From Synechococcus sp. NOUM97013 (GTDB taxonomy: Bacteria > Cyanobacteriota > Cyanobacteriia > PCC-6307 > Cyanobiaceae), in contig NZ_CP047941.1 of NCBI RefSeq assembly GCF_014279815.1, forward strand, positions 682,001-746,000: a stretch of DNA of 64,000 nucleotides. The letters run 5' to 3'. The notes below the pieces were generated by a model. That model did not search any database. It saw only the letters and a program-made list of their open reading frames with translations, and was not told the DNA's origin. Made by a program: the position numbers and the translations under genes. This document shows, one piece after another, positions 1-64,000 of this stretch. Every line of letters begins with the position of its first letter. Position 1 is the first letter of the stretch.

Positions 1-114
1 GCCAGAACGTCTGAGACCGTCTAGACGGCCGGCCCTCAAAGTGGCTTTTGGGCTTGGGCTTGAGCGGCGTGGCGATGTCGTATGTTTCACAGGTCGCTTG
101 AGCGACGAACGCCA
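1..114. other. Intergenic DNA upstream of tRNA-Leu
   Basis: No gene is recognisable in this stretch at the window edge. It contains a perfect 12-bp palindrome at 17-28 (CCGTCTAGACGG) directly followed by the 8-bp palindrome GGCCGGCC at 27-34. No U-tract follows, so a terminator call is not supported. The tRNA promoter should lie here but no convincing -35/-10 pair was picked out. Confidence 0.4.
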
Positions 115-198
115 GCGGATGTGGCGGAATTGGTAGACGCGCTAGTTTCAGGTACTAGTGGCAGCAATGTCGTGGGAGTTCAAGTCTCCCCATCCGCA
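115..198 (+). tRNA. tRNA-Leu (anticodon CAG)
   Basis: The 84-nt sequence folds as a class II tRNA. The acceptor stem pairs GCGGATG at the 5' end with CATCCGC near the 3' end. The anticodon stem CTAGT/ACTAG encloses the loop TTCAGGT, which gives anticodon CAG and decodes CUG leucine codons. A long variable arm and a T-arm with GTTCAAGTC follow, as expected for tRNA-Leu. The 3' CCA is not encoded. The 82-aa gene at 233 begins 34 bp downstream on the same strand. Confidence 0.95.
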
Positions 199-232
199 TT
201 ATCTTGTTGGAGTCAAGCTCCGACAACCGGCC

Positions 233-481
233 ATGATTGTTTTGAAGATCTCCAACTCATCGGAGGTGGTGGCTTCCAAGGTCGGAAAGTTTCTCGAATT
301 TCTGACGCCCGACAACATGGATCAGTCGGCGGTTGAAGATCAGGTCATCAAAAAGTTGGTTGAGAATCTCGCTGCCGAGGGGATCAAGGGTGAGATCGCT
401 GCTGTGAATGGCATGGATATCGATGGCAAAGAGCTCAGCCTCCAGGAAGGATTGAAAGTGCGGAAACACGCCAGTTTCTGA
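233..481 (+). CDS. Small conserved hypothetical protein (82 aa)
   Basis: Start taken as the ATG at 233, because the reading frame further upstream runs through the tRNA. The product begins MIVLKISNSSEVVASKVGKF, is acidic, and is probably a compact alpha/beta protein without a signal peptide or membrane segment. I do not recognise a catalytic motif. It looks like one of the short conserved proteins typical of picocyanobacteria, but the function is unknown. It ends 13 bp before the SpoU methyltransferase gene and may be cotranscribed with it, since that gene's ribosome site (AGGAG at 481-485) overlaps this gene's end. Confidence 0.7.
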   Translation: MIVLKISNSSEVVASKVGKFLEFLTPDNMDQSAVEDQVIKKLVENLAAEGIKGEIAAVNGMDIDGKELSLQEGLKVRKHASF

Positions 482-494
482 GGAGAGCCTTCTG

Positions 495-1358
495 GTGGGA
501 CAGGCGGTTGATCTGATTTCCAGTCGTCGCAATCCTTTGATTCGGCGTCTGCGGTCTCTGGCTTCACCGTCGGGTCGACAGCAGGACGGGCATCTGCTGC
601 TGGAAGGCACCCACCAGCTTCAGGAGTTGATGGCTTTAAAGCACCAGCTTTCGGAGCCTGTTCAAGTGTTCGCAACGACGGAATGGCTCGATGCCCATAC
701 GGCATTTCTGCAGCCCCTCTCGGACTCCATCCGCGTGCAGCCCATGTCGGATGAAGCCCTTAAAGCGGCGCTGTCCACGGTGAATCCCGATGGTGTGGCC
801 TGTTTGCTTTCCCTTCAGCGGTTGCCATCTCCTGGACCATCACCGTCGTTCGTGCTGGCGCTTGATCGTGTTCAGGACCCCGGCAATCTCGGCACCTTGC
901 TGCGCACTGCCCTTGGGGCTGACATAGAGCAGGTGTGGCTGGCGGCTGGTGCTGATCCGCTCGCTCCGAAAGTGCTGCGTTCTGCGGTCGGCGCTGTGCT
1001 GCGCGTGCCTTTCCGGCGCTTTGGGCCCACTCACGATGTCGGTGTGGAACAACTCGCCGCTCAACTGCGTCAGGCCCGAGAGCGAGGTCTTCAGGTGGTG
1101 GGCACCCTGGTGCCCGATTCGGCCGTGAGTTTTCCTGTGATCCCCTACTGGGAACTGGATTGGTGCCAACCCACGGTGTTGGTGCTCGGCAATGAGGGAT
1201 CAGGCCTGCACCCGATGCTCCAGGCCTGTTGCAGCCACGGTGTGACCCTGCCCCATAGTCCACACCTGGAGTCGCTGAATGTGGCAGCTGCAGCAGTTCC
1301 TCTCCTTCTGGAACGTCGACGAGCGACAATGACCGCTTCCACGCAGCACTCCGGGTGA
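495..1358 (+). CDS. TrmH/SpoU-family RNA 2'-O-methyltransferase
   Basis: A 287-aa protein predicted to transfer a methyl group from S-adenosylmethionine to a ribose 2'-OH in rRNA or tRNA. The three SpoU motifs are visible: motif 1 around DRVQDPGNLGTLLRTA (residues about 122-137), motif 2 VLVLGNEGSGLHP, and motif 3 SLNVAAAAVPLLLE near the C-terminus. These build the deep trefoil knot that binds SAM. The N-terminal part (SSRRNPLIRRLRSL) resembles the L30e-like substrate-binding domain of RlmB/TrmH relatives. The start is GTG with a good AGGAG site upstream. The stop overlaps the GTG start of lpdA by 4 bp, so translation is probably coupled. The exact RNA target cannot be told from sequence. Confidence 0.88.
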   Translation: MGQAVDLISSRRNPLIRRLRSLASPSGRQQDGHLLLEGTHQLQELMALKHQLSEPVQVFATTEWLDAHTAFLQPLSDSIRVQPMSDEALKAALSTVNPDGVACLLSLQRLPSPGPSPSFVLALDRVQDPGNLGTLLRTALGADIEQVWLAAGADPLAPKVLRSAVGAVLRVPFRRFGPTHDVGVEQLAAQLRQARERGLQVVGTLVPDSAVSFPVIPYWELDWCQPTVLVLGNEGSGLHPMLQACCSHGVTLPHSPHLESLNVAAAAVPLLLERRRATMTASTQHSG

Positions 1359-2803
1359 GCGACGCCAGTTTCGACTTCGATGTGATCGTGATCGGCGCCG
1401 GCTATGGCGGTTTCGATGCGGCCAAACATGCCGCGGATCACGGTCTGAAGGTTGCGATCGTCGAATCGCGTGACATGGGCGGGACCTGCGTCAACCGCGG
1501 CTGTGTTCCCTCCAAGGCTTTGCTGGCAGCCTCCGGCCGGGTTCGTGAGCTGGCCGATGCCGAGCATCTGTCTGGTTTCGGTATCCATGCAGCTCCCGTC
1601 CGGTTTGAGCGCCAGAAGATTGCAGACCATGCCAACGAGCTGGTGGCCACGATCCGTAGCAATCTCACCAAGACCCTCGAGCGGGCTGGCGTCACCATCA
1701 TTCGCGGTAAGGGACGGCTGGCGGGCTCTCAACAGGTGGGTGTCCGTGAGGTCAGCGGTGTGGATCGGGTGCTCACAGCCCGTGATGTGATTCTGGCCAC
1801 GGGGTCTGATCCTTTTGTTCCTCCCGGAATTGAAACCGACGGTCGCAGTGTGTTCACCAGCGACGAAGCGGTGAATCTCGAGTGGCTGCCGCGCTGGATC
1901 GCCATCATCGGCAGTGGCTACATCGGCCTGGAATTCGCGGATGTTTACACCGCGTTGGGTTGCGAGGTGACCATGATCGAGGCCCTCGACCGGGTGATGC
2001 CCACCTTCGACCCCGACATCGCCAAGCTGGCCGCTCGCAAGTTGATCGATGGCCGGGACATTGATGCCCGTTCCGGTGTGCTCGCCAAGTCGATCAAGCC
2101 CGGTGCTCCTGTGCAGATCGAGTTGGTCGACATGGAGACCCGTGACCCAGTGGAAACCCTGGAGGTGGATGCGGTGCTGGTGGCGACGGGCCGTGTTCCC
2201 AGCAGCAAGGATCTCAACCTTGAGGCCCTTGGCGTTGAAACCAACCGGGGTTTCGTGCCCATCGACGACCGGATGCGTGTGCTGGCCAACGGTCAGCCCG
2301 TGGACCATCTCTGGGCGGTGGGTGATGTGACCGGCAAGTTGATGCTGGCCCACACCGCTGCGGCTCAAGGCACCGTTGCCATCGACAACATCCTTGGCCA
2401 CAACAGAGAGATCGACTACCGCAGCATCCCTGCGGCCACCTTCACCCATCCCGAGATCAGCTCGGTGGGTCTGAGTGAAGCGGATGCCAAGCAGGAGGCG
2501 GCTGATCAGGGCTTTGAGTTGGGTGTTGTGCGCAGCTACTTCAAGGCCAACTCCAAGGCTCTGGCCGAGCTGGAAAGCGATGGGTTGATGAAACTGCTGT
2601 TCAACAAGGTCACCGGAGAGGTGCTGGGCGCTCACATCTACGGGCTGCATGCCGCTGATCTGATCCAGGAGGTGTCCAACGCCGTGGCCCGCCGTCAGAG
2701 CGTGCGTCAGCTGGCTACGGAGGTGCATACCCATCCGACCCTCAGTGAAGTCGTTGAAGCGGCCTACAAGCAGGCTGCCGCAGCGCTTCCCGCCGCTGCC
2801 TGA
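1355..2803 (+). CDS. lpdA: Dihydrolipoyl dehydrogenase (E3)
   Basis: A 482-aa flavoprotein disulfide reductase that reoxidises dihydrolipoamide with NAD+. It serves as E3 of pyruvate dehydrogenase and as L-protein of glycine cleavage. The FAD Rossmann motif GAGYGG is at about residues 14-19. The redox-active disulfide lies in GGTCVNRGCVPSK (Cys45 and Cys50). A second dinucleotide fold, IIGSGYIGLEFADV, is mid-protein, and the catalytic base sits in HTHPTLSEVVEAA near the C-terminus. Length is standard for the family. The GTG start overlaps the preceding methyltransferase stop. The E1 alpha subunit gene pdhA lies about 12 kb away on the other strand, so the complex is not encoded as one operon here. 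Confidence 0.95.
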   Translation: MSDASFDFDVIVIGAGYGGFDAAKHAADHGLKVAIVESRDMGGTCVNRGCVPSKALLAASGRVRELADAEHLSGFGIHAAPVRFERQKIADHANELVATIRSNLTKTLERAGVTIIRGKGRLAGSQQVGVREVSGVDRVLTARDVILATGSDPFVPPGIETDGRSVFTSDEAVNLEWLPRWIAIIGSGYIGLEFADVYTALGCEVTMIEALDRVMPTFDPDIAKLAARKLIDGRDIDARSGVLAKSIKPGAPVQIELVDMETRDPVETLEVDAVLVATGRVPSSKDLNLEALGVETNRGFVPIDDRMRVLANGQPVDHLWAVGDVTGKLMLAHTAAAQGTVAIDNILGHNREIDYRSIPAATFTHPEISSVGLSEADAKQEAADQGFELGVVRSYFKANSKALAELESDGLMKLLFNKVTGEVLGAHIYGLHAADLIQEVSNAVARRQSVRQLATEVHTHPTLSEVVEAAYKQAAAALPAAA

Positions 2804-2827
2804 GTTCAAACCGCGTTGTTATCAGTC

Positions 2828-3712
2828 ATGGAGATTCGTCGTCGCCCACCCAACCCCAAGGTTCAGGTGGCTCATCTCGAATACGCGATCCCGCATGAGG
2901 ACAGCGAGCCCCGCAACATCCTCGAAAAGATTGTCTGGGAAAAAGACCGGGAAATCGAGTCGGCCCGTCAGCGCATGCCGCTGGCGCAGCTGAAGGCTCG
3001 GGTCGCTGAGCTGCCAGCACCCCGGGACTTTCTTGGCGCCCTGCGAGCGGCGCCGGTGATGCCGGCGGTGATTGCCGAGGTGAAAAAGGCCAGTCCCAGC
3101 AAAGGGGTCATCCGCGAAGACTTTGACCCCGTGGCGATCGCGCGCGCCTATGCCGCCGGTGGTGCCAGCTGCTTGTCTGTGCTCACCGACAAGACCTTCT
3201 TTCAAGGTGGGTTTGATGTGCTGATTGCTGTGCGTGAGGCCGTCGATCTGCCCCTGCTTTGCAAAGACTTCATCCTTAGCCCTCATCAGCTGTATCAGGC
3301 CCGTGCCGCTGGCGCCGATGCTGCTCTGCTGATTGCGGCGATCCTTTCTGATCAGGATCTGGCTTACCTGCACAAAGTGGCCAAGACGCTCGATCTCACG
3401 GTGCTGGTGGAAGTGCATGACGAGCAAGAGCTCGAGCGGGTGCTGACCATCGGGGACTTCCCGCTGATTGGCATCAACAATCGGGATCTCACCAGTTTTG
3501 AGACGGATCTGGCCACCACGGAGCGTTTGATGGAGCGTTTCGGAGAGCGACTGCGCCAGCAAGGCTCTCTGCTAGTCAGCGAATCAGGTTTGTTCGCACG
3601 ATCTGATCTGGATCGGGTGCAGCAAGCCGGAGCAGGAGCCGTTCTGGTGGGTGAGGCGCTGATGCGTCAGTCGGATGTGGAGGCGGGTTTGCGTCAATTG
3701 ATTGAGGGTTAA
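2828..3712 (+). CDS. trpC: Indole-3-glycerol phosphate synthase
   Basis: Catalyses ring closure of carboxyphenylaminodeoxyribulose phosphate to indole-3-glycerol phosphate in tryptophan synthesis. The TIM-barrel signatures are present: [13 protein letters not shown] with the catalytic Lys, [22 protein letters not shown] and VSESGL, then the phosphate-binding [12 protein letters not shown]. The start is taken as the ATG at 2828 ([13 protein letters not shown], 294 aa) rather than the TTG 12 bp upstream. The N-terminal 30 residues extend beyond the E. coli enzyme, as is common in cyanobacteria. Its stop overlaps the stop of the convergent mnhB gene by 4 bp. Confidence 0.95.
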
Positions 3713-4392
3713 TGCAGTTGATTGGTGCTTAAAAAGCGCTGAATCATTCCCCAGGACCCCAGGGTTACCTTCATTCCAACGAGGATGTTGAGGATGGGGA
3801 GTAGCCCTCCACTGAGCACAGCTCCGTAGTCGCCCGTGGGCAGATTGATGCCTTCCAGAAGCAGCAAGCTGAGCACGATGAATAGCAGCACAGCGCTCTC
3901 TTCAAGCACTTCGGCGCGCATGGTCCGGTAGGCCCGCATCGCCTCTGTGGACCCACCGAAGAGAAGTACTAGTGCCAGAGCTGTGCCTCCGGCCACCCCT
4001 GCTGCAAATCCACCGCCGGGACTCAGGTGTCCCCGCACGGCCAGTTCCACGGCGATCAAGGTGTTGAGAACAGCGGCAATGCGAAACAGCATCACCACCG
4101 CTTCATCATCAGCGGGTTTCAGTTGCTCGCTGGCGACTTCGTCGTGAAGGAGCTGGTGCACTCCCATCGAGGCCAGCGTGAACACGATCACTTCCCCCAC
4201 CGTGTCGTACAGCCTCAGATCCAGAACAATTGGGGTCACCACATTGGGAACGCCGAATTGATCCACTAGCGCTGTGGCTGACAGGGGACCCGGCACCACC
4301 TGGTTCATCCCTTCGACCAGCCCGCATCCGGCGTTAACCAGCGTGACCACGAAGCCGATCAGCGCGAGGAGTGGCAACAAGAAGCGAATCAT
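3709..4392 (-). CDS. mnhB: Na+/H+ antiporter subunit B (MnhB/MrpB domain)
   Basis: A 227-aa polytopic membrane protein and the last gene of the Mrp-type operon. The C-terminal two thirds match MnhB: an amphipathic start, then [21 protein letters not shown], where the conserved [11 protein letters not shown] loop is diagnostic, then further hydrophobic helices. The N-terminal region (about residues 1-80) contains a helix and the segment [19 protein letters not shown], which resembles the MbhE-like portion found at the C-terminus of MrpA. So part of MrpA may be fused here. The ATG overlaps the stop of the upstream gene in ATGA. The complex exports Na+ in exchange for protons at the cytoplasmic membrane. 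Confidence 0.88.
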
Positions 4393-4895
4393 CGGTTTGT
4401 CAGCGAGGGATCCAAAACAAGATTCATGGCCTTTGCCGTTGCTGGGTCCTGGGTCATCAGTGCATCCAGCAGGGATCGGTGGCGCAGCCGAACGCTGGGG
4501 GGCTCGTGCGCGTTGCAGATCCAGGCGGCATGCAGATCTCCGCTGTCAGCGGCTGGCGCTGTGTCGACCAGCTCGAGTTGCAGTCCCACGGTTGTCAGCA
4601 AGCGTTTGAGTTGTTCCTCCCGCTCCAGTGGCATCGGCGCCTGCGGATCCTGCAGGAGTCGGAATGTGGTGGTGTGTTTGATGGCCACCGCGTACAGCAG
4701 GGTGGACAGCAAGGTGCCGACGAGGGCTTCGGTGAGCGCCACATCCACAGCGCCGTAGGTGGCGAACAACAGCGAGGCGAAGCCCCCGAGAGCGCTGCGC
4801 AGCACCAGGGCTTTCCAGGGGGCGTCACAGCGCACCAGTGCCAGGCCGATCAGGGGGATGCCCAACAGAGGGGGCAAGACATAGGTCGGCGTCAT
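4389..4895 (-). CDS. Mrp antiporter A'-type subunit (MbhD/DUF4040 domain)
   Basis: A 168-aa protein with an N-terminal membrane part of three or so helices carrying the MbhD-type signature GAVDVALTEALVGTLLSTLL (residues about 49-68). In full-length MrpA this domain lies C-terminal to the NuoL-like antiporter module. Here it is a stand-alone gene, followed by a hydrophilic tail of about 85 residues rich in acidic and Gln/Leu residues. No NuoL-like MrpA N-terminal half is present in the operon. It overlaps mnhG upstream and mnhB downstream by 4 bp each. The role in the complex is inferred from the domain and gene order. Confidence 0.8.
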   Translation of the reverse strand: MTPTYVLPPLLGIPLIGLALVRCDAPWKALVLRSALGGFASLLFATYGAVDVALTEALVGTLLSTLLYAVAIKHTTTFRLLQDPQAPMPLEREEQLKRLLTTVGLQLELVDTAPAADSGDLHAAWICNAHEPPSVRLRHRSLLDALMTQDPATAKAMNLVLDPSLTNR

Positions 4896-5227
4896 CGGAT
4901 CGCCTCCTCATGCAGAACGCCGGTTTGTGGATCCGTGGCTTGGTCTGCTGCCAGTCGGCTGAGCACGATGCTGAAGGTGGAGTTCCACAGCACCAGGCTG
5001 ATCAGGCTGAGCAGCAGCAACGGCCATTCGCGACTGCGGAGCAGCAGTAGTCCGCTCACGATCAACAGCGATCCGATCGTGTCGGCGACCGTGAGCGCAT
5101 GCAGTCGAAAAAAGATCGATCGCAGCAGCAGCAGCGGCAGCGTTCCCCAGAACCACAGGAGAATGCCGACGCCAATCAGGCCCCAGGCCAAGGTTGGCAA
5201 GACAGGGGTTGAGAGCAGGGTGTTCAT
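4892..5227 (-). CDS. mnhG: Na+/H+ antiporter subunit G
   Basis: A 111-aa small membrane protein of the MnhG/PhaG family. The start is the ATG at 5227 (MNTLLSTPVLPTLAWG), which overlaps the mnhF stop in ATGA. An ATG 18 bp upstream is in frame but would break the overlap pattern. Three hydrophobic helices are visible. The conserved central motif of the family is represented by FFRLHALTVADTIGSLLIV: RLHA followed by the D-T-G cluster. It is an accessory subunit needed for assembly of the Mrp complex in the membrane. Confidence 0.85.
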   Translation of the reverse strand: MNTLLSTPVLPTLAWGLIGVGILLWFWGTLPLLLLRSIFFRLHALTVADTIGSLLIVSGLLLLRSREWPLLLLSLISLVLWNSTFSIVLSRLAADQATDPQTGVLHEEAIR

Positions 5228-5478
5228 GGTGCGTCTCCTGCCCAACGCGCCAAGAGCACGAGGCCGGCATCACCACTGATCAAGGTCACCACGGCGACCA
5301 GGCCCAGCATCCAGTCGTCTCGGATCACGGACAACACAAGAAGAATCATGGGCAGTCGTACCGACAGGCTTCCCAGGCAGGCGATCCGCGACATGCGGCA
5401 ACTTGTCCGGATTAGGGCCAGCGTGGCCAGCAGTGCTGCCACCTCCATCAGGTCGAGGGCAAGGTCTGCGGCAGTCAT
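5224..5478 (-). CDS. mnhF: Na+/H+ antiporter subunit F
   Basis: An 84-aa protein with three predicted membrane helices. The frame stays open far upstream over mnhE, so the start was placed at the ATG at 5478 (MTAADLALDLMEVAALL), which overlaps the mnhE stop by 4 bp and gives the family's usual length. The segment TLALIRTSCRMSRIACLGSL corresponds to the MrpF pattern of helix 1 followed by a short Arg-containing loop, although the sequence is divergent. Identification rests partly on its position between E and G. Confidence 0.8.
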   Translation of the reverse strand: MTAADLALDLMEVAALLATLALIRTSCRMSRIACLGSLSVRLPMILLVLSVIRDDWMLGLVAVVTLISGDAGLVLLARWAGDAP

Positions 5479-5870
5479 GGCAGTTTCTCCAAGTGAGTTC
5501 GCACGGACTCGCGGCTGGTCTTCAGCACGAGTGTTTTGGGCGTGAAGGAGACCATCACCAGCCAGCTGAATCTCAGCATTGGATCGCGCCCGGCCCATGG
5601 AGGCCATGGGTCGTCCTGCACATCCGGCCGGCTCTGCAGTCCTTGGAACGGGAGTGAAAGCCCTTCCTTGAGGCCTTGAACCATTGTTGTCGGAACCATC
5701 CGCAGCATGGCGATCAGGTTGCTGCGATTGGTTTTGCGCTGGTTCAACGGCGGCAGCAGCAGGGCTAGGGCCAGGCCGATCAATACGTTGAGAACGCTCA
5801 GGCTGGAGCTGAGCAGCAGCCAAGTCGCCAGGATTGCGGCGATCTGAAGGGGGCTGGCGGATCGCTTCAT
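5475..5870 (-). CDS. mnhE: Na+/H+ antiporter subunit E
   Basis: A 131-aa MnhE/PhaE-family subunit, slightly shorter than the usual 160 aa. Two N-terminal membrane helices (WLLLSSSLSVLNVLIGLALA) are followed by a cytoplasmic domain with FTPKTLVLKTSRESVRTHLEKLP. The end shows the conserved pattern of MrpE, in which a 'TPGT'-like turn is here FTPKT, then a short strand and helix. It overlaps mnhD and mnhF by 4 bp at its two ends. Confidence 0.85.
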   Translation of the reverse strand: MKRSASPLQIAAILATWLLLSSSLSVLNVLIGLALALLLPPLNQRKTNRSNLIAMLRMVPTTMVQGLKEGLSLPFQGLQSRPDVQDDPWPPWAGRDPMLRFSWLVMVSFTPKTLVLKTSRESVRTHLEKLP

Positions 5871-7357
5871 GGCAGGGCGGCTCCCATCACAAACGTGTTG
5901 TTGATCACTGTCCCCAGCAGCAAGGTGACCCCTGTGGCCACGACGATGGCTTTGAAGTTCTCCAGGTCTGGAGGCGTCCAGCCGCGCAGTGATGGACGCA
6001 CCATGCGTTCACCGAGCACCGCCAGACCAAGCACCAGGGCAATTTTCAACAGGGGCATTCCACGCAATCCGAGCGGTTGATTCAGCACTGCAGCGAGCAC
6101 GTATAACGATCCGCACAGCAACCAGATGCCGGTGAGTGGAATGGCGCTGACCTCACGGGGTCGGGTTGCTGCGGGTGCTGGTTGGTTTGACCAGTGATCC
6201 GGTAACAGTTTCACCAGCACCAGCGCTGTGATCAGTCCGAGCCAGCCCACCACAGCGGCGATCGGTGGTGGCAACGCTTCGACCAGGGCTTCCTTGGCGC
6301 CGTAGCCAAGACTGATGGGTAGACCGATCAGAGACAGGCCTGCCAGCAGCATGGGCCAACCGATTCGGCCTGGGATGGCCTGTTGTTGAAGCGATCGAAT
6401 CGATCGCGTCGGCAGTCCCCCCACGCCGAGAAACAGCGCGGCTTTGCCGAGACCATGGGCCAGGGCATACAGGCCAGCCGCCGCTGGAAGCAGAAGCGCG
6501 AAACCCATCTGCGACACCGTGCTCCAGGCCAGCAGGCGTTTGATGTCGTCTTGCACCAAGGCCCCGATGCCGCCAATCACCACGCTCAGCAGGCCAAGAA
6601 TCAGCATCAGTTGTGCGGCCTGTCCATTGATCAGGCCCAATCGGCTCAGGGGGGCGATGCCTGCGGTCACCACACTTCCAGACAGCAGCGCAGACATGTC
6701 TGCGGAGATGGCGGCATGGGTTTTGGGCAGCCAAAACCCCGGCAGGAAGGCTTCGGATTTGATCAGCAAACCCACCACCATCAACACGATGGCGACACCC
6801 GGAGCTCCCGCCGCAGCGCCGACGGCAAAGGATCCCGAGGCGGCGTAGACGATTAGCACTCCCAGGAGGAACAGTTGCATCGCTAGGTCGCCAAGCAGCA
6901 GGTAGCGGAACGCGACCCAGAGGCTGGCTCGATGCCTGAGATCCACCATCAGCAGGAAACTGACGATCGAGATCAGCTCAATCGCTACGTAGATGCTGAC
7001 CAGATCGGCTGCGAGATAAATCGAGTTGAGGGCCCCGTGCAGCACCAGCAGCAACACCACGCGCAGGTGACGGCGGTGTTGCTGGCTGTCTTGCAAAGCG
7101 ATGGCCAGCAGCACCAGCGCATTCAGCAGCACAAAAGGCAGTTGCGCTGTGTCGAGCTGCAGCGTGACGGCTGGGTTAACACTGATGGTGAGTGGCAGCA
7201 GGGAGGCCTGGGGCCCCAGAAAACAACCGGCGACCACAAGGCTCAGGGTGGGGATCGCCAACAACAACCCACGCCCCAGCTTGGGCAGCAGTGCGGCCAG
7301 AAAAGCCGCGATGGCTGGAAGCAGCAGCCATCCAAGAGTGAGGCTGGCGGCTGTCAT
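5867..7357 (-). CDS. mnhD: Na+/H+ antiporter subunit D (NuoN/NuoM-like)
   Basis: A 496-aa protein with about 14 membrane helices from the proton-conducting transporter family shared with complex I NuoL/M/N. It provides the proton channel of the Mrp complex. The conserved elements are the acidic helix YVAIELISIVSFLLM, the Lys helix VGLLIKSEAFLPGFWLPKTHA followed by SALLSGSVVTAGIAPLSRLG, and the second Lys region VQDDIKRLLAWSTVSQMGF. It is the only large antiporter-like subunit in this operon. Most Mrp systems have two, MrpA and MrpD. It overlaps mnhC and mnhE by 4 bp. Confidence 0.92.
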   Translation of the reverse strand: MTAASLTLGWLLLPAIAAFLAALLPKLGRGLLLAIPTLSLVVAGCFLGPQASLLPLTISVNPAVTLQLDTAQLPFVLLNALVLLAIALQDSQQHRRHLRVVLLLVLHGALNSIYLAADLVSIYVAIELISIVSFLLMVDLRHRASLWVAFRYLLLGDLAMQLFLLGVLIVYAASGSFAVGAAAGAPGVAIVLMVVGLLIKSEAFLPGFWLPKTHAAISADMSALLSGSVVTAGIAPLSRLGLINGQAAQLMLILGLLSVVIGGIGALVQDDIKRLLAWSTVSQMGFALLLPAAAGLYALAHGLGKAALFLGVGGLPTRSIRSLQQQAIPGRIGWPMLLAGLSLIGLPISLGYGAKEALVEALPPPIAAVVGWLGLITALVLVKLLPDHWSNQPAPAATRPREVSAIPLTGIWLLCGSLYVLAAVLNQPLGLRGMPLLKIALVLGLAVLGERMVRPSLRGWTPPDLENFKAIVVATGVTLLLGTVINNTFVMGAALP

Positions 7358-7716
7358 GGCCCTGTGATCTCACGATCGAAGTCATCGACGCGCAGCAGTG
7401 GATGCTCCCGGGCCATATGGCGGAGCAGCACCAGTGCCAGAGCTTCCACTGAAAAGCCGATCACGATCGCCGTGAGAATCACTCCCTGGGGAAAGGGATC
7501 GGCGATGAAGGATGAGACGTCGTTTTGATCGCTGACGATCGGCGGCACCAGCCCGGTGCGTGAGGCCACCAGGATGAACAGAGTGATCACCCCGGTGGCG
7601 GCCACATCGATCGAAAAAAGTTTGGACAGCAGGCTCTGCCGCAGTGCAAACCCCCCCAGACCAATCAGACAGGTGATCAGTGCCGCTCCGATCGGGGCGA
7701 TGGGTGACAGTTCCAT
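7354..7716 (-). CDS. mnhC: Na+/H+ antiporter subunit C (NuoK-like)
   Basis: A 120-aa MnhC/NuoK-type subunit with three helices. The start is the ATG at 7716 (MELSPIAPIGAALITC), preceded by a GGAGA ribosome site. The upstream in-frame extension to 7749 lacks support. The central helix carries IDVAATGVITLFILVASRTG, and the third helix DPFPQGVILTAIVIGFSVEA shows the strongly conserved DP-PQALVLTAIVI pattern of MrpC. This is the first gene of the antiporter operon and begins 40 bp after sodX, so the operon may be read through from the sod genes. Confidence 0.9.
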   Translation of the reverse strand: MELSPIAPIGAALITCLIGLGGFALRQSLLSKLFSIDVAATGVITLFILVASRTGLVPPIVSDQNDVSSFIADPFPQGVILTAIVIGFSVEALALVLLRHMAREHPLLRVDDFDREITGP

Positions 7717-7756
7717 TACCGTCTCCTCGGCGACACGATCGTATGGCACCGCTCGA

Positions 7757-8107
7757 TCAGGCCACGATCGCGATCACTTCGCCGATCAGGCTTTCCACGG
7801 GTACAGGGCCGAAGTGCCGGCTGTCGGTGCTTGCCTCTGGATTGTCACCGCGGAGATCCAGCTGCTGATCCGTGCGTTCATACAGGCGTTTGGTGATGAC
7901 AAGATCGGGCTGGCCGGGATGTCTGCAGACCACGACCGATCCGGTCTGGGGAAGTGCCTGGCCCAGGCGATGCGGCTTCACCAGCAGTCGCTGACCTGGT
8001 TTCAGCGCTGGGAGCATCGAGGGTCCCTGTACTTCAAACAGGCGGCGACGTCCCAAAAAAAACAGCAGCAGATCCATAGGACCTGCTGCTGGGAGTGATC
8101 GATTCAC
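7757..8107 (-). CDS. sodX: Ni-SOD maturation protease (SodX, S26-like signal peptidase)
   Basis: A 116-aa S26-type peptidase that removes the leader of nickel superoxide dismutase so that its N-terminal His can bind nickel. The Ser box FEVQGPSMLPALKPGQRLLV carries the catalytic Ser. The second box LVITKRLYE supplies the Lys. The structural motif LRGDNPEASTDSRHFGPV is the third conserved box of the family. The start is taken as the GTG at 8107, which overlaps the sodN stop (GTGA). An ATG at 8077 (MDLLLFFLG) is an alternative. Placement directly after sodN is the typical arrangement. Confidence 0.9.
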   Translation of the reverse strand: MNRSLPAAGPMDLLLFFLGRRRLFEVQGPSMLPALKPGQRLLVKPHRLGQALPQTGSVVVCRHPGQPDLVITKRLYERTDQQLDLRGDNPEASTDSRHFGPVPVESLIGEVIAIVA

Positions 8108-8598
8108 CTTGAAAGGTGAGTTGTTGAGGATGCGGTCACCCACGCATCGTTGCGGCCTTTGGACTGCCAGAACATGCCGTGGATTTTCTGGACCGAAGCC
8201 ATCAGCTCTTCCGCCTTGGCCTGATCGATGTTCACCTTGCAGGCACTGCAGAGCTTGGCTGCTTTCCAGAAGGTGTCGAGCAGATCGGGGAAGGTGGCGA
8301 GGTGCTCAGGCTTGAAGTAATCGGTCCAGAGGATCATCAGCTCCTTCTTGGCCTTGGTGGCTTCTTCTTCCTTGATCGCGACGTAACGCGAGAAGGTGTT
8401 GTTGTAGGTCGCCAGAGCAGCGGCATCACCCGCTGCTGGAGCCTCCATGCCTTTGAGTTTCTTGGTCATGGACAGCACGGCTTCCGCTGCCACACGAGCG
8501 GAAGCCGGGTCATAGACGCCGCAAGGGCCGTCGCAGTGAGCTTGAACTGCCTCAGCAGGCAGGGCTTGGAAGAGGGCTGAAAGTGCCGAGCGGAACAT
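8104..8598 (-). CDS. sodN: Nickel-containing superoxide dismutase precursor
   Basis: A 164-aa precursor that dismutates superoxide to oxygen and hydrogen peroxide as a hexamer of four-helix bundles. The nickel hook is visible as HCDGPCGVYDP beginning at residue 21. His, Cys and the second Cys at positions 1, 2 and 6 of the mature chain are the Ni ligands. Residues 1-20 (ending AEAVQA) are the leader removed by SodX. The protein is otherwise helical and Lys-rich, as usual. Marine picocyanobacteria commonly rely on this enzyme. It is cotranscribed with sodX. Confidence 0.96.
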   Translation of the reverse strand: MFRSALSALFQALPAEAVQAHCDGPCGVYDPASARVAAEAVLSMTKKLKGMEAPAAGDAAALATYNNTFSRYVAIKEEEATKAKKELMILWTDYFKPEHLATFPDLLDTFWKAAKLCSACKVNIDQAKAEELMASVQKIHGMFWQSKGRNDAWVTASSTTHLSR

Positions 8599-8641
8599 TC
8601 GGATGGGTCGTCAACTGCCGTGATCACACCCTAACCGGCGC

Positions 8642-9289
8642 TCAAGACTTGATGTCCAGCAGCTCGACGTCAAAGATCAAGGTGGCATTGGGGGGAATCA
8701 CACCACCGGCACCGCGTGCGCCGTAGCCGAGGTCCGGGGGAATTACCAGCTTGCGCTTTCCACCCACTTTCATGCCCTGGACACCTTCGTCCCAGCCTTT
8801 GATCACGCGGCCAGCGCCCAGAGGGAAGCTGAAGGGCTTGCCACGGTCGTAGCTGGCATCGAATTGGGTGCCGTCTTCCAGGGTGCCGCGGTAGTGCACC
8901 ACGACGGTCTGACCGGCGGTGGCTTCAGCGCCATCGCCGACTTCGATGTCTGTAATGCGCAGGCCACTGGCCGTGAGTTGCGACTTCTCAGACTTCATGG
9001 GGCCGCCGAGCGCGGAGGCATCGGCCTGGTTGGAGTCGGGAGCCATGGCGAAAAGAGTGGGGTTGGTTTCTTCAGGATCCAGCTCCATGGGGCTGGAGCT
9101 GGTGGTGAGATCGGCGGTCTGGACCGCTGCCGATTGCGCGGCGGGTGCCGGTGCAGCGGCCACCACGGTGGAGGGAGCCACGATCTGGCTCACCAGGGCC
9201 ACCACCAGGCAAGCAATGCAGACGGCGGAACTGATCAGGATGTCGCGCACGGAGGGTCTGTTCGTTCGGCGCGATTCTGGCAGGTTCAT
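8642..9289 (-). CDS. FKBP-type peptidyl-prolyl cis-trans isomerase, membrane-anchored or exported
   Basis: A 215-aa protein with a hydrophobic N-terminal segment (residues about 15-45, [20 protein letters not shown]), then an Ala/Pro/Thr linker. A C-terminal FKBP domain follows (about residues 105-215) with [56 protein letters not shown] and [11 protein letters not shown]. The domain is complete and should be an active prolyl isomerase in the periplasm or thylakoid lumen. Its start overlaps the stop of the upstream coiled-coil gene by 4 bp, so the two are cotranscribed. Confidence 0.92.
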
Positions 9290-9615
9290 TCCTGACGCTC
9301 CCGTTGGCGCAGTTGCTGCTCGAGCCGGTCGATCCGGCCACGCAGTTCGTCGAGTTCCTTCTGGCTGGCCAGCCCGAGATCCTGGAGAAGATTGTCGCGG
9401 TTGCGCTCCAGGTTGCGCCCCATCTGCTGCTCAAGCTCAGGGGTTTCCCCGCGCAGTGCTTTTAAGACGTCATCGACGAGAGCTGAGGCATGGGTAGCGT
9501 CCAGGCGACCGCTGCTGACCCACTCCTGGGTGACATCGCGCAGGCGATCGGCCACCAGCGTGGTGGTTCCCAGGCCGCGGAGCAGCAGCTGTTGCAAGGG
9601 ATTGGCGGTCTCCAT
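9286..9615 (-). CDS. Phasin-like coiled-coil protein
   Basis: A 109-aa protein whose middle and C-terminal halves are strongly helical and heptad-like: [20 protein letters not shown] closes the protein. The N-terminal section includes [20 protein letters not shown]. The layout resembles the short proteins annotated as phasin family or PhaF-like, but there is no PHA synthase nearby, so that name is only structural. It has no signal peptide. It lies 42 bp from the divergent lnt gene, so both promoters must share that gap. Confidence 0.7.
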
Positions 9616-9657
9616 CGCGGATCGCGGTTCTGTCTGAGTTCAGGATGACGGGATCCG

Positions 9658-11181
9658 ATGGGGCTGACCATGGGCAATGACCGATCCCTGTTGCTGCATG
9701 GGCTTGCCGGGGGTGTGCTGTCGGGCCTCGGTCTGTGCTGGTCAGGGCCCTGGTGGATGCTGCCTGCTCTGGCGCTGCTCTGGTCATCGGCCCGGTCGCC
9801 ATGGGCCGCAGCGCTCTGGGGTGCATCAGCCATTGCCATCAGCCATTGCTGGCTGCTGGCGCTCCATCCCCTCACCTGGTTGGGTGTGCCGGCTCTGCTC
9901 AGCCTTCCTTTGGCGATGGCGGTGTGGCTGATCTGCGCTCTGGCTGCTGCCGTGCTGACAGCGGCCTGGAGTGTTGTCGGCCGTTGCCTGCCATCCCCAG
10001 GCACCCTCCCGCATGCCCTGGTTCTGTCGCTGATCTGGGGACTGACGGAAACTCTGCTGGCCCGGGAACCGCTCTTCTGGATCGGTGTTGGCGGCAGCGT
10101 GCTGCCTGGAGACCCCTGGTTGGCCGGTCTGTCCCGCTGGGTGGGTGCCGGAGGCCTGGCGGCGGTGCAGTTACTGCTGGGATGGGGGCTCTGGAAGCTC
10201 TGGCTGTTGTCCAGGACGGACACCGGCTTCTCGTGGCGTTGGTCTGGCCTGGCGGCGCTGGCTCTGGCGGTGGTGCATGCCTTCGGGGCGCTGGCGCTCT
10301 ACGGCGGAGCCCCTGGCCAGAGTTCGGGTGATGTCATGTCTCTGGCTTTGTGGCAGCCAGCGATTCCCACGCGCGAGAAATTCAGTGATCGCCGCCAGGC
10401 CGAGCTCCCTGGGCGCTTTGATGCGGTCGAGGCTCGCGCGCAGCGGGATGGTGCGCAGCTGCTGCTTGCGCCAGAAGGAACGCTGCCCCTGGATCGCCGT
10501 CGGTTCGACGACAACGCGTTGCCCGTGATCAGCGGCGGTTTTCGTTGGGTGGCCGGTCAGCAACGCAGTGCACTGCTTCTGCTCGATCCTCAGGCTTTCG
10601 GTCCACCCAACGCGATCGACAAGCATCGGTTGGTTCCCTTGGGGGAATGGTTTCCCGCATGGCCTGGACTCAGCGGACTCTCTGCTGTCGGTGGGCTGGA
10701 AGCGGGGTCGGCTTCGCGGCTGTGGCCTTGGGGTGGTCCTCCTGCAGCGGTGGCCATCTGCTACGAGATCAGCAACGGCACGGCCCTGGCCCGAGCAGTC
10801 GCGGACGGGGGGCAGTGGATTCTGGCCGCGGCCAACCTGGATCCCTATCCACAGCTGCTGCAGCATCAATTCCTGGCCCTGGCGGGGTTGCGCAGTCTGG
10901 AAACCGCCCGACCGCTGGCGTCCGTGGCCAACACCGGGCCCACGGCCATGTTCAACGCCCAAGGGCAGATCACAGACTCCCTGGCTCCGATGCGTCCTGG
11001 GTTGCTTCAGGCTGCGTTGCAACCCACCGATGGTTTCACGTTGTATGTGCGCTGGCGGGAGAGGCCGCTCTGGTGGGCGCTGCTGGCTGCCGTGCTGGCG
11101 TTGTTTAAAACGAGCTCTGGATCAGGCCTCCCCCCAGCACTGCCTCGCCGTCGTAGAACACTGCCGCCTGACCGGGTGTGA
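9658..11181 (+). CDS. lnt: Apolipoprotein N-acyltransferase
   Basis: A 507-aa membrane enzyme that adds the third acyl chain to lipoproteins. About six to seven N-terminal helices lead to a nitrilase-like domain. The catalytic triad is visible: Glu in [11 protein letters not shown], Lys in the segment [13 protein letters not shown], and Cys in AVAICYEIS. The C-terminal helix [12 protein letters not shown] is followed by a basic Pro/Arg tail. That tail (about 25 residues) is encoded within the 3' end of mnmA on the other strand, a 77-bp convergent overlap. A second in-frame ATG at 9670 is an alternative start. Confidence 0.92.
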
Positions 11182-12274
11182 TCGAGAACTGCTCCTCCGT
11201 AAAGGTGAGTCGGCAGCGATGGGGCCGACCTCCGTCGCGATCTGTCTCGGTGGCATCGATGCAGGTGAGCTGAGCCGTCACGGGTGCGCTGCGGTAGCGC
11301 ACCTGCACCTCCACCTCAAGGCTTTGGCCTGGTTCGGGGGGGGCTATCGAGATCCAGTTGACGGCACCCACCTCACAGCCGTTGCGACCGGCTTCAGCGC
11401 GAGGGGCCACGATGACCCGATTCATCGCTGCATCCAGACGGATGACATGCAGCGGTTCGCTCCAGGCCACGCCGAGTCCCTTGCGCTGACCGATGGTGAA
11501 GTGTTCGATCCCATCGTGTTCACCCACGACGGTGCCGTCCTGCAGCACGATCTCCCCCTGGCGTGGCGGCAAGTAGGCATCCAGGAAAGCCCGCATCGAG
11601 CCGTGGTGATCGGCCAGGCAAAGGTCCTGGCTTTCGGGTTTTTCAGCGGTGCGCAGACCATGGCGTCCCGCTTCGAGGCGGGTGTCGGGCTTAGTGAGTT
11701 CCCCGAGGGGAAACACCACGCGGGAGAGCACGTCCTGGTTCAGGTCGTAGAGGAAGTAGCTCTGGTCTTTGCGGGTGTCGAGGCCACGCAGCAGCTTCCA
11801 ACGCCCACTGCTTTCATCCAGTCGGATTCGGGCGTAATGGCCGGTGGCCACGCGTTCCAGCCCCCGTTCATGGCGTGCCCAATCGAGCATGGGGCCGAAC
11901 TTCACCGCCCGATTGCAACGCGAACAGGGCAGGGGGGTGATGCCGGCTTGGTAGCCCTCGATCAGGCCGTCCACGATCTCGCGCACGAAGGTGTCGCGTG
12001 AGTCGACGACGTGATGGGGAACGCCCAGCTGCTCACAGATGCCAGCGGCATCCACCAGCCCCTCCGCACAGCAGGCACCCTTGCCGCTCATCAACCACAG
12101 CGTGACCCCTTCCACTTCCCAGCCGGCTTCCACGAGCAACGCGGCTGTGAGGGAGCTGTCCACACCACCGGACAAGCCCACGGCCACCCGATGTTCACCG
12201 GGCCAGGCCTGCAGGCGTTCCAAAGCCTGTGCTCCGGCGGTGGTGGCAGCAAGGCTGGATGACGCGGCCGTCAT
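11105..12274 (-). CDS. mnmA: tRNA-specific 2-thiouridylase
   Basis: A 389-aa enzyme that thiolates U34 of tRNA-Lys, -Glu and -Gln using ATP and a persulfide relay. The PP-loop SGGVDSS is at residues 35-41. The catalytic cysteines are expected in [12 protein letters not shown] and ESQDLCLAD, and both Cys are present. YVGRK-type substrate contacts are represented by [11 protein letters not shown], and the C-terminal barrel follows (VRYRSAPV to the end). Length is typical. The 3' end overlaps the lnt gene by 77 bp, and its start lies 58 bp from the divergent nnr gene. Confidence 0.95.
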
Positions 12275-12332
12275 GGAGCTTCGGGCGTGAACGGGCTTCT
12301 CTTTCCATAGTGAGGTCCCATGGGACCTGGCA

Positions 12333-13886
12333 GTGCTCTGGCCACCCGCCGATGCCGATCATCTCCTGGTCAGCGCCGACCAGATGCTGACGCTGGAGCA
12401 GCAATGGTTGGCCAGTGGTCTCCCCGTGGCCGCCTTGATGGAAACCGTCGGTCAGGGCATGGCCGACTGGTGTCTGCAACGACCGGACCGGTTGCAACAC
12501 GGCGTGCTGGTGCTGGTCGGGCCTGGTCACAACGGTGGTGATGGATTGGTGCTGGGCCGCAAGCTCTTGGAAGCTGGCGTTGCCGTGCGTGTCTGGGCAC
12601 CGATGCCCCTGCGGCAATCGCTCACGCAGGAGCATTGGCGCCACCTTGTGTGGCTTGGCGTGTCGCCGTTGACGTCTGCGCCTGCGCCAGGGGATTCAGC
12701 TCTCTGGATCGACGCCTTGTTCGGTCTCGGGCAGAAGCGGCCCTTGCCATCGGATCTGGCTGATCTTCTGCAGCGCCGCCACCGGCAGGCTCCGGGACGG
12801 CTGATCAGCCTTGATCTTCCTGCTGGACTGCACTCCGACTCCGGCTGTCCCATGGAGGGAGGGGCAGCCAGGGCTTCCGACACCCTGTGCGTCGGCCTGA
12901 TCAAGCGCGGCCTTGTCCAGGATTCAGCGTTGGACTTTGTCGGTGCCTTGCATCGCATCGATCCCGGTGTGCCGCCGCGGCTGTGTGCGGCATTGCCGGC
13001 ACCGCTGATGCGGCGGCTGACGCCCGATGACCTGACGACACTCCCCAGGCCTGTTCAGTCGCTGGCGGCCATGAAATATCAGCGGGGAAGGCTGTTGCTC
13101 ATTGCCGGAAGCGATCGCTATCGGGGCGCCGCCTTGCTCGCGCTGCAGGGTGCACTGGCGAGTGGCGCCGGCAGTGTTGAAGCCTGCGTTCCCGCTGCGG
13201 TGGCCGATCAGCTCTGGCAGCTGGCTCCGGAGGTGGTGCTGGATGGGGCGCTTGGCTCTGACGCTGCTGGTGCATTGGTCTGGGGCTCCGCCGTCGAGGC
13301 CCGGGATTGGTCACGGTTGGATGCGCTGCTGATCGGGCCAGGCTGGGGTCGAATCGAAGCCCCCTGGGACCCCTGGGCGGAGCCGCTGTTGGGCTTCAAG
13401 GGATTGCTGGTGATCGATGCGGACGGTCTCAATCAGCTGGCGAGCTCGAGCGAGGGTTGGCGCTGGTTGTTGAAGCGTTCAGGCCCCACCTGGCTCACCC
13501 CCCATGGCGGTGAATTTGATCGCCTGTTCCCCGACTGCCACGGGGAGATGCCGCATGAGCGAGCTTTCGCCGCCGCTCAGCGCTCAGGGGTTGTGGTGTT
13601 GTTGAAGGGCGCGCACAGTGTTGTGGCAGCTCCATCCGGTGAGGTGTGGCAGTTGACCGGGACGGACCCTGCGGCGGCTCGCACTGGGTTTGGCGACCTG
13701 CTGGCGGGGCATGCCGCTGGGTGGGGTGCTCGCTGTCTGGCGGCGGCGGGATCCGTTGATGCCGCTGATCTGGCGGCTTCGGCGTTGATGCATGCTCAGT
13801 CAGCCAAGCGTTGTGATCAGGGCAGCAGCGCTGGAGCTGTGGCGTCACAGCTGACTGCGATGACGCGAAAAATGATGCGTTTTTGA
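12333..13886 (+). CDS. Bifunctional NAD(P)H-hydrate epimerase / ADP-dependent dehydratase
   Basis: A 517-aa two-domain repair enzyme for hydrated NADH and NADPH. The N-terminal YjeF_N epimerase domain (about residues 1-215) contains the loop [16 protein letters not shown]. The C-terminal ribokinase-like dehydratase (about 235-510) contains [46 protein letters not shown] and the catalytic-Asp segment [15 protein letters not shown]. The usual GTGDVLAG here reads TGFGDLLAG, with the Asp kept. The start is GTG. It is divergent from mnmA. Confidence 0.93.
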
Positions 13887-14040
13887 CAGAAAACGAGAGC
13901 AATGTTCATGTTTCAGGATTTTTGCTGTGATTTCTGGGGTTTTGTGTCGTTTTCAACGCATGAATCTGAAGGGTTGCTGAAAACACATCGCTGAACGGGA
14001 AATTCATAGGACAGTCGCTTCACAGCAGACACGCATCCCC
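13887..14040. other. AT-richer intergenic region upstream of sigma factor gene
   Basis: This 154-bp gap between the nnr gene and the sigma factor gene is visibly richer in A and T than its flanks. A TTGACA hexamer sits at 13883-13888, but no good -10 follows at the right distance. The region presumably holds the sigma factor promoter. No RNA gene or terminator hairpin with U-tract was seen. Confidence 0.4.
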
Positions 14041-14982
14041 ATGGTCTCAGCGGCAGCAGGGGTTTCTGAAACCCAAAGACGGCGAAGTAGCGATCCGATC
14101 AGTTGGTATCTCGCCACGATTGGACGGATTCCTCTTCTCACTCCCGCTGAGGAGATTGAGCTGGGCAATCAGGTTCAGAAGTTGATGCAGCTCACAGAAG
14201 ACGGAACGATTGCGTCAGATAGCGAAACTTTCACAGGCCCCCAACGACGCTTGATTCGTGTCGGTTTGCGTGCCAAGCAGCGCATGATGAAAGCCAATCT
14301 CAGGCTTGTTGTCAGCGTCGCAAAGAAGTATCAAGGCAAAGGACTTGAACTCCTTGATTTGATCCAGGAGGGATCTCTTGGCCTGGAACGTGCGGTGGAG
14401 AAATTTGATCCAACCCGCGGTTACAAGTTTTCCACCTATGCCTTCTGGTGGATTCGCCAAAGCATGACGCGCGCGATTGCATGTCAGTCACGCACGATTC
14501 GATTGCCGGTTCACCTGAGCGAACGCCTTACAACAATCCGCAAAGTCAGTCTGGATCTAGCCCACAAACTGGGTGCCATGCCCAGCCGCATCGAGATCGC
14601 GGAAGCGATGGACATGCCAGTGGAGGAGCTCGATTCCCTGCTGCGCCAGGCGCTCACCACCAGCAGCCTGGATGCGCCCGTCAATGGTGAGGAGGGTCGC
14701 AGTTTTCTGGGTGATCTGATCGCCGACTCCTCGCTCGGAGAGCCTCTAGACAAGGTGGAGCAACGGATCCATCACGAGCAGCTGGGCCGCTGGATGAGTC
14801 ATCTCAGCGAACAGGAGCAGCACGTGCTCACGCTGCGATTCGGTCTCAATGGCCATGAGCGCCACACCCTTGCGGAGATCGGCCGTTTGCTGGAGGTGTC
14901 CCGTGAGCGTGTGCGTCAGGTTGAGCTGAAGGCGCTGCGCAAGCTCCGGAATCTCACCCGTCGCGTCGCTCCGAGCTTCTGA
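14041..14982 (+). CDS. Group 2 sigma-70 family RNA polymerase sigma factor
   Basis: A 313-aa sigma factor lacking region 1.1, so group 2 (RpoD-related, nonessential type) rather than the main SigA. Region 1.2 reads DPISWYLATIGRIPLLTPAE. Region 2 has LIQEGSLGLERAVEKFD and YKFSTYAFWWIRQSMTRAI, the -10 recognition and melting surface. Region 3 follows (ERLTTIRKV). Region 4 ends with the helix-turn-helix TLAEIGRLLEVSRERVRQ, which recognises the -35. Cyanobacteria carry several such paralogues for stress, light or nutrient responses. Which one this is cannot be decided by eye. Confidence 0.93.
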   Translation: MVSAAAGVSETQRRRSSDPISWYLATIGRIPLLTPAEEIELGNQVQKLMQLTEDGTIASDSETFTGPQRRLIRVGLRAKQRMMKANLRLVVSVAKKYQGKGLELLDLIQEGSLGLERAVEKFDPTRGYKFSTYAFWWIRQSMTRAIACQSRTIRLPVHLSERLTTIRKVSLDLAHKLGAMPSRIEIAEAMDMPVEELDSLLRQALTTSSLDAPVNGEEGRSFLGDLIADSSLGEPLDKVEQRIHHEQLGRWMSHLSEQEQHVLTLRFGLNGHERHTLAEIGRLLEVSRERVRQVELKALRKLRNLTRRVAPSF

Positions 14983-15013
14983 TCCTCCAGACTCCCGGGG
15001 CTGACATGAACCG

Positions 15014-15928
15014 TTGAAGCCCCCGCTCGTCTACCACGAGGCCTACAGCGCGCCGCTTCCCAGCACCCATCGTTTTCCGATGGCCAAGTTCAGGCAGCTG
15101 GAGGGCTGTCTGCGCGATATGGGTCTGGCCAGTGATGGACAGATCCATCGACCGCTGCCCGTGCCCCGCCGCTGGCTGGAACTGGTTCATCCGCGTGGCT
15201 ATCACCAGGCCTTTGCTCGCGACCAGTTGGACCGTCAGGCGCAACGCCGCATTGGTCTGCCCGCCACAACGCCACTGGTGCAACGCACTTGGCTTGCCGT
15301 AGGTGGGACCCTGCTCACGGCCCGTCTGGCTCTCCAGCATGGTGTGGCCTGCCATTTGGCCGGTGGTACCCACCATGCCTTCCCCGATTTCGGCAGTGGG
15401 TTCTGCATCTTCAATGACCTGGCAATTACGGCACGGGTGCTGCTGGAGCAAGAGGGGTTGCAGCGCCTGCTGGTGGTGGACCTTGACGTTCACCAGGGCG
15501 ATGCCACTGCGCTGATCTTTCAGGGCGATGCTCGGGTGTTCACCTTTTCAGCCCATGCAGCATCCAATTTTCCGGCGCGCAAACAGGTGAGTGATTTGGA
15601 TCTGCCTTTCCAGGATGGGGTGGGGGATCAGGACTATCTCTCCCAGGTGGGTGAGTGCCTCCCTGCACTTCTGGAGAGATTGCAGCCTCAGCTTGTGCTT
15701 TACAACGCTGGTGTCGATCCTCATCAGGAGGATCGGCTGGGTCGCCTCTGCCTCACAGACTTGGGCCTGTTGCAGCGCGATCATCTGGTGCTGGACGCCT
15801 GTCTGCGCCGGGGCATTCCGATTGCCACCGTGATCGGTGGGGGCTACGACACGATGACGCCTCTGGTGAAGCGTCATGCTCTGGTGTTTCGTGCGGCGTC
15901 CGATCAGGCCCGTTTGCACGGGCTCTGA
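15014..15928 (+). CDS. Histone deacetylase-fold metal-dependent deacylase
   Basis: A 304-aa member of the HDAC/AcuC/acetylpolyamine hydrolase superfamily. The active-site His pair is in LAGGTHHAFPDFGSG, and zinc ligands are in VVDLDVHQGDAT (Asp and His) and YNAGVDPHQEDRLG (Asp). The C-terminal GGGYD includes the catalytic Tyr. All catalytic residues are therefore intact. The natural substrate in cyanobacteria is not established; an N-acetyl amine or acyl-lysine is likely. The start appears to be TTG at 15014, 31 bp after the sigma factor stop. It ends 13 bp before the convergent pdhA stop. Confidence 0.88.
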   Translation: MKPPLVYHEAYSAPLPSTHRFPMAKFRQLEGCLRDMGLASDGQIHRPLPVPRRWLELVHPRGYHQAFARDQLDRQAQRRIGLPATTPLVQRTWLAVGGTLLTARLALQHGVACHLAGGTHHAFPDFGSGFCIFNDLAITARVLLEQEGLQRLLVVDLDVHQGDATALIFQGDARVFTFSAHAASNFPARKQVSDLDLPFQDGVGDQDYLSQVGECLPALLERLQPQLVLYNAGVDPHQEDRLGRLCLTDLGLLQRDHLVLDACLRRGIPIATVIGGGYDTMTPLVKRHALVFRAASDQARLHGL

Positions 15929-15941
15929 GGCGCGCCAGGGC

Positions 15942-17042
15942 TCAGTCTTCCGCCCAGATGTATTTGGTCAGTTCCGAGCCGTCGGGCTCGGGTGCACTCA
16001 GGGCGAAGTCCACGCAGTCCTGCACTTCGGCATCGATTTCCTTCTCGATCGCCCGCAGATCGTCGGCGCTGACCAGGCCCGCACCCACGAGATCACGCTC
16101 CAACGCTTTGAGTGGGTCGCGCTTGGCCCAGAACTGTTTTTCCTCTTCCGCACGCAGTTCATCGGGATCCGCGAGGGAGTGGCCGCGGAAGCGGTAGGTG
16201 AGGCACTCCAGCACGGTGGGACCTTCACCGGCGCGAGCGCGCTCGATCGCCCGTTGCGCCGCAGCGCGCACCGCAAGCACATCCATGCCGTCGACTTCTT
16301 CGCCCGCCATGCCGAACGCACCGGCCTTGCGCCAAATCTCAGGGTCACTGGTGGCTCGGTCGTGGGCCATGCCGATGGCCCACTTGTTGTTCTCCACCAC
16401 GAAAATGATTGGCAGCTTCCAGAGCTGCGCCATGTTCAAGCATTCGAAGAATTGACCGTTATTGCAGGTGCCATCCCCGAAGAAGGCCGCGGTTACGGCA
16501 TTGCTGGTGGAGTCGCCCAGGGCGTCTCGCTTGTAGCGGCTGGTGAAGGCTGAGCCGAGGGCAACGGGAATGCCTTCGCCAATAAAGGCATATCCTCCGA
16601 GCAGGTGATGCTCCTTGGAGAACAGGTGCATCGAGCCGCCTCGGCCCTTGCTGCACCCCGTCGCTTTGCCGAACAGCTCACTCATCACCTCACGGGCGGG
16701 CACGCCAGCGCTGAGGGCGTGTACGTGATCGCGATAGGTGCTGCAGAACCAGTCGTGTTGACGTTTCATCGCGCCAATCACGCCGGTGCTCACGGCTTCC
16801 TGTCCGTTGTAAAGGTGCACGAACCCAAACATTTTGCCGCGGTAGTACATCTCCGCGCACTTGTCTTCGAAACGCCGACCCAGGGTCATGTCGCGATAAA
16901 GGGCCAGACCCGTGTCCCGATCCACGCTGGCCCGTTGGGAGGTGACCAGGGTCGAGAGCCGTTCCGCATGCGCTCCGAGCAGCGATGTTCCTGCCGCTGC
17001 GGCGCTTTGTGCATCCGTGCCCATTGCGATGTCCTGGCCCAT
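15942..17042 (-). CDS. pdhA: Pyruvate dehydrogenase E1 component, alpha subunit
   Basis: A thiamine-diphosphate enzyme subunit that decarboxylates pyruvate and passes the acetyl group to E2. The TPP-binding motif begins at [12 protein letters not shown] and closes at [10 protein letters not shown] about 30 residues later. The phosphorylation-loop region [16 protein letters not shown] is present but bacterial. The start is taken as the ATG at 17042 ([13 protein letters not shown], 366 aa). A longer frame to 17096 would run toward the divergent ftn2 promoter. The N-terminal roughly 35 residues are Ala/Ser-rich and poorly conserved. No E1 beta or E2 gene is adjacent. Confidence 0.93.
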
Positions 17043-17127
17043 GGCACCACCTGTTTGACCACTGACTTTAAGGGTCGATGGCGGATCAATGGGCAAAATC
17101 CCTGACTCTGCCTACAGTCTGCTGCCA

Positions 17128-19209
17128 ATGGCTGCGCTGCTGGTGGACCTTCCCATCGACCATTTCCGTTTGTTGGGAGTCAGTCCGGCTGCGGAGCCCG
17201 AGGCTGTGCTTCGAACGCTTCAACTGCGGTTGGATCGATGTCCTGACCAGGGATTCACCCATGAAGCTCTAAGCCAGCGCGCTGAGCTCCTGCGCCTGTC
17301 AGCGGATCTGCTCACCGACACGGTTCGGCGGCGTGACTATGAAGCGGCGTTGATGGAGTTGGGCCAGGACCATCCCGGAGAGACGGCTGGGCTCGAGCTG
17401 GCGTTCAACAGAGAGGTTGCTGGATTGATCCTGTTGTGGGAGGCCAATGCGCCCCACGAGGCGTTCCAGCTCGCCCGACAGGCCCTGCAACCGCCTCAAG
17501 CGCCAGCGCTGGGGAGCGGTCGTGAATCGGATCTGTCGTTGCTGGCTGCTCTGGCCTGTCGCGATGCCGCCCGTCAGGACCAGGAGCAACGCCGCTACGA
17601 GTCGGCGGCCAATCTGCTGCAGGACGGCGAGCAGCTGCTGCAGCGTATGGGCAAGTTGCCGGATCAGCGGCTTGCGCTGGAGACCGATCTGTCTCAGCTG
17701 CTCCCCTTTCGGATTCTGGATCTGCTCAGTCGGGATCTGGCTGAACAATCCGCGCGCCGTGAGGGTCTGGCGATGTTGGAGGAGTTCATCCGCGCCCGTG
17801 GAGGACTGGAGGGCAGTGGCCTGGACGGTCTGGCGGCAACGGAGCTGCCTGCAGGCATGGATCAGGGAGCCTTCGAGCTGTTTTTCCAGCAGATCCGCCG
17901 GTTTCTGACCGTTCAGGAGCAGGTGGACCTTTACGGCAGGCTGCAGCAGGCCGGCTCCGTCGATGCGTCCTTCCTTGCGGCGATGGCTCTTGCGGCTGCA
18001 GGCTTCACCCAGCGCAAGCCGGAACGCATTCAGGACGCCCGTCAGCGTCTGCAGGAGCTGGTGCTTGACGGACTCGACACCAAGCCGCTGCTGGGCTGCC
18101 TTGATCTTCTGCTTGGTGATGTGGATCAGGCCGAGCGCCATTTCGCCGCCAGCACCGATCCCGAGTTGCAGGCCTGGATGCTGGATCATCCCGGCGACAC
18201 CCTGGCTTCGCTCTGTGAGTACTGCCGCACCTGGCTGGCACGGGATGTGCTGCCCGGCTATCGCGATGTGGACGCGGAGGCGGTCGACCTGGAGACCTGG
18301 TTCGCCGATCGCGATGTGCAGGCTTTTGTGGAGCGTCTTGAGCGCCAGCAAACCCGTCAGGACCTGACCAAGACCGAAGACAACAAGTGGCTTCTGGGAG
18401 ATGGGTTGCCGTTGCCGCTCGATCCCGAAGGAACACTGCCTCTGTCTTTGACGGATCCAGCTGCGCCACCGCGTCCGGATGGGGACGCATCTGATGGCGG
18501 CGGTGAAGGTGAAACGGCGTCTGGGAGCTTCCAATGGCCGTCCTTCCCGCGCCCATCCCTGCCTGCATTGGCCTGGCCTGAGCTGCCACGGCCGGGGCGT
18601 GCGGTCTGGATCGGCTCCGGTGCCTTTGTGGCACTGGTGCTGGTGATCGGTGGCTTCAGCCTGGTGGGTCTGCGTCGCGATGCGGATCAGACCATCGCGC
18701 CGGATGAGGTCGCGACACCATCTCTGGATGAAACTCCTGCAGCGGAAAAACCGGAGGAGGCGCCGCAGCCGGAGCCTGTGATCACGGCTGCTCCTGCGCA
18801 AGCTGGCGATCCATCCCTGCGGGCGGAGACGCCCTCCAAAGAGGAGCTCGAAGCCTTGTTGCAGACCTGGCTCGACAGCAAATCCACGGTGCTCAGCGGT
18901 GATGGTTCAGCCGCTGAGTTGCTGGAACCGATTGCTCGGGCTGGCTTGATCACCCAGGTGAAGCGTCAGCGCGCAGCCGACCAGGCGGCAAGTGTCACCC
19001 AGAAGGTGGAGGCGACCGTTGATTTCATGCGCGTGGTCAGTCGTAGTCCCAAGCGCATCGAGCTGCGGGCTGATGTTGATTACCGCGATGAAACCCTCAA
19101 TGCAGCGGGTGCTGTGGTGAAACGCACCCAACAGCAATCGCTCAAGCGCACCTACATCCTTGGCCGGGTCGATGGCCGCTGGCTTCTGCTCGACTTCAGG
19201 CCCGGTTGA
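17128..19209 (+). CDS. ftn2: Cell division protein Ftn2/ZipN (ARC6 homologue)
   Basis: A 693-aa membrane protein that tethers and stabilises the FtsZ ring in cyanobacteria and chloroplasts. The N-terminal J-domain-like region begins LVDLPIDHFRLLGVSPAAEP. A long helical repeat region (about 100-460) follows. One transmembrane helix is at VWIGSGAFVALVLVIGGFSL. The C-terminal periplasmic IMS/DUF4101 domain contains LLQTWLDSKSTVLSGDGSAA and ends RWLLLDFRPG. The start is taken as the ATG at 17128 (MAALLVDLP). An upstream in-frame ATG at 17089 would add 13 residues. It shares an 85-bp divergent promoter region with pdhA. Confidence 0.92.
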   Translation: MAALLVDLPIDHFRLLGVSPAAEPEAVLRTLQLRLDRCPDQGFTHEALSQRAELLRLSADLLTDTVRRRDYEAALMELGQDHPGETAGLELAFNREVAGLILLWEANAPHEAFQLARQALQPPQAPALGSGRESDLSLLAALACRDAARQDQEQRRYESAANLLQDGEQLLQRMGKLPDQRLALETDLSQLLPFRILDLLSRDLAEQSARREGLAMLEEFIRARGGLEGSGLDGLAATELPAGMDQGAFELFFQQIRRFLTVQEQVDLYGRLQQAGSVDASFLAAMALAAAGFTQRKPERIQDARQRLQELVLDGLDTKPLLGCLDLLLGDVDQAERHFAASTDPELQAWMLDHPGDTLASLCEYCRTWLARDVLPGYRDVDAEAVDLETWFADRDVQAFVERLERQQTRQDLTKTEDNKWLLGDGLPLPLDPEGTLPLSLTDPAAPPRPDGDASDGGGEGETASGSFQWPSFPRPSLPALAWPELPRPGRAVWIGSGAFVALVLVIGGFSLVGLRRDADQTIAPDEVATPSLDETPAAEKPEEAPQPEPVITAAPAQAGDPSLRAETPSKEELEALLQTWLDSKSTVLSGDGSAAELLEPIARAGLITQVKRQRAADQAASVTQKVEATVDFMRVVSRSPKRIELRADVDYRDETLNAAGAVVKRTQQQSLKRTYILGRVDGRWLLLDFRPG

Positions 19210-19277
19210 GCTGCGGGATCCAGCCCCCTCGGCCCGGCCACTTTTACGATCGGTGATCTGAAACCGATCCCCTGACG

Positions 19278-20768
19278 ATGTTCGACGAGCTGTCAGCCCG
19301 CTTTGAAGACGCCGTCAAGGGCCTGAAAGGTGAAGACAAAATCAGCGATACCAATGTTGAGGGGGCGCTGAAGGAGGTTCGTCGGGCGCTGCTGGAAGCC
19401 GATGTGAGCCTTCCTGTGGTGAAGGATTTCGTGGCTGAGGTCCGCGAGAATGCCGTGGGTGCCGAGGTGGTGCGCGGTGTCAGCCCCGACCAGAAGTTCA
19501 TCCAGGTGGTGCATGAACAGCTGGTGGAGGTCATGGGGGGCAACAACGCGCCTCTGGCCAAGGCCGCTGAAGCCCCCACCGTCGTGTTGATGGCTGGCCT
19601 CCAGGGCGCTGGTAAAACCACCGCGACGGCCAAGCTGGGTCTGCATCTGAAGGATCAGGGCCGCCGCGCCCTGATGGTGGGTGCCGACGTGTACCGTCCA
19701 GCTGCCATCGAGCAGCTGAAAACGCTCGGTGCTCAGATTGATGTGGAGGTGTTCAGCCTCGGTGCTGAGGCCAAGCCTGAAGACATTGCGGCCGCTGGTC
19801 TGGCCAAGGCGAAGGAGGAAGGCTTCGACACGCTCCTGGTCGACACCGCAGGTCGCCTCCAGATCGACACCGAGATGATGGAGGAGATGGTGCGGATCCG
19901 CACCGCTGTGCAGCCCGATGAGGTGCTGTTGGTGGTGGATTCGATGATCGGCCAGGAAGCGGCCGAACTCACCCGGGCTTTCCATGACCAGGTGGGCATC
20001 ACCGGAGCCGTGCTCACCAAGCTTGATGGTGATTCTCGTGGCGGTGCCGCCCTCTCGATCCGCAAGGTGAGCGGTCAGCCGATCAAGTTCATCGGCACCG
20101 GCGAAAAGGTGGAGGCATTGCAGCCCTTCCACCCGGAACGGATGGCCAGCCGCATCCTCGGCATGGGCGATGTGCTGACGCTGGTGGAGAAGGCCCAGAA
20201 GGAGGTGGAGCTCGCCGACGTCGAGAAGATGCAGAAAAAGCTGCAGGAGGCGACGTTTGATTTCTCCGATTTCGTGCAGCAGATGCGCTTGATCAAGCGC
20301 ATGGGTTCGCTCGGCGGTCTGATGAAAATGATCCCGGGCATGAACAAGATCGATGACGGCATGCTCAAGCAGGGCGAGCAGCAGCTGAAGAAGATCGAAG
20401 CGATGATCGGCTCGATGACCCAGCAGGAGCGGGAGAATCCCGATCTGCTGGCGAGTGAGCCCTCCCGTCGTCGTCGCATTGCCAGAGGCAGCGGCCACCA
20501 GCCCGCAGATGTCGACAAGGTGCTCGCCGATTTTCAGAAGATGCGCGGCTTCATGCAGCAGATGACCAAAGGCGGCATGCCGGGCATGGGCGGTATGCCA
20601 GGGATGGGCGGTATGCCGGGAATGGGCGGTATGCCCGGCATGGGTGGGATGCCTGGAATGCCTGGTGGGATGCCAGGCGGTATGCCGGCAGGTCGTGGCG
20701 GACGCGGTGGCGGAGCGCCCCGTCGTCAGCGCCCGGTCAAGAAGAAGAAAGGCTTCGGCGACCTCTGA
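19278..20768 (+). CDS. ffh: Signal recognition particle protein Ffh (SRP54)
   Basis: A 496-aa GTPase that binds signal sequences and 4.5S RNA and delivers ribosomes to FtsY. The N domain covers residues 1-90. The G domain has the P-loop GLQGAGKTTATAKLG, VDTAGRLQ and TKLDGDSRGGAAL. The methionine-rich M domain includes MGSLGGLMKMIPGMNK and the RNA-binding SRRRRIARGSG. The C-terminal tail is unusual in carrying five or six near-identical G-G-M-P-G-M repeats before a basic end. The rpsP gene follows, a common cyanobacterial order. The 4.5S RNA gene is not in this window. Confidence 0.96.
   Translation: MFDELSARFEDAVKGLKGEDKISDTNVEGALKEVRRALLEADVSLPVVKDFVAEVRENAVGAEVVRGVSPDQKFIQVVHEQLVEVMGGNNAPLAKAAEAPTVVLMAGLQGAGKTTATAKLGLHLKDQGRRALMVGADVYRPAAIEQLKTLGAQIDVEVFSLGAEAKPEDIAAAGLAKAKEEGFDTLLVDTAGRLQIDTEMMEEMVRIRTAVQPDEVLLVVDSMIGQEAAELTRAFHDQVGITGAVLTKLDGDSRGGAALSIRKVSGQPIKFIGTGEKVEALQPFHPERMASRILGMGDVLTLVEKAQKEVELADVEKMQKKLQEATFDFSDFVQQMRLIKRMGSLGGLMKMIPGMNKIDDGMLKQGEQQLKKIEAMIGSMTQQERENPDLLASEPSRRRRIARGSGHQPADVDKVLADFQKMRGFMQQMTKGGMPGMGGMPGMGGMPGMGGMPGMGGMPGMPGGMPGGMPAGRGGRGGGAPRRQRPVKKKKGFGDL
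20571..20660 (+). repeat. 18-bp in-frame tandem repeat in ffh
   Basis: About five copies of an 18-bp unit close to GGCGGTATGCCGGGAATG lie head to tail and encode repeated G-G-M-P-G-M. Copies differ by single synonymous changes, mostly at third positions. Being in frame, unit gain or loss would lengthen or shorten the M-domain tail without disrupting the protein. Confidence 0.85.
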
Positions 20769-20846
20769 TCAGGCGGCAGGGTAAGTTGGTTGTTTGGCGC
20801 GACTGTCAGCTGCGCCGAACTGTTCCAATCACCAGCCAGCGCCACG

Positions 20847-21251
20847 ATGATCAAGCTCCGCCTGAAGCGGTTCGGTAAGAAGCGGGAAGCCAGCTTCCGT
20901 CTCGTGGCCTGCAACAGCACCTCGCGCCGCGACGGTCGTCCCCTGCAGGAGCTCGGGTATTACAACCCCCGCACCAAGGAGACCCGTCTGGATGCTGAGG
21001 CCCTGCGTGAGCGTCTCAGCCAGGGAGCACAGCCCACCGATGTGGTGCGCACCTTGCTCGAGAAGGGTGGTCTGATCGAAAAGACTGTCCGTTCTGCTGA
21101 GACCGTCGGCAAGGCCAAGCAGGCTGCCAAGCGCGAGGCCGATGCCAAGCAGGCCGCCAAGGAAGCTGCAGAAGCCAAAGCTGCTGCTGAAGCAGAAGCC
21201 AAGGCAGCTGCTGAAGAGCCCGCCGCCGACGAAGCCGCTGCTGAAGGCTGA
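20847..21251 (+). CDS. rpsP: 30S ribosomal protein S16
   Basis: A 134-aa S16 that helps assemble the 5' domain of 16S rRNA. The S16 core occupies residues 1-80: [20 protein letters not shown], then [10 protein letters not shown] and a terminal TLLEKGGLI. It is followed by about 50 residues of Ala/Glu/Lys repeats ([20 protein letters not shown]) forming a probable charged helix. The usual bacterial S16 is 80-90 aa. Long low-complexity tails are known in picocyanobacterial S16. The start is the ATG at 20847. Confidence 0.95.
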
Positions 21252-21259
21252 TCAACAGC

Positions 21260-22291
21260 ATGTCCGAAGCCACCTCAATCGGTCGCTTCGTCTTTGATCT
21301 TCCCCATACGGAGGCAGCCCTCGCTCTGGCGGGCGGTCCCTCCTCCCAGACCCTGCGTCAACTAGAAGCCCTGACCGGGACTTCTTTGGTGATGCGGGGT
21401 CTTCAATTGGAGATCAGTGGCAGGCCCAACCAGCTCGAGCGCACGGCCGCCGTTGTGGAGCTGTTGCGCAAGTTCTGGGAAGCGGGTGAGTCGATTTCAC
21501 AGGTTGATCTGCAAGCGGCCCTTCAGGCGCTCGACACGGGCCGCGACCGGGAACATGAAGCGATGGGTCAGCAGGTGCTGGCCAAGAATCAGCGCGGCAA
21601 CCTGTTGCGGCCTCGCACCCTCCGTCAGAAGTCCTATGTGGAGGCGATGGAGCGCAATGATCTCACCTTCGCCCTCGGGCCTGCCGGAACCGGGAAGACA
21701 TTTCTGGCCACGGTGCTGGCCGTGCGCATGTTGACCGAGCGCAAGGTGGAGCGATTGGTGCTCACCCGACCTGCGGTTGAAGCGGGGGAGCGTTTGGGAT
21801 TTCTTCCGGGGGATCTTCAGCAGAAAGTGGATCCCTATCTGCGGCCCCTTTATGACGCCCTGCACATGTTGCTGGGGGCTGAAAAAACCGCCGCTTTGCT
21901 GGAGAAGGGGGTGATCGAGGTGGCGCCACTGGCCTACATGCGTGGCCGCACCTTGGCTGAATCCTTCGTGATCCTCGATGAAGCCCAGAACACCACGCCG
22001 GCTCAGATGCGCATGGTGTTGACCCGACTCGGGGAGCGTTCTCGCATGGTGGTGACCGGCGACATCACCCAGGTGGATCTGCCGTCCGGTCAGCTGAGCG
22101 GTCTGGTGGAGGCGTCTGAGGTACTGGATGGTGTGGAGGGCGTGGCGGTTTGCCGCTTGACGGCCGCGGATGTGGTGCGTCACCCCCTGGTGCAGCGGGT
22201 GGTGGAGGCCTATGCGCGCCGGGACAAAACGCATCCGCGTCGGGATGGTGCGCCTCCACGCCGTTCGATGGGGAGATCCGCACCGGGCTGA
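21260..22291 (+). CDS. phoH: PhoH-family ATPase
   Basis: A 343-aa PhoH/PhoL-type protein. The Walker A motif is in FALGPAGTGKTFLATVLAV (about residues 138-156), and Walker B is in ESFVILDEAQNTTPAQMRM. The segment LTRPAVEAGERLGFLPGDLQ is the family signature next to the P-loop. The N-terminal part resembles a KH-like RNA-binding region, so a role in RNA or ribosome metabolism is more likely than phosphate regulation, despite the name. It begins 8 bp after rpsP and is probably in the same transcript as ffh-rpsP. Confidence 0.92.
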   Translation: MSEATSIGRFVFDLPHTEAALALAGGPSSQTLRQLEALTGTSLVMRGLQLEISGRPNQLERTAAVVELLRKFWEAGESISQVDLQAALQALDTGRDREHEAMGQQVLAKNQRGNLLRPRTLRQKSYVEAMERNDLTFALGPAGTGKTFLATVLAVRMLTERKVERLVLTRPAVEAGERLGFLPGDLQQKVDPYLRPLYDALHMLLGAEKTAALLEKGVIEVAPLAYMRGRTLAESFVILDEAQNTTPAQMRMVLTRLGERSRMVVTGDITQVDLPSGQLSGLVEASEVLDGVEGVAVCRLTAADVVRHPLVQRVVEAYARRDKTHPRRDGAPPRRSMGRSAPG

Positions 22292-22343
22292 GGACCACAA
22301 CCCGGCTGAAGCTGGCAGGATGAGCCCAGTGATCTGGGGCGAC

Positions 22344-23105
22344 ATGCCAGCCAGCAGCAACTTTCAAAACGCCATTCGCGAGGCGCAATCCAGCGCCCTC
22401 GTGGGGCCCAATGTGGTGAAGAAAGCCCTCCCTTACGTGGGAGGCGGAATGGTGTTGACCGCAGGAGGTGCTCTTGGGGGGATGGCCCTCCTGGCATCGG
22501 GGAGTGCGCTTTACATGCCTCTCTTCCTCGTCGCAGCCATCGGCAACCTTGTTCTGTTCTTTGTGGCGCAGAACATCGCCATGAAGGGAGATAACGGCAC
22601 TGCTTTGCCGTTGTTGTCGCTCTACAGCCTCATCAGTGGTTTCACCCTGAGCGGCCTGGTGAGCTATGCCATTCAGGTGGTGGGTGCTGCCAATCCAGCC
22701 AATCCCTATGCCGGTGTTGGTGCCGTCGGTATCGCGGCCCTTGCCACGGGTGTCACCTTCGTGATTGCGTCGTTCTTCGGAAGCCGCATGAGCGACAGCG
22801 TCGGTCAGGCCCTCAGCGCTGTTGTAGGAATCGGCCTGGTGGGACTTCTGATCGCCATGGTCGGCATCGCGATCGGTGGATTCTTCATTCCTGGCCTCTA
22901 CCAATCCACCAACCTGCTGATCTCCGGTTTTGGAACCGTGCTGTTTGTGGGAATGGCCTTCGTGGACTTCTACACGATGCCTCGCACATACCGGGACGAT
23001 CAATACCTGGCTGGTGCTCTCAGCATGTATCTCACTTTTATCAACCTGTTCATCTTCGTTCTGCGTCTGATCATTGCCCTGAACAGCGGTGGCCGCCGCG
23101 ACTGA
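22344..23105 (+). CDS. Bax inhibitor-1 family membrane protein
   Basis: A polytopic membrane protein of about 253 aa related to YccA/Bax inhibitor-1. About seven hydrophobic helices are visible, starting at LPYVGGGMVLTAGGALGGMA, with YAGVGAVGIAALATGVTFVI and a late FVDFYTMPRTYRDDQYLAGA loop containing the paired acidic residues conserved in this family. The start is placed at the ATG at 22344 (MPASSNFQNAIREAQ) after GGGGC. An in-frame ATG at 22320 is an alternative. The role is unknown; family members behave as pH-dependent calcium leaks. A strong terminator follows. Confidence 0.85.
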   Translation: MPASSNFQNAIREAQSSALVGPNVVKKALPYVGGGMVLTAGGALGGMALLASGSALYMPLFLVAAIGNLVLFFVAQNIAMKGDNGTALPLLSLYSLISGFTLSGLVSYAIQVVGAANPANPYAGVGAVGIAALATGVTFVIASFFGSRMSDSVGQALSAVVGIGLVGLLIAMVGIAIGGFFIPGLYQSTNLLISGFGTVLFVGMAFVDFYTMPRTYRDDQYLAGALSMYLTFINLFIFVLRLIIALNSGGRRD

Positions 23106-23136
23106 ACCCCACGCGTTGGTTTGAACGAAACACAAC

Positions 23137-23163
23137 AAAGCCCCGGCGAAACCGGGGCTTTTT
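23137..23163 (+). terminator. Rho-independent terminator after Bax-inhibitor gene
   Basis: The 8-bp perfect stem AGCCCCGG/CCGGGGCT (23139-23146 and 23152-23159) has a 5-nt loop and runs into five T residues. A run of A before the stem would also let it work weakly in the opposite direction. It lies 31 bp past the stop codon. Confidence 0.9.
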
Positions 23164-23191
23164 GCTGTCTGCGTTTCGAGCGATCGACATG

Positions 23192-23218
23192 AAAAAACCT
23201 CGGAAAGGTTCCGAGGTT
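23192..23218 (-). terminator. Rho-independent terminator for the - strand gene at 23366-23887
   Basis: The stem AACCTCGG/CCGAGGTT (23196-23203 and 23211-23218) has a 7-nt loop. On the - strand it is followed by a run of six T residues (the A-tract at 23192-23197). Its orientation fits the converging gene to the right, giving back-to-back terminators with the one at 23137. The 147 bp between here and 23365 contain no gene I can support. Confidence 0.8.
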
Positions 23219-23365
23219 GTGTGAATGCCGGTTGATCCCCATCACCCGGCCGTGCGAGAAGACTAGGCGCGTTGAAATAGAAGGTGTCTCAACTTCAGAT
23301 TGGCCTAATAGTGTTGCAAATCAACGCTTCATGAAGCGAAACACCAGATCTGGTGCCGTGCTGGA

Positions 23366-23887
23366 TCAAGTGTCCGCCACAGCCATCACGGCATCGCCAA
23401 TGGCCTGTTTCTGCTGGTCGTCGTAGCCCCAGCGTTCGAGAAAGGCCAGATCGTCACCCCGGTTCTGGTTTGCGGCCTCAAGCAGCACCTCCAGCCTGTC
23501 TTTCACCCGTTGCGACTCCAGCTGGCGTAGCAGTTCCGTGCAGCGCTGATTCACCCGTTCCGAGCCAGCAGCCTGGTCGTCATCGCCGTTGCTGCGGTGA
23601 TGCACCACCATGGCGGCGCTCATCGCCAGGTTCCGGGCGGTCAGATCCACCACCCCATCACCGGCTTCACGCAGTTTGAGCACCAGGGCTTCCGGCAGGC
23701 GATCCATCAGCAAGCTGTCACCAGCCAGGCTCACCACAAAAAAGCCGCGGGCTCCATCCCGACTGGCCACCAGCTCACCGATCCGGTCCGCCAGCACCTC
23801 GTCGCTGATCTCCTCCTGGTCCCACTGCTGCAGCCAGGTCGCTGTGATTTCCATGGCCTGCTGGAAGGTGGGTTGCTGGTCCGCCAT
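23366..23887 (-). CDS. Conserved cyanobacterial hypothetical protein (173 aa)
   Basis: The product begins MADQQPTFQQAMEITATWLQ from the ATG at 23887. The frame is open further upstream, but those 26 codons overlap the era promoter region and look noncoding. The protein is acidic and mostly helical, without signal peptide or membrane segment. Recognisable blocks are WDQEEISDEVLADRIGELV, GFFVVSLAGDSLLMDRLP and LERWGYDDQQKQAIGDAVM. I do not recognise a named family. The gene is divergent from era with a 76-bp gap and is followed by its own terminator. Confidence 0.75.
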   Translation of the reverse strand: MADQQPTFQQAMEITATWLQQWDQEEISDEVLADRIGELVASRDGARGFFVVSLAGDSLLMDRLPEALVLKLREAGDGVVDLTARNLAMSAAMVVHHRSNGDDDQAAGSERVNQRCTELLRQLESQRVKDRLEVLLEAANQNRGDDLAFLERWGYDDQQKQAIGDAVMAVADT

Positions 23888-23963
23888 AGCAGCGCAGAAC
23901 GACTCCCCCAAGGCTATGGGCCGATGCCAGGGCTGCCGCGCCCTGACAGCGCAGACTGATCCC

Positions 23964-24902
23964 ATGCAGTCATCGCCACTCCCGGAGAATCACCGCTCCG
24001 GTTTCATCGCTCTGATTGGCCGCCCCAATGTCGGCAAATCCACCCTGGTGAACCAGTTGGTGGGAGACAAGGTGGCGATCACATCTCCTGTCGCGCAGAC
24101 CACGCGCAATCGTCTGCGCGCCATTCTCACGACCCCGGAAGCGCAATTGATCCTGGTGGATACCCCTGGGATTCACAAGCCGCACCATTTGCTGGGGGAA
24201 CGTCTGGTGCAGAGTGCCCGCGCCGCCATCGGCGAGGTGGATCAGGTGCTGCTGCTGCTGGAGGGCCATCAGCCGCCGGGGCGTGGTGATGCCTTCATCG
24301 TCAATCTGCTGCGGCAGCAGCGTCTTCCGGTGCAGGTGGTGCTGAACAAATGGGATCTGGTGCCTGTGGATCGCAAGCCGGAGGCGGATGTGGCCTATCG
24401 CGAGTTGTTGGCAGACACCGAATGGCCCGTGCATCACTGTTCAGCGCTGGATGGTGCTGGCTGCCCCGAATTGGTGTCCGCCGTCAGTGCGTTGATGCCC
24501 GAGGGACCACGGCTCTACCCGCCCGAGATGGTCAGTGATCAGCCCGAACGGCTGTTGATGGCGGAACTGATCCGCGAGCAGGTGCTGATGCACACCCGGG
24601 AGGAGGTGCCCCACAGCGTGGCGGTGAGCATCGATCGCGTGGAAGAGGTACCGGCCCGTGGCAAGAGCAAGGCGCGCACGGCGGTGCTGGCCACCGTTCT
24701 GGTGGAGCGCAAAAGCCAGAAGGGGATCCTGATCGGCAAGGGCGGCGCCATGCTCAAAACCATCGGCCAGGGGGCCCGATTGCAGATGCAGACGTTGATC
24801 GATGGACCGGTGTATCTGGAGCTGTTCGTGAAAGTGGTGCCTGATTGGCGCAGCAAGCCGCAGCGTCTGGCCGAACTCGGTTACGCCGAGGAGAGGGTCT
24901 GA
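23964..24902 (+). CDS. era: GTPase Era
   Basis: A 312-aa GTPase that binds 16S rRNA and assists 30S maturation. The N-terminal GTPase domain has G1 GRPNVGKSTLVN, G3 VDTPGIHKPH and G4 NKWDLV. The C-terminal KH domain contains ILIGKGGAMLKTIGQGARLQ and ends in VKVVPDWRSKPQRLAELGY. The start is the ATG at 23964 (MQSSPLPENHRSGF); the longer open frame upstream overlaps the divergent gene. It leads a + strand run through larB. Confidence 0.95.
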   Translation: MQSSPLPENHRSGFIALIGRPNVGKSTLVNQLVGDKVAITSPVAQTTRNRLRAILTTPEAQLILVDTPGIHKPHHLLGERLVQSARAAIGEVDQVLLLLEGHQPPGRGDAFIVNLLRQQRLPVQVVLNKWDLVPVDRKPEADVAYRELLADTEWPVHHCSALDGAGCPELVSAVSALMPEGPRLYPPEMVSDQPERLLMAELIREQVLMHTREEVPHSVAVSIDRVEEVPARGKSKARTAVLATVLVERKSQKGILIGKGGAMLKTIGQGARLQMQTLIDGPVYLELFVKVVPDWRSKPQRLAELGYAEERV

Positions 24903-24932
24903 AGGGCTGCGGTCTCCTGCGAGGATGGGCGG

Positions 24933-25400
24933 ATGGATGAAACCGCTTTCCCTCCAGCCGATCTCAAGGCTTTTCTCCAGCTGTGCGAAGGCCGTTGGAT
25001 GAGCCTGCGCAGTCGCTTTGATTTCAATGGTTCCGACGAGGACTGGCATGCCAGTGATCGCGGCGAGGTGACCGTGACCTTCCGCGATCATGACGGTGCA
25101 TCGGAGCTGGCGGTGCAGCCGGCTGAAGGCCCTGGCAGTGCGCTGCAGTTCACTCCGGATGGTGCTCTGGCCGTGACCTCCGCAGAGGGGTCTCGGAATG
25201 GCCGCTGGCAGTTCCGGCCCGATGCCAGTGTGGAGCTGGAACTGGGCGATGACCAGGCAGGGGCAAAGGTGCTTGAGCGCATCTGGTTCATTAAGCCGAA
25301 TCTGCGTCTGCGCAGCACCACAGCGCTGGCCGCGGATGGCACGCCGCTGCAGGCGCGCTTCTGCTCCGAGATTCGGCGTGTCTCCGCTCCCCAGGCCTAA
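24933..25400 (+). CDS. CpcS/CpeS-family phycobiliprotein lyase
   Basis: A 155-aa lipocalin-fold protein that attaches bilin chromophores to cysteine of phycobiliproteins. The N-terminal helix FLQLCEGRWMSLRSRFDF and the C-terminal strands ERIWFIKPNLRLRSTTAL and ARFCSEIRRV match the family. The Trp/Ser-Arg pair near the start and the FCSEIRRV ending are typical. Marine Synechococcus carry several paralogues (CpcS, CpcU, CpeS, CpeU and others), and I cannot assign which one this is. It stands alone, away from any phycobilisome rod genes, between era and trmD. Confidence 0.82.
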   Translation: MDETAFPPADLKAFLQLCEGRWMSLRSRFDFNGSDEDWHASDRGEVTVTFRDHDGASELAVQPAEGPGSALQFTPDGALAVTSAEGSRNGRWQFRPDASVELELGDDQAGAKVLERIWFIKPNLRLRSTTALAADGTPLQARFCSEIRRVSAPQA

Positions 25401-25404
25401 TCCG

Positions 25405-26133
25405 GTGAGTGCGTATCGCCTGGATGTGGTGAGCCTGGCTCCGCAGGCGTTCGAGCCCTTGAAGGAGTTGGGGGTGATCGGTCGGGCCTTCGCTGCCGGT
25501 CGCGCCGAGCTTCATCTGCACAATCCCCGCGATCACGCCACCGATCGCTACCGCAAGGTCGACGATGAACCCTATGGCGGTGGTGCGGGCATGGTGCTCA
25601 AGCCCGAACCGGTGTTCGCCGCTTTCGAATCGATTCCCGTGCATCCCAGGCGGCGGGTGTTGCTGATGACGCCTCAGGGCCGACCGCTGCGCCAGTCAGA
25701 TCTGCAGCGCTGGGCGGAGCAGCATGACCAGCTGGTGCTGCTGTGTGGTCACTACGAAGGCTTCGACGAACGCATCCGTTCTCTCGCCGATGAAGAGGTG
25801 TCGCTGGGGGATTTTGTGCTCACCGGTGGTGAGTTGCCAGCGATGACGATCATCAACGGTGTGGTGCGTCTGCTGCCGGGAACGGTCGGTACCGCGGCAT
25901 CACTGGTGGAGGAAAGCCACAGCGATTGGCTGTTGGAGCATCCTCACTACACGCGCCCGTCTGAGTTCCGGGGGATGGCCGTGCCGGATGTGCTGCGCAG
26001 TGGAGACCATGGCGCCATCGCGCGATGGCGTCAGCAGCAACGCGAGCAGCGCACGGCTGAACGTCGACCGGATCTGCTGGAGCGCTGGAAGCAGCGCACC
26101 GATGCGGAGAATGACCCCAAAGGCACGACCTGA
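25405..26133 (+). CDS. trmD: tRNA (guanine-37-N1)-methyltransferase
   Basis: A 242-aa SPOUT-class enzyme that makes m1G37 and prevents frameshifting. It begins at GTG 25405 (read as MSAYRLDVVSLAPQAFEPL). The segment DDEPYGGGAGMVLKPEP and the knotted SAM site LLCGHYEGFDERI, then SLGDFVLTGGELPAM, are all present, as is the C-terminal HYTRPSEFRGMAVPDVL. The start is 4 bp after the lyase gene stop. The last residues (QQQREQRTAERRPDLLERWK) are the usual basic helix. Confidence 0.95.
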   Translation: MSAYRLDVVSLAPQAFEPLKELGVIGRAFAAGRAELHLHNPRDHATDRYRKVDDEPYGGGAGMVLKPEPVFAAFESIPVHPRRRVLLMTPQGRPLRQSDLQRWAEQHDQLVLLCGHYEGFDERIRSLADEEVSLGDFVLTGGELPAMTIINGVVRLLPGTVGTAASLVEESHSDWLLEHPHYTRPSEFRGMAVPDVLRSGDHGAIARWRQQQREQRTAERRPDLLERWKQRTDAENDPKGTT

Positions 26134-26145
26134 ACGAGCGCGCGC

Positions 26146-26631
26146 ATGACTCTCCGCATTGGCAACGGCTACGACATCCACCGCCTGGTTCAGGGGCGTC
26201 CGCTGATCCTGGGTGGTCAGCGCTTGACGCATCCCGACGGCCTTGGTCTGGATGGCCACAGTGATGCTGATGTGCTCGTGCATGCCGTCATGGATGCCTT
26301 GTTGGGAGCGCTGTCGCTTGGGGATATCGGCAAATACTTCCCCCCGAACGATCCCCAGTGGAAAGGGGCCGACAGTCTGGTGCTGCTGGAGCAGGTGGTG
26401 GCCCTGGTCAAGGACCGTGGCTGGGAGGTGGTGAATGTGGACAGCGTCGTGATCGCTGAACGCCCCAAACTCAAGCCCCACATCGAGGCCATGCGCACCG
26501 CTATTGCTGAACGCATGGGACTCGCGCCGGATCAGGTGGGGGTCAAAGCCACCACCAATGAGACCCTTGGACCTGAAGGGCGGGAGGAAGGCATCTCCTG
26601 TCACGCCGTAGCCCTGTTGAGCAAGCCATGA
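26146..26631 (+). CDS. ispF: 2-C-methyl-D-erythritol 2,4-cyclodiphosphate synthase
   Basis: A 161-aa homotrimeric zinc enzyme of the MEP isoprenoid pathway. The metal site is seen in [12 protein letters not shown] (Asp and His), and the conserved stretch [20 protein letters not shown] follows. [20 protein letters not shown] and the C-terminal [17 protein letters not shown] complete the family pattern. Length is standard. The stop overlaps the start of the next gene (ATGA). Confidence 0.96.
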
Positions 26632-27068
26632 CGCGGCTGGTGAGAGGTCTCTCTACGGTGATTGGGTTCTGCCTGGCGGTGCTGATTCTGCTTTCAGGTC
26701 CTGGCGATGGTCGCGCTGAAGCGTTGCCCGGTTTGGATGGGCATTTCGATGTTGCTGTGATCGAGCATCTGCGCATTCAGGTTCCCCGTGAGGGGCGTCA
26801 GGCCTGGCTCGAAGCCGAGCGCGGCAGCTGGGAACCCTGGCTTGCGCAACAGCAGGGGTTCGTGGGCCGAGATCTGCTCTGGGATCCCAGCAGCGAAGAA
26901 GGAACCTTGCTGATCCGCTGGAGCAGCCGGGATGCCTGGAAAGCGATCCCCGTCGAAGAGGTGGAGGCGGTTCAGCAGCGCTTTGAACGCCTGGCCCGTG
27001 AGGCCATCGGTCAAGCCGAGGGCAATCCGTTCCCCTTGGTGTTTGAAGGCGAGTTGCTGCCAGCGTGA
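26628..27068 (+). CDS. TIGR03792-type conserved cyanobacterial protein
   Basis: A 146-aa protein with an N-terminal hydrophobic signal-like segment ([20 protein letters not shown]) followed by a domain of about 100 residues. Its pattern [40 protein letters not shown] and [16 protein letters not shown] resembles the cyanobacterial TIGR03792 family, an antibiotic-monooxygenase-like dimeric alpha/beta barrel. Function is unknown. It is translationally coupled to ispF upstream and larB downstream (4-bp overlap at 27065). The signal suggests export or membrane anchoring. Confidence 0.7.
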
Positions 27069-27721
27069 GTGCTCCTGAGGCGCGACTGGATCTGCAACGT
27101 CGCCAGCGGCTCGGGATGGTGGAGGCCGTCTGGGGTGAGCACAAAAGTGCCGATCAGATTGTGGCCATCCTCCAGACCATGCACCACGCCGGTGAACTGG
27201 CGTTTGTGACACGTGTGGATCCGCTGAAGGCTGCGGAGGTGCAGGCCCGCTGCCCCGAGGTTCAGGTGCACGCGGCTGCTGCCTGTCTCACCCTGGGTGA
27301 TCTTCCGGCAGCTGATGGCCAGCCTTTGGTGGCGGTGTTAAGCGGCGGCACCAGTGATCGCCGCGTGGCGGAGGAGGCGGCGCTGGCGTTGCGGGTGCAT
27401 GGCGTCAGCACTACATCGTTCCTCGACGTGGGTGTGGCCGGGCTGCATCGCTTGCTGGCGGTGTTGCCCGATCTCGAAACGTTGCCGGTGCTGATCGCGT
27501 GCGCGGGAATGGAGGGTGCTCTGCCCACAGTGCTGGCCGGGTTGGTGCCGCAGCCTGTGATCGGTGTGCCGGTATCCGTTGGCTATGGCGTCAGCGCTGG
27601 AGGCCGTGCCGCTCTCGACGGCATGCTGGCCAGCTGCGCACCGGGTCTGAGTGTGGTGAATATCGACAATGGCTATGGCGCTGCCATGGCGGCTTTGCGC
27701 ATCCTCAAAAGCAGCCCCTAG
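27065..27721 (+). CDS. larB: LarB-like pyridinium-3,5-biscarboxylic acid mononucleotide synthase
   Basis: A 218-aa PurE-like enzyme. LarB carboxylates nicotinic acid adenine dinucleotide and begins synthesis of the nickel pincer cofactor. Visible blocks are VAVLSGGTSDRRVAEEAAL, TTSFLDVGVAGLHRLL, IACAGMEGALPTVLAGL and VPVSVGYGVSAGGRAALDGM. The GTG start overlaps the preceding stop by 4 bp. No larC, larE or lactate racemase gene lies within the window, so the pathway cannot be confirmed here. Confidence 0.85.
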   Translation: MSAPEARLDLQRRQRLGMVEAVWGEHKSADQIVAILQTMHHAGELAFVTRVDPLKAAEVQARCPEVQVHAAAACLTLGDLPAADGQPLVAVLSGGTSDRRVAEEAALALRVHGVSTTSFLDVGVAGLHRLLAVLPDLETLPVLIACAGMEGALPTVLAGLVPQPVIGVPVSVGYGVSAGGRAALDGMLASCAPGLSVVNIDNGYGAAMAALRILKSSP

Positions 27722-27735
27722 GAAGACAGCCGCTT

Positions 27736-27915
27736 TCAGTGCGCTGGGGGGTGAGCCTGGCCCGGCATCAACGGTTGAGCCGGCTGACTGGGATCCAGTT
27801 CAAGGGTCGCTTCCACCCACAGACGCATGGATCTGGGAAGCGTGTGTTGCTCGTAGCGCAGCAAGGCCTCCATCAGCACCGTTGAATTCACCCAGTGCGG
27901 AGATCGAGCGGCCAT
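27736..27915 (-). CDS. Possible small protein or gene remnant (59 aa)
   Basis: Reading the - strand from the ATG at 27915 gives an uninterrupted 59-codon frame. It begins MAARSPHWVNSTVLMEALL and includes RYEQHTLPRSMRLWVEATLE, ending in a Pro/Ala-rich tail. The composition looks protein-like, with balanced Leu, Glu, Arg and Trp, unlike the Cys-rich translation of the DNA just upstream. It lies in a 559-bp stretch (27722-28280) with no other annotated gene except its neighbour at 28013-28183. No family is recognised. It could be a fragment of a decayed gene. Confidence 0.4.
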   Translation of the reverse strand: MAARSPHWVNSTVLMEALLRYEQHTLPRSMRLWVEATLELDPSQPAQPLMPGQAHPPAH

Positions 27916-28012
27916 GCAATCCGTGCGATGTCTGCAGGATGAGGGAGCGCCTGCAAAGCAGCAAGGGGGACGGTCCAGGTTCCGGATCAGCGTGTCTGTT
28001 CAGAACTCCAGA

Positions 28013-28183
28013 TCAGCTGCTGGGGCTGCATTTGGCTTCCAGCCGAGACAGCTCATCGCTGTGAATCGGCGGCTCTACGTTCTGCAGGATGCGCAGTAGA
28101 TCGAACAGATCACGACGGTCGAGTTCACCGTTGGACTGCCACTGCATCACACGGGGATCTGGAGGTGAAGCCGCGGCAATCAC
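28013..28183 (-). CDS. Possible small protein or gene remnant (56 aa)
   Basis: From GTG 28183 the - strand encodes 56 residues, including MQWQSNGELDRRDLFDLLRI and EPPIHSDELSRLEAKC. The helical, charged pattern is plausible for a real small protein. The start is uncertain: a run of eight T lies directly upstream and no clear ribosome site is visible, and an internal ATG after 12 codons is an alternative. It lies just upstream of the 59-aa frame on the same strand, in a different reading frame. The two could be parts of one broken gene or two short genes. Confidence 0.4.
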   Translation of the reverse strand: MIAAASPPDPRVMQWQSNGELDRRDLFDLLRILQNVEPPIHSDELSRLEAKCSPSS

Positions 28184-28280
28184 AAAAAAAATCTGTCGAA
28201 ACGTCCTTCAACGTATCGACAGATAGGGGTCTTGAATGGAAAGAAATTCCTTGGAATTTCAAGCACTTCTGAAGATCGAA

Positions 28281-29243
28281 TCAGAGGTGCTGAAGGTTCG
28301 GATAGGCCGTGACCAGTTCATCAGCGCTGAGCACGTCGCCGGAGCCATCGGGCTGCCAGATCACCTCCAGAGCCATCAGGTCGCTGGAGGCGGTCGAGCC
28401 CAGGATCCGCAGCGATTCCCGCAGCTGTTCGCTGGTGTCAGCTTTCTTCAGGTTCACCGCCTGGCGGCTGGCCACCAGCACCGTCACCACGATGAATTCA
28501 TTGGTGGCATCGGCATCGCCGCGGCTGCTCAGGGTCGCTGCAGAGGAGCGAACACCGCCGACGTTGGTGGTGAGTTCTTCACGCAGCTTGCTGCGCTCGG
28601 TCATTGACAGGCGATTGAAGGTGGATTCCGCTGCATTGAACGGAACGCTGCCCGATTCCACGTTGGCGTAGACCCACAGGTCGGGCTGCCGGAGCAGCGC
28701 CAGGGTGGTGTCTTGCAGGACACGCTGCAGTCCGGCGGAGCTGCTGGTGTCAGCGCTGGCCGCCAGCTGACGCAGATCTGTCTGCAGATCTTTGGCGCTG
28801 GCCAGAAGGCCGATCTGGAGCTGCAACAGCGACACCGGACCACCGGCGATTTCGCGCGGACTGTCGTAGCCGCCGATGGCGGCGCGGCCGCCGGATCCAC
28901 CACCTCGCACTGCATTCACCAGAACGCCCACGATGCCCATCAGCACCAGGAAGCCCAGCAGGCCGCCACCCCCGAATCCGAAGATCGGAATGATGAAGGG
29001 AAAGCCGAATCCGCCGCCGCCGTAACCGCGGTTGTAGCCACCTCCCATGCCGCCACCGCGGTAGCCGCTGCTGCGTGGCATGGAGGGAGCGCGGAAGCTG
29101 CCCCCTCCGATGCGGCCACCACGGGCTGCTTCGCTGGGCTGGGGCATCAACACCAGCAGTCCGATCAGGAGCACTGGCACCATCAGGCCCGAAAGCCAAC
29201 GGTGCAGAAGACGGCGGGTGGGGCGGTTCGGCGAATCGGCCAA
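28281..29243 (-). CDS. DUF1517 family membrane protein
   Basis: A 320-aa cyanobacterial/plastid-type protein. It has an N-terminal signal-like helix (LSGLMVPVLLIGLLVLMPQ), a Gly/Arg/Ser-rich segment (residues about 45-85: RGGGMGGGYNRGYGGGGFGF), and a second hydrophobic helix (GGGLLGFLVLMGIVGVLVNA). The conserved C-terminal domain starts near PVSLLQLQIGLLASAKDLQ. Family members are found in thylakoid or envelope membranes. Function is unknown. It sits 25 bp downstream of thiS on the same strand. Confidence 0.85.
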   Translation of the reverse strand: MADSPNRPTRRLLHRWLSGLMVPVLLIGLLVLMPQPSEAARGGRIGGGSFRAPSMPRSSGYRGGGMGGGYNRGYGGGGFGFPFIIPIFGFGGGGLLGFLVLMGIVGVLVNAVRGGGSGGRAAIGGYDSPREIAGGPVSLLQLQIGLLASAKDLQTDLRQLAASADTSSSAGLQRVLQDTTLALLRQPDLWVYANVESGSVPFNAAESTFNRLSMTERSKLREELTTNVGGVRSSAATLSSRGDADATNEFIVVTVLVASRQAVNLKKADTSEQLRESLRILGSTASSDLMALEVIWQPDGSGDVLSADELVTAYPNLQHL

Positions 29244-29268
29244 AACAGCGAAAAAAGCTGATTGGATC

Positions 29269-29475
29269 CTAGGAACCTCCGCCTACGATGGTGACGATCT
29301 CCAGGCTGTCACCATCCTTCACAGCTTGCTCTGCCCAGCGATCGGGCGTGAGGATCAACCCGTTGAATTCCACCACCACCAGCTTGGGGTGATGGCCGAG
29401 GGCTTCGATCACTTGGTTGAGATGCGTCAGGCCTGCATCGAGGCTGCGCTGTTCGCCATTCACCTTGAGCTGCAT
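29269..29475 (-). CDS. thiS: Sulfur carrier protein ThiS
   Basis: A 68-aa ubiquitin-like protein that carries thiocarboxylate sulfur for the thiazole ring of thiamine. It has the beta-grasp pattern MQLKVNGEQRSL, VVVEFNGLILTPDRW and a C-terminal EIVTIVGGGS. ThiS normally ends in Gly-Gly, whose carboxylate is adenylated. Here three Gly are followed by Ser, so the exact C-terminus is unusual. It lies 56 bp downstream of thiE on the same strand. The gene is identified with confidence, but the Ser tail needs attention. Confidence 0.85.
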   Translation of the reverse strand: MQLKVNGEQRSLDAGLTHLNQVIEALGHHPKLVVVEFNGLILTPDRWAEQAVKDGDSLEIVTIVGGGS

Positions 29476-29531
29476 GTGTCGGACCGGAGCGATGGAGCGG
29501 GAAGAGGGGGACGCAGCCTGGAAGGCTCAGC

Positions 29532-30593
29532 TCAGGAGAGCTGGTGAAGCAGGTGCCGACTGGCCTCTGCAGGGTCATCGGCCGCCATGATCGCGCTCAC
29601 CACAGCGATGCGGGAGGCTCCGGCTGCGCGAACTTCCGCAATGGTGCTGGTGTCAATGCCGCCGATGGCGAACCAGGGCACCGTGGCGGCCGCATTGGCC
29701 TTGCGCACCCACTCGAGTCCTGCGGGGGTCCGCTCGGCCTTGGTGCGGGTGGCATAGACGGGTCCGACTCCGACGTAGTCGGCACCGTCGTCCTGCGCTT
29801 GGATCAATTGCTCGAGCCGGTGGGTGCTGCGACCGATCAGCTTGTCGCAACCCAACAGCGCACGCGCTTCCGCATGGGGCAGGTCTTCTTGGCCGAGATG
29901 CACGCCATCGGCGCTCACCAGCAATGCAAGATCGATGCGGTCGTTCACGATGAACAGGGCTTGGTGACTGCGGCACAGCTCGGCCAGTTGTCTGGCCTCC
30001 TGCAGCCGCAGGCGATCGTCGCCCTGCTTGCGCCGGTATTGCACCAGCGTGACGCCTGCCCGCAAAGCCGCCTCCACGCGCTTCAGCATCGCGCTGCTGT
30101 CGTCATCCGGACCCGGATCGGTAATCAGGCAGAGCTTGGCGCTCTCCAGTTGCTGACGCCGATGGTTGTGGTCGCAGGCCTCAAGGATGCGCACTTCGTG
30201 GTCGTAGAGCGCGTAACGCACCGTGGCGGCTGTGGTGGCCAGGGGGGCGTCTGTGGTGCGGGCAAACTCCTCGATCACCCGCAGGGCTTCCTGCACACGA
30301 CTGGCATTGGCCTTCACCACCTGGCGGCTGTCGGTGCGTGTCTGCTGCGCCGGGTGGCTTAGGCCCGCTGCGGTGTCGGTGGCGGTGGAGCGGGCCTGCC
30401 GGTAGAGGTCCGCATGCAGTAGCCCCAGCTGCTGACGCCAATCTTTCAAGGGCACCACGAGGTCTTCGCGGTCCAGTCCGAAGCGGCACCAGTCTTCGAT
30501 CACCCGCAGCCCTTCGCGCGCCCTGTCCAGGTTGGCGTCGATCAGCCTTGCAACACGTGGCTCAGTGCTGGGGGCGACAGGCATCGGTTCCAT
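29532..30593 (-). CDS. thiE: Thiamine-phosphate synthase, two-domain cyanobacterial form
   Basis: A 353-aa enzyme coupling the pyrimidine and thiazole halves of thiamine. The C-terminal TIM barrel (about 145-353) has LCLITDPG, RRKQGDDRLRLQEARQLAEL, FIVNDRIDLAL, DGVHLGQEDLP, YVGVGPVYATRTK and AIGGIDTSTIAEV. The N-terminal 140 residues (RLIDANLDRAREGLRVIED and a TLSHPAQQTRT-like helical block) form the extra domain typical of cyanobacterial ThiE. Length is normal for that form. Confidence 0.93.
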   Translation of the reverse strand: MEPMPVAPSTEPRVARLIDANLDRAREGLRVIEDWCRFGLDREDLVVPLKDWRQQLGLLHADLYRQARSTATDTAAGLSHPAQQTRTDSRQVVKANASRVQEALRVIEEFARTTDAPLATTAATVRYALYDHEVRILEACDHNHRRQQLESAKLCLITDPGPDDDSSAMLKRVEAALRAGVTLVQYRRKQGDDRLRLQEARQLAELCRSHQALFIVNDRIDLALLVSADGVHLGQEDLPHAEARALLGCDKLIGRSTHRLEQLIQAQDDGADYVGVGPVYATRTKAERTPAGLEWVRKANAAATVPWFAIGGIDTSTIAEVRAAGASRIAVVSAIMAADDPAEASRHLLHQLS

Positions 30594-30628
30594 GGCACTC
30601 TGGGCAGAATCTCATGCCTGGGTCGGCG

Positions 30629-30748
30629 ATGGAGAACGGTGGATCTGAAAGCACGATGCACGTGCTGGTGTGGGGAATCATCCTCCTGGGCAGCATCGGC
30701 GTCTTCATCGTCTGGGGGTTGTCCAACGCCTACCCCGCTGTCTCCTGA
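30629..30748 (+). CDS. Small single-helix membrane protein (39 aa)
   Basis: A short open frame encoding a hydrophilic start and then one clear transmembrane helix, MHVLVWGIILLGSIGVFIVW, ending GLSNAYPAVS. Starts at 30614 and 30656 are also possible; the last would leave 30 residues. It is divergent from thiE with a gap of about 35 bp, and its 3' end overlaps the end of ribF by 19 bp. The clean helix with a short polar tail suggests a real membrane microprotein, perhaps a photosynthetic-membrane subunit. The family is not recognised. Confidence 0.6.
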   Translation: MENGGSESTMHVLVWGIILLGSIGVFIVWGLSNAYPAVS

Positions 30749-31668
30749 AGCCGCTCGCGTGCCTGCTGGGCATCGCGACTGATCTGAGCGCTGAGTTCTT
30801 CTAGGCCGGAGAAGCGGCACTGGCCCCGCAGTCGTTCTACGGGCTCCACCCTGAGAGTGCGCCCCACGAGTTCCCGGCGCGTATCGAGCAGATGCACTTC
30901 CACGGCGGAGGGTGAGTCGGGGTCAACGGTGGGTTGCGGTCCGAGGTTCATCACAGCTGGTATGGCCGCGTCTTCACCCTCCACCCAGGCCCAGGCCGCG
31001 TACACCCCCAGCCCAGGAAGGAACTTGCGTCCATCCACCTGAAGATTGGCGGTGGGCCAGCCGAGCTGATGGCCTAGGCCACGGCCCTGAACCACGGTTC
31101 CCTGGAACTGGTAGGCCCGCTGAAGCAGCTCGCGTGCGCTGATCAGGTCACCCTCGCCCAGGGCTTGGCGAATCCGGCTGCTGCTCATGCGGCCTCCTGG
31201 ATCTTCCAGGATCGGCACCACGGTCACGCGCACGCCGACGGCTTCCGCCATTGCTTTCAAGGTTTCGGCACCGCCTTCACGGCCGCGGCCAAAGCGGAAG
31301 TTGGCCCCCACGGCGATGTGGCGTGCCTGCAGCGTCCCGATCAGCATCTCCTCCACGAAGCGGCTGGCACTCAGCTGCGCCAGCTCCCGGTTGAAGGGCA
31401 CCAGCACCAGTTGCTGAATGCCCAGCGGGTCCAGCAGATGCAGTTTTTCCTCGGGCAGGTCCAGGCGCAGCCTCGGCTCGCCATGCAGCACCTCGCGCGG
31501 GTGGGGCCAGAAACTCACCACCGTGGGGATGCCGCCGGCGGGTTCGCGGCAGACGGCATCGATCACCCGCCGGTGTCCGGCATGCAGGCCGTCAAAGCTG
31601 CCCAGAGCCAGGGCGGTGGGCGTGCGGGCCTGCTGTGGCGAGCAGAGAGGGATCAACGGGCCGTGCAC
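30730..31668 (-). CDS. ribF: Bifunctional riboflavin kinase / FAD synthetase
   Basis: A 312-aa enzyme making FMN and then FAD. The N-terminal nucleotidyltransferase has ALALGSFDGLHAGHRRVID (the HxGH-type motif) and SSSRIRQALGEGDL. The C-terminal riboflavin kinase shows VVQGRGLGHQLGWPTANLQV and VHLLDTRRELVGRTLRVE. Both active centres look intact. The gene is divergent from the DUF3611 gene by 47 bp, and its 3' end overlaps the small membrane protein gene. Confidence 0.94.
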   Translation of the reverse strand: MHGPLIPLCSPQQARTPTALALGSFDGLHAGHRRVIDAVCREPAGGIPTVVSFWPHPREVLHGEPRLRLDLPEEKLHLLDPLGIQQLVLVPFNRELAQLSASRFVEEMLIGTLQARHIAVGANFRFGRGREGGAETLKAMAEAVGVRVTVVPILEDPGGRMSSSRIRQALGEGDLISARELLQRAYQFQGTVVQGRGLGHQLGWPTANLQVDGRKFLPGLGVYAAWAWVEGEDAAIPAVMNLGPQPTVDPDSPSAVEVHLLDTRRELVGRTLRVEPVERLRGQCRFSGLEELSAQISRDAQQARERLQETAG

Positions 31669-31715
31669 GGTGCGGTGGTTGATGGCAAGTTTGGACGACA
31701 GACCTCCACGCCCGC

Positions 31716-32276
31716 ATGGCTGATCGGCTCGACTTCCAGTTGCTGGCCCTCGGCCTGCGCCGCACCGCCTGGATCCGCTTCTGGATCCAGACCGCCCTCG
31801 GTGTCGTGGTGGTCGGGGTGCTGATGTTCAACAACATCGGCGGCAGCCTCTCCCGTAATGCCGATCGGGCCGTGGGCCTGAGTCCTGGCCTGTCGCTCAC
31901 CACCCTGTCGTTTTTCGTGCTGCTGTTCAGCCTCTGGCAGGGATGGCTGATCGTGCGCCTGGGTCGCGCGCTCGACAGCGGGGCGCGTCCCAGCCGCGGT
32001 GAAGCCAGTCGGTTGATCAAGCGCGGAATCTTTGCCGATCTGCTCGGCCTGGTGTTCGCGGCGGTGGGCTATCAGTCGCTCGCGGGTGCCCTGTTTGTTC
32101 AAGCGTCCCAGCAGACGCCTGGCATCGCTATTGGTGGCCAGGGGGTGGCTGAAAACCTGGCGATCACCTCGCTGGAGATGCTCTCAGTGCTGAGCAACAC
32201 CCAGGTGCTGTTCGCGCACCTGATCGGTTTGCTGTTCTCGCTGTGGTTGCTGCAGCGGATCTACCGCACCCGCTGA
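31716..32276 (+). CDS. DUF3611 family membrane protein
   Basis: A 186-aa protein with four predicted helices ([59 protein letters not shown] and [20 protein letters not shown]). It matches the cyanobacterial/plastid DUF3611 pattern. Function is unknown; plant relatives are chloroplast membrane proteins. It overlaps the 3' end of surE by 16 bp on the opposite strand. Confidence 0.8.
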
Positions 32277-33070
32277 CCGTCCAGTTCCAGTTGCGGAAGG
32301 CTCCCCAAGGAGCCGCGCCAGAACAGTTCCGGTTGGATCGGGGTGAGTGACGGGGCGTTGGCTTCGATCTGCGCCACATCCGTGGGCCAGTCGCGGGGCC
32401 CATCGCCGCCGGACTCCAGGTCTTCCACCACCTCGCCGGCGAGCCAGTAGTAGGTGCGTCCCTGGGGGTCCTTGCGGGGGCTGAACTGCTCGTCGTAACG
32501 ACGGATCGACAGTCGTGTCCAGCGCATCGGTCCCATGGTCTCCGCCTTGCAGGGCGGCAGGTTGAGGTTGAGCAGGAGGTTCTCCGGCCAGCCTTCCCGG
32601 AGTGCTGATTCGGCGGCATCGACGGCGATCTGCGCGGCCCCTTCGAAATCGCGCCATTTGAAGCAGGCGCTGCTCACGGCCATGGCGGGCCGACGCTCGA
32701 GCGTGCCCTCCATGGCGGCAGCCACGGTGCCGGAACAGAACACGTCGGTTCCGAGATTGGGGCCATGGTTGATGCCCGATAGCACCAGGTCCGGTGGGGC
32801 ATCCAGCAGTTCGAACAGCGCCAGCTTCACGCAATCGGCTGGGGTGCCGCTGCAGGCCCAGGCGGTGATGTCGTTGCCGAACAACCGGTCAGCGCGCTCG
32901 GCTCGGATCGGTTGCTGCAGGGTGAGTCCGTGGCCGGTGGCGGAGCGCTCCTTGTCAGGACAGACCACGGTCACTTGGTGGCCGCGGCCGGCGGCAGCCA
33001 GTGCCAGGGCTTTGATGCCGTCGGCAAACACGCCGTCGTCATTGCTGATCAGGATCCTCAGCGGGGCCAT
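32261..33070 (-). CDS. surE: 5'/3'-nucleotidase SurE
   Basis: A 269-aa metal-dependent nucleoside monophosphate phosphatase. The start is the ATG at 33070 ([20 protein letters not shown]), with the metal-binding Asp pair in ISNDDGV. The loop [20 protein letters not shown] holds the Asn ligand and substrate loop. [19 protein letters not shown] and [14 protein letters not shown] are further family segments. Its start is 75 bp from the divergent pheS start. Confidence 0.94.
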
Positions 33071-33144
33071 CAGGGGTGCAAGAGCCGGTGGGGCGAACCT
33101 AGTCGTGACCACTGCTTACAGTCAGCTGCCGTCTTCCCAAAGCC

Positions 33145-34152
33145 GTGAGCGCCACCATCACCCTGCAGCAGCTCACCGATCAGCTTGACGCGCTGGAAGC
33201 TGAGGCCGCCGAAGCCATTGCGGCAGCTGCGGATGCTGAGGCGCTCGAGCAGTTGCGTGTCGGTTTGCTTGGCAAGAAGGGCCGGCTCTCCGGTGTGCTC
33301 GGTGCGATGGGCAAGCTGCCCGGCAACGAGCGTCCCCTGGTGGGACAGCGGGCGAATGTGCTCAAGACCCAGGTGCAGTCGCTGCTGGGTGACCGTCTGC
33401 AGGCGGTGAAGCAGGCCGCCATGGAGGCGCGCATCGCCGCTGAAACCCTGGATGTGACGGCGACCGCCCAGGGAACCCCCATGGGGCACCGCCACCCCCT
33501 GATCTCCACCACCGAGGAGATCGTTGATCTGTTCTGCGGCCTGGGATATCAGGTGGAGGAAGGCCCCGAGGTGGAAACCGACCACCACAACTTCACCGCT
33601 TTGAACATTCCCCCGGACCATCCGGCCCGGGACATGCAGGACACCTTCTATTTGAAGGACAACCTGCTGCTGCGCACCCACACCTCACCGGTGCAGATCC
33701 GCCATCTGGAGAACAACGCCCCACCGGTGCGGATCGTGGCTCCCGGGCGGGTGTATCGCCGCGATGCGGTGGATGCCACCCATTCGCCGGTCTTCCACCA
33801 GGTGGAGGTGCTGGCGATCGATGAGGGATTGGATTTCAGCCACCTGCGCGGCACGGTGATGGCCTTCCTCAAGGCGTTCTTCGGGGATCTGCCGGTGCGG
33901 TTCCGCGCCAGCTACTTCCCCTTCACCGAGCCTTCCGCCGAGGTGGATGTGCAGTGGCGTGGCCGCTGGCTGGAAGTGATGGGGTGCGGCATGGTCGACC
34001 CCGCTGTCCTGCAGGGTCTGGGTCTGGATCCGGAGCGCTACAGCGGTTTCGCGGCCGGCCTGGGTGTGGAGCGGTTCTGCATGGTGCGCCATGGCATTGA
34101 TGACATCCGCCGCCTTTACACCAGTGATCTGCGCTTCCTCGAGCAGTTCTGA
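33145..34152 (+). CDS. pheS: Phenylalanine-tRNA ligase alpha subunit
   Basis: A 335-aa class II aminoacyl-tRNA synthetase catalytic subunit. The N-terminal coiled coil (residues 1-90) contacts tRNA. Motif 2 is in [10 protein letters not shown] and [20 protein letters not shown]. The C-terminal block has [33 protein letters not shown] and the motif 3 segment [20 protein letters not shown]. The start is GTG 33145. No pheT gene is adjacent, which is common in cyanobacteria. Confidence 0.96.
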
Positions 34153-34265
34153 TCTCCTACGGCGTTAATCGTTCAGTGTGGTGTCGTTCATGCATGCGAC
34201 TCAGGTTCGCTGACCACGTCCATTGGCATCCCTGGGCGATTCACTTAGACAAGACATTTGGGTGA

Positions 34266-34880
34266 ATGCCAATGGCGCGTCTTGGATGGCGACTGACGGC
34301 CTTGGCAACCCTCGTGATCGTGGCCGGCCTTGGTTTGCACTTTGGTGTTTCCGGTTGGACGGCGACGTCAGTGACGGCAGGAATTGATGCCACTGGCCGC
34401 AGCTCGCTGGCGCTGTTTTCGATGTCTTTTGTGGCGTCAAGTGTGCATCGCCTCTGGCCTTCGACAGTCAGCCGGTGGATGCTTCAAAACAGGCGTTGGC
34501 TTGGCTTGAGTTTCGCCTCGTCCCATGCGATTCATCTGATGTTGATCATCGCGATGTCGTTCGCGTTTCCTAATCCGTTTCTGAGTGAGCAGTCGGCTGG
34601 CAAGTGGCTGATGGGAGGTGTTGCTTATCTCTTCGTCGCCCTGATGGCCCTGACGTCGACGAATGCGGCCCAACGATGGATGGGCATGAAGCATTGGACG
34701 CGACTCCACGTGATTGGTTCCTATTGGATTTGGGCCACATTCGCCCTCACGTACGTGGGTCATGTGAAGCAAGGTCCAGCGGATTTCTACGCACCTTTGC
34801 TTGCGTTCACGTTGCTTCTCTTGTTGATCCGCTGGATTGGTCACCTCCGGCCCAACAGGCCCATGAGCCCTGTTGGCTGA
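34266..34880 (+). CDS. Ferric-reductase-like haem membrane protein
   Basis: A 204-aa polytopic membrane protein with about six helices. Histidines placed for haem b binding appear in SSHAIHLMLIIAM and, in the later helix pair, KHWTRLHVIGSYWIWATFAL and TYVGHVKQ. This matches the ferric reductase-like transmembrane fold (MsrQ/YedZ and NOX relatives). No flavin or NADPH domain is attached, so it would need a partner. No MsrP-like gene is adjacent. The gene directly abuts the end of the convergent beta-propeller gene (34881). Confidence 0.75.
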   Translation: MPMARLGWRLTALATLVIVAGLGLHFGVSGWTATSVTAGIDATGRSSLALFSMSFVASSVHRLWPSTVSRWMLQNRRWLGLSFASSHAIHLMLIIAMSFAFPNPFLSEQSAGKWLMGGVAYLFVALMALTSTNAAQRWMGMKHWTRLHVIGSYWIWATFALTYVGHVKQGPADFYAPLLAFTLLLLLIRWIGHLRPNRPMSPVG

Positions 34881-36899
34881 TCAGTCCAACCCGGTGGGCC
34901 TGCGCACGGGTCCCATCAAGGGATTCAGGACAGGTCCAGCCACTCCGTAGGTCACAACAAAACCTTGACCTCCCGGGAACGTCGAGGTTCGGCCGCTGTA
35001 GGTGGGGTTGATAACAACTTCGCCATCGAACCAGTTGTTGGCACTCCAGACATTTCCAGCGTCATCAATGATGACGTCCGTGGTGATTTGGATCACGCCA
35101 CTCTGGTAATTGTGAATCACATCTCCTGTGGTTTTGCCCGCAGGACAATTGGCAGGATTGACGCCGCAGATGTGAATCAAGCTTTGACCATAGAGATTGC
35201 CAACCCAGACGTTGTCATTGCCGTCGACGGATACGCCCCAGGGGATATAAGCGGTGCCTTTGGCGATGTTCTGTTGGACCACTTTCATGTCGGGTGAAAT
35301 CAAACCAACCATTCCGGTTTGTGTGAGGTTGGGGTTGTAAAGGAGGTATTCAGCGCCGGCCTCAAACTCCTCCATGATGGTTTTGGGTTGTGGCGGATTG
35401 GCAGGGATGTTGGGCGGTGTTATCCCGCCTGGAGGGAGTGCGCCTTGAGGAGAATTGGATTGCTGAGCAATCCAAACGTGCCCAGTTGAGTCAACGGCAA
35501 CGCCGCGTGCCCCAAGGTTCACTTCAATCGTTTGGGCTTGCACAGGAGCATCGCCTGGAAACACGGTGAGTTTGTTGTTGTAACTGCTGCTCACCCACAC
35601 CCTGTTCTGTGCGTCAACGGCGACCCCAAAGGGTGCTTGCATCCCTTCAATCGTGATGCGTTGCCCTTGGGTGTAATCGCCACCAGGGAAGCGAATCATG
35701 TGGTTTGCGGTGTTGTCGGCAATCCAGACATCGCCGTTGGCGGCTGTGGCGATGCCCTGAAGCTGACCCACTTCTCCGTCAATGGTGGCTGGCCCGAGGG
35801 CTTTGCCGTTGTTGAGGTCAAACACGCCGACCATGTTGTTGAAGGCACCCACCCAGGCGTACTTTTCGGAGACGCCGGTCCCCCAGCCCACACCATTGAT
35901 GCCTTGGCCGTTGTAACCGGTGATCGCTGGTGAGAGGGGTGTGCCATCAGGTCCGAAGTGCGTCATGCCTCCGCCGATGTTGTTCACCACGCCGGATTGA
36001 GAACCCGGCATCCAGTTGGCACCACTCCAGAGGTTTCCTTTCCCGTCAAACATCAACTTCCCGAGTGCCAAAGCACCTCCGCCGTCAAAGGCCAGGGAGA
36101 GGGAAAAGCTTTTGGGCTCGAACAACAAATAGGGAGCGGTTGCTGTTGTGCGCAACTGTTTCGCTTGGTTGATGGGGTAGGAGCTTTGGAACAGCTGATA
36201 AAGCGCACCTGCGTTCTTCCAGGGTTGTCGGGCGATCGATGTCATCGCCGACAATGTGTTGTCTGCATTGGTCAGTGCCAGCAGCTGAAAGCAAGCTGGC
36301 GATTGCGTCGGTTGCCCGCACAAAGCAATCAGGTCCGAAAGCACATTCATCCGAGCTGCAGTTTCGGAATTCAGCAGGTTGGTGCTCTTGAGCAACGTCG
36401 CTCCAAAGCGACCTGTGCTTTGGTCCACAAGGTTGTTGACCTGGTTCGATCCGATCGTTAAGGCGCTTTGGCTTCCTTCTAACGCTGTGCCTTCAAGCAG
36501 CTGAGCATTGGGCCAAACTGAACCAACGGTGGTGAGCTCGTTAATAGCGACCCGCTGATACTCATCCCCGCCAAGCACCGTGAGCAGGGTGAGTTGGTCG
36601 GCGCTTGATCCGCCAATGTCACCTCCCTGGGCCACGAGGTAATGGACGACCCCTTGTTTGGCTCGAAACTTGATGCTGAACGCTCCGTTGTTGTTCGAGC
36701 GATGGGTGCTCAGTTGCTTAGGTGTGTGCCCGGCTTGGGTTTGCCAGAGGGTGATCGATGAGCCGCTCACCGGCTGACCTTTTAAAGAGATCTGCCCTTT
36801 CAAGGTCGATTGCACGCGGGCTTCGACCGATCCTGTTGCGGTCCCCAGAGTCAGAGCACTCAGGGCAAGGGCCTGTCCCAGTGTTTTGAGGGCTTGCAT
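34881..36899 (-). CDS. Exported beta-propeller (NHL/Vgb-lyase-like) repeat protein
   Basis: A large exported protein of 672 aa from the ATG at 36899 (MQALKTLGQALALSALTLG), which gives a clean signal peptide ending near SVEA. A GTG at 36965 would add 22 residues. Residues about 25-110 resemble a carboxypeptidase-regulatory-like beta sandwich (LKGQISLKGQPVSGSSITLW). The second half contains repeated blade motifs such as GIATAANGDVWIADNTANHM, GVAVDAQNRVWVSSSYNNKL, GVAVDSTGHVWIAQQSN and GVSVDGNDNVWVGNLYGQ. These are typical of NHL or virginiamycin-B-lyase-like propellers. It is probably surface or periplasmic. The substrate is unknown. Confidence 0.78.
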   Translation of the reverse strand: MQALKTLGQALALSALTLGTATGSVEARVQSTLKGQISLKGQPVSGSSITLWQTQAGHTPKQLSTHRSNNNGAFSIKFRAKQGVVHYLVAQGGDIGGSSADQLTLLTVLGGDEYQRVAINELTTVGSVWPNAQLLEGTALEGSQSALTIGSNQVNNLVDQSTGRFGATLLKSTNLLNSETAARMNVLSDLIALCGQPTQSPACFQLLALTNADNTLSAMTSIARQPWKNAGALYQLFQSSYPINQAKQLRTTATAPYLLFEPKSFSLSLAFDGGGALALGKLMFDGKGNLWSGANWMPGSQSGVVNNIGGGMTHFGPDGTPLSPAITGYNGQGINGVGWGTGVSEKYAWVGAFNNMVGVFDLNNGKALGPATIDGEVGQLQGIATAANGDVWIADNTANHMIRFPGGDYTQGQRITIEGMQAPFGVAVDAQNRVWVSSSYNNKLTVFPGDAPVQAQTIEVNLGARGVAVDSTGHVWIAQQSNSPQGALPPGGITPPNIPANPPQPKTIMEEFEAGAEYLLYNPNLTQTGMVGLISPDMKVVQQNIAKGTAYIPWGVSVDGNDNVWVGNLYGQSLIHICGVNPANCPAGKTTGDVIHNYQSGVIQITTDVIIDDAGNVWSANNWFDGEVVINPTYSGRTSTFPGGQGFVVTYGVAGPVLNPLMGPVRRPTGLD

Positions 36900-37171
36900 G
36901 GAGGTCTTTGCTTTGAGGGCGTTGCTTCTTTGTTTGATAGGCAGAAGTGAAGCGTTGGTCGGCACCTCGATTCAGATCACGGACGGATGGGCGCACGAAC
37001 GCTGACGCGCGCTGCCTGCGGGCGCACCATGCGGGTGGTGCCAATGTGTTTGGCCTTTGGATGTTGGTGTCGCTGTTGCGATCCAGTCGGCGCTGAATCA
37101 CAAATCTGCATTCTGTGGGCAAGGACCGGAGTGTTCTCATAAACTGATCGGGCTGTTGCCGGCTGCGATCG

Positions 37172-38080
37172 GTGCCCCGGGTAGGACTGATCGTCAACGA
37201 CGGCAAGCCATTGGCTGTCGAGACAGCAGCTGCGATTCAGTCACGGCTTGAGCTTGGCGGCCATGAGGTGGTGCGCGCCAGCAGTTCGGGCGGGATGGTC
37301 GGCTTCGCCAATCCCGATCAGCACTTGCGCATGCTCGGCTATGCCGCCTGTGTCCCCGAGGGGTTTGACCACTCGATGGTGCTGGCGATTGTGCTTGGGG
37401 GCGATGGCACGGTGCTCTCGGCAGCGCGTCAGACCGCGCCGGTCGGGGTGCCGATCCTCACCATCAACACCGGTCATCTTGGCTTCCTTGCCGAGGCCTA
37501 CCTCGACGACCTGGACCGGGCGTTGGAGCAGGTGCTGACTCAACAGTGGACGATTGAAGAGCGCGCCAATCTGGTGGTGAGCGTGATGCGGGGGGATCAG
37601 CGTCGCTGGGAGGCGTTGTCGCTGAATGAGATGGCCCTGCACCGGGAACCGCTCACCAGCATGTGCCATTTCGAGATCGCGATCGGACGCCATGCGCCGG
37701 TGGATATCTCCGCCGATGGGGTGATTCTGTCGACGCCCACCGGCTCGACCGCCTATGCCCTCAGCGCCGGGGGGCCGGTGATCACGCCGGATTGCCCGGT
37801 GCTGCAACTCACGCCGATCGCGCCTCACTCGTTGGCGTCACGGGCCTTGGTGTTCAGTGATGCCGAGCCGGTCACTGTGTTTCCGGCCACGCCCGAGCGT
37901 CTGATGATGGTGGTGGATGGCAGCGCCGGTTGTTACGTGTGGCCGGAAGACCGGGTGCTGATCCGCCGCAGTGAGCATCCGGTGCGCTTCGTGCGGCTCA
38001 CCGATCACGAGTTCTTCCAGGTGTTGCGCAACAAATTGGGTTGGGGGCTTCCCCACGTGGCCAAGCCGGACCGCCCATGA
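37172..38080 (+). CDS. nadK: NAD(+) kinase
   Basis: A 302-aa kinase that makes NADP+. The ATP/NAD site [13 protein letters not shown] and the segment [19 protein letters not shown] are diagnostic. The conserved [17 protein letters not shown] block is present, as is [13 protein letters not shown]. The start is GTG 37172. Its stop overlaps the next gene's ATG in ATGA, suggesting cotranslation with the regulator. About 270 bp upstream separate it from the exported propeller gene; no feature was found there besides probable promoters. Confidence 0.94.
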
Positions 38081-38796
38081 CCCGCATCGTTGCCGACGCT
38101 CTTGCTGACACCGGTGGAGATCGGGTGCTGTTGGTCGGTGGCCAGGCAGTAGCTCTGGCGGACCGCTTGCAGGCCTCCGGCTACCAGCCGCTGGACTGGG
38201 GCAGCGGTGCTGCCAGTGGGGTGTCTGCGGATGGCCGATCCCATCCGGTGGCAGCGATTCTTGCCGATGATCAAGCAGACAGGGTCAGCGATCTGCGCAG
38301 CCGCTTCGGGGCGTTGCCGATCCTGATCGGCGTGAAGGACGACAGCGTCGCAGCGCGGGAGCACGTGTTTGCCTGCGGGGCCGATGACTTCTGGTTTCCC
38401 TCGGCTGGACCCAGCGACCTGCTCCAGCGCCTGCGCCTGCATCTGGCGATTCAGGCCCAGAGTCAGCAGCGGAGACCTGTGATGCAGATCGCTGATCTGA
38501 GTCTGGATCTGGCGTCCCGTCAGGTGCGTCGGGGTAGCCGTCCGATCGCCTTGACGGCACGTGAATACGCCCTGCTGCTGTTGTTGCTGGAGCAGCGCGG
38601 CACGGTGGTCAGTCGCGATCGGATTCTGCGCGAGGTCTGGAACGACGAGCAGGGATCCTCCAGCAATGTGATTGAGGTGTACGTGCGCTATCTGCGCCAG
38701 AAACTGGAGGAGTCCGGGGAATCCCGTCTGATTCACACCATCCGTGGCCGCGGCTACTGCCTCAGTGATGGGGTGCCCAAGCTGGATCCGCGCTGA
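38077..38796 (+). CDS. OmpR-type winged-helix regulator with degenerate receiver
   Basis: A 239-aa protein, starting at the ATG at 38077. The C-terminal domain (about 135-235) is a full OmpR/PhoB winged helix: [20 protein letters not shown], then [20 protein letters not shown], then [20 protein letters not shown] and TIRGRGYCL. The N-terminal 120 residues align only loosely with a receiver. The phospho-acceptor Asp position reads [15 protein letters not shown], and the conserved Lys near GADDFWFPS is missing. It may be a phosphorylation-independent regulator. It is coupled to nadK, and the DUF192 gene begins at its last base. Confidence 0.82.
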
Positions 38797-39251
38797 TGGA
38801 GCTGCCGCCTCAGAACCTGCCAATCGAAGCGCGATGGTGTCTGGACCAGAGGCCCTCACTGTGCGTTTCCCTGGAAGTGGCTGACACGGCCAGGGAACAG
38901 CAGCTGGGCTTGATGCAACGGCCGGCGCTGCCACCGCTGCGTGGCATGTGGTTTCCGGTGACGCCGTCTCAGCCGCTGCGCTTTTGGATGCACAACACCC
39001 TTGCTCCGCTGGACATGGTGTTTGTGCGCGATGGCAAGGTGCTGGACGTCGCGGCGCAGGTGCCGGTCTGCCCCGGGCTGCCATGCCCGTCGCACTGGGC
39101 GGATGCCGATCAGAACGGCCGTGCTGACTTCGTCGATGGTGTGATCGAGATCGGCGCCGGCGAGGCAGAACGATTGGGCATTCGCCCGGGTGATCCTGTG
39201 CTGATCGCACCGATTCGGATTGCACCCTCTGACACGTCTTTGACGCGCTGA
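38796..39251 (+). CDS. DUF192 family protein
   Basis: A 151-aa protein with the DUF192 core: VADTAREQQLGLMQRPAL, RGMWFPVTPSQPLRFWMHNT and LAPLDMVFVRDGKVLDVAAQ. It then has FVDGVIEIGAGEAERLGIRP and a terminal beta strand. Usually such proteins are exported, but no strong signal peptide is visible here. Function is unknown. It starts on the stop codon of the preceding regulator (TGATG), implying coupling. Confidence 0.85.
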   Translation: MELPPQNLPIEARWCLDQRPSLCVSLEVADTAREQQLGLMQRPALPPLRGMWFPVTPSQPLRFWMHNTLAPLDMVFVRDGKVLDVAAQVPVCPGLPCPSHWADADQNGRADFVDGVIEIGAGEAERLGIRPGDPVLIAPIRIAPSDTSLTR

Positions 39252-39297
39252 TGCTCCTTAGGTGTAACGAAGACGTGCTTTTGGGCGTGTCGAGGTG

Positions 39298-39420
39298 TTA
39301 GCCGAAGAAGCCCTTGGATTGCAGAAACAGGCCGACGGCGATCAGGGGGCCAAACCCCGCGATCAGCAAGGTGATCTTCATGCGCATCGGCGAGACCTGC
39401 TTGTCTTTCTGAAGCGGCAT
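39298..39420 (-). CDS. Small membrane protein downstream of cobL (40 aa)
   Basis: From the ATG at 39420 this frame encodes a basic start MPLQKDKQVSPMRMKITLL, one hydrophobic helix of about 20 residues (ITLLIAGFGPLIAVGLFLQ), and the end SKGFFG. It begins 3 bp after the cobL stop on the same strand, so it is probably translated from the same mRNA. The positive N-terminus and single helix point to a genuine membrane microprotein. No known family is recognised. Confidence 0.65.
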   Translation of the reverse strand: MPLQKDKQVSPMRMKITLLIAGFGPLIAVGLFLQSKGFFG

Positions 39421-39423
39421 GGA

Positions 39424-40704
39424 TCAGGGGTGCGTGATCGTCGATTCTGAAGCGCCGGGCCGGAGCTTGCGGCCCTGCAGCACCAGAACCGGGTTCATCG
39501 GCGACAACCGCGTCCCCTCCGCCAGGGGCATCCCGCGCCAGCTCTGATGTTGGTGCATGCGCACGCTCCAGCCGGCTTCGCTCAGCAGTGGCCGCAGTTC
39601 CGCCACGGCTTCCAGGGTGGCCATGGGAATCACCACCACCCCGCCAGGCTTCATACGCGCGATCACCGCCTGCAGCAGCGCTTGGCGTTGACGGCCGCCG
39701 CCACCCAGCAGCACCCGGTCGGGATCGGGCAGTTGCTCCAGAACGGAGAGCGCATCACCCTCGAGCACCGCTGCTGGCTGCACCCCCAGGCGCCGGGCGT
39801 TGGCCTGGATCAGCCGGCCGCCGCCGCTGCGTCGCTCCACCGCCATCAGCTGCAGCTGCGGTTGCAGCCGCAAGGCTTCCAGCCCGACGCTGCCGGTGCC
39901 AGCCCCCAGGTCCCAAAGCACCCCAGCAGCAGGCAACTCGAGCTCGGCCAGCAGCTGGATGCGCACCTCCCGCTTGGTCATCAGGCCGGGACGGTCGTCG
40001 TGCTGGAGATACACACCGTCTTCGATGCCAAATAAGGGCAGCTGGTCAGGGATCGGCTCCGCCGCTGGCTCCGCCAGCAGCACCACCAGGTGCAGGGGGT
40101 TGAGGTCGCTGGGGATTGCATCGGAGGGAGCCAGTTTCTGCACCCGTTCGTCCCCATGGCCGAGGGCTTCGCACAGCCACAGGCCGTAGCTGGCTTGGAG
40201 GCTGCTGCTTTGCAGGATGCTGCGCACGTCGGCCAAACCACCGCGGCTCGGATCGGTGAGCACCGCCAGGGCGCTGGGGCGTTGCTGCAGGCGGCGCGCC
40301 AAAGGAGCTGGGTCGCGTCCATGCAGGCTGATCCACTCGGCGTTCTGCCAGGGCCGGCCCAGGCGTGCGAAGGCCAGTTGCAGCGAACTCGGCCCTGGAT
40401 GGAAGCGCAGGCTGTCGCGGCCCAGGCGTTCGATCAGGATCCTGCCGATGCCGAACCAGAGCGGATCACCACTGGCCAGCACCACCGCCTGCTGATCCGG
40501 CTCCAGCGTCAGCAGTGCGTCGCAGAGGGCAATCGGATCGTCGCTGGCGATCCAGTGCAGGTTGGAAGGGCATCCCGGCCACTGTTGCAATGCCGGCAGC
40601 ATGCGTTTCGGTGCAGCCACCAGGTGGGCCTGTTGCACCAGCCGCTGACCCGCAGGCGGGAGTGTGTCAGGAGCGCCAGCGTCAGTGCCGATCACATCGA
40701 TCAT
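39424..40704 (-). CDS. cobL: Precorrin-6Y C5,15-methyltransferase (CbiE-CbiT fusion)
   Basis: A 426-aa bifunctional enzyme of cobalamin synthesis that methylates C5 and C15 and decarboxylates the C12 side chain. The N-terminal CbiE tetrapyrrole methylase begins MIDVIGTDAGAPDTLPPAGQ from the ATG at 40704 and includes VVLASGDPLWFGIGRIL. The C-terminal CbiT domain has the SAM motif LWDLGAGTGSVGLEALRL and GGGGRQRQALLQAVI. The open frame upstream of 40704 is not needed. It shares a 145-bp intergenic region with the divergent DUF1254 gene. Confidence 0.94.
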   Translation of the reverse strand: MIDVIGTDAGAPDTLPPAGQRLVQQAHLVAAPKRMLPALQQWPGCPSNLHWIASDDPIALCDALLTLEPDQQAVVLASGDPLWFGIGRILIERLGRDSLRFHPGPSSLQLAFARLGRPWQNAEWISLHGRDPAPLARRLQQRPSALAVLTDPSRGGLADVRSILQSSSLQASYGLWLCEALGHGDERVQKLAPSDAIPSDLNPLHLVVLLAEPAAEPIPDQLPLFGIEDGVYLQHDDRPGLMTKREVRIQLLAELELPAAGVLWDLGAGTGSVGLEALRLQPQLQLMAVERRSGGGRLIQANARRLGVQPAAVLEGDALSVLEQLPDPDRVLLGGGGRQRQALLQAVIARMKPGGVVVIPMATLEAVAELRPLLSEAGWSVRMHQHQSWRGMPLAEGTRLSPMNPVLVLQGRKLRPGASESTITHP

Positions 40705-40849
40705 GCAGCCATTGTGCTGGGCTGACGCTCCAGATTTTCGCTCCATGCCAGGCCTTCGCTGCATGGGCTGATCCCGATGGTGCGAAGTGCCGGTGATCAA
40801 TCCCCAGCTTGTCTGACGTCGTAGGTCGTTTTGGCTAGGACGTCGACAA

Positions 40850-41977
40850 ATGCTTGTTTCCGACATGACTGCGCCTCGTCATTCGTTGCGCCACGTCTCT
40901 GCGCTGTTGGCGTCTGCCTTGGGTGCCGGCGGATTGCTGATCTCCGCATCGCCGATGGCGATGGCCCAAGCCTCCGGAGCCGCATGCCCGAAGGCTGCTG
41001 TGGTGGAAACAGCGACATCCGTGACGCCGGTCACCAAGGCGAATTACGCCAGTGCTGAAACCGAAGTGATCCTTGCGGATTACGTGCGCAAGATCGCCAA
41101 GGGCACGTGCAGTGATGGCGTCGGTGTTTTCTTCCACCAGCGTGCAGCGATGGATCCCAATGAACGCACGATCCTGCGCCCCAATTTCGACACCCTCTAT
41201 TCCTTTGCGGTGCTCGACCTTGAGAGTCCCGCCACCGTGGTTCTGCCTGAGACGGATCGCTACCAGATCCTCGAAGTGATCGATGAAGACCACTGGATCC
41301 CGCTGATCAGCGACAAACCAGGCAGCTACACCCTCACCCAGGAGTCGGTGGGCAGCCGCTATGCCTTTGCCTTCGTGCGCACCCAGGTGAATGTGCAGGA
41401 TCCTGCTGATGTGAAAGCGGCAGGGGCTGTTCAGGATCAGATCGTTCTGCAGCAAGCCGAAAAGGGCAGCTTCGTGTCGCCCAAGCGCTATGAGATGCAG
41501 GAAATTCTCGATTTGCGTGCTGACTACAACGCACGCCGGGAGCCTGAAGGTGTGACGTCTGAAATGGCGTTTGGCAAGAAAGGAGAACTCAGCGAGGAAA
41601 TGCGCAATTTCGGCGTCGCCGTGGGCTGGGGTGGTCTGCCCAAGCAGGGGGCTGTGTATCCCTTCCCCAAGGTGGTGAACTCCACTGAGCCTCAGGTGTT
41701 GGTGCTCAAAGATGTGCCCATTGACCCTCGGGCGTTCTGGTCGGTCACCGTCTACGACGAGAAAGGTTTTGCTGTTGGCGAGAGCTACAACATCAACAGT
41801 GCTTTCGCCAAAGCCAATGACAAGGGTGAATACGTGATTCACCTTGGCGGTGATCCAAGCCAAGACAATTTCATGGATATCTACCCCGGTTGGAATGCGG
41901 CGGTGCGGATCTATTCGCCCACCGAGGCCTATTTCAACGGCACCTGGACGCCTCCTGAATTTGAGCCGGCCCAGTGA
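40850..41977 (+). CDS. Exported DUF1254/DUF1214 protein, short type, copy 1
   Basis: A 375-aa protein. The start at 40850 has an AGGA site nine bases upstream; the ATG at 40865 is an alternative. The signal peptide runs through ALGAGGLLISASPMAMAQA. The N-terminal DUF1254-like part contains LRPNFDTLYSFAVLDLESPA, with the conserved N-D-T-L-Y block, and the C-terminal DUF1214-like part contains FWSVTVYDEKGF and GWNAAVRIYSPTEAYFNGTW. Function is unknown. The next gene is a clear paralogue. It opens the accessory block that ends in the sulfatase and lies divergent from cobL. Confidence 0.82.
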   Translation: MLVSDMTAPRHSLRHVSALLASALGAGGLLISASPMAMAQASGAACPKAAVVETATSVTPVTKANYASAETEVILADYVRKIAKGTCSDGVGVFFHQRAAMDPNERTILRPNFDTLYSFAVLDLESPATVVLPETDRYQILEVIDEDHWIPLISDKPGSYTLTQESVGSRYAFAFVRTQVNVQDPADVKAAGAVQDQIVLQQAEKGSFVSPKRYEMQEILDLRADYNARREPEGVTSEMAFGKKGELSEEMRNFGVAVGWGGLPKQGAVYPFPKVVNSTEPQVLVLKDVPIDPRAFWSVTVYDEKGFAVGESYNINSAFAKANDKGEYVIHLGGDPSQDNFMDIYPGWNAAVRIYSPTEAYFNGTWTPPEFEPAQ

Positions 41978-42030
41978 TCGCTTGATCCTGCCTTGTTGAT
42001 GCTTTGTTCTGCTCGTTTGCTTGTTGGTTG

Positions 42031-43131
42031 ATGAATCGCTGGTCTGTTCGGTTTGCGGCGTCCGTCCTCTGCGGGATGGGCATCACCGCCACATCGTTGC
42101 TGTCACCTCAACAGGGATCGAGGGTGTGGGCTCAGGACTCCAACTGTCCTGAGCCGGCCATCGTTCTCAAGAGTGATGCGGTGGTGCCTGTCACCAAGGC
42201 GAATTTTGCCGATGCTGAAACGCAGACGGCGCTGGTGAAATACGTTGCCAAAGTTGCTGCCGAAACATGCAGCACGGGCATGGGTGTTATCTGGAACGAT
42301 GGCAAAACTGCCGACCCCAAAGACCGCACGGTGATTCGAATCAACTTCGACACCTTGTATTCCTGGTTGATTCTTGACTTGAGCACGCCGGCCACGTTCA
42401 CGCTCCCAGAAACCGATGGTCGCTATCAGAGCGCCATGGTGCTGAATGGGCAGGGCTATGTGTATGTTGAGAAGGAGCCTGGCGATTACACCCTCACGCA
42501 GGATGAGGTGGGCAGTCGGATTGCCCTGGTGGCGTTCCGCACGGGCGTGAACATTCAGGATCCCGATGACGTGGCTCAGGCCCAGGCACTGCAGGCCAAA
42601 TTGTCGGTGAAGCAGGCCAAGACCGGCGAGTTTGTTCAACCCAATCAATGGGATCTTCAGCAGATGCTGGCTCTGCGTGCTGCTTACAACCAGGAGCGCA
42701 ACGATAAGGGTGTGAAATCGGAATCGCTCTTTGGCCGCCCCGGTGAGATCACCCCAGAGCAGAACAACATGGGTGTTGCCGTCGGAATCGGCGGCTTGCC
42801 CAAAGAGGGTGCTGTGTATTTGTTCTACACACCCACATCCACCGATCCCCAGACGCTCACACTGCGGGATGTTCCCAATGGGGACAATGCCTTTTGGTCG
42901 TTAACGGTGTATGACAAGGATGGTTTTCCAAGTGGGGACAACTTCAATCTCAACAGCGCCTTTGCCAAGACCAACCCGGATGGTGATGTGGTGATCAACC
43001 TGGGTGGAAACAGCGACCAAGAGAACTATCTGGAGATTTATCCGGGCTGGAATGCCACGCTGCGGATCTACAACCCGACACCCGCTTATTTTGACGGCTC
43101 TTGGGTACGCCCCGAGCTTCAGATCAAGTAA
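42031..43131 (+). CDS. Exported DUF1254/DUF1214 protein, short type, copy 2
   Basis: A 366-aa paralogue of the preceding gene from the ATG at 42031 (MNRWSVRFAASVLCGMG), with a signal peptide ending near SRVWAQ. It shares long colinear similarity with copy 1: VTKANFADAETQTALVKYV, IRINFDTLYSWLILDLSTPA, EVGSRIALVAFRTGVNIQDP, FWSLTVYDKDGFPSGDNF and EIYPGWNATLRIYNPTPAYF. The pair most likely arose by tandem duplication. Two Cys (NCPEP and AETCSTGMG) correspond to two in copy 1, perhaps a disulfide. Function is unknown. Confidence 0.82.
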   Translation: MNRWSVRFAASVLCGMGITATSLLSPQQGSRVWAQDSNCPEPAIVLKSDAVVPVTKANFADAETQTALVKYVAKVAAETCSTGMGVIWNDGKTADPKDRTVIRINFDTLYSWLILDLSTPATFTLPETDGRYQSAMVLNGQGYVYVEKEPGDYTLTQDEVGSRIALVAFRTGVNIQDPDDVAQAQALQAKLSVKQAKTGEFVQPNQWDLQQMLALRAAYNQERNDKGVKSESLFGRPGEITPEQNNMGVAVGIGGLPKEGAVYLFYTPTSTDPQTLTLRDVPNGDNAFWSLTVYDKDGFPSGDNFNLNSAFAKTNPDGDVVINLGGNSDQENYLEIYPGWNATLRIYNPTPAYFDGSWVRPELQIK

Positions 43132-43151
43132 AACTTGGACTGAAAGTTGGA

Positions 43152-43175
43152 AAGCCGGGGAGACCGCCCGGGCTT
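43152..43175 (+). terminator. Possible weak terminator after DUF1254 copy 2
   Basis: An imperfect hairpin pairs AAGCCGGG with CCC-G-GGCTT (one bulged G) across a short loop. Only two T follow, so it is a weak candidate. The gap from 43132 to 43351 otherwise holds no gene I can support. It is AT-richer near 43250-43350 and presumably contains the promoter of the next DUF1254 gene. Confidence 0.4.
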
Positions 43176-43351
43176 GTTAATGGACTTGATTGAAGGATGT
43201 CTCCTCGCTGAATGGTGCTGAGGACTTGTCACGCAAGTTGCTACGACGAGGCATTCATATCTTTATTCAATGCCTCCTGACTGCTTGCTCCCGATTGGGC
43301 AGTTTTTGATTGCCTTTGTTTTTCTTTTCTTGCTTGCTGGCTAGACAAAGA

Positions 43352-44941
43352 ATGAAAATCATTGTCAGCGATTTGGGTATGTCAGGTGTCTCCCGCCACT
43401 GGCGCAGGCGTTCCTCAGCCTTGCTCCTTTCTGCATTGGCATTGGCCACCGTTGGTGCAACCAGCCATGGCGTGAAGGCGCAGGTGCCTGAGGGCTACAC
43501 CACGCCGATCCCGGAAGAGTTGTTAACGCCCGACCAGGTGAACACCAGTGTGGGCACCTTCCGCTTCTTTGATGGCATGCCCGATGCCGCCACGGTTGAT
43601 ACCAGCTTTGACAATCTCAAGTTCATCCGTGCGTATGAGACCTTCCTCACGATGATGCCTGCGGCCAGCATTGAGATGCTGCGTGCAGGTCATGCTGGGA
43701 TGGGGGTGGATGCCTACAACAAAGTGATGTTGCTGGCACCGCTGAATTCCAATCCGCTGTTTCTCACTGGTAATACCGACACGGTCTATGGCTCGACCTT
43801 CTTCAATCTGAAGGAGACCGGTCCGATGGTGATCGAAATCCCAGCCGGCCTCGGTCCTGGAACCATCAACGATGCCTTTTTCCGGTTTGTGGCAGATACC
43901 GGTGCTCCGGGGCCAGACCGCGGCAAGGGTGGAAAATACCTGATACTGGGCCCGGATGATGCAGAGCCGGCGAACACCGACGGCTACTTTGTGTTCCGCT
44001 CTCCCAGTTACTCCAATTGGTTGATTCTGAGAGCCTTCCTTGATGATGAGGGTCAGCCTGATCAGGCTGTCGCGAACTACAAAGAAGGGCTCAGGCTCTA
44101 TCCTCTTTCGCTGCAAGATAATCCTCCTCCAATGACCTTTATTCAGGGAGGGGAGGGTATCTTCAATACGGTGCATGCAAACAATTTCCACTTCTTTGAA
44201 GAGCTGAACACGGTGATTCAGCGCGAGCCGATCAACCTGCTTGACCCCGAGCTCAGAGGCCTGGCCTCAGCGATTGGCCTGGAAAAAGGAAAGCCTTTTG
44301 CACCCAGTGCGCAGGATCGCGCTCTGCTTGAAGAAGCGGTGCAGGTGGGTGTTGCTTATGTGCGTTCTGACATGGGCAAGCCGCGCAATTCCGACGTCTA
44401 TTTCTATGAGGGCAAGCAGTGGTTCACGCCGTTTGGGGGTGGCAGCCACGAATGGTTGATTGATGGCGGCAAAGGGGGTCGCAATCTCGACGCCCGCAAC
44501 AATTTCTTCTGGGGTTACACCGTCAACACGCCAGCCATGGTGTTGAAGATGGTGGGCGTTGGCTCCCAGTACGGGGTTGTGGCGACGGATGCCAATGGTG
44601 CCTATCTCGATGGCAGCAAGACCTACAAATTCACGGTTGATGCTGACGTCCCGGCCAAGGACTTCTGGTCGATGGTGGTTTATGACCCCCAGACCCGTTC
44701 GGAGCTGCAGACGGATCAGTTGCTTCCCAGTAAGAACAGCAAGCGCAATCAAGACATGGTCGTGAATGCAGACGGCACCATAGATCTGTATTTCGGGCCT
44801 TCTGCTCCGGAGGGCAAGGAAGCCAACTGGATCCAGACGGTTCCTGACAAGGGCTGGTTCGCTGTGTTCCGTCTCTATGGGCCGCTACAGCCCTGGTTCG
44901 ATAAAACCTGGCAGCTCAACGATATTCAGCCTCTCGGTTGA
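43352..44941 (+). CDS. Exported DUF1254/DUF1214 protein, long type, copy 1
   Basis: A protein of about 529 aa with signal peptide SALLLSALALATVGATSHGV ending VKAQ. The start may be the ATG at 43352 (MKIIVSDLG) or at 43379 (MSGVSRHWRRRSS), the latter giving a more typical n-region. DUF1254 features are FLTMMPAASIEMLRAGHA and LFLTGNTDTVYGSTFFNLK; DUF1214 features are KDFWSMVVYDPQTRSELQTD and GKEANWIQTVPDKGWFAVFR. It contains MVIEIPAGLGPGTINDAFFR between them. It differs from the 375-aa type by an inserted central region. Function is unknown. Confidence 0.82.
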   Translation: MKIIVSDLGMSGVSRHWRRRSSALLLSALALATVGATSHGVKAQVPEGYTTPIPEELLTPDQVNTSVGTFRFFDGMPDAATVDTSFDNLKFIRAYETFLTMMPAASIEMLRAGHAGMGVDAYNKVMLLAPLNSNPLFLTGNTDTVYGSTFFNLKETGPMVIEIPAGLGPGTINDAFFRFVADTGAPGPDRGKGGKYLILGPDDAEPANTDGYFVFRSPSYSNWLILRAFLDDEGQPDQAVANYKEGLRLYPLSLQDNPPPMTFIQGGEGIFNTVHANNFHFFEELNTVIQREPINLLDPELRGLASAIGLEKGKPFAPSAQDRALLEEAVQVGVAYVRSDMGKPRNSDVYFYEGKQWFTPFGGGSHEWLIDGGKGGRNLDARNNFFWGYTVNTPAMVLKMVGVGSQYGVVATDANGAYLDGSKTYKFTVDADVPAKDFWSMVVYDPQTRSELQTDQLLPSKNSKRNQDMVVNADGTIDLYFGPSAPEGKEANWIQTVPDKGWFAVFRLYGPLQPWFDKTWQLNDIQPLG

Positions 44942-44978
44942 GATTTAAATCGATCTATTTCACTTTTCCACCTCAACC

Positions 44979-46532
44979 ATGACTGTTTTCAAGCATCTCC
45001 CATCCACTGTTCTTTCTGCCTTGTTTCTGGCATGCAGCGGCTCTGCACTTCACGCGGCTGATGTGATGCCCAAGGGCTACAACACGCCCATTCCTGTGGA
45101 TGTGTTGACCCCGGATTCGGTGACCACTCGAATCGGCACCTTCAATTATTTCGATGGTTTCCCCGATGACGAAACCATGCGCAAGGCCCGCCGTCAGGTG
45201 GACCTGGGCCGCGGTGTTCAGACCTTCCTGAATTTCATGCCGGCAGCCTCCATTGAGATGCTGTATGTGGGGCATCGCGATGGCTATGGCCTTCAGACCA
45301 ACCGAGATATCGGTGTGTTTGAAGACCTGATGAGTTCGGAGTCTCTCTGGCTCACAGGCAACACCGACACGGTGTACGCCTCCGCTTTCATTGACCTGAG
45401 CGATGGCCCGATGGTGGTTGAGGTGCCAGCAGGCACGGGCCCGGGAACGGTGAATGATGCCTTTTTCCGCTTCGTGATCGACATGGGTGGCCCTGGTCCG
45501 GACAAGGGCCGAGGCGGCAAGTATCTGATTCTTGGGCCCGGTCAGGAGGCTCCTGCCGATGCGGGTGATTATTACGTTGCCAGCACACCAAGCTTGATCA
45601 ACTGGGTGATTCTGCGTGGTTTCCTGGATGCGCAAGGCAGCACGGAGACAGCCAAAAATGCCTTCAAGAACGATCTCAAGATCTATCCCTATGCCCAGCG
45701 GGCCAATCCCGCACCGAATAAGTACATGAACCTCACCGGTTTGAATGTGAACACCATTCATGCCAACGACTTCAAGTTTTACGAGGAGCTGGATGATGTG
45801 ATCCAGCGTGAACCGTCGGAGGTGTTCTCCCCAGAACTGCTGGGAATGGCCTCAGCCATTGGCATTCAAAAAGGCAAGGCCTTCAATCCATCGCCTGAAC
45901 GCAAGGCATTGCTCACCGATGCGGTTGCCATCGGTAATGCCACCGCCCGTTCGATCCTGTTTGCCCCCCAGGACCCCAAGGCCTACATCTATCCCGGTAA
46001 AGCGGGGTACTGGCAGACCGGATTCCCCGGAGGCAGTCACGAATATCTCGTGAATGGCGGCAATGGTGGGCGCGACATGGATGGACGCACCCTGTTCTTC
46101 TACCTGGCCACGGTGAACACCCCGGCGATGGCTCTGGAACTGCCGGGCGTTGGTTCGCAATACGCCTTCAGTTCCAGAGACAGCAGCGGTGCCTATCTCG
46201 ATGGAGGCAACTCCTACAAACTCACCATCCCCGCCAATCCCCCAGCGGAACGCTTCTGGTCGTTTGTGGTCTACGACCCGCAAACCCGCTCGATGCTGCA
46301 GAGCGACGCAATGCCATACCCCAGCAAGAACAACAAGCGCAACACCGACATGGTGGAGAACGCCGATGGCAGCATCACGCTCTACTTCGGTCCGGAAGCG
46401 CCGGAAGGCTTGGAGGCCAATTGGGTGAAAACGGTTCCAGGTAAGGGTTGGTTCGGTATCTTCCGCCTCTACGGCCCAGGTCAGGAGTGGTTTGACCGCA
46501 CCTGGAAGCTCGGAGCGATTGAAAAAATCTGA
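44979..46532 (+). CDS. Exported DUF1254/DUF1214 protein, long type, copy 2
   Basis: A 517-aa tandem paralogue of the preceding gene, 37 bp away. The signal peptide is MTVFKHLPSTVLSALFLACS with cleavage near LHAAD. It shares GYNTPIPVDVLTPDSVTTRI, NFMPAASIEMLYVGHRDGYG, WLTGNTDTVYASAFIDLSDG, FWSFVVYDPQTRSMLQSDA and EANWVKTVPGKGWFGIFRLY with copy 1. The conserved blocks include many acidic and aromatic residues but no known catalytic triad. Function is unknown. It precedes the amine oxidase gene by 82 bp. Confidence 0.82.
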   Translation: MTVFKHLPSTVLSALFLACSGSALHAADVMPKGYNTPIPVDVLTPDSVTTRIGTFNYFDGFPDDETMRKARRQVDLGRGVQTFLNFMPAASIEMLYVGHRDGYGLQTNRDIGVFEDLMSSESLWLTGNTDTVYASAFIDLSDGPMVVEVPAGTGPGTVNDAFFRFVIDMGGPGPDKGRGGKYLILGPGQEAPADAGDYYVASTPSLINWVILRGFLDAQGSTETAKNAFKNDLKIYPYAQRANPAPNKYMNLTGLNVNTIHANDFKFYEELDDVIQREPSEVFSPELLGMASAIGIQKGKAFNPSPERKALLTDAVAIGNATARSILFAPQDPKAYIYPGKAGYWQTGFPGGSHEYLVNGGNGGRDMDGRTLFFYLATVNTPAMALELPGVGSQYAFSSRDSSGAYLDGGNSYKLTIPANPPAERFWSFVVYDPQTRSMLQSDAMPYPSKNNKRNTDMVENADGSITLYFGPEAPEGLEANWVKTVPGKGWFGIFRLYGPGQEWFDRTWKLGAIEKI

Positions 46533-46540
46533 GCGTTGCA

Positions 46541-46567
46541 GGCATGGCTCTTCACGCTTGCCATGCC
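46541..46567 (+). other. Hairpin between DUF1254 copy 4 and amine oxidase
   Basis: An 8-bp perfect inverted repeat GGCATGGC/GCCATGCC (46541-46548 and 46560-46567) with an 11-nt loop lies nine bases after the stop at 46532. No U-tract follows. It could be a processing or attenuation structure, or simply chance. Confidence 0.4.
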
Positions 46568-46614
46568 GATGCTCATGACCTGACTGCTTGCCCTCTTATT
46601 CAATTGAATGTCTC

Positions 46615-47964
46615 ATGGCTCAATCTGTTGATGTGGTTGTGATTGGCGGTGGTTTCGCCGGCATCACAGCAGCCCGTGATCTGCAAAAACGGGGTTTCAA
46701 AGTGCTCGTTCTGGAAGCGCGTGACCGGCTGGGTGGGCGCACCTGGAGTGAGGATCGCAATGGCTTTCATGTGGAGCTGGGCGGCACCTGGGTGCATTGG
46801 ACCCAGCCCTTTGTGTGGGCCGAAAAGGAGCGTTACGGCCTCGAGGTGCAAGAGACGCCAGGGTGTGTTGCTGAACGGGTGTCGATCAAAATTGATGGCC
46901 AGGTTCAGGAGCTGCAGGAGTCGCAGCTGGGTGAATTCGTCGAGGGCTTTGAACGCTTCTTCGCCGAGGCGAAGGGCGTGTGGGAGCGTCCCTATGACGC
47001 GCACCACTGCTGGGATGCGCTGTGTGAACGCGATGGTCTGACCGTCGCTGATCGATTCAATGCTCTTGAGCTCACGCCCTTGCAGCGCACCAGCATCGGC
47101 GGATTTCTGGAGATCCTCTGCATGAATCAACCGCAGAATGCCTCCTATGTGGAGATGATGCGCTGCTGGTCGCTCACCGGTTGGAATTACGAGCTGTTCA
47201 ACGACACTGCCGCTCGTTACAAGTTCACCAAGGGCACCGGTGCCTTGGTGGAGGCGATGGCCCGTGACGGTGGTTTCGATGTGAGTTTGAACTCACCTGT
47301 GCGGTCCGTTCAGCAATCCGATCAGGGCGTTTGTGTCACTACGGAATCGGGTGAACTGGTGATCGCCAAGCGGGCGGTGGTGACCGTGCCGCTGAATGTG
47401 CTGCACAACGTGGCGTTTGAACCACCTCTCTCCGAGGTGAAGTTGGAAGCGTCCCGCCTCAAGCACGTCGGCGGTGGCTACAAGGTGTTCTTTGAAGTGG
47501 AGGGTGACCCCGGTGCGGTGATGACCTTGTCCCGTTCCACCGATTCACCGCTGATCGGCAGCTTCACCTACAAACGTGGTGAACAGCACTCCGTGCTGGC
47601 TGGTTTCAGTCTGGAACCGGGAGCTCTGGATAAGTCGGTGGAGGAATGGCAGGTGGTGCTGGAGGAATTCATCCCCGGCGTGAGGTTGCTGTCCACCTTC
47701 GGGCACGACTGGGGTGCAGACGATCTTTCCCAGGGCAGCTGGGCCACCTATCGGCCTGGAACCGTGGCCCGCTTCAACGATGAGCTGCCGCGCCAGGAAG
47801 GCCACGTTTTCTTTGCTTCTGGCGACCATGCCCAGGGCTGGCGCGGATTCATTGAAGGAGCCATTGCCAGTGGCTCCCGAACGGCTGTAACGGTGGCCGA
47901 CAGCCTGAGCGCTCAGGCTGCCGGTGCCTCGGCGGAATCAGTCAAACAGCCAGCGCAGGCCTAG
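46615..47964 (+). CDS. FAD-dependent amine oxidase (monoamine oxidase family)
   Basis: A 449-aa flavoprotein. The FAD motif VVVIGGGFAGITAARDLQKR is at the N-terminus, followed by VLEARDRLGGRTWSEDRNGF, typical of the amine oxidase superfamily. The C-terminal flavin segment HVFFASGDHAQGWRGFIEGA matches the MAO pattern GxxxxWxGxxEGA. No signal peptide is present, so it is cytoplasmic. The start is the ATG at 46615. The real substrate (monoamine, polyamine or amino acid) is unknown. The 3' end overlaps the convergent outer-membrane gene by 27 bp. Confidence 0.85.
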   Translation: MAQSVDVVVIGGGFAGITAARDLQKRGFKVLVLEARDRLGGRTWSEDRNGFHVELGGTWVHWTQPFVWAEKERYGLEVQETPGCVAERVSIKIDGQVQELQESQLGEFVEGFERFFAEAKGVWERPYDAHHCWDALCERDGLTVADRFNALELTPLQRTSIGGFLEILCMNQPQNASYVEMMRCWSLTGWNYELFNDTAARYKFTKGTGALVEAMARDGGFDVSLNSPVRSVQQSDQGVCVTTESGELVIAKRAVVTVPLNVLHNVAFEPPLSEVKLEASRLKHVGGGYKVFFEVEGDPGAVMTLSRSTDSPLIGSFTYKRGEQHSVLAGFSLEPGALDKSVEEWQVVLEEFIPGVRLLSTFGHDWGADDLSQGSWATYRPGTVARFNDELPRQEGHVFFASGDHAQGWRGFIEGAIASGSRTAVTVADSLSAQAAGASAESVKQPAQA

Positions 47965-48957
47965 GTTCACGCCGCTTTGATCCACGCTGTAGGAGTTGCC
48001 ACCTCCTCCGGCGTAATCAAGGCCGAAATACTTGTAGGAGAGGGAGATCTGAGCTGAGTTCCCCAGGGCATAGGCAATGCCTGCCTGAGCGGTTCCACTC
48101 AGATCCTGCTCTCCACTCAGACCGAAACCGCCTGCATCGAGGTAGGCAAAGGCTTGCCAGTCTTCACTGATGGCGTAGGTGCCAAACACACCAATCAACG
48201 GTTGAACCCAGGTGTTGCCGTAGCTTTCACCGGATGATTTCTCCAGCTCACGGGTGTATTCCTTGCTGACGCGTCGTCCTTCCACGCTGAGTGAGGCTTC
48301 GCTGTCCAGCGTCCAGCTGGTGTTGATGTTGGCATCGATGATGCGAGCTCCCACCAGGCCGATGAAGCTGCTGCTGCCCTTCTCCATGCGTGGTTTCTGA
48401 ATGGCGCCCCCCCGGTAGCGGAAGGCCAGATCCACGATGGTTTGGTTGGCGTCAACGTCGAGATCCAGATCACCTTTCACCTTCAGGGTGCGCTCGCGCA
48501 GATAGCCAGGAACGCCGAGCTGATTGCGCAAAGGGTTGTTGGTTTCCTTGTAGAAGGACGCCGATTGACTGTCGGACAGGCTGCCGTGATAGACACCAGC
48601 CATGAAGCCCAAGCGGCCATACTCCACCTGCGCTTTGAAGGTGAGCGCCTCATTGATGGTGTCGAGCACATCGGAGATCGGAAGCGCTGCCTTGGATTTG
48701 TTGCCGTTGATCTCAGTGGTTGAGTAGGTGGTGGGCACCAAGAAGGCATAGAGATCGAGGTACACCCGCCAGGAATCTTCTTCGTCTTCGTCCGGTGTCA
48801 CTTCAAGTTCAACCTCTTCGGCCTGGCTGAGTACCAGCGGAGTGGTGAAGTCTGCAGCACTCGTCTCTTCAGCCGAGACGTTCTCGAGGGGCTTGGCTGC
48901 AACCTCCACAGTCAAGGTGCTCAGAGTTGCCAGAAGAGCCAGAGACAGCGCGCGCAT
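47938..48957 (-). CDS. Predicted outer-membrane beta-barrel protein
   Basis: A 339-aa protein from the ATG at 48957 with signal peptide MRALSLALLATLSTLTVEVA. It continues with an acidic linker (ELEVTPDEDEEDSWRV) and a beta-rich body with alternating patterns such as VYLDLYAFLVPTTYSTTEIN, LKVKGDLDLDVDANQTIVDL, QISLSYKYFGLDYAGGGG and the ending VNLGLRWLFD. The C-terminal aromatic strand is typical of outer-membrane proteins. No specific family is recognised. It lies between the amine oxidase and a second barrel protein. Confidence 0.75.
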   Translation of the reverse strand: MRALSLALLATLSTLTVEVAAKPLENVSAEETSAADFTTPLVLSQAEEVELEVTPDEDEEDSWRVYLDLYAFLVPTTYSTTEINGNKSKAALPISDVLDTINEALTFKAQVEYGRLGFMAGVYHGSLSDSQSASFYKETNNPLRNQLGVPGYLRERTLKVKGDLDLDVDANQTIVDLAFRYRGGAIQKPRMEKGSSSFIGLVGARIIDANINTSWTLDSEASLSVEGRRVSKEYTRELEKSSGESYGNTWVQPLIGVFGTYAISEDWQAFAYLDAGGFGLSGEQDLSGTAQAGIAYALGNSAQISLSYKYFGLDYAGGGGNSYSVDQSGVNLGLRWLFD

Positions 48958-49104
48958 CGCAGTCAAGAATGATTTTCGCGAACCGTAGGGGCGGCGCGGA
49001 CTCTCTGCTTTTAAAGCTGGTCCCAATCGTGCGGAATTATTGCGGCAAGGATTGGTCCTTGGCGAAGCAAGCTGTAAACAACGCCCATTAATGAAGCCAG
49101 ATTG

Positions 49105-50151
49105 ATGCTGTTCCGCCTGCTCATGACTCGCAACGTCTCTTGGCTTCTCGGTCTTGCTGCCCTGTTGGTTCCCACCTCTGTTGCGGCCCAGGACCAAGCC
49201 CAAACGCTGGTCTCCAATCCTGCTGATTTTGATTTCACTCCCCTGGAGCTGACCGAGCTGAAGTTGGCCCAGGCGCCGGATGCTGAGCAACCGCCAGGCA
49301 CCGGTAATCAACCGGTCACCGTTTCCCCAGATGAATCGCTTGGGCAGGAGGAGGATTCACTGGCGCAGGCGGCCCAGAACCCGATTGCCAGCCTGATCAG
49401 TGTGCCGATTCAGTGGAATTCGACGCCCAACACCCAGTGGGCACCGAACGTCACGCTTCCATCGCCGAATCCAAACGATCCACCCATTTCCACCAACTTC
49501 AAGGCGAATCAAACCCAGAACGTGGTGAACGTTCAGCCGGTGGTTCCCTTCAAGGTGAACGATGGCCTCACGTTGGTGACGCGCACGATCGTTCCCTTCA
49601 TCTCCCAACCCTGGGCGCGTGGAACCTCGATTCAAGCGATCGGAGACATCAATCCGTCGGTGTTCTTCGTGCCCACGATGAAGGGCAATTTCACCGTGGG
49701 TGTTGGTCCCACGTTGGTGATGCCAACCGCAACGGACAGCCGCCTGAGTTCCCAGCGTTGGAGTGCCGGCCCTTCCGGTGTTCTGGTTTACACCAAGGGC
49801 CCGATTGTGGCGGGTGGTCTGATCAATAACATCTGGTCGTTTGCCGGTGAAGGCAAGAGTGATGTCAACAAGATGTTGATTCAGCCTTTCCTCAACTACA
49901 ACCTGCCCAAGGGTTGGTATCTCACCAGCTCCCCGATCATCACGGCGGACTGGAACTCGGAAGACAACAAGGGCTGGACGGTTCCCGTTGGCCTCGGTGT
50001 GGGACGTGTGTTCGTGTTAGGCACGCAGCCCATCAATGCCTCTCTCAGTGCCTACTACAACGCTGTGAAGCCTGAGGTGCTCGGTCAGACGCTCATCGGC
50101 GATTGGACCTTCCGGGCACAGGTTCAATTCCTGTTCCCCACAGGCGGTTGA
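49105..50151 (+). CDS. Predicted outer-membrane transport-like beta-barrel
   Basis: A 348-aa protein. The start is the ATG at 49105; the ATG at 49123 (MTRNVSWLLGLAALLVPTSV) leaves a neat signal peptide ending AAQ. The body has many amphipathic strands, for example NVVNVQPVVPFKVNDGLTLV, GNFTVGVGPTLVMPTATDS, MLIQPFLNYNLPKGWYLTS and a C-terminal DWTFRAQVQFLFPTGG. It resembles the transporter-like outer-membrane proteins sometimes labelled neuromedin U or phenol-degradation MetA. It is divergent from the other barrel gene, with 147 bp between starts. Confidence 0.72.
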   Translation: MLFRLLMTRNVSWLLGLAALLVPTSVAAQDQAQTLVSNPADFDFTPLELTELKLAQAPDAEQPPGTGNQPVTVSPDESLGQEEDSLAQAAQNPIASLISVPIQWNSTPNTQWAPNVTLPSPNPNDPPISTNFKANQTQNVVNVQPVVPFKVNDGLTLVTRTIVPFISQPWARGTSIQAIGDINPSVFFVPTMKGNFTVGVGPTLVMPTATDSRLSSQRWSAGPSGVLVYTKGPIVAGGLINNIWSFAGEGKSDVNKMLIQPFLNYNLPKGWYLTSSPIITADWNSEDNKGWTVPVGLGVGRVFVLGTQPINASLSAYYNAVKPEVLGQTLIGDWTFRAQVQFLFPTGG

Positions 50152-50261
50152 TGCTGCTTTGATGGCTGCATTGGCTCATGCATTGATGGCGTTCAAGCCT
50201 TCATCGGGTCAATGCAGTCGTTGTTTTCGAATCATCGTCTCTGCTCAATCCTGTGTCGGCC

Positions 50262-51110
50262 ATGCGTGATCAACGTGCCCCGATGGTGGTGATTCCTGCC
50301 GGGAACTATCGCGTCGGTTCCGAGTCGTTTTATCCAGAAGAATCGCCGGTGCGCTCCATTGATGTGGAGGCATTTGCGATCGATGTGGCACCGGTCACCA
50401 ATGCCGAATTTGCCCGCTTCGTTGCTGATACTGGCTACGTGACGGTGTCTGAAAAGCCACCGGATCCTGAGCTGTATCCCAACCTGCCCCCCGAAGAACA
50501 ATGCCCTGAATCGGCGGTGTTCATTCCACCGCCGCCCAGCGTGGATCGCAGTCAGCCGCTGTCGTGGTGGGCCTTGGTGGAAGGGGCGGATTGGCGCCAT
50601 CCCCAGGGACCGTCCACCAGCATCGATGAGCTGATGGAGCACCCCGTGGTGCATCTTGCCTATGAGGATGCCGTGGCCTATGCCCAGTGGGCGGGGAAAC
50701 GCTTGCCCACCGCCGATGAATGGGAAGTGGCGGCACGTGGTGGTCTGGAGGAGCAGCACTATGCCTGGGGTTCTGAAATGACCCCCGGCGGCCAGTGGTT
50801 GGCCAATGTCTGGCAAGGGCCGTTCCCTTGGATCAATGAACAGGGTGATGGCTGGTTCTGGACCTCTCCTGTCGGCAGCTTCCCTGCCAATGGCTACGGC
50901 TTGCTCGACATGTGTGGGAATGTCTGGGAGTGGACGTCGACCTTGTTCCCAGTTCCCAAAGGTGAACAGGAACGACGGATTATCAAGGGCGGGTCGTTTC
51001 TGTGTGCGGAAAACTACTGCCACCGGTTCCGTCCGGCTGCACTGATGGGCCAGACGACGGACACCGCCACCTGTCACATGGGCTTTCGCTGCGCCTCGGA
51101 TTCAGTGTGA
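50262..51110 (+). CDS. Formylglycine-generating enzyme (sulfatase-activating)
   Basis: A 282-aa FGE-sulfatase-family protein. It converts the active-site Cys of sulfatases to formylglycine. It starts MRDQRAPMVVIPAGNYRVGS from the ATG at 50262, with the family opening pattern. Blocks include DVAPVTNAEFARFVADTGYV, VVHLAYEDAVAYAQWAGKRL, PTADEWEVAARGG and YGLLDMCGNVWEWTSTLF. The catalytic Cys pair C-x4-C is in GGSFLCAENYCHRFRPAA, matching the human FGE pattern. It has no signal peptide. It sits 149 bp before the sulfatase gene, its probable client. Confidence 0.92.
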   Translation: MRDQRAPMVVIPAGNYRVGSESFYPEESPVRSIDVEAFAIDVAPVTNAEFARFVADTGYVTVSEKPPDPELYPNLPPEEQCPESAVFIPPPPSVDRSQPLSWWALVEGADWRHPQGPSTSIDELMEHPVVHLAYEDAVAYAQWAGKRLPTADEWEVAARGGLEEQHYAWGSEMTPGGQWLANVWQGPFPWINEQGDGWFWTSPVGSFPANGYGLLDMCGNVWEWTSTLFPVPKGEQERRIIKGGSFLCAENYCHRFRPAALMGQTTDTATCHMGFRCASDSV

Positions 51111-51259
51111 GCTCGGTTGTGATTGTTCGTTGGTGAGCGCCACAAACTTGAGGCGCTGATCCCAATGGTGCGTTGTTGGTTGATGCTCACACCATTGACG
51201 TCAACTCATGGCTAATCAAGAAAAAGCTCCAAGGCCTCGTTGCCTCTCCAAAGTCTGCT

Positions 51260-53680
51260 ATGCCGAATCTGATCAAAACTCCTCGCTTGCTGCGCCGCCT
51301 GGTCGTTGGTGGTGGATTGTTGCTGGCGACCAGCGTGTCGATTGCCGGCATGACGCAAGGTCATGCCCAGGCTCGTGAATTTGACCGGACGAAACTTCCC
51401 ATCGCAGAGCCAAGGCCTGAAAAGGTCACCAAGGTGCTCCCCTCAGAGGTGCCGTTGCCGCCGCAGTGGGAGGTGACGGCCCCTGCCGGTGCCCCCAATG
51501 TGGTGATCATCCTGCTCGATGATGTGGGGTATGCCGCACCTTCTGCCTTCGGCGGGGTGGTGAACATGCCAACGGCAGAACGGCTCGCTCAGGATGGCCT
51601 GCGCTACAACCGATTCCACACCACGGCCCTCTGTGCGCCGACCCGGGCAGCGTTGAAATCCGGTCGCAATCACCACAAGGTCAACACCGGTTCGATTCCG
51701 GAGGTTGCCACCGGCTACGCCGGCAATTCCACTGTGGTGCCTGACTACGCCATTCCCGTTGCAGAAATCCTCAGACTCAACGGCTACAACACGGCGGCCT
51801 TCGGCAAGTGGCACGAGACGCCGGGCCGCGAAACCACCGCAGCCGGTCCTCAGACCCGCTGGCCCACGCGCCAGGGTTTCGAGAAGTTCTATGGCTTCGT
51901 GGGCGCTGAAGACAACATGTGGGAGCCGACCATCCATGACGGCGTCACCATCGTGGATGCTCCCAAGAAAGATCGTTATCACTTCACGGAAGACATGACC
52001 GATCAGGCGATCGGTTGGGTCCGCCAGCAGAAGGCCATTAAGCCCGATAAGCCCTTCTTTATCTATTACTCCTCAGCCGGTGCTCATTCCCCGCACCATG
52101 TGGGTCAGGAATGGATTGCCAAATACCGCGGCAAATTCGATGAAGGTTGGGATGTACTGCGGGCACGCAATCTTGAGAATCAGATCGAGGCGGGGATTGT
52201 CCCTCCCGGCACCCAGATGGCACAGGCTCCAGACAGTATCCCCAAATGGGATACCCTCACGCCCCAACAGCAGCGAATCTATGCCCGGCAGGCAGAAGTG
52301 TTTGCCGCCTTCACCGAGCATTCTGATTACGAAGCAGGGCGTTTGATTCAAGCCATTGATGATCTCGGCGAGCTGGATAACACCTTGGTGATTTACATCA
52401 CCGGTGATAACGGTGCCAGTGTTGAAGGTGATCGCACCGGTCATTGGAATTGGAACCACTACCTCAATGGCGTTGGCGAAACGCCGGATGAGCAGGAAGC
52501 CAAAATGGATGAATGGGGCGGGCCGACGACCTATCCCATGTATCACATGGCCTGGGCGATCGCGTTCAATTCACCCTTTGCCCTGTCCAAGCAGGTTGCA
52601 GGTGATTTCGGCGGAACCCGCAATGGAACGGTGATTCATTGGCCTGAGCGCATTCGTCAGGGTGGTGGCATTCGTACGCAGTTTTCGCATGTGAATGATG
52701 TGGCTCCCACGATTCTTGAGGCGGCCAATCTGCCGATGCCAACATCAATCAATGGCATCCCGCAGATTCCCATGCAGGGAACCAGCCTGATGTATACCTT
52801 CGATAATCCAGGTGCGAAAGAACGGCACAACACCCAGTATTTCGAAATCATCGGCAACCGCGGCATCTATCACGACGGCTGGATGGCGCGTACAACGATC
52901 ATGTATCCCTGGATGGCGCCCCAACGGATGAACACGGTTGCGGCCGATGATGGTTGGGAGTTGTACGACACCACCGTTGATTTCAGCCTTTCCAATGATC
53001 TCGCGGCTCAGTACCCCGAGCGCTTGGAGGCCATGAAGGCGAAGTTCATGGAAGAGGCGATTGAGAACCAGGTGTTGCCCCTCGACGATCGTTTGCTGGA
53101 GCGTCTGGTGCCTTCCGTTGCCGGCAGGCCGACCCTCTTGGGTGATCGCACCTCGATGGATCTGTACCCCTACGCCTGGAACCTGGTCGAAGATTCGATC
53201 CTCAACGTGAAGAATGTCTCCAACAGTGTGACGGCCTTTGTGGATGTGAAAGGGGGCGATGAAGACGGCGTGATCTTCTCCCAGGGCGGTCGCTTTGGTG
53301 GATGGTCGCTTTACGTCGAAAACAACAGGCCCTCCTACACCTACAACTACATGGGAGAGCTGGTCACCCTCACCAGCAACAAGCCATTGCCTGCTGGTAA
53401 GTCTGAGATTCGCTTTGAGCTCGACTACGACGGTGGCGGCACGGGCAAAGGTGCTGACCTTCGCTTGAAACTGAACGGTGAGGTGGTCGCTGAAGGCCGC
53501 ATGGAAAAGACGATTGCTTCGCGTTTCTCCATCGATGAAGGTGCTGATGTCGGCCTTGATCGTGGCTCGGCGGTCACGGTGCGAACGATTGGTCCACGCC
53601 GTTACAGCGCCTACGGCGGCCAGATCGACAAGGTGACGATTCAGATCTATCCAGAAGCCACCGATGTCGCACAGCAGTGA
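51260..53680 (+). CDS. Exported sulfatase with formylglycine motif
   Basis: An 806-aa sulfatase from the ATG at 51260 (MPNLIKTPRLLRRLVVGGGL). The N-terminus has a twin Arg (LLRRLVV) then a hydrophobic stretch to AGMTQGHAQA, suggesting export, possibly by Tat. The metal-binding Asp pair is in IILLDDVGYAAPSAFGG. The FGly site reads TTALCAPTRAALKSGR, i.e. Cys125 in C-A-P-T-R plus the downstream SGR. Further metal and active-site segments are AAFGKWHETPG and VIYITGDNGASVEGDRTG. A C-terminal lectin-like sandwich (about 660-806) includes GGRFGGWSLYVENNRPSYTY. The desulfated substrate is unknown. Confidence 0.93.
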   Translation: MPNLIKTPRLLRRLVVGGGLLLATSVSIAGMTQGHAQAREFDRTKLPIAEPRPEKVTKVLPSEVPLPPQWEVTAPAGAPNVVIILLDDVGYAAPSAFGGVVNMPTAERLAQDGLRYNRFHTTALCAPTRAALKSGRNHHKVNTGSIPEVATGYAGNSTVVPDYAIPVAEILRLNGYNTAAFGKWHETPGRETTAAGPQTRWPTRQGFEKFYGFVGAEDNMWEPTIHDGVTIVDAPKKDRYHFTEDMTDQAIGWVRQQKAIKPDKPFFIYYSSAGAHSPHHVGQEWIAKYRGKFDEGWDVLRARNLENQIEAGIVPPGTQMAQAPDSIPKWDTLTPQQQRIYARQAEVFAAFTEHSDYEAGRLIQAIDDLGELDNTLVIYITGDNGASVEGDRTGHWNWNHYLNGVGETPDEQEAKMDEWGGPTTYPMYHMAWAIAFNSPFALSKQVAGDFGGTRNGTVIHWPERIRQGGGIRTQFSHVNDVAPTILEAANLPMPTSINGIPQIPMQGTSLMYTFDNPGAKERHNTQYFEIIGNRGIYHDGWMARTTIMYPWMAPQRMNTVAADDGWELYDTTVDFSLSNDLAAQYPERLEAMKAKFMEEAIENQVLPLDDRLLERLVPSVAGRPTLLGDRTSMDLYPYAWNLVEDSILNVKNVSNSVTAFVDVKGGDEDGVIFSQGGRFGGWSLYVENNRPSYTYNYMGELVTLTSNKPLPAGKSEIRFELDYDGGGTGKGADLRLKLNGEVVAEGRMEKTIASRFSIDEGADVGLDRGSAVTVRTIGPRRYSAYGGQIDKVTIQIYPEATDVAQQ

Positions 53681-53708
53681 TGGCTAGTCGTCATTGACTC
53701 CGACCAAT

Positions 53709-53741
53709 GGGATGGCTCTTAATTGGAGTCATCCCTTTTTT
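53709..53741 (+). terminator. Rho-independent terminator after the sulfatase
   Basis: A 10-bp stem GGGATGGCTC/GAGTCATCCC (53709-53718 and 53726-53735, one G-U wobble) with a 7-nt loop is followed by six T. It cleanly ends the FGE-sulfatase unit before the convergent transporter gene. Confidence 0.92.
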
Positions 53742-53753
53742 GTTGGCTGGCTT

Positions 53754-54614
53754 TCATGGGCTGATGTCAGAGGCTGAATCGACCAGGCTCTTGCGCCAGC
53801 GGAGGAAGGGAGTCATGCCGATGGCTGTCATCACCACGTAGCCCACAATGGCCGCCTTCAGCTCGCTCGCCTCCGGTGCCATCTGTTGCACCAAGAGCAG
53901 CGCTAGCCCTGGATTGCGCATGGCCATCACCAGGGGAATCGTGCTTCGTTCTGCGCGGTTGTCGCTGGCGACGCCATAACCCAGAGCCAGAGCAATCAAC
54001 GTGAGCAGCAGCATCAGCGAGGCGCCGCGCAGATCGGCCACCAGCGCCAGAGACACCTTGGGCAGCGCCGCAATTAACACCACGGCCAACAGCACCAAGA
54101 GAAGGATGGACGCGGCTTTCTGAATCACGGGATTCCAGCGTTCGGCCCATGCGCTGCACCAGTGGCGCAGGCTTATGCCCAAAAGCAGCGGCAACACCTG
54201 AACGCTGAACACCTGGGCGGCAACATCCCTGGCGGAGACGCTCCAGAGGCTTTCGGCCGCGTCGATCGGTAACTGGTGGACCCAGAGCGGCACGCTGAGG
54301 ATCGCGGCGCAGGATGAGCACAATTGAAGCCTGGCTGCCAAGGCTGCATTCCCTGCCACCAGCCGACTTTTCAAGCTGATCATCGGAGCACTAGGGCAGA
54401 TCGCCATCAACAGCAAGGCCGTCGCCATGGCCGGTGAGAGCCCATGGCCCAGCGGCGAGCGCAGCAACAGCAGCGCTGCAACAGGGATGCCAATACAAGT
54501 GCAGAGCAACACCCGCAGCAGCCAGCCGACTCTGTGTTTCAGCTGCCCGAACGGCATGGCCGGTGGATGGAGCCCCAACGCCACCATCACCAGAAACAGG
54601 GCCAGCGAAATCAA
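53754..54614 (-). CDS. BASS/SBF-like membrane transporter
   Basis: A 286-aa protein with eight or nine helices resembling the bile acid:sodium symporter superfamily. Recognisable segments are ATALLLMAICPSAPMISLKS, a Pro/Ser-rich kink typical of the fold, QVLPLLLGISLRHW, and STIPLVMAMRNPGLALLLVQ, which matches the conserved MRN-GLAL motif. The start is TTG 54614, five bases after the AraC stop, so it is cotranscribed with the regulator. Substrate is unknown; organic anions are typical of the family. Confidence 0.72.
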   Translation of the reverse strand: MISLALFLVMVALGLHPPAMPFGQLKHRVGWLLRVLLCTCIGIPVAALLLLRSPLGHGLSPAMATALLLMAICPSAPMISLKSRLVAGNAALAARLQLCSSCAAILSVPLWVHQLPIDAAESLWSVSARDVAAQVFSVQVLPLLLGISLRHWCSAWAERWNPVIQKAASILLLVLLAVVLIAALPKVSLALVADLRGASLMLLLTLIALALGYGVASDNRAERSTIPLVMAMRNPGLALLLVQQMAPEASELKAAIVGYVVMTAIGMTPFLRWRKSLVDSASDISP

Positions 54615-54619
54615 GGTCG

Positions 54620-55681
54620 TCAGCTGAGCACTTGGCTCAGCGTCGTGCTGGGGCTTTCGGCGAACAGTTGGTGATAGGCCTTGGCGAAATGGCCTCGGCT
54701 ACGGAAACCAAAATGCTGAGCTACCTCCGTGACGGTGTGCAGCCCAGCGGCGTGCCGGAGTTCTTCGGAACGCAACATGCCGTTCACTTGTTGGAGGCGG
54801 ATGCGTTTCAGCAGTTCCATCGGGCCGAGGTCCAAAGCTTCCTTGGTGCCCTGGATCAAGGTGCGGCGAGAGGCGTACAGGGTTTGACTCACCTCATCGA
54901 GGTTCAACTCTTCCCGGCCGTTGATGAAGCCCCAGCTGATCAGCTCATGCACCAGCTTTTGGCGGGGGGAGGTGGCAAAGGGGATGAAGCAGGCCTCTGC
55001 GCTGTTGTGGCGCAGGCAGGTGCGAAACAGGGTGTAGAGGCGATGCCCGGCCTGTTGGCGTTGGGTGGCCGTGGCCAACGGGGTTTGCATCAAGCGTTCG
55101 AACTCCTGTGCCAGGTGCTGGTGCATCTGTGGCGCAATCTGCAGCGCATTGCTGGTCTGCATTTGTTCGATCAGACAATCCAGCCCAGAACGCTCCAGGT
55201 AGGCGTTGAAGCGTTGGCAGGAGGTGATTGTGAGATAGGTGGTGGAGTTGGCGGAGAGCTCAAAGTGCGACTCCAGCATTCCCTGCCGGAAGCCATTGAC
55301 GGAATAGGCAGCAACGGGAATGGAAAACACCTTGTGATCATCGGCCTGACCGGAGGCTTCAAGGCTGAAACTGATGCAGTCCGGGCCCCGATCACCATTC
55401 AGCAGCAACCGTTGTGAGGTGCTGATTTTGAGTAGGACAACCGGGCCGAAATTGGCTAAGGCAAAGCGACCGCTCAGGGCCCCGGTGCTGAGTTGCAGAG
55501 CATCAAATTGCTTACCAACCAATCGAAACAGCTGCGCGAGCTCGCTGGCCGAACGAAACGAAAACGTCTGCGCTGCCACCCCGGTTTGAGGGCTACCACT
55601 TGGAGCGATTGGTGTGGACGCTGCCCTCATCAAGGCCAGAGCGTGCGGTGAATGTTTTCGAAAATTAGTCGAATTTTGCAT
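54620..55681 (-). CDS. AraC/XylS-family transcriptional regulator
   Basis: A 353-aa regulator. The C-terminal DNA-binding domain (about 245-353) has two helix-turn-helix motifs: LNLDEVSQTLYASRRTLIQG, then RLQQVNGMLRSEELRHAAG and TVTEVAQHFGFRSRGHFAKA, ending YHQLFAESPSTTLSQ. The N-terminal 230 residues are a divergent effector domain. The start is ATG 55681 or possibly ATG 55630 (MRAASTPIAPSG). A perfect 10-bp inverted repeat overlaps the first start codon, consistent with autoregulation. It leads the BASS transporter gene. Confidence 0.88.
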   Translation of the reverse strand: MQNSTNFRKHSPHALALMRAASTPIAPSGSPQTGVAAQTFSFRSASELAQLFRLVGKQFDALQLSTGALSGRFALANFGPVVLLKISTSQRLLLNGDRGPDCISFSLEASGQADDHKVFSIPVAAYSVNGFRQGMLESHFELSANSTTYLTITSCQRFNAYLERSGLDCLIEQMQTSNALQIAPQMHQHLAQEFERLMQTPLATATQRQQAGHRLYTLFRTCLRHNSAEACFIPFATSPRQKLVHELISWGFINGREELNLDEVSQTLYASRRTLIQGTKEALDLGPMELLKRIRLQQVNGMLRSEELRHAAGLHTVTEVAQHFGFRSRGHFAKAYHQLFAESPSTTLSQVLS

Positions 55682-55691
55682 ATTCGACTAA
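55665..55691. promoter_or_regulatory. Perfect 10-bp inverted repeat, candidate operator
   Basis: TTAGTCGAAT at 55665-55674 is matched by ATTCGACTAA at 55682-55691 across a 7-nt spacer. It lies at the divergent start region of the AraC gene (start codon inside the spacer) and the sulfotransferase (start 25 bp right of the repeat). The symmetry suggests a binding site for a dimer. No U-tract supports a terminator. Confidence 0.7.
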
Positions 55692-55715
55692 AAGTGACTG
55701 GTTTTTGAAGGCGTG

Positions 55716-56798
55716 ATGGCGTATTGGGTTGACCGACTGGTAGCCGGAGGGTGCGTCGCACCTCGGACGCTGGCGTCAGCTCTGCGTCGCAGTCGTGTGT
55801 CGTGGCGTCGGTGGCCCCTGGCTCTTGTCTTGGGTTTCAGCGGCGTTGCCGTTCAGCCGTTGGCCTGGCTGCAATCGTTGCTCTATGGCCGTGCCTTGCG
55901 GCAGCTGGAACTGCCCTCTGATCCTGTGATCGTGATCGGTCACTGGCGCAGTGGCACTACGTATTTGCATCAGTTGCTGGCGGCTGATCCTCAGGCCGCC
56001 ACAGCCTGTAATGCGCTCACCATCGCTCCCCAGGTGGCCTTGCTGCTCAAACCGCTGCTGGTTCCCCTGCTGGGTCGCTGGATGAGCGCGATGCGGCCCA
56101 TCGACGCTGTGCAATGGGGCCCCATGGACCCTCAGGAGGATGAGGTGGGTCTGGCGCGGCTGAGCTTCGACACCAACATGGCCGGTGTGGCCTTCCCCCA
56201 GGAGTATCCGTTTCACTTCCGGCGCTGCGTGCTGAGCAGCACGCCGGGCTTTCGTCGCCAATTCCTGCATTTCTGCCGCCTCACCCTGTTGCATGAGGGG
56301 CCTGGCAAGAGCCATTGGCTGATCAAGAACTCCGCACACTCCGCGCGGGTGCCTCTGCTGCTGGAGCTGTTTCCCAAGGCCCGCTTTGTGATGCTGCAAC
56401 GGGATCCTGTGGATTCGGTTCGTTCCCTGGTGCAGGTGAAACAGAACCTGGCGGATCTGGTGGGACTGCAACCGGCGCCGGATGCTGTGCGCCAGGTGGA
56501 GGAAACGGCGTCAGCCCATCGCCTGTTGATGCAGGCGTTTGACGCTGCTCGCGCTCAGATTCCTGCAGGACAGTTGGTGGAAGTGCCCTATGACGCGCTG
56601 GTTGAGGCGCCATTGGCCACGGTGGAGCGGATCTACAGTGAGCTCTCCATTGCGGGATGGCAACAGGCGCAGCCGGAGATTGCTGCACGGGTGGAGCAGT
56701 CGAAGCACTACCGCGCCAGACCCGTGCAGTTGGAGCCACAGGCTGAGCAACGGCTGCAGGCCTTGATGCAACCTGCAGCCGCTCGCTCTGCTGCGTAG
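55716..56798 (+). CDS. Sulfotransferase family protein
   Basis: A 360-aa enzyme expected to transfer sulfuryl groups from PAPS. The 5'-phosphosulfate-binding loop is VIVIGHWRSGTTYLHQLL. The 3'-phosphate segment is ARFVMLQRDPVDSVRSLVQV, with the conserved Arg and Ser. The catalytic His region may be PQEYPFHFRRC or KSHWLIKNSAHS. It starts at the ATG at 55716 after GAAGG. No signal peptide is clear, although an early hydrophobic stretch (RWPLALVLGFSGVAVQPLAW) may anchor it in the membrane. It is transcribed away from the AraC gene. The acceptor is unknown. Confidence 0.88.
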   Translation: MAYWVDRLVAGGCVAPRTLASALRRSRVSWRRWPLALVLGFSGVAVQPLAWLQSLLYGRALRQLELPSDPVIVIGHWRSGTTYLHQLLAADPQAATACNALTIAPQVALLLKPLLVPLLGRWMSAMRPIDAVQWGPMDPQEDEVGLARLSFDTNMAGVAFPQEYPFHFRRCVLSSTPGFRRQFLHFCRLTLLHEGPGKSHWLIKNSAHSARVPLLLELFPKARFVMLQRDPVDSVRSLVQVKQNLADLVGLQPAPDAVRQVEETASAHRLLMQAFDAARAQIPAGQLVEVPYDALVEAPLATVERIYSELSIAGWQQAQPEIAARVEQSKHYRARPVQLEPQAEQRLQALMQPAAARSAA

Positions 56799-56801
56799 GC
56801 G

Positions 56802-57863
56802 TTACTGACCGAAAGCCACCTGACAGGCCGCATTGAGCAGTTGTGCCTCGTTGGCGTTGCGGGGTGTGCCGCCATTGAGCGTGCCCTCACGGCAATCGCC
56901 GTAGTAACGCGCTGTGCTGTTGCCGTTGTCGGCTTCGAAGGTCACCGTGTCACCGGTAGCCGTCACGCTGGGGTAATAGAGCGAGTACTCCGATTCGGGC
57001 ACCACGATGTAGCTCACCTCGTTGCTCTGCGCTGAGTTCACCAGGCTGTTGATCACACCGAAGGTGGCCATGCTGGCTAGCCCCCAGGCTGCTGCCTGTC
57101 CGGGATACCAACCCCAGTTGTTCCAGTAGGAGCCCCCATACCAGCCGGAGTTCCAGGGGCGGTTGTTGTACCAGCCGTTGTTGCTGTACCAACCGCTGCC
57201 GTAGCGATCCCAGTTGTTCACTGCTTTGCGACGCGTGTCGCTCCTGTTGTCGAAGCGGTCGGAGCGGTTGCTCTGGCGCGTGTCGACCCTGTCATTGCGG
57301 CCACTCTGGCGGCTGTTGATAGCGTCATTGCGGTTGCTCTGACGGCTGCTGCTGTTGGAGCGAACTTCGCTCTGGCGGCTGCTGCGGTTGCTTTGCCGGC
57401 TACTGCTGTTGGATTGGCGGCTGCTTTGGCGACTGCTGCTGTTGGAGCGCGCTTGACCCTGACGGCTGCTGCGGTTGCTTTGGCGGCTGCTGCTGTTGGA
57501 GCGTGCTTGACCCTGACGGCTGCCGCTGTAATTACTGAAGCCTGTGCGCCCACTGCTGTTTCGAGAACTGCTGCTTCGAGAACTGCTGCGGGACGAACTG
57601 CGCGAGCTGCTGCGAGAGCCTCCGCTCCGAGAGCCACCGCTTCTTGAACCGCCCCCGCGCGAACCGCGTTGGGCCAGCAGTTGTTCCTCCGTTGTGACCT
57701 CGGGTGCGGCAAAGGTGCTGTTTACGGCAGCCACGCCTGCAGCAGGCTGCAGGGCGAGCAGCACCCCCAGCACAGTGCTGATGCGGCGGGTGTTGGTGCG
57801 TCGGCTGTTGATGAGTTGGCTGTTGATGGGTTGGCTATTGGGTTGTCGCGTGTTGGTTGTCAT
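56802..57863 (-). CDS. Exported Ser/Arg/Gln-repeat low-complexity protein
   Basis: A 353-aa protein with a signal-like segment (VLGVLLALQPAAGVAAVNST) preceded by a Asn/Gln/Arg-rich start. Residues about 65-210 are low-complexity Ser/Arg/Gln/Gly repeats, such as GGSRSGGSRSGGSRSSSRSS and SNSSSRQSNRSSRQGQARSN. A Trp/Tyr/Asn-rich patch WYSNNGWYNNRPWNSGWYGG follows, then a probable membrane helix (AAAWGLASMATFGVINSLVN) and a small C-terminal domain ending LLNAACQVAFGQ. No family is recognised. Its start overlaps the stop of the next upstream gene (57860-57863), so the pair is coupled. Confidence 0.75.
   Translation of the reverse strand: MTTNTRQPNSQPINSQLINSRRTNTRRISTVLGVLLALQPAAGVAAVNSTFAAPEVTTEEQLLAQRGSRGGGSRSGGSRSGGSRSSSRSSSRSSSRSSSSRNSSGRTGFSNYSGSRQGQARSNSSSRQSNRSSRQGQARSNSSSRQSSRQSNSSSRQSNRSSRQSEVRSNSSSRQSNRNDAINSRQSGRNDRVDTRQSNRSDRFDNRSDTRRKAVNNWDRYGSGWYSNNGWYNNRPWNSGWYGGSYWNNWGWYPGQAAAWGLASMATFGVINSLVNSAQSNEVSYIVVPESEYSLYYPSVTATGDTVTFEADNGNSTARYYGDCREGTLNGGTPRNANEAQLLNAACQVAFGQ
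57330..57660 (-). repeat. Degenerate Ser/Arg/Gln-encoding repeat tract
   Basis: Within the low-complexity gene, short units of about 15-45 bp recur, encoding variants of S-N-S-S-S-R-Q-S-N-R-S and R-Q-G-Q-A-R. Two copies of a longer unit (R-Q-G-Q-A-R-S-N-S-S-S-R-Q-S) are nearly identical. All are in frame and differ by synonymous changes. They are coding repeats, not an intergenic array. Confidence 0.8.
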
Positions 57864-58357
57864 TGCTTGACGGCCTCCTTGAGTCGGTCACATCCCTCGT
57901 CGAAACAGGCCACATCCACGCGGCCATTGCTGCCGAAGACCATGCCCACCTTGGTGCGACCCTGCATGGCATCGCCGCTGTTGATCAGCACATCGGCGAG
58001 GAAGGTGGGGTTTTTGACGCAGAAGGCTTCGTGGTTGAAGCAGAGCTCTTCGGTTTTGAAATTGACGGTGGCGTTCTTCACCGTCGTCCAGGGCTTGGTG
58101 TTGCTGGCCCTGCCTTCGATGCGCACGTAGGGATCGTCGATCACTCGATAGCTCACGGTGCGAGTGCCGAAGCGGTGGCGGTATTCCGTGGTGTCCTCAA
58201 CATTGCTTGCGGTCACCTGGCAAGCGAAGCTGTCGTTGCCGTTTCGGCATGTGGTGTCCAGGGTGTAGAGCTCCTGGGCCACCGTTGCGGATGCGCTGAG
58301 GCTGCCGAGCAGGACCGTCAGGCCCGTCAGCACCCTGCAGCGAAGCAAAGTGGGCAT
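57860..58357 (-). CDS. Secreted Cys-containing hypothetical protein
   Basis: A protein of about 165 aa from the ATG at 58357 (MPTLLRCRVLTGLTVLLGSL), with a signal peptide ending near TVAQE. A longer frame to 58408 is possible. The mature part has six Cys (TTCRNGNDSFACQVT, EELCFNHEAFCVKN and VACFDEGCDRLKEA), likely disulfides. I do not recognise a family. It is translationally coupled to the Ser/Arg repeat protein downstream, so they may act together in the periplasm or at the surface. Confidence 0.7.
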   Translation of the reverse strand: MPTLLRCRVLTGLTVLLGSLSASATVAQELYTLDTTCRNGNDSFACQVTASNVEDTTEYRHRFGTRTVSYRVIDDPYVRIEGRASNTKPWTTVKNATVNFKTEELCFNHEAFCVKNPTFLADVLINSGDAMQGRTKVGMVFGSNGRVDVACFDEGCDRLKEAVKQ

Positions 58358-58496
58358 GGCTGGTTGGGGGGTCGTGGAGATCCGTGCCTCCATTGGCTCA
58401 CCATGCACATCAATCCATGTTTTGACCGCATCTCTGCCTGAATGGGATCACTGGGCTTTTCGGCAGTACGTTGGCGCTGCATTTCGCACGGCTGCT

Positions 58497-58769
58497 GTGG
58501 TTCGCTCTTGCCTCGCTGTGTGGCTGCTGTTGATGGGGGCCGCACCCTCTGCGCAGGCCTTTGAGGACTGCAGCCTGATCACCCGGATGATGAATTCGAT
58601 CGGCGCCTCGATGGCCCGCAATCGGATGTTAATCGCGGCTTCGCAGGAAACAGGCGAGAATCGGGAGCAGGCTGATGCTGCCAGCGCGCAGTTGTCGCGG
58701 CAGTCTCGCGACTTCCGCGAGCTGCGGGAGGATTACGTTCGCAACAAGTGCGGCAATGCCTGGGACTGA
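58497..58769 (+). CDS. Small exported hypothetical protein
   Basis: A protein of about 90 aa with a signal peptide RSCLAVWLLLMGAAPSAQA followed by a helical mature part: FEDCSLITRMMNSIGASMA and later SRQSRDFRELREDYVRNKCG. Two Cys flank the helical region and may pair. The start is uncertain: GTG 58497 is chosen because it fits the signal peptide, but the frame is open to 58350. No family is recognised. It overlaps the next gene by 14 bp. Confidence 0.6.
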   Translation: MVRSCLAVWLLLMGAAPSAQAFEDCSLITRMMNSIGASMARNRMLIAASQETGENREQADAASAQLSRQSRDFRELREDYVRNKCGNAWD

Positions 58770-59025
58770 GTCTGCGGCGGTGCGCCGTCAACGGCTGCAT
58801 GAGCTGTTGCTGGCCTTGATCGCTCGGGAGGAGGATCTGGAGCTGATGGATGCGGAGGGTCCCACCGGTTTGACAGGTGCAGCCTCCAGCGAAGGCCCCG
58901 CTGAGGCTGCGCGTTGGCTCGACCGGAACCGGCGCGTGTTGCATCGCTATCAGGCGATGGTGCGCACCGCCGTCACCCTCGATGCGCTGCTCGACAGCGA
59001 AGCCGGCGGCTTGCATGAGGTGTGA
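58756..59025 (+). CDS. Small helical hypothetical protein (89 aa)
   Basis: It begins MPGTESAAVRRQRLHELLLA from the ATG at 58756 and is predicted to be almost entirely alpha-helical: ALIAREEDLELMDAEG and RWLDRNRRVLHRYQAMVRTA. It has no signal peptide. The start lies inside the end of the preceding gene, suggesting coupling. No family is recognised. The GH116 gene begins 86 bp downstream. Confidence 0.6.
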   Translation: MPGTESAAVRRQRLHELLLALIAREEDLELMDAEGPTGLTGAASSEGPAEAARWLDRNRRVLHRYQAMVRTAVTLDALLDSEAGGLHEV

Positions 59026-59111
59026 GCGGCAGTGCTTGGATGCCAGTGCCTGCGGGGGTCTGCTGAACGGCTGGTAGCCAGCCCCTGGCCAGCCCCGTCA
59101 GGTCTGGCAGT

Positions 59112-61634
59112 GTGGAGCGACTTTCGGCCTTGGGCATGGCTCCGCTCGGTTTCTCCGCTCTGAAGTCTTTGCTGGGTCGCAAGGGCAAAGCGACAGCGTG
59201 GCAGCCTCCGCAGGCCAGCTGGAGCCGGCCCTTTGGGTTGGGCTGGGAGCAGCCCTATACGGTGCGCTACGCCAGCAATCTCGATGATGGCCCCAACCAC
59301 GGCATGCCCCTGGGGGGCTTCGGGGCCGGCTGCATCGGCCGGGCGCCGGATGGCAACGTCAACCTCTGGCACCTGGATGGCGGCGAGCACTGGTTCGGGG
59401 TGCTGCCGGATTGCCAGTTCGCGCTGTTTGAAAACAACGGCAGCAGTAAACGCGCCCATGCCCTGGCGGTGAAGCCCGATATAGATGCCTCACGCCCCGA
59501 GAGCGGTGAACCGCTGCAGGCCTGGGATTGGTATCCCGCCAGCTCGGCGGAGCGCAGCACCGGCACCTACGCCGCCCGCTATCCGCTGAGCTGGACCAAC
59601 TACGAAGGCGTCTATGACGCCGAGGTGCGTTGCGAGGCCTTCAGCCCGATCCTGCCGGGTGATTACCAGCGCACCAGCTATCCGGTGGCGGTGTTCGTGT
59701 GGACCCTGCGCAACCCCACCAACAAACCCCTGGACCTCTCCCTGTTGCTCAGCTGGCGCAACACCACGGGTTGGTTCACCAACACCGATGCCTCCGCCGA
59801 GGTGCACTTCCGTGATGACGGCAGCCCGGAGCACAACTACGCCCCAGCCATCGGCAAAACCGACGGCCAACGCAACCGCTGGATTGACGACGGCAACCTC
59901 AAAGGCGTCGTGCTGGAGGGCAACGTCTCCAATCCTGTCGCTGAAGGCGAAGGTCAGTGGTGCATCGCCACCAGCGAGCAGCCAGGCGTGACCATTCAGC
60001 GCTGCAGTCGTTGGAACCCCGCCGGCGATGGCAGTGAGCTGTGGAACAGCTTCAGCGCTGAGGGCTCGATTCCTGAGAGCAACAACGACCGCCGCAGTGG
60101 CGCCGATGATCCGCTCAGTGCGGCGTTGACGGTGCAATGCCAGTTAGCGCCGGGCCAGAGCATCGAGATTCCTGTGGTGATCAGCTGGGATCTGCCGGTG
60201 ACGGCCTTTGCCACCGGCAGTCAGGCCCTGCGCCGCTACACCGATTTCTTCGGCGCTGGCGGTGATCAGGCCGCGGCGATTGCTGAGGAAGCCCTGCGCG
60301 ATTGGAAGGGGTGGCGTGAGCAGATTGAGGCCTGGCAGCAGCCGGTGCTGCAGCGCACGGAGCTGCCGGAGCCGCTGCGTATGGCGCTGTTCAACGAGCT
60401 TTACGACCTCTGCAGCGGTGGCAGCCTGTGGAGTGCGGCGTCGCCGGAGGATCCCCACGGCCGTTTCGGCGTGCTCGAGTGCCTCGACTACGCCTGGTAT
60501 GAAAGTTTGGATGTGCGCCTTTACGGCTCCCTAGCCCTGTTGCAGTTGTGGCCGGAGCTCGACAAGGCCGTGCTGCGCAGCTTTGCCCGAGCGATTCCTG
60601 CGGCTGATGCCACCCAGCGGCCGATCGGTTGGTATTTCACCCAGGGCAAGGGTCGGGTGGAAGCGGACCGCAAGGTGAAGGGAGCCACGCCTCACGATCT
60701 GGGCGCTCCCAATGAGGTGCCCTGGGATGCCACCAACTACACGGCCTATCAGGATTGCAACCTCTGGAAAGACCTGGGCAGCGACTACGTGTTGCAGGTG
60801 TGGCGCACCTACAAGCTCTCCCCCAGTGGGCAAGACCTGCGTTTCCTCTCGGAGTGTTGGCCCTCTGCAGTGGAGGCCTTGCGTTATCTCAAAACCTTCG
60901 ATGTGAACGACGACGGCCTGCCGGATAACGGCGGTGCACCGGATCAAACCTTCGACGACTGGCCGCTCAAGGGGGTGAGCGCTTACTGCGGTGCCTTATG
61001 GATCGCTGCTTTGGAAGCGGCCTTGGCGATTGGACAGACGCTGCAGCTGAAAACCGGGCTCGACACTTCGGCGGAACAAAGGGAATTCAGCGGTTGGCTG
61101 GAGCAATCGCGCAGCAATTTCGACTCGTTGCTGTGGAACGGCGAGTTTTACGACATTGATGCTGAAAGCGGCACGCCCGTAGTGATGGCCGACCAGCTCT
61201 GCGGGGACTTCTATGCCCGCCTGCTGGGGCTGGAGCCGGTGGTGAGTGAGGCCAACAGCCGCAGCACGCTCAAGGCTGTGAAGGAAGCCTGCTTTGAAGC
61301 CTTTGATGGCGGCAAGCTGGGTGTGGCCAATGGCTTGCGCCGGGATGGAACACCCCTGGATCCCAATGGCACCCACCCTTTAGAGGTGTGGACAGGCATC
61401 AACTTCGGCATCGCCAGCTACTACCGCCTGATGGGCGAAGGCCAGACCGCCGAAGCGATCTGCTCAGCGGTGGTGGACCAGGTGTACAGCGGTGGTCTGC
61501 AGTTCCGTACGCCGGAGGCGATCACAGCGGTGAACACCTTCCGGGCGTGCCACTACCTGCGGGCGATGGCGATCTGGGGCTTGTGGGCGACGCACACGGA
61601 TTGGGCGGTGATTCCGGGGGCTGAGCGGGGCTGA
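59112..61634 (+). CDS. GH116 family glycosidase (GBA2-like)
   Basis: An 840-aa glycoside hydrolase related to bile acid beta-glucosidase/GBA2 and bacterial GH116 beta-glucosidases. The N-terminal beta sandwich includes HGMPLGGFGAGCIGRAPDG and SLLLSWRNTTGWFTN. The catalytic (alpha/alpha)6 domain has GVLECLDYAWYESLDVRLYG, whose Glu aligns with the family nucleophile region (LEGxEYxxxNTxDV). NDDGLPDNGGAPDQTFDDWP and VSAYCGALWIAALEA hold the acid/base Asp region. The C-terminal block THPLEVWTGINFGIASYYRL is also typical. No signal peptide is seen, so it is cytoplasmic. The start is GTG 59112. Sterol or lipid glucosides are plausible substrates. Confidence 0.9.
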   Translation: MERLSALGMAPLGFSALKSLLGRKGKATAWQPPQASWSRPFGLGWEQPYTVRYASNLDDGPNHGMPLGGFGAGCIGRAPDGNVNLWHLDGGEHWFGVLPDCQFALFENNGSSKRAHALAVKPDIDASRPESGEPLQAWDWYPASSAERSTGTYAARYPLSWTNYEGVYDAEVRCEAFSPILPGDYQRTSYPVAVFVWTLRNPTNKPLDLSLLLSWRNTTGWFTNTDASAEVHFRDDGSPEHNYAPAIGKTDGQRNRWIDDGNLKGVVLEGNVSNPVAEGEGQWCIATSEQPGVTIQRCSRWNPAGDGSELWNSFSAEGSIPESNNDRRSGADDPLSAALTVQCQLAPGQSIEIPVVISWDLPVTAFATGSQALRRYTDFFGAGGDQAAAIAEEALRDWKGWREQIEAWQQPVLQRTELPEPLRMALFNELYDLCSGGSLWSAASPEDPHGRFGVLECLDYAWYESLDVRLYGSLALLQLWPELDKAVLRSFARAIPAADATQRPIGWYFTQGKGRVEADRKVKGATPHDLGAPNEVPWDATNYTAYQDCNLWKDLGSDYVLQVWRTYKLSPSGQDLRFLSECWPSAVEALRYLKTFDVNDDGLPDNGGAPDQTFDDWPLKGVSAYCGALWIAALEAALAIGQTLQLKTGLDTSAEQREFSGWLEQSRSNFDSLLWNGEFYDIDAESGTPVVMADQLCGDFYARLLGLEPVVSEANSRSTLKAVKEACFEAFDGGKLGVANGLRRDGTPLDPNGTHPLEVWTGINFGIASYYRLMGEGQTAEAICSAVVDQVYSGGLQFRTPEAITAVNTFRACHYLRAMAIWGLWATHTDWAVIPGAERG

Positions 61635-61824
61635 ACACATTGATGCATGGGATTGGAAAAGTCGTCATCCTGTTGATCCCTGATGGTTCGCTGTTTTGGT
61701 CCAATCAACTTGGCTTTCTTCACTGCATGGATCGCCCGATATAAAAAGTGGAATGCGTGATTTGCTTTGCAAGCACTTCTGGCGTCTTTAGCTTGCAGAT
61801 CAATGAGTTTGATGGTCAATCGTG

Positions 61825-62268
61825 ATGGATTTATCGCAGTCGATGGCAATCAATGTTGCGCCTTATGTGTGGTCGCTGATCCTCTCTTTCGCTGCCTTGC
61901 TGGTCAGCATCGTCCTGCTCTACATCGCTCGATTTAGTGCAAGGCTTGAAGTCAAAGACTTGGCGGCATTGCGTTCCATGTTTGACCGCTATCCGGCCTG
62001 GGGCAAGCGTGCCAGTTGGGCGCAGCAAAACAGTTTTGAAGCCTTCACCGTTCATGCCCCTGCAGCACTGCTGGCTGTTGTTGCGGTGTTGAGTGGTCAC
62101 CCCCTTCCTGGCATCGCTGTTGCCGCCGCTTGGGCGCATCCCCTGCTTCGTTTGGCCTACATCAGCACCTATCTCTTCAACGTCCCCTTGGCCCGATCCT
62201 TCGCTTGGTTCCTGGGTTTGCTTTGCAGTGGAATTCTCTATGGCGTGGGTATCGGAGCCCTTCTGTAG
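61825..62268 (+). CDS. MAPEG family membrane protein
   Basis: A 147-aa protein with four helices. The first is SLILSFAALLVSIVLLYIAR, then a loop RASWAQQNSFEAFTVHAPAA with the conserved N-x-x-E-x-F pattern of MAPEG proteins, and then AHPLLRLAYISTYLFNVPLA. Eicosanoid and glutathione metabolism names do not apply directly to bacteria, so function is unknown. The start is the ATG at 61825. The 190 bp upstream contain no recognised feature apart from a TATAAA at about 61739. Confidence 0.8.
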   Translation: MDLSQSMAINVAPYVWSLILSFAALLVSIVLLYIARFSARLEVKDLAALRSMFDRYPAWGKRASWAQQNSFEAFTVHAPAALLAVVAVLSGHPLPGIAVAAAWAHPLLRLAYISTYLFNVPLARSFAWFLGLLCSGILYGVGIGALL

Positions 62269-62288
62269 GGCTGCATGTTGCTGCCTGC

Positions 62289-62768
62289 TCAGTTCAGCAC
62301 CACCGCGATGCTGCGGTTCAACTTCAAGGTTTCGTGATCGTTCTGGTTGGTGTCGCTCAGCTCCAGATTGAAAAAGGAGGCGGAGTCGGCATCAAACAGC
62401 GGCCCTGCATGCCAAGTGCCCAGATGCAACTTGATGCCCTCGCCGGCTTCGATGCGCAGCAGCCAGGCCGTGGAGGCATCGAGCAGAGGCCCTTCAGTGT
62501 CGGGTGGGGCCAGCAGCAGCCAGAAAGGGCGACCTTCCGCGGAACTGAGGCATTGGGTGGCGTTCACGTGGCGCGTCATCGCCGTCACCTGCAGCGGTCG
62601 CCGTGGGATGCGCATCACGTAGTAACGCAGCTTTCCTGGCCCGAAGCGCAGCTCCGCGTCGTGCTGCCCGGGCGGCGTCATGTCGTCTACTTCGCGCAAG
62701 GCCGTACCGCAAGCCTCCAGACGAGGGTCCACCAGGGACCCCGCTTTCAGGGGCTGATGCTCGATCAT
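62289..62768 (-). CDS. Ureidoglycolate lyase-like (AllA family) protein
   Basis: A 159-aa cupin-like protein from the ATG at 62768 (MIEHQPLKAGSLVDPRLEAC). Family segments are LRYYVMRIPRRPLQVTAMTR, HVNATQCLSSAEGRPFWLLL, GIKLHLGTWHAGPLFDADSA and a terminal FFNLELSDTNQNDHE. AllA releases urea from ureidoglycolate. Cyanobacterial members are annotated this way but often lack the rest of the allantoin pathway, and no other pathway gene is in this window. It is divergent from the DUF3122 gene by 24 bp. Confidence 0.8.
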   Translation of the reverse strand: MIEHQPLKAGSLVDPRLEACGTALREVDDMTPPGQHDAELRFGPGKLRYYVMRIPRRPLQVTAMTRHVNATQCLSSAEGRPFWLLLAPPDTEGPLLDASTAWLLRIEAGEGIKLHLGTWHAGPLFDADSASFFNLELSDTNQNDHETLKLNRSIAVVLN

Positions 62769-62792
62769 GGGAACACTGTTTGCGCTTGATCC

Positions 62793-63290
62793 ATGCTCGC
62801 GTTGCGTCGTCTGCTCTGCACGTTGCTGGTTGCCGTAACGCTGTTGCTGCTCACGCCCATGGCGGTGAGTGCGCAGGTGCATGAGCATCAGGATGAAAAC
62901 GGGGCACCGATGCTGCGCAGCCTCGAGAGCCTGCGCGATCTCGATTACCAGAGCTGGCAGGCGGTGGCCTACCGCACCGGCAAGCCGGGCAATCCGGTGG
63001 TGCTGCGCATCGTGGGCTACCCGGGCAAGCTGCGCCTGGAACATCCCGCGCCGCTGCTGGTGCAATCCGGCGTCAAGGAGTGGCAGCTCGACGACATCAC
63101 CCTCGACAATCCCGTTCTGGCCACCGACGGTCGTGAGGCGGCGGCGGAGTTTGCGCTCGATCCGCTGCTCAATGATCTGAGCAACAACCGTCCGCTGCGG
63201 TTGTTCATGCCGGGAGTGATCAACGAGATGCCCGTTCCTCCGTATGTGGTGGCGGAATGGCGTGATGTGCAGACCCAGCCGCTGAGCTGA
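62793..63290 (+). CDS. DUF3122 family exported protein
   Basis: A 165-aa cyanobacterial protein with signal peptide LLVAVTLLLLTPMAVSAQVH. The mature domain shows LRSLESLRDLDYQSWQAVAY, GNPVVLRIVGYPGKLRLEHP and a C-terminal PVPPYVVAEWRDVQ. Function is unknown; a lumenal or periplasmic location is expected. Its stop overlaps the ribD start (TGATG at 63288-63292), so translation is probably coupled. Confidence 0.8.
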   Translation: MLALRRLLCTLLVAVTLLLLTPMAVSAQVHEHQDENGAPMLRSLESLRDLDYQSWQAVAYRTGKPGNPVVLRIVGYPGKLRLEHPAPLLVQSGVKEWQLDDITLDNPVLATDGREAAAEFALDPLLNDLSNNRPLRLFMPGVINEMPVPPYVVAEWRDVQTQPLS

Positions 63291-64000
63291 TGGGTTCCGT
63301 CGGCGGCTCACACCAACCCTGGCTGGCTTGGATGCGTCGGGCGCTTCAGCTGGCCTCCCTCGCGGAAGGCCGCACCAGCCCCAATCCCCTGGTGGGTGCG
63401 GTGGTGCTCGATGCCGACGGTCGCTTGGTCGGTGAGGGATTCCATGCCCGTGCCGGTGAGCCCCACGCTGAACCCGTCGCCCTGGCCCAGGCTGGTGACG
63501 CCGCCCGAGGCGGCACGATCATCGTCACCCTGGAGCCCTGCTGCCACCACGGCCGCACGCCTCCTTGCACTGAAGCGATCCTCGCCGCTGGAGTACGGCG
63601 GGTGGTGGTGGCACTCACCGACCCCGACCCCCGCGTTGCCGGCGGTGGTTTGCAGCGACTACGGGATGCGGGATTGGAGGTGATCAGCGGCGTGCTGGCC
63701 GTTGAGGCCGCTCATCAGAACCGCGCCTTCATCCATCGGGTGCAGACCGGCCGGCCCTGGGGGGTGCTGAAGTGGGCCATGAGCCTGGATGGCCGCACGG
63801 CGCTGCCCAATGGCGCGAGCCAGTGGATCAGCGGACCGCCGGCGCGCGCCTGGGTGCATGGCTTACGCGCCCAGTGCGATGTGGTGATTGTCGGCGGTGG
63901 CACCGTCCGCGCCGACGACCCGTTGCTCACCAGCCGGGGGCGGCGAACCCCCGAACCGTTGCGTGTGGTGCTCAGCCGCAGCCTTGATCTGCCGGCTGGC
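63290..64000 (+). CDS. ribD: Riboflavin biosynthesis deaminase/reductase RibD (5' part)
   Basis: Starts at the ATG at 63290 and continues past the window end, so only about 237 residues are seen. The deaminase domain is complete. The zinc site GEPHAEPVALAQ supplies His and Glu, and VTLEPCCHHGRTPPC supplies the Cys ligands. The usual EPCSHHGRTPPC has Cys in place of Ser here. The reductase domain begins around GRPWGVLKWAMSLDGRTALP. Together the domains convert the pyrimidine intermediate of riboflavin synthesis. ribF elsewhere in the window completes FMN and FAD formation. Confidence 0.93.
   Translation, partial: MGSVGGSHQPWLAWMRRALQLASLAEGRTSPNPLVGAVVLDADGRLVGEGFHARAGEPHAEPVALAQAGDAARGGTIIVTLEPCCHHGRTPPCTEAILAAGVRRVVVALTDPDPRVAGGGLQRLRDAGLEVISGVLAVEAAHQNRAFIHRVQTGRPWGVLKWAMSLDGRTALPNGASQWISGPPARAWVHGLRAQCDVVIVGGGTVRADDPLLTSRGRRTPEPLRVVLSRSLDLPAG

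Follow-up and report, generated by a model that had tools for sequence, protein, structure and literature searches.

Proteins with the DUF1254 and DUF1214 domains are present across many phyla, and the open-access literature that we searched holds no tested function for them and no mention of DUF1254 together with a sulfatase. An earlier note on the DNA studied here had stated that no function is known for the family, which is nearly right, the exception being one prediction by modelling. In the passages of its source that concern it, a PF06742 protein of Malassezia is modelled as a glycosyl hydrolase, has a signal peptide match and is induced by nutrient stress, and a relative in Chlamydomonas shows a strong increase when sulfur is depleted (PMC4634964). 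The Malassezia protein shares DUF1214 with the proteins described below but is fungal, and the two are likened by domain rather than by sequence comparison. Among solved structures, VPA0735 of Vibrio parahaemolyticus (PDB 2p3y and 3vb9) is itself a DUF1254/DUF1214 protein whose PDB titles name no function, and "VPA0735-like" denotes, in the part of the source that introduces it, a fold common to two DUF families (PMC2744874). The entry titles of the next structures, VPA0106 (PDB 3u07) and 6ans, are likewise without a function. Degradation of virstatin by VPA0735 was considered and dropped because the passages naming VPA0735 give it no function.

The window, by which we mean the whole 64,000-nucleotide stretch of Synechococcus sp. 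NOUM97013 that was analysed, holds four genes of this family, which are adjacent and on the same strand in its list of open reading frames:

40865..41977, + strand: shA, short DUF1254/DUF1214 protein (open reading frame from 40850; assigned by Pfam and by its orthologue clade in the tree)
42028..43131, + strand: shB, short DUF1254/DUF1214 protein (open reading frame from 42004; start uncertain; Pfam and tree)
43376..44941, + strand: loA, long DUF1254/DUF1214 protein (open reading frame from 43310; Pfam and trees)
44979..46532, + strand: loB, long DUF1254/DUF1214 protein (37 bp 3' of loA; Pfam and trees)

The earlier note had described two tandem pairs in the open reading frames 40850-41977, 42004-43131, 43310-44941 and 44979-46532, with likeness within each class, and both points hold: codon-aligned identity is 48.6% for shA/shB and 54.1% for loA/loB against 23.6-25.9% between the short and long classes. 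PF06863 and PF06742 score above the Pfam curated (gathering) cut-offs in all four proteins, and a search of the whole 2.55-Mb genome (E <= 0.001) finds four DUF1254 genes, all at the present locus. The internal starts (shA 40865, shB about 42028, loA 43376) are our own choice, made without a start predictor; that of loA shortens the protein from 543 to about 521 aa. In a hydrophobicity scan all four proteins have a hydrophobic N-terminal start, from which we predict that they are probably exported. The same start was seen in 105 of the 119 long and 50 of the 55 short proteins scanned, window copies included, and is missing from the long relatives L080, L093 and L101, so export is not universal in the family.

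Structure prediction, proposed in the earlier note as a check, was carried out with one model per class, and the modelled shA (short) and loB (long) have the common VPA0735/VPA0106 fold, with Z of 20-46 against solved family members. The loB model matches VPA0735 with a VIA Z of 46.5 (Z 44-46 over the two entries, 30-31% identity), and VPA0106 is matched with a VIA Z of 26.0 by loB and 24.0 by shA; for the short class, VPA0106 and 6ans come next among solved folds, at Z 24.0 and 14.2 and 14-20% identity. The shA model also weakly resembles accessory domains of beta-galactosidases, at a Z of 5.9-6.1; by the structure tool's own note, scores around 6 are reached by common arrangements. The family might alternatively consist of glycoside hydrolases or sugar binders in a locus that dismantles sulfated polysaccharide, as the modelled Malassezia hydrolase (from the relevant passages of PMC4634964) and the proximity of a sulfatase and, by our own reading, of a glucosylceramidase-like gene would suggest. 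We consider this improbable: none of the four proteins has a Pfam glycoside-hydrolase domain, and structural matches to glycoside hydrolases are weak ones only.

Both pairs have orthologues across the genus and in other genera of the taxonomic family, and the trees thus place both duplications as old, predating the present genome, rather than inside it as the earlier note had supposed. The genus survey covered 31 genomes, of which 23 have both loA and loB (the loB of G018 is broken) and none has just one of the two. From 229 distinct family open reading frames, score and length cuts left 119 sequences for a long tree and 55 for a short tree; for a careful long tree we picked 56 of the 119 by hand. 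In the short tree, which has just 14 other short relatives, a single clade (100/99) unites shA and shB with a third branch. In the best long trees loA and loB are sisters (SH-aLRT 90 with 119 sequences; 91/78 in the careful tree), the relation that we favour on these data. Separate acquisition of loA and loB from related bacterial donors, in place of tandem duplication, gains from the AU test, which does not reject topologies that bring loA or loB nearer to other bacteria (p-AU 0.224 and 0.0697); yet it sits poorly with the best trees and with the side-by-side position of the two genes, whose 37-bp gap recurs in 15 of 21 related loci, and we regard it as unlikely. This question of origin is independent of the functional readings.

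Each of the four copies has a dN/dS of 0.05-0.17, and no window copy shows the decay that the earlier note had named as a sign against its reading. Between the window paralogues dS is 1.79 and 2.56, so that synonymous sites are near saturation and between-paralogue dN/dS is unusable. Of the two explanations that the note had offered for the duplications, selection for dosage is unlikely because the copies have diverged by 46-51% while both are constrained, and divergent roles, or a division of labour, fit these data better.

The gene neighbourhood, of which the earlier note had made no use, is the new part of the analysis and the stronger clue to function. Downstream of loB lie:

46615..47964, + strand: FAD amine oxidase (open reading frame from 46588; PF01593; PDB amine oxidase matches)
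47941..48969, - strand: OMPr, no Pfam family over the cut-off (divergent from OMP2; start judged signal-like by eye)
49126..50151, + strand: OMP2, barrel-like, presumed outer-membrane protein (open reading frame from 49102; no Pfam match at E<=1)
50253..51110, + strand: homologue of FGE, the formylglycine-generating enzyme (PF03781, E 6e-75)
51254..53680, + strand: arylsulfatase of about 808 aa (open reading frame from 51173; PF00884; PDB arylsulfatases)
53754..54614, - strand: SBF/BASS transporter of the sodium/bile-acid-symporter family (PF01758)
54620..55681, - strand: AraC-family regulator (PF12833)

With PF00884 and a Cys-type C-x-P-x-R motif (CAPTR at residue 127), the 51254-53680 protein is a predicted type I (formylglycine) sulfatase; the Mesorhizobium relative L198 and the L112 fragment showed no such motif. 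The position of OMPr is conserved in related loci. No PF13557 match, which would mark a Phenol_MetA_deg transporter, was found at E<=1 in the OMP2 of the window, L081, L091, L092, L093, L106, L110, L191 or L205.

Within the genus, whose genomes are not independent, OMP2 occurs in 22 of the 23 genomes with loA/loB (in G030 as a contig-end fragment) and in 1 of the 8 without, the amine oxidase orthologue in 19 (in G009 as a fragment) against none, and the sulfatase orthologue, taken at 81% identity or more, in 15 against 1. The eight loA/loB genomes lacking the latter (G011, G014, G018, G022, G023, G024, G027 and G030) include three that are 70-80% complete and two that hold only a 38% relative; in G010 and G029 the sulfatase is on a different contig from loA/loB, and FGE was not seen in the fetched loci of five loA/loB genomes (G010, G011, G023, G027 and G029).

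Outside the genus, sulfatases of the window subfamily were found at 5 of 36 fetched loci from many phyla (L088 as a partial open reading frame only) and at 8 of a further 28 loci, drawn from 21 other cyanobacterial genomes, and the OMP2 family at 8 and 5 respectively, giving 13 of 64 loci for each. The eight cyanobacterial loci with the sulfatase amount to about four independent cases, since the loA-loB pair is the same in L148, L150 and L151, and L165 and L166 come from one genus. All 36 cross-phylum loci were found by similarity to loB and are therefore no sample of the whole family; L089 and L094 come from one genome, and the Synechococcus rows L100 and L072-L079, all but L077 duplicates of genus-survey genomes, were left out. 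Some of the 28 cyanobacterial loci have short or very diverged DUF1254 genes alone, and the DUF1254 regions of S. meliloti and Rhodococcus have other neighbours.

The tie between DUF1254 and the sulfatase is one-sided, being seen from the DUF1254 side. By annotation and six-frame profile scan, plasmid regions found by the sulfatase (10, hand-picked from 25 listed of 85 records) contain a DUF1254 gene in one case, 3.6 kb away, and the OMP2 family in none; regions found by OMP2 (8, picked from two listings of 147 records) contain DUF1254 in two and a sulfatase in two, both outside the window subfamily. Two Nostoc plasmids carry FGE, arylsulfatase and SBF carrier in a row, one near ssuC and one near TauD. 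These are the same three gene kinds as in the window, with sulfatases 47-48% identical to the window's, but the carriers share just 25-28% identity with the window carrier over part of their length and, unlike the window, annotation and profile scan give no DUF1254 gene. Alternatively, the proteins might serve a general exported or envelope function that has nothing to do with sulfate esters, and the sulfatase might lie nearby through hitch-hiking of accessory genes in a shared island; this reading would agree with the asymmetry just described. It would also agree with the GC content of the four genes (56-58% against 61% for the window), with the patchiness of DUF1254 (sampled genomes carry it in 20 of 81 cases within the taxonomic family and in 11 of 146 within the phylum) and with the finding that 13 further DUF1254 loci in the genus lack OMP2, sulfatase and amine oxidase alike at the thresholds used. 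It accounts less well for the same arylsulfatase subfamily and OMP2 family beside DUF1254 in unrelated phyla, or for extra OMP2 copies near DUF1254 in the same genomes: across eight hand-chosen genomes with 0-6 copies each, six of them selected for a locus known to have OMP2 next to DUF1254, 3 of 8 copies outside the selecting loci are no more than 2.5 kb from a DUF1254 domain. We judge this alternative rather unlikely, although it deserves serious consideration.

We tentatively prefer, with a little less than even confidence, a model whereby two ancient, non-redundant paralogue pairs, probably exported, belong to a conserved locus for the use of organosulfates. In this model, OMP2, as an outer-membrane barrel, would admit a sulfated compound to the periplasm, where the DUF1254 proteins would bind or cleave it, loA and loB acting jointly and shA/shB dealing with a different form of it or a different step; the FGE-activated arylsulfatase would remove the sulfate from this putative sulfate ester, and the products might pass to the SBF-type carrier and perhaps the amine oxidase. 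Besides the neighbourhood counts, the FGE, arylsulfatase and carrier rows of the Nostoc plasmids and the sulfur response of the Chlamydomonas relative (PMC4634964) speak for this model. Against it stands the abundance of sulfate in seawater, which makes sulfur hunger an unlikely reason for such a pathway. A link that keeps recurring with one subfamily of arylsulfatases and one family of barrel-like proteins would give DUF1254/DUF1214 a concrete substrate class. Marine picocyanobacteria are mainly regarded as plain phototrophs; if the model is true, they possess a pathway specifically for sulfated organic matter. It is tempting to speculate further, on what we consider a long shot, that the DUF1254/DUF1214 family represents a novel class of periplasmic enzymes, or of binding proteins resembling enzymes, whose unlike members work in obligate pairs and hand sulfated organics on from a Pfam-less barrel family to an FGE-dependent arylsulfatase.

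A viral origin was considered and rejected. The long-class profile has no relative in viral contigs; the short-class profile matches 10 of them at 31-35% identity. Within 39000-56000 no RNA element reaches its gathering score. Promoters are not above shuffled sequence (3 observed, 3.0 expected from shuffles). Terminator-like sites number 17 against 11.1 in shuffles (sd 2.8), and because four of them fall at 43155-43315, between shB and loA, shA/shB and loA/loB may be separate transcripts.

Altogether, our results describe what is on its face ordinary gene-family evolution, and they add a testable clue to a widespread family of unknown role. The simplest account of the genes that recur beside the four DUF1254/DUF1214 genes is an organosulfate locus, in which the DUF1254 proteins would act at a periplasmic step; their hydrophobic starts suggest that they are exported. 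The genes concerned are as follows.

40865–41977, +, shA, short class
42028–43131, +, shB, short class
43376–44941, +, loA, long class
44979–46532, +, loB, long class
46615–47964, FAD amine oxidase
47941–48969, −, OMPr, divergent neighbour of OMP2
49126–50151, +, OMP2, presumed outer-membrane protein, putative barrel judging from its sequence
50253–51110, homologue of formylglycine-generating enzyme (FGE)
51254–53680, arylsulfatase
53754–54614, −, SBF-family carrier
54620–55681, −, AraC regulator
55713–56798, sulfotransferase (PF13469), close to the sulfatase
59112–61634, putative GBA2-type glucosylceramidase by reading of the sequence, close to the sulfatase

The four ORFs at 40850–46532 lie on one strand and are the sole DUF1254 genes in a whole-genome search. 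All four proteins exceed the Pfam cut-offs for DUF1254 and DUF1214, DUF1254 more weakly in the short pair (E-values 2e-13 and 1e-11) than in the long pair (1e-24 and 2e-25), and no NCBIfam model matches any of them at E 0.001. As proposed in the earlier note, they form two like pairs of distant classes (identity 48.6% for shA/shB, 54.1% for loA/loB and 23.6–25.9% between classes). The likeness of the classes goes further than the sequence blocks named there: because AlphaFold models of shA and loB (mean pLDDT 85 and 90) match the same solved proteins, VPA0106 (shA: Z 24.0, rmsd 3.5, 285 aligned; loB: Z 26.0, rmsd 5.8, 375 aligned) and VPA0735 (shA: Z 20.1, rmsd 4.8, 299 aligned; loB: Z 46.5, rmsd 2.2, 455 aligned), with unrelated proteins following at Z about 6, the two classes share one architecture. 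The four genes may belong to more than one transcript, given the four terminator-like sites that cluster at 43155–43315, between the short and long pairs. GC falls to 0.55 at 42000–46000 vs 0.61 window-wide, which a horizontally acquired origin would fit.

DUF1254 is present in 26 of the 31 genomes surveyed in the genus (own included), loA orthologues in 23 and loB in the same 23, broken in one (G018, 80% complete). Across 21 related loci with both genes intact, the loA–loB gap is 37 bp in 15, 36 bp in one and negative in five, taking the most upstream start. Each gene forms a separate clade (100/100), in which another genus of the family, g30, branches first. We favour duplication within this lineage, short of proof, because the two clades are sisters (support 90 in one tree, 91/78 in another), yet constraining loB or loA with other bacteria costs 5.4 (p-AU 0.07) or 3.6 log units (p-AU 0.22). 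Compared with just 14 other short relatives, the short copies group as a single 41-member clade (100/99), with 24 members on the shA side (96/90, including a third branch of three) and 17 on the shB side (81/58; 100/99 without one outlier). Among 24 genomes with fetched loci, own genome excluded, shA occurs in 21 and shB in 13, in three of which it lies away from the cluster and in one (G015) is split in two ORFs.

Decay of a copy had been named as evidence against the earlier reading; dN/dS of the window genes against orthologues (shA 0.083–0.117, shB 0.057–0.173, loA 0.047–0.072, loB 0.061–0.090; for comparison, sulfatase 0.033–0.052, amine oxidase 0.063, nadK 0.025, cobL 0.153–0.242) indicates that no window copy is decaying. 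Selection for dosage, suggested as a reason for the duplications, is disfavoured because it predicts similar copies, and those of both pairs are old and different.

A second, diverged long DUF1254 cluster occurs in six genus genomes (loci L034, L036, L038, L052, L058 and L065), with one gene 27–32% identical to the window's and, in five of six, another at 44–46%; a stop interrupts one copy in L065, L036 has an amine-oxidase relative (30% identical) at its edge, and neither OMP2 nor a window-type sulfatase was found in these six loci. Open frames of 838–1017 aa containing DUF1254 matches occur in G002, G003, G005, G008, G014, G022, G023, G025, G028 and G030.

Within the genus, genomes with loA/loB vs those without carry OMP2 in 22/23 vs 1/8 (Fisher p 2e-5), the amine oxidase in 19/23 vs 0/8 (p 6e-5) and the sulfatase in 15/23 vs 1/8 (p 0.015), p-values that ignore shared descent and physical linkage and include two fragments as positives. 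The window sulfatase carries PF00884 and the motif CAPTR, and arylsulfatases in the PDB are among its relatives. The linkage of the OMP2 family to DUF1254 is not constant, because a second relative (44–48% identical, eight genus genomes) occurs unlinked, 1.66 Mb from the DUF1254 genes in the own genome, and even without DUF1254 (G001). 

OMP2 and the sulfatase recur in some of 36 loci gathered by similarity to loB (L080–L116 minus L100), which span many phyla and include one cyanobacterium. Members of the OMP2 family occur in eight, always on the same strand; the distance to a DUF1254 gene is at most about 1.2 kb in seven (in L093 the near gene is a diverged copy below the first score cut) and 8.3 kb in L105. 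Arylsulfatases of the window's subfamily occur in five: L080 (62–2470, split in two ORFs immediately before the DUF1254 gene), L088 (partial ORF, BLAST match only), L089 (on both sides), L093 and L112; superfamily genes outside the subfamily profile occur in four more (L086, L091, L094, L108). In 28 loci from 21 other cyanobacterial genomes, a sulfatase of this subfamily lies 0–4.2 kb from DUF1254 in eight and OMP2 0–7 kb off in five, one a weak partial match; the loA–loB pair itself is present in three of each. Eight chosen genomes hold 14 OMP2 matches, ten with E<1e-60, nine of these no more than about 2.5 kb from a DUF1254 domain (distances read off two tables); excluding the loci that defined the choice, 3/8 matches, and 3/4 of the strong ones, are near DUF1254. 

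Plasmids show the tie to DUF1254 to be one-sided, because sulfatase and OMP2 often occur without DUF1254 and without each other. Among eight OMP2-side regions, DUF1254 lies two genes upstream in Ensifer canadensis and three in Sinorhizobium M14, FGE and a more distantly related sulfatase adjoin OMP2 in Pseudochrobactrum, a distantly related sulfatase lies about 3 kb away in Rhizobium T1473, and four hold neither DUF1254 nor sulfatase (one unannotated, by profile scan only). In an Agrobacterium region retrieved with shA, an OMP2 gene lies 5.9 kb off. The ten sulfatase-side regions include FGE in four, an SBF carrier in two, DUF1254 in one and the OMP2 family in none; the 'transporter' beside the Mesorhizobium sulfatase belongs to another family (PF13557). 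Sulfur depletion is reported to induce a Chlamydomonas relative (PMC4634964). PMC9361551 describes a sulfatase cluster, not necessarily the window's, that freshwater picocyanobacterial strains have and marine ones lack. On Nostoc plasmids (L194, L195), FGE, arylsulfatase and SBF carrier are consecutive, with sulfonate or taurine genes nearby. Finally, the OMP2 family (49126–50151 and relatives) recurs beside DUF1254 without a Pfam match, and plasmid records call it 'transporter' or 'hypothetical protein'.
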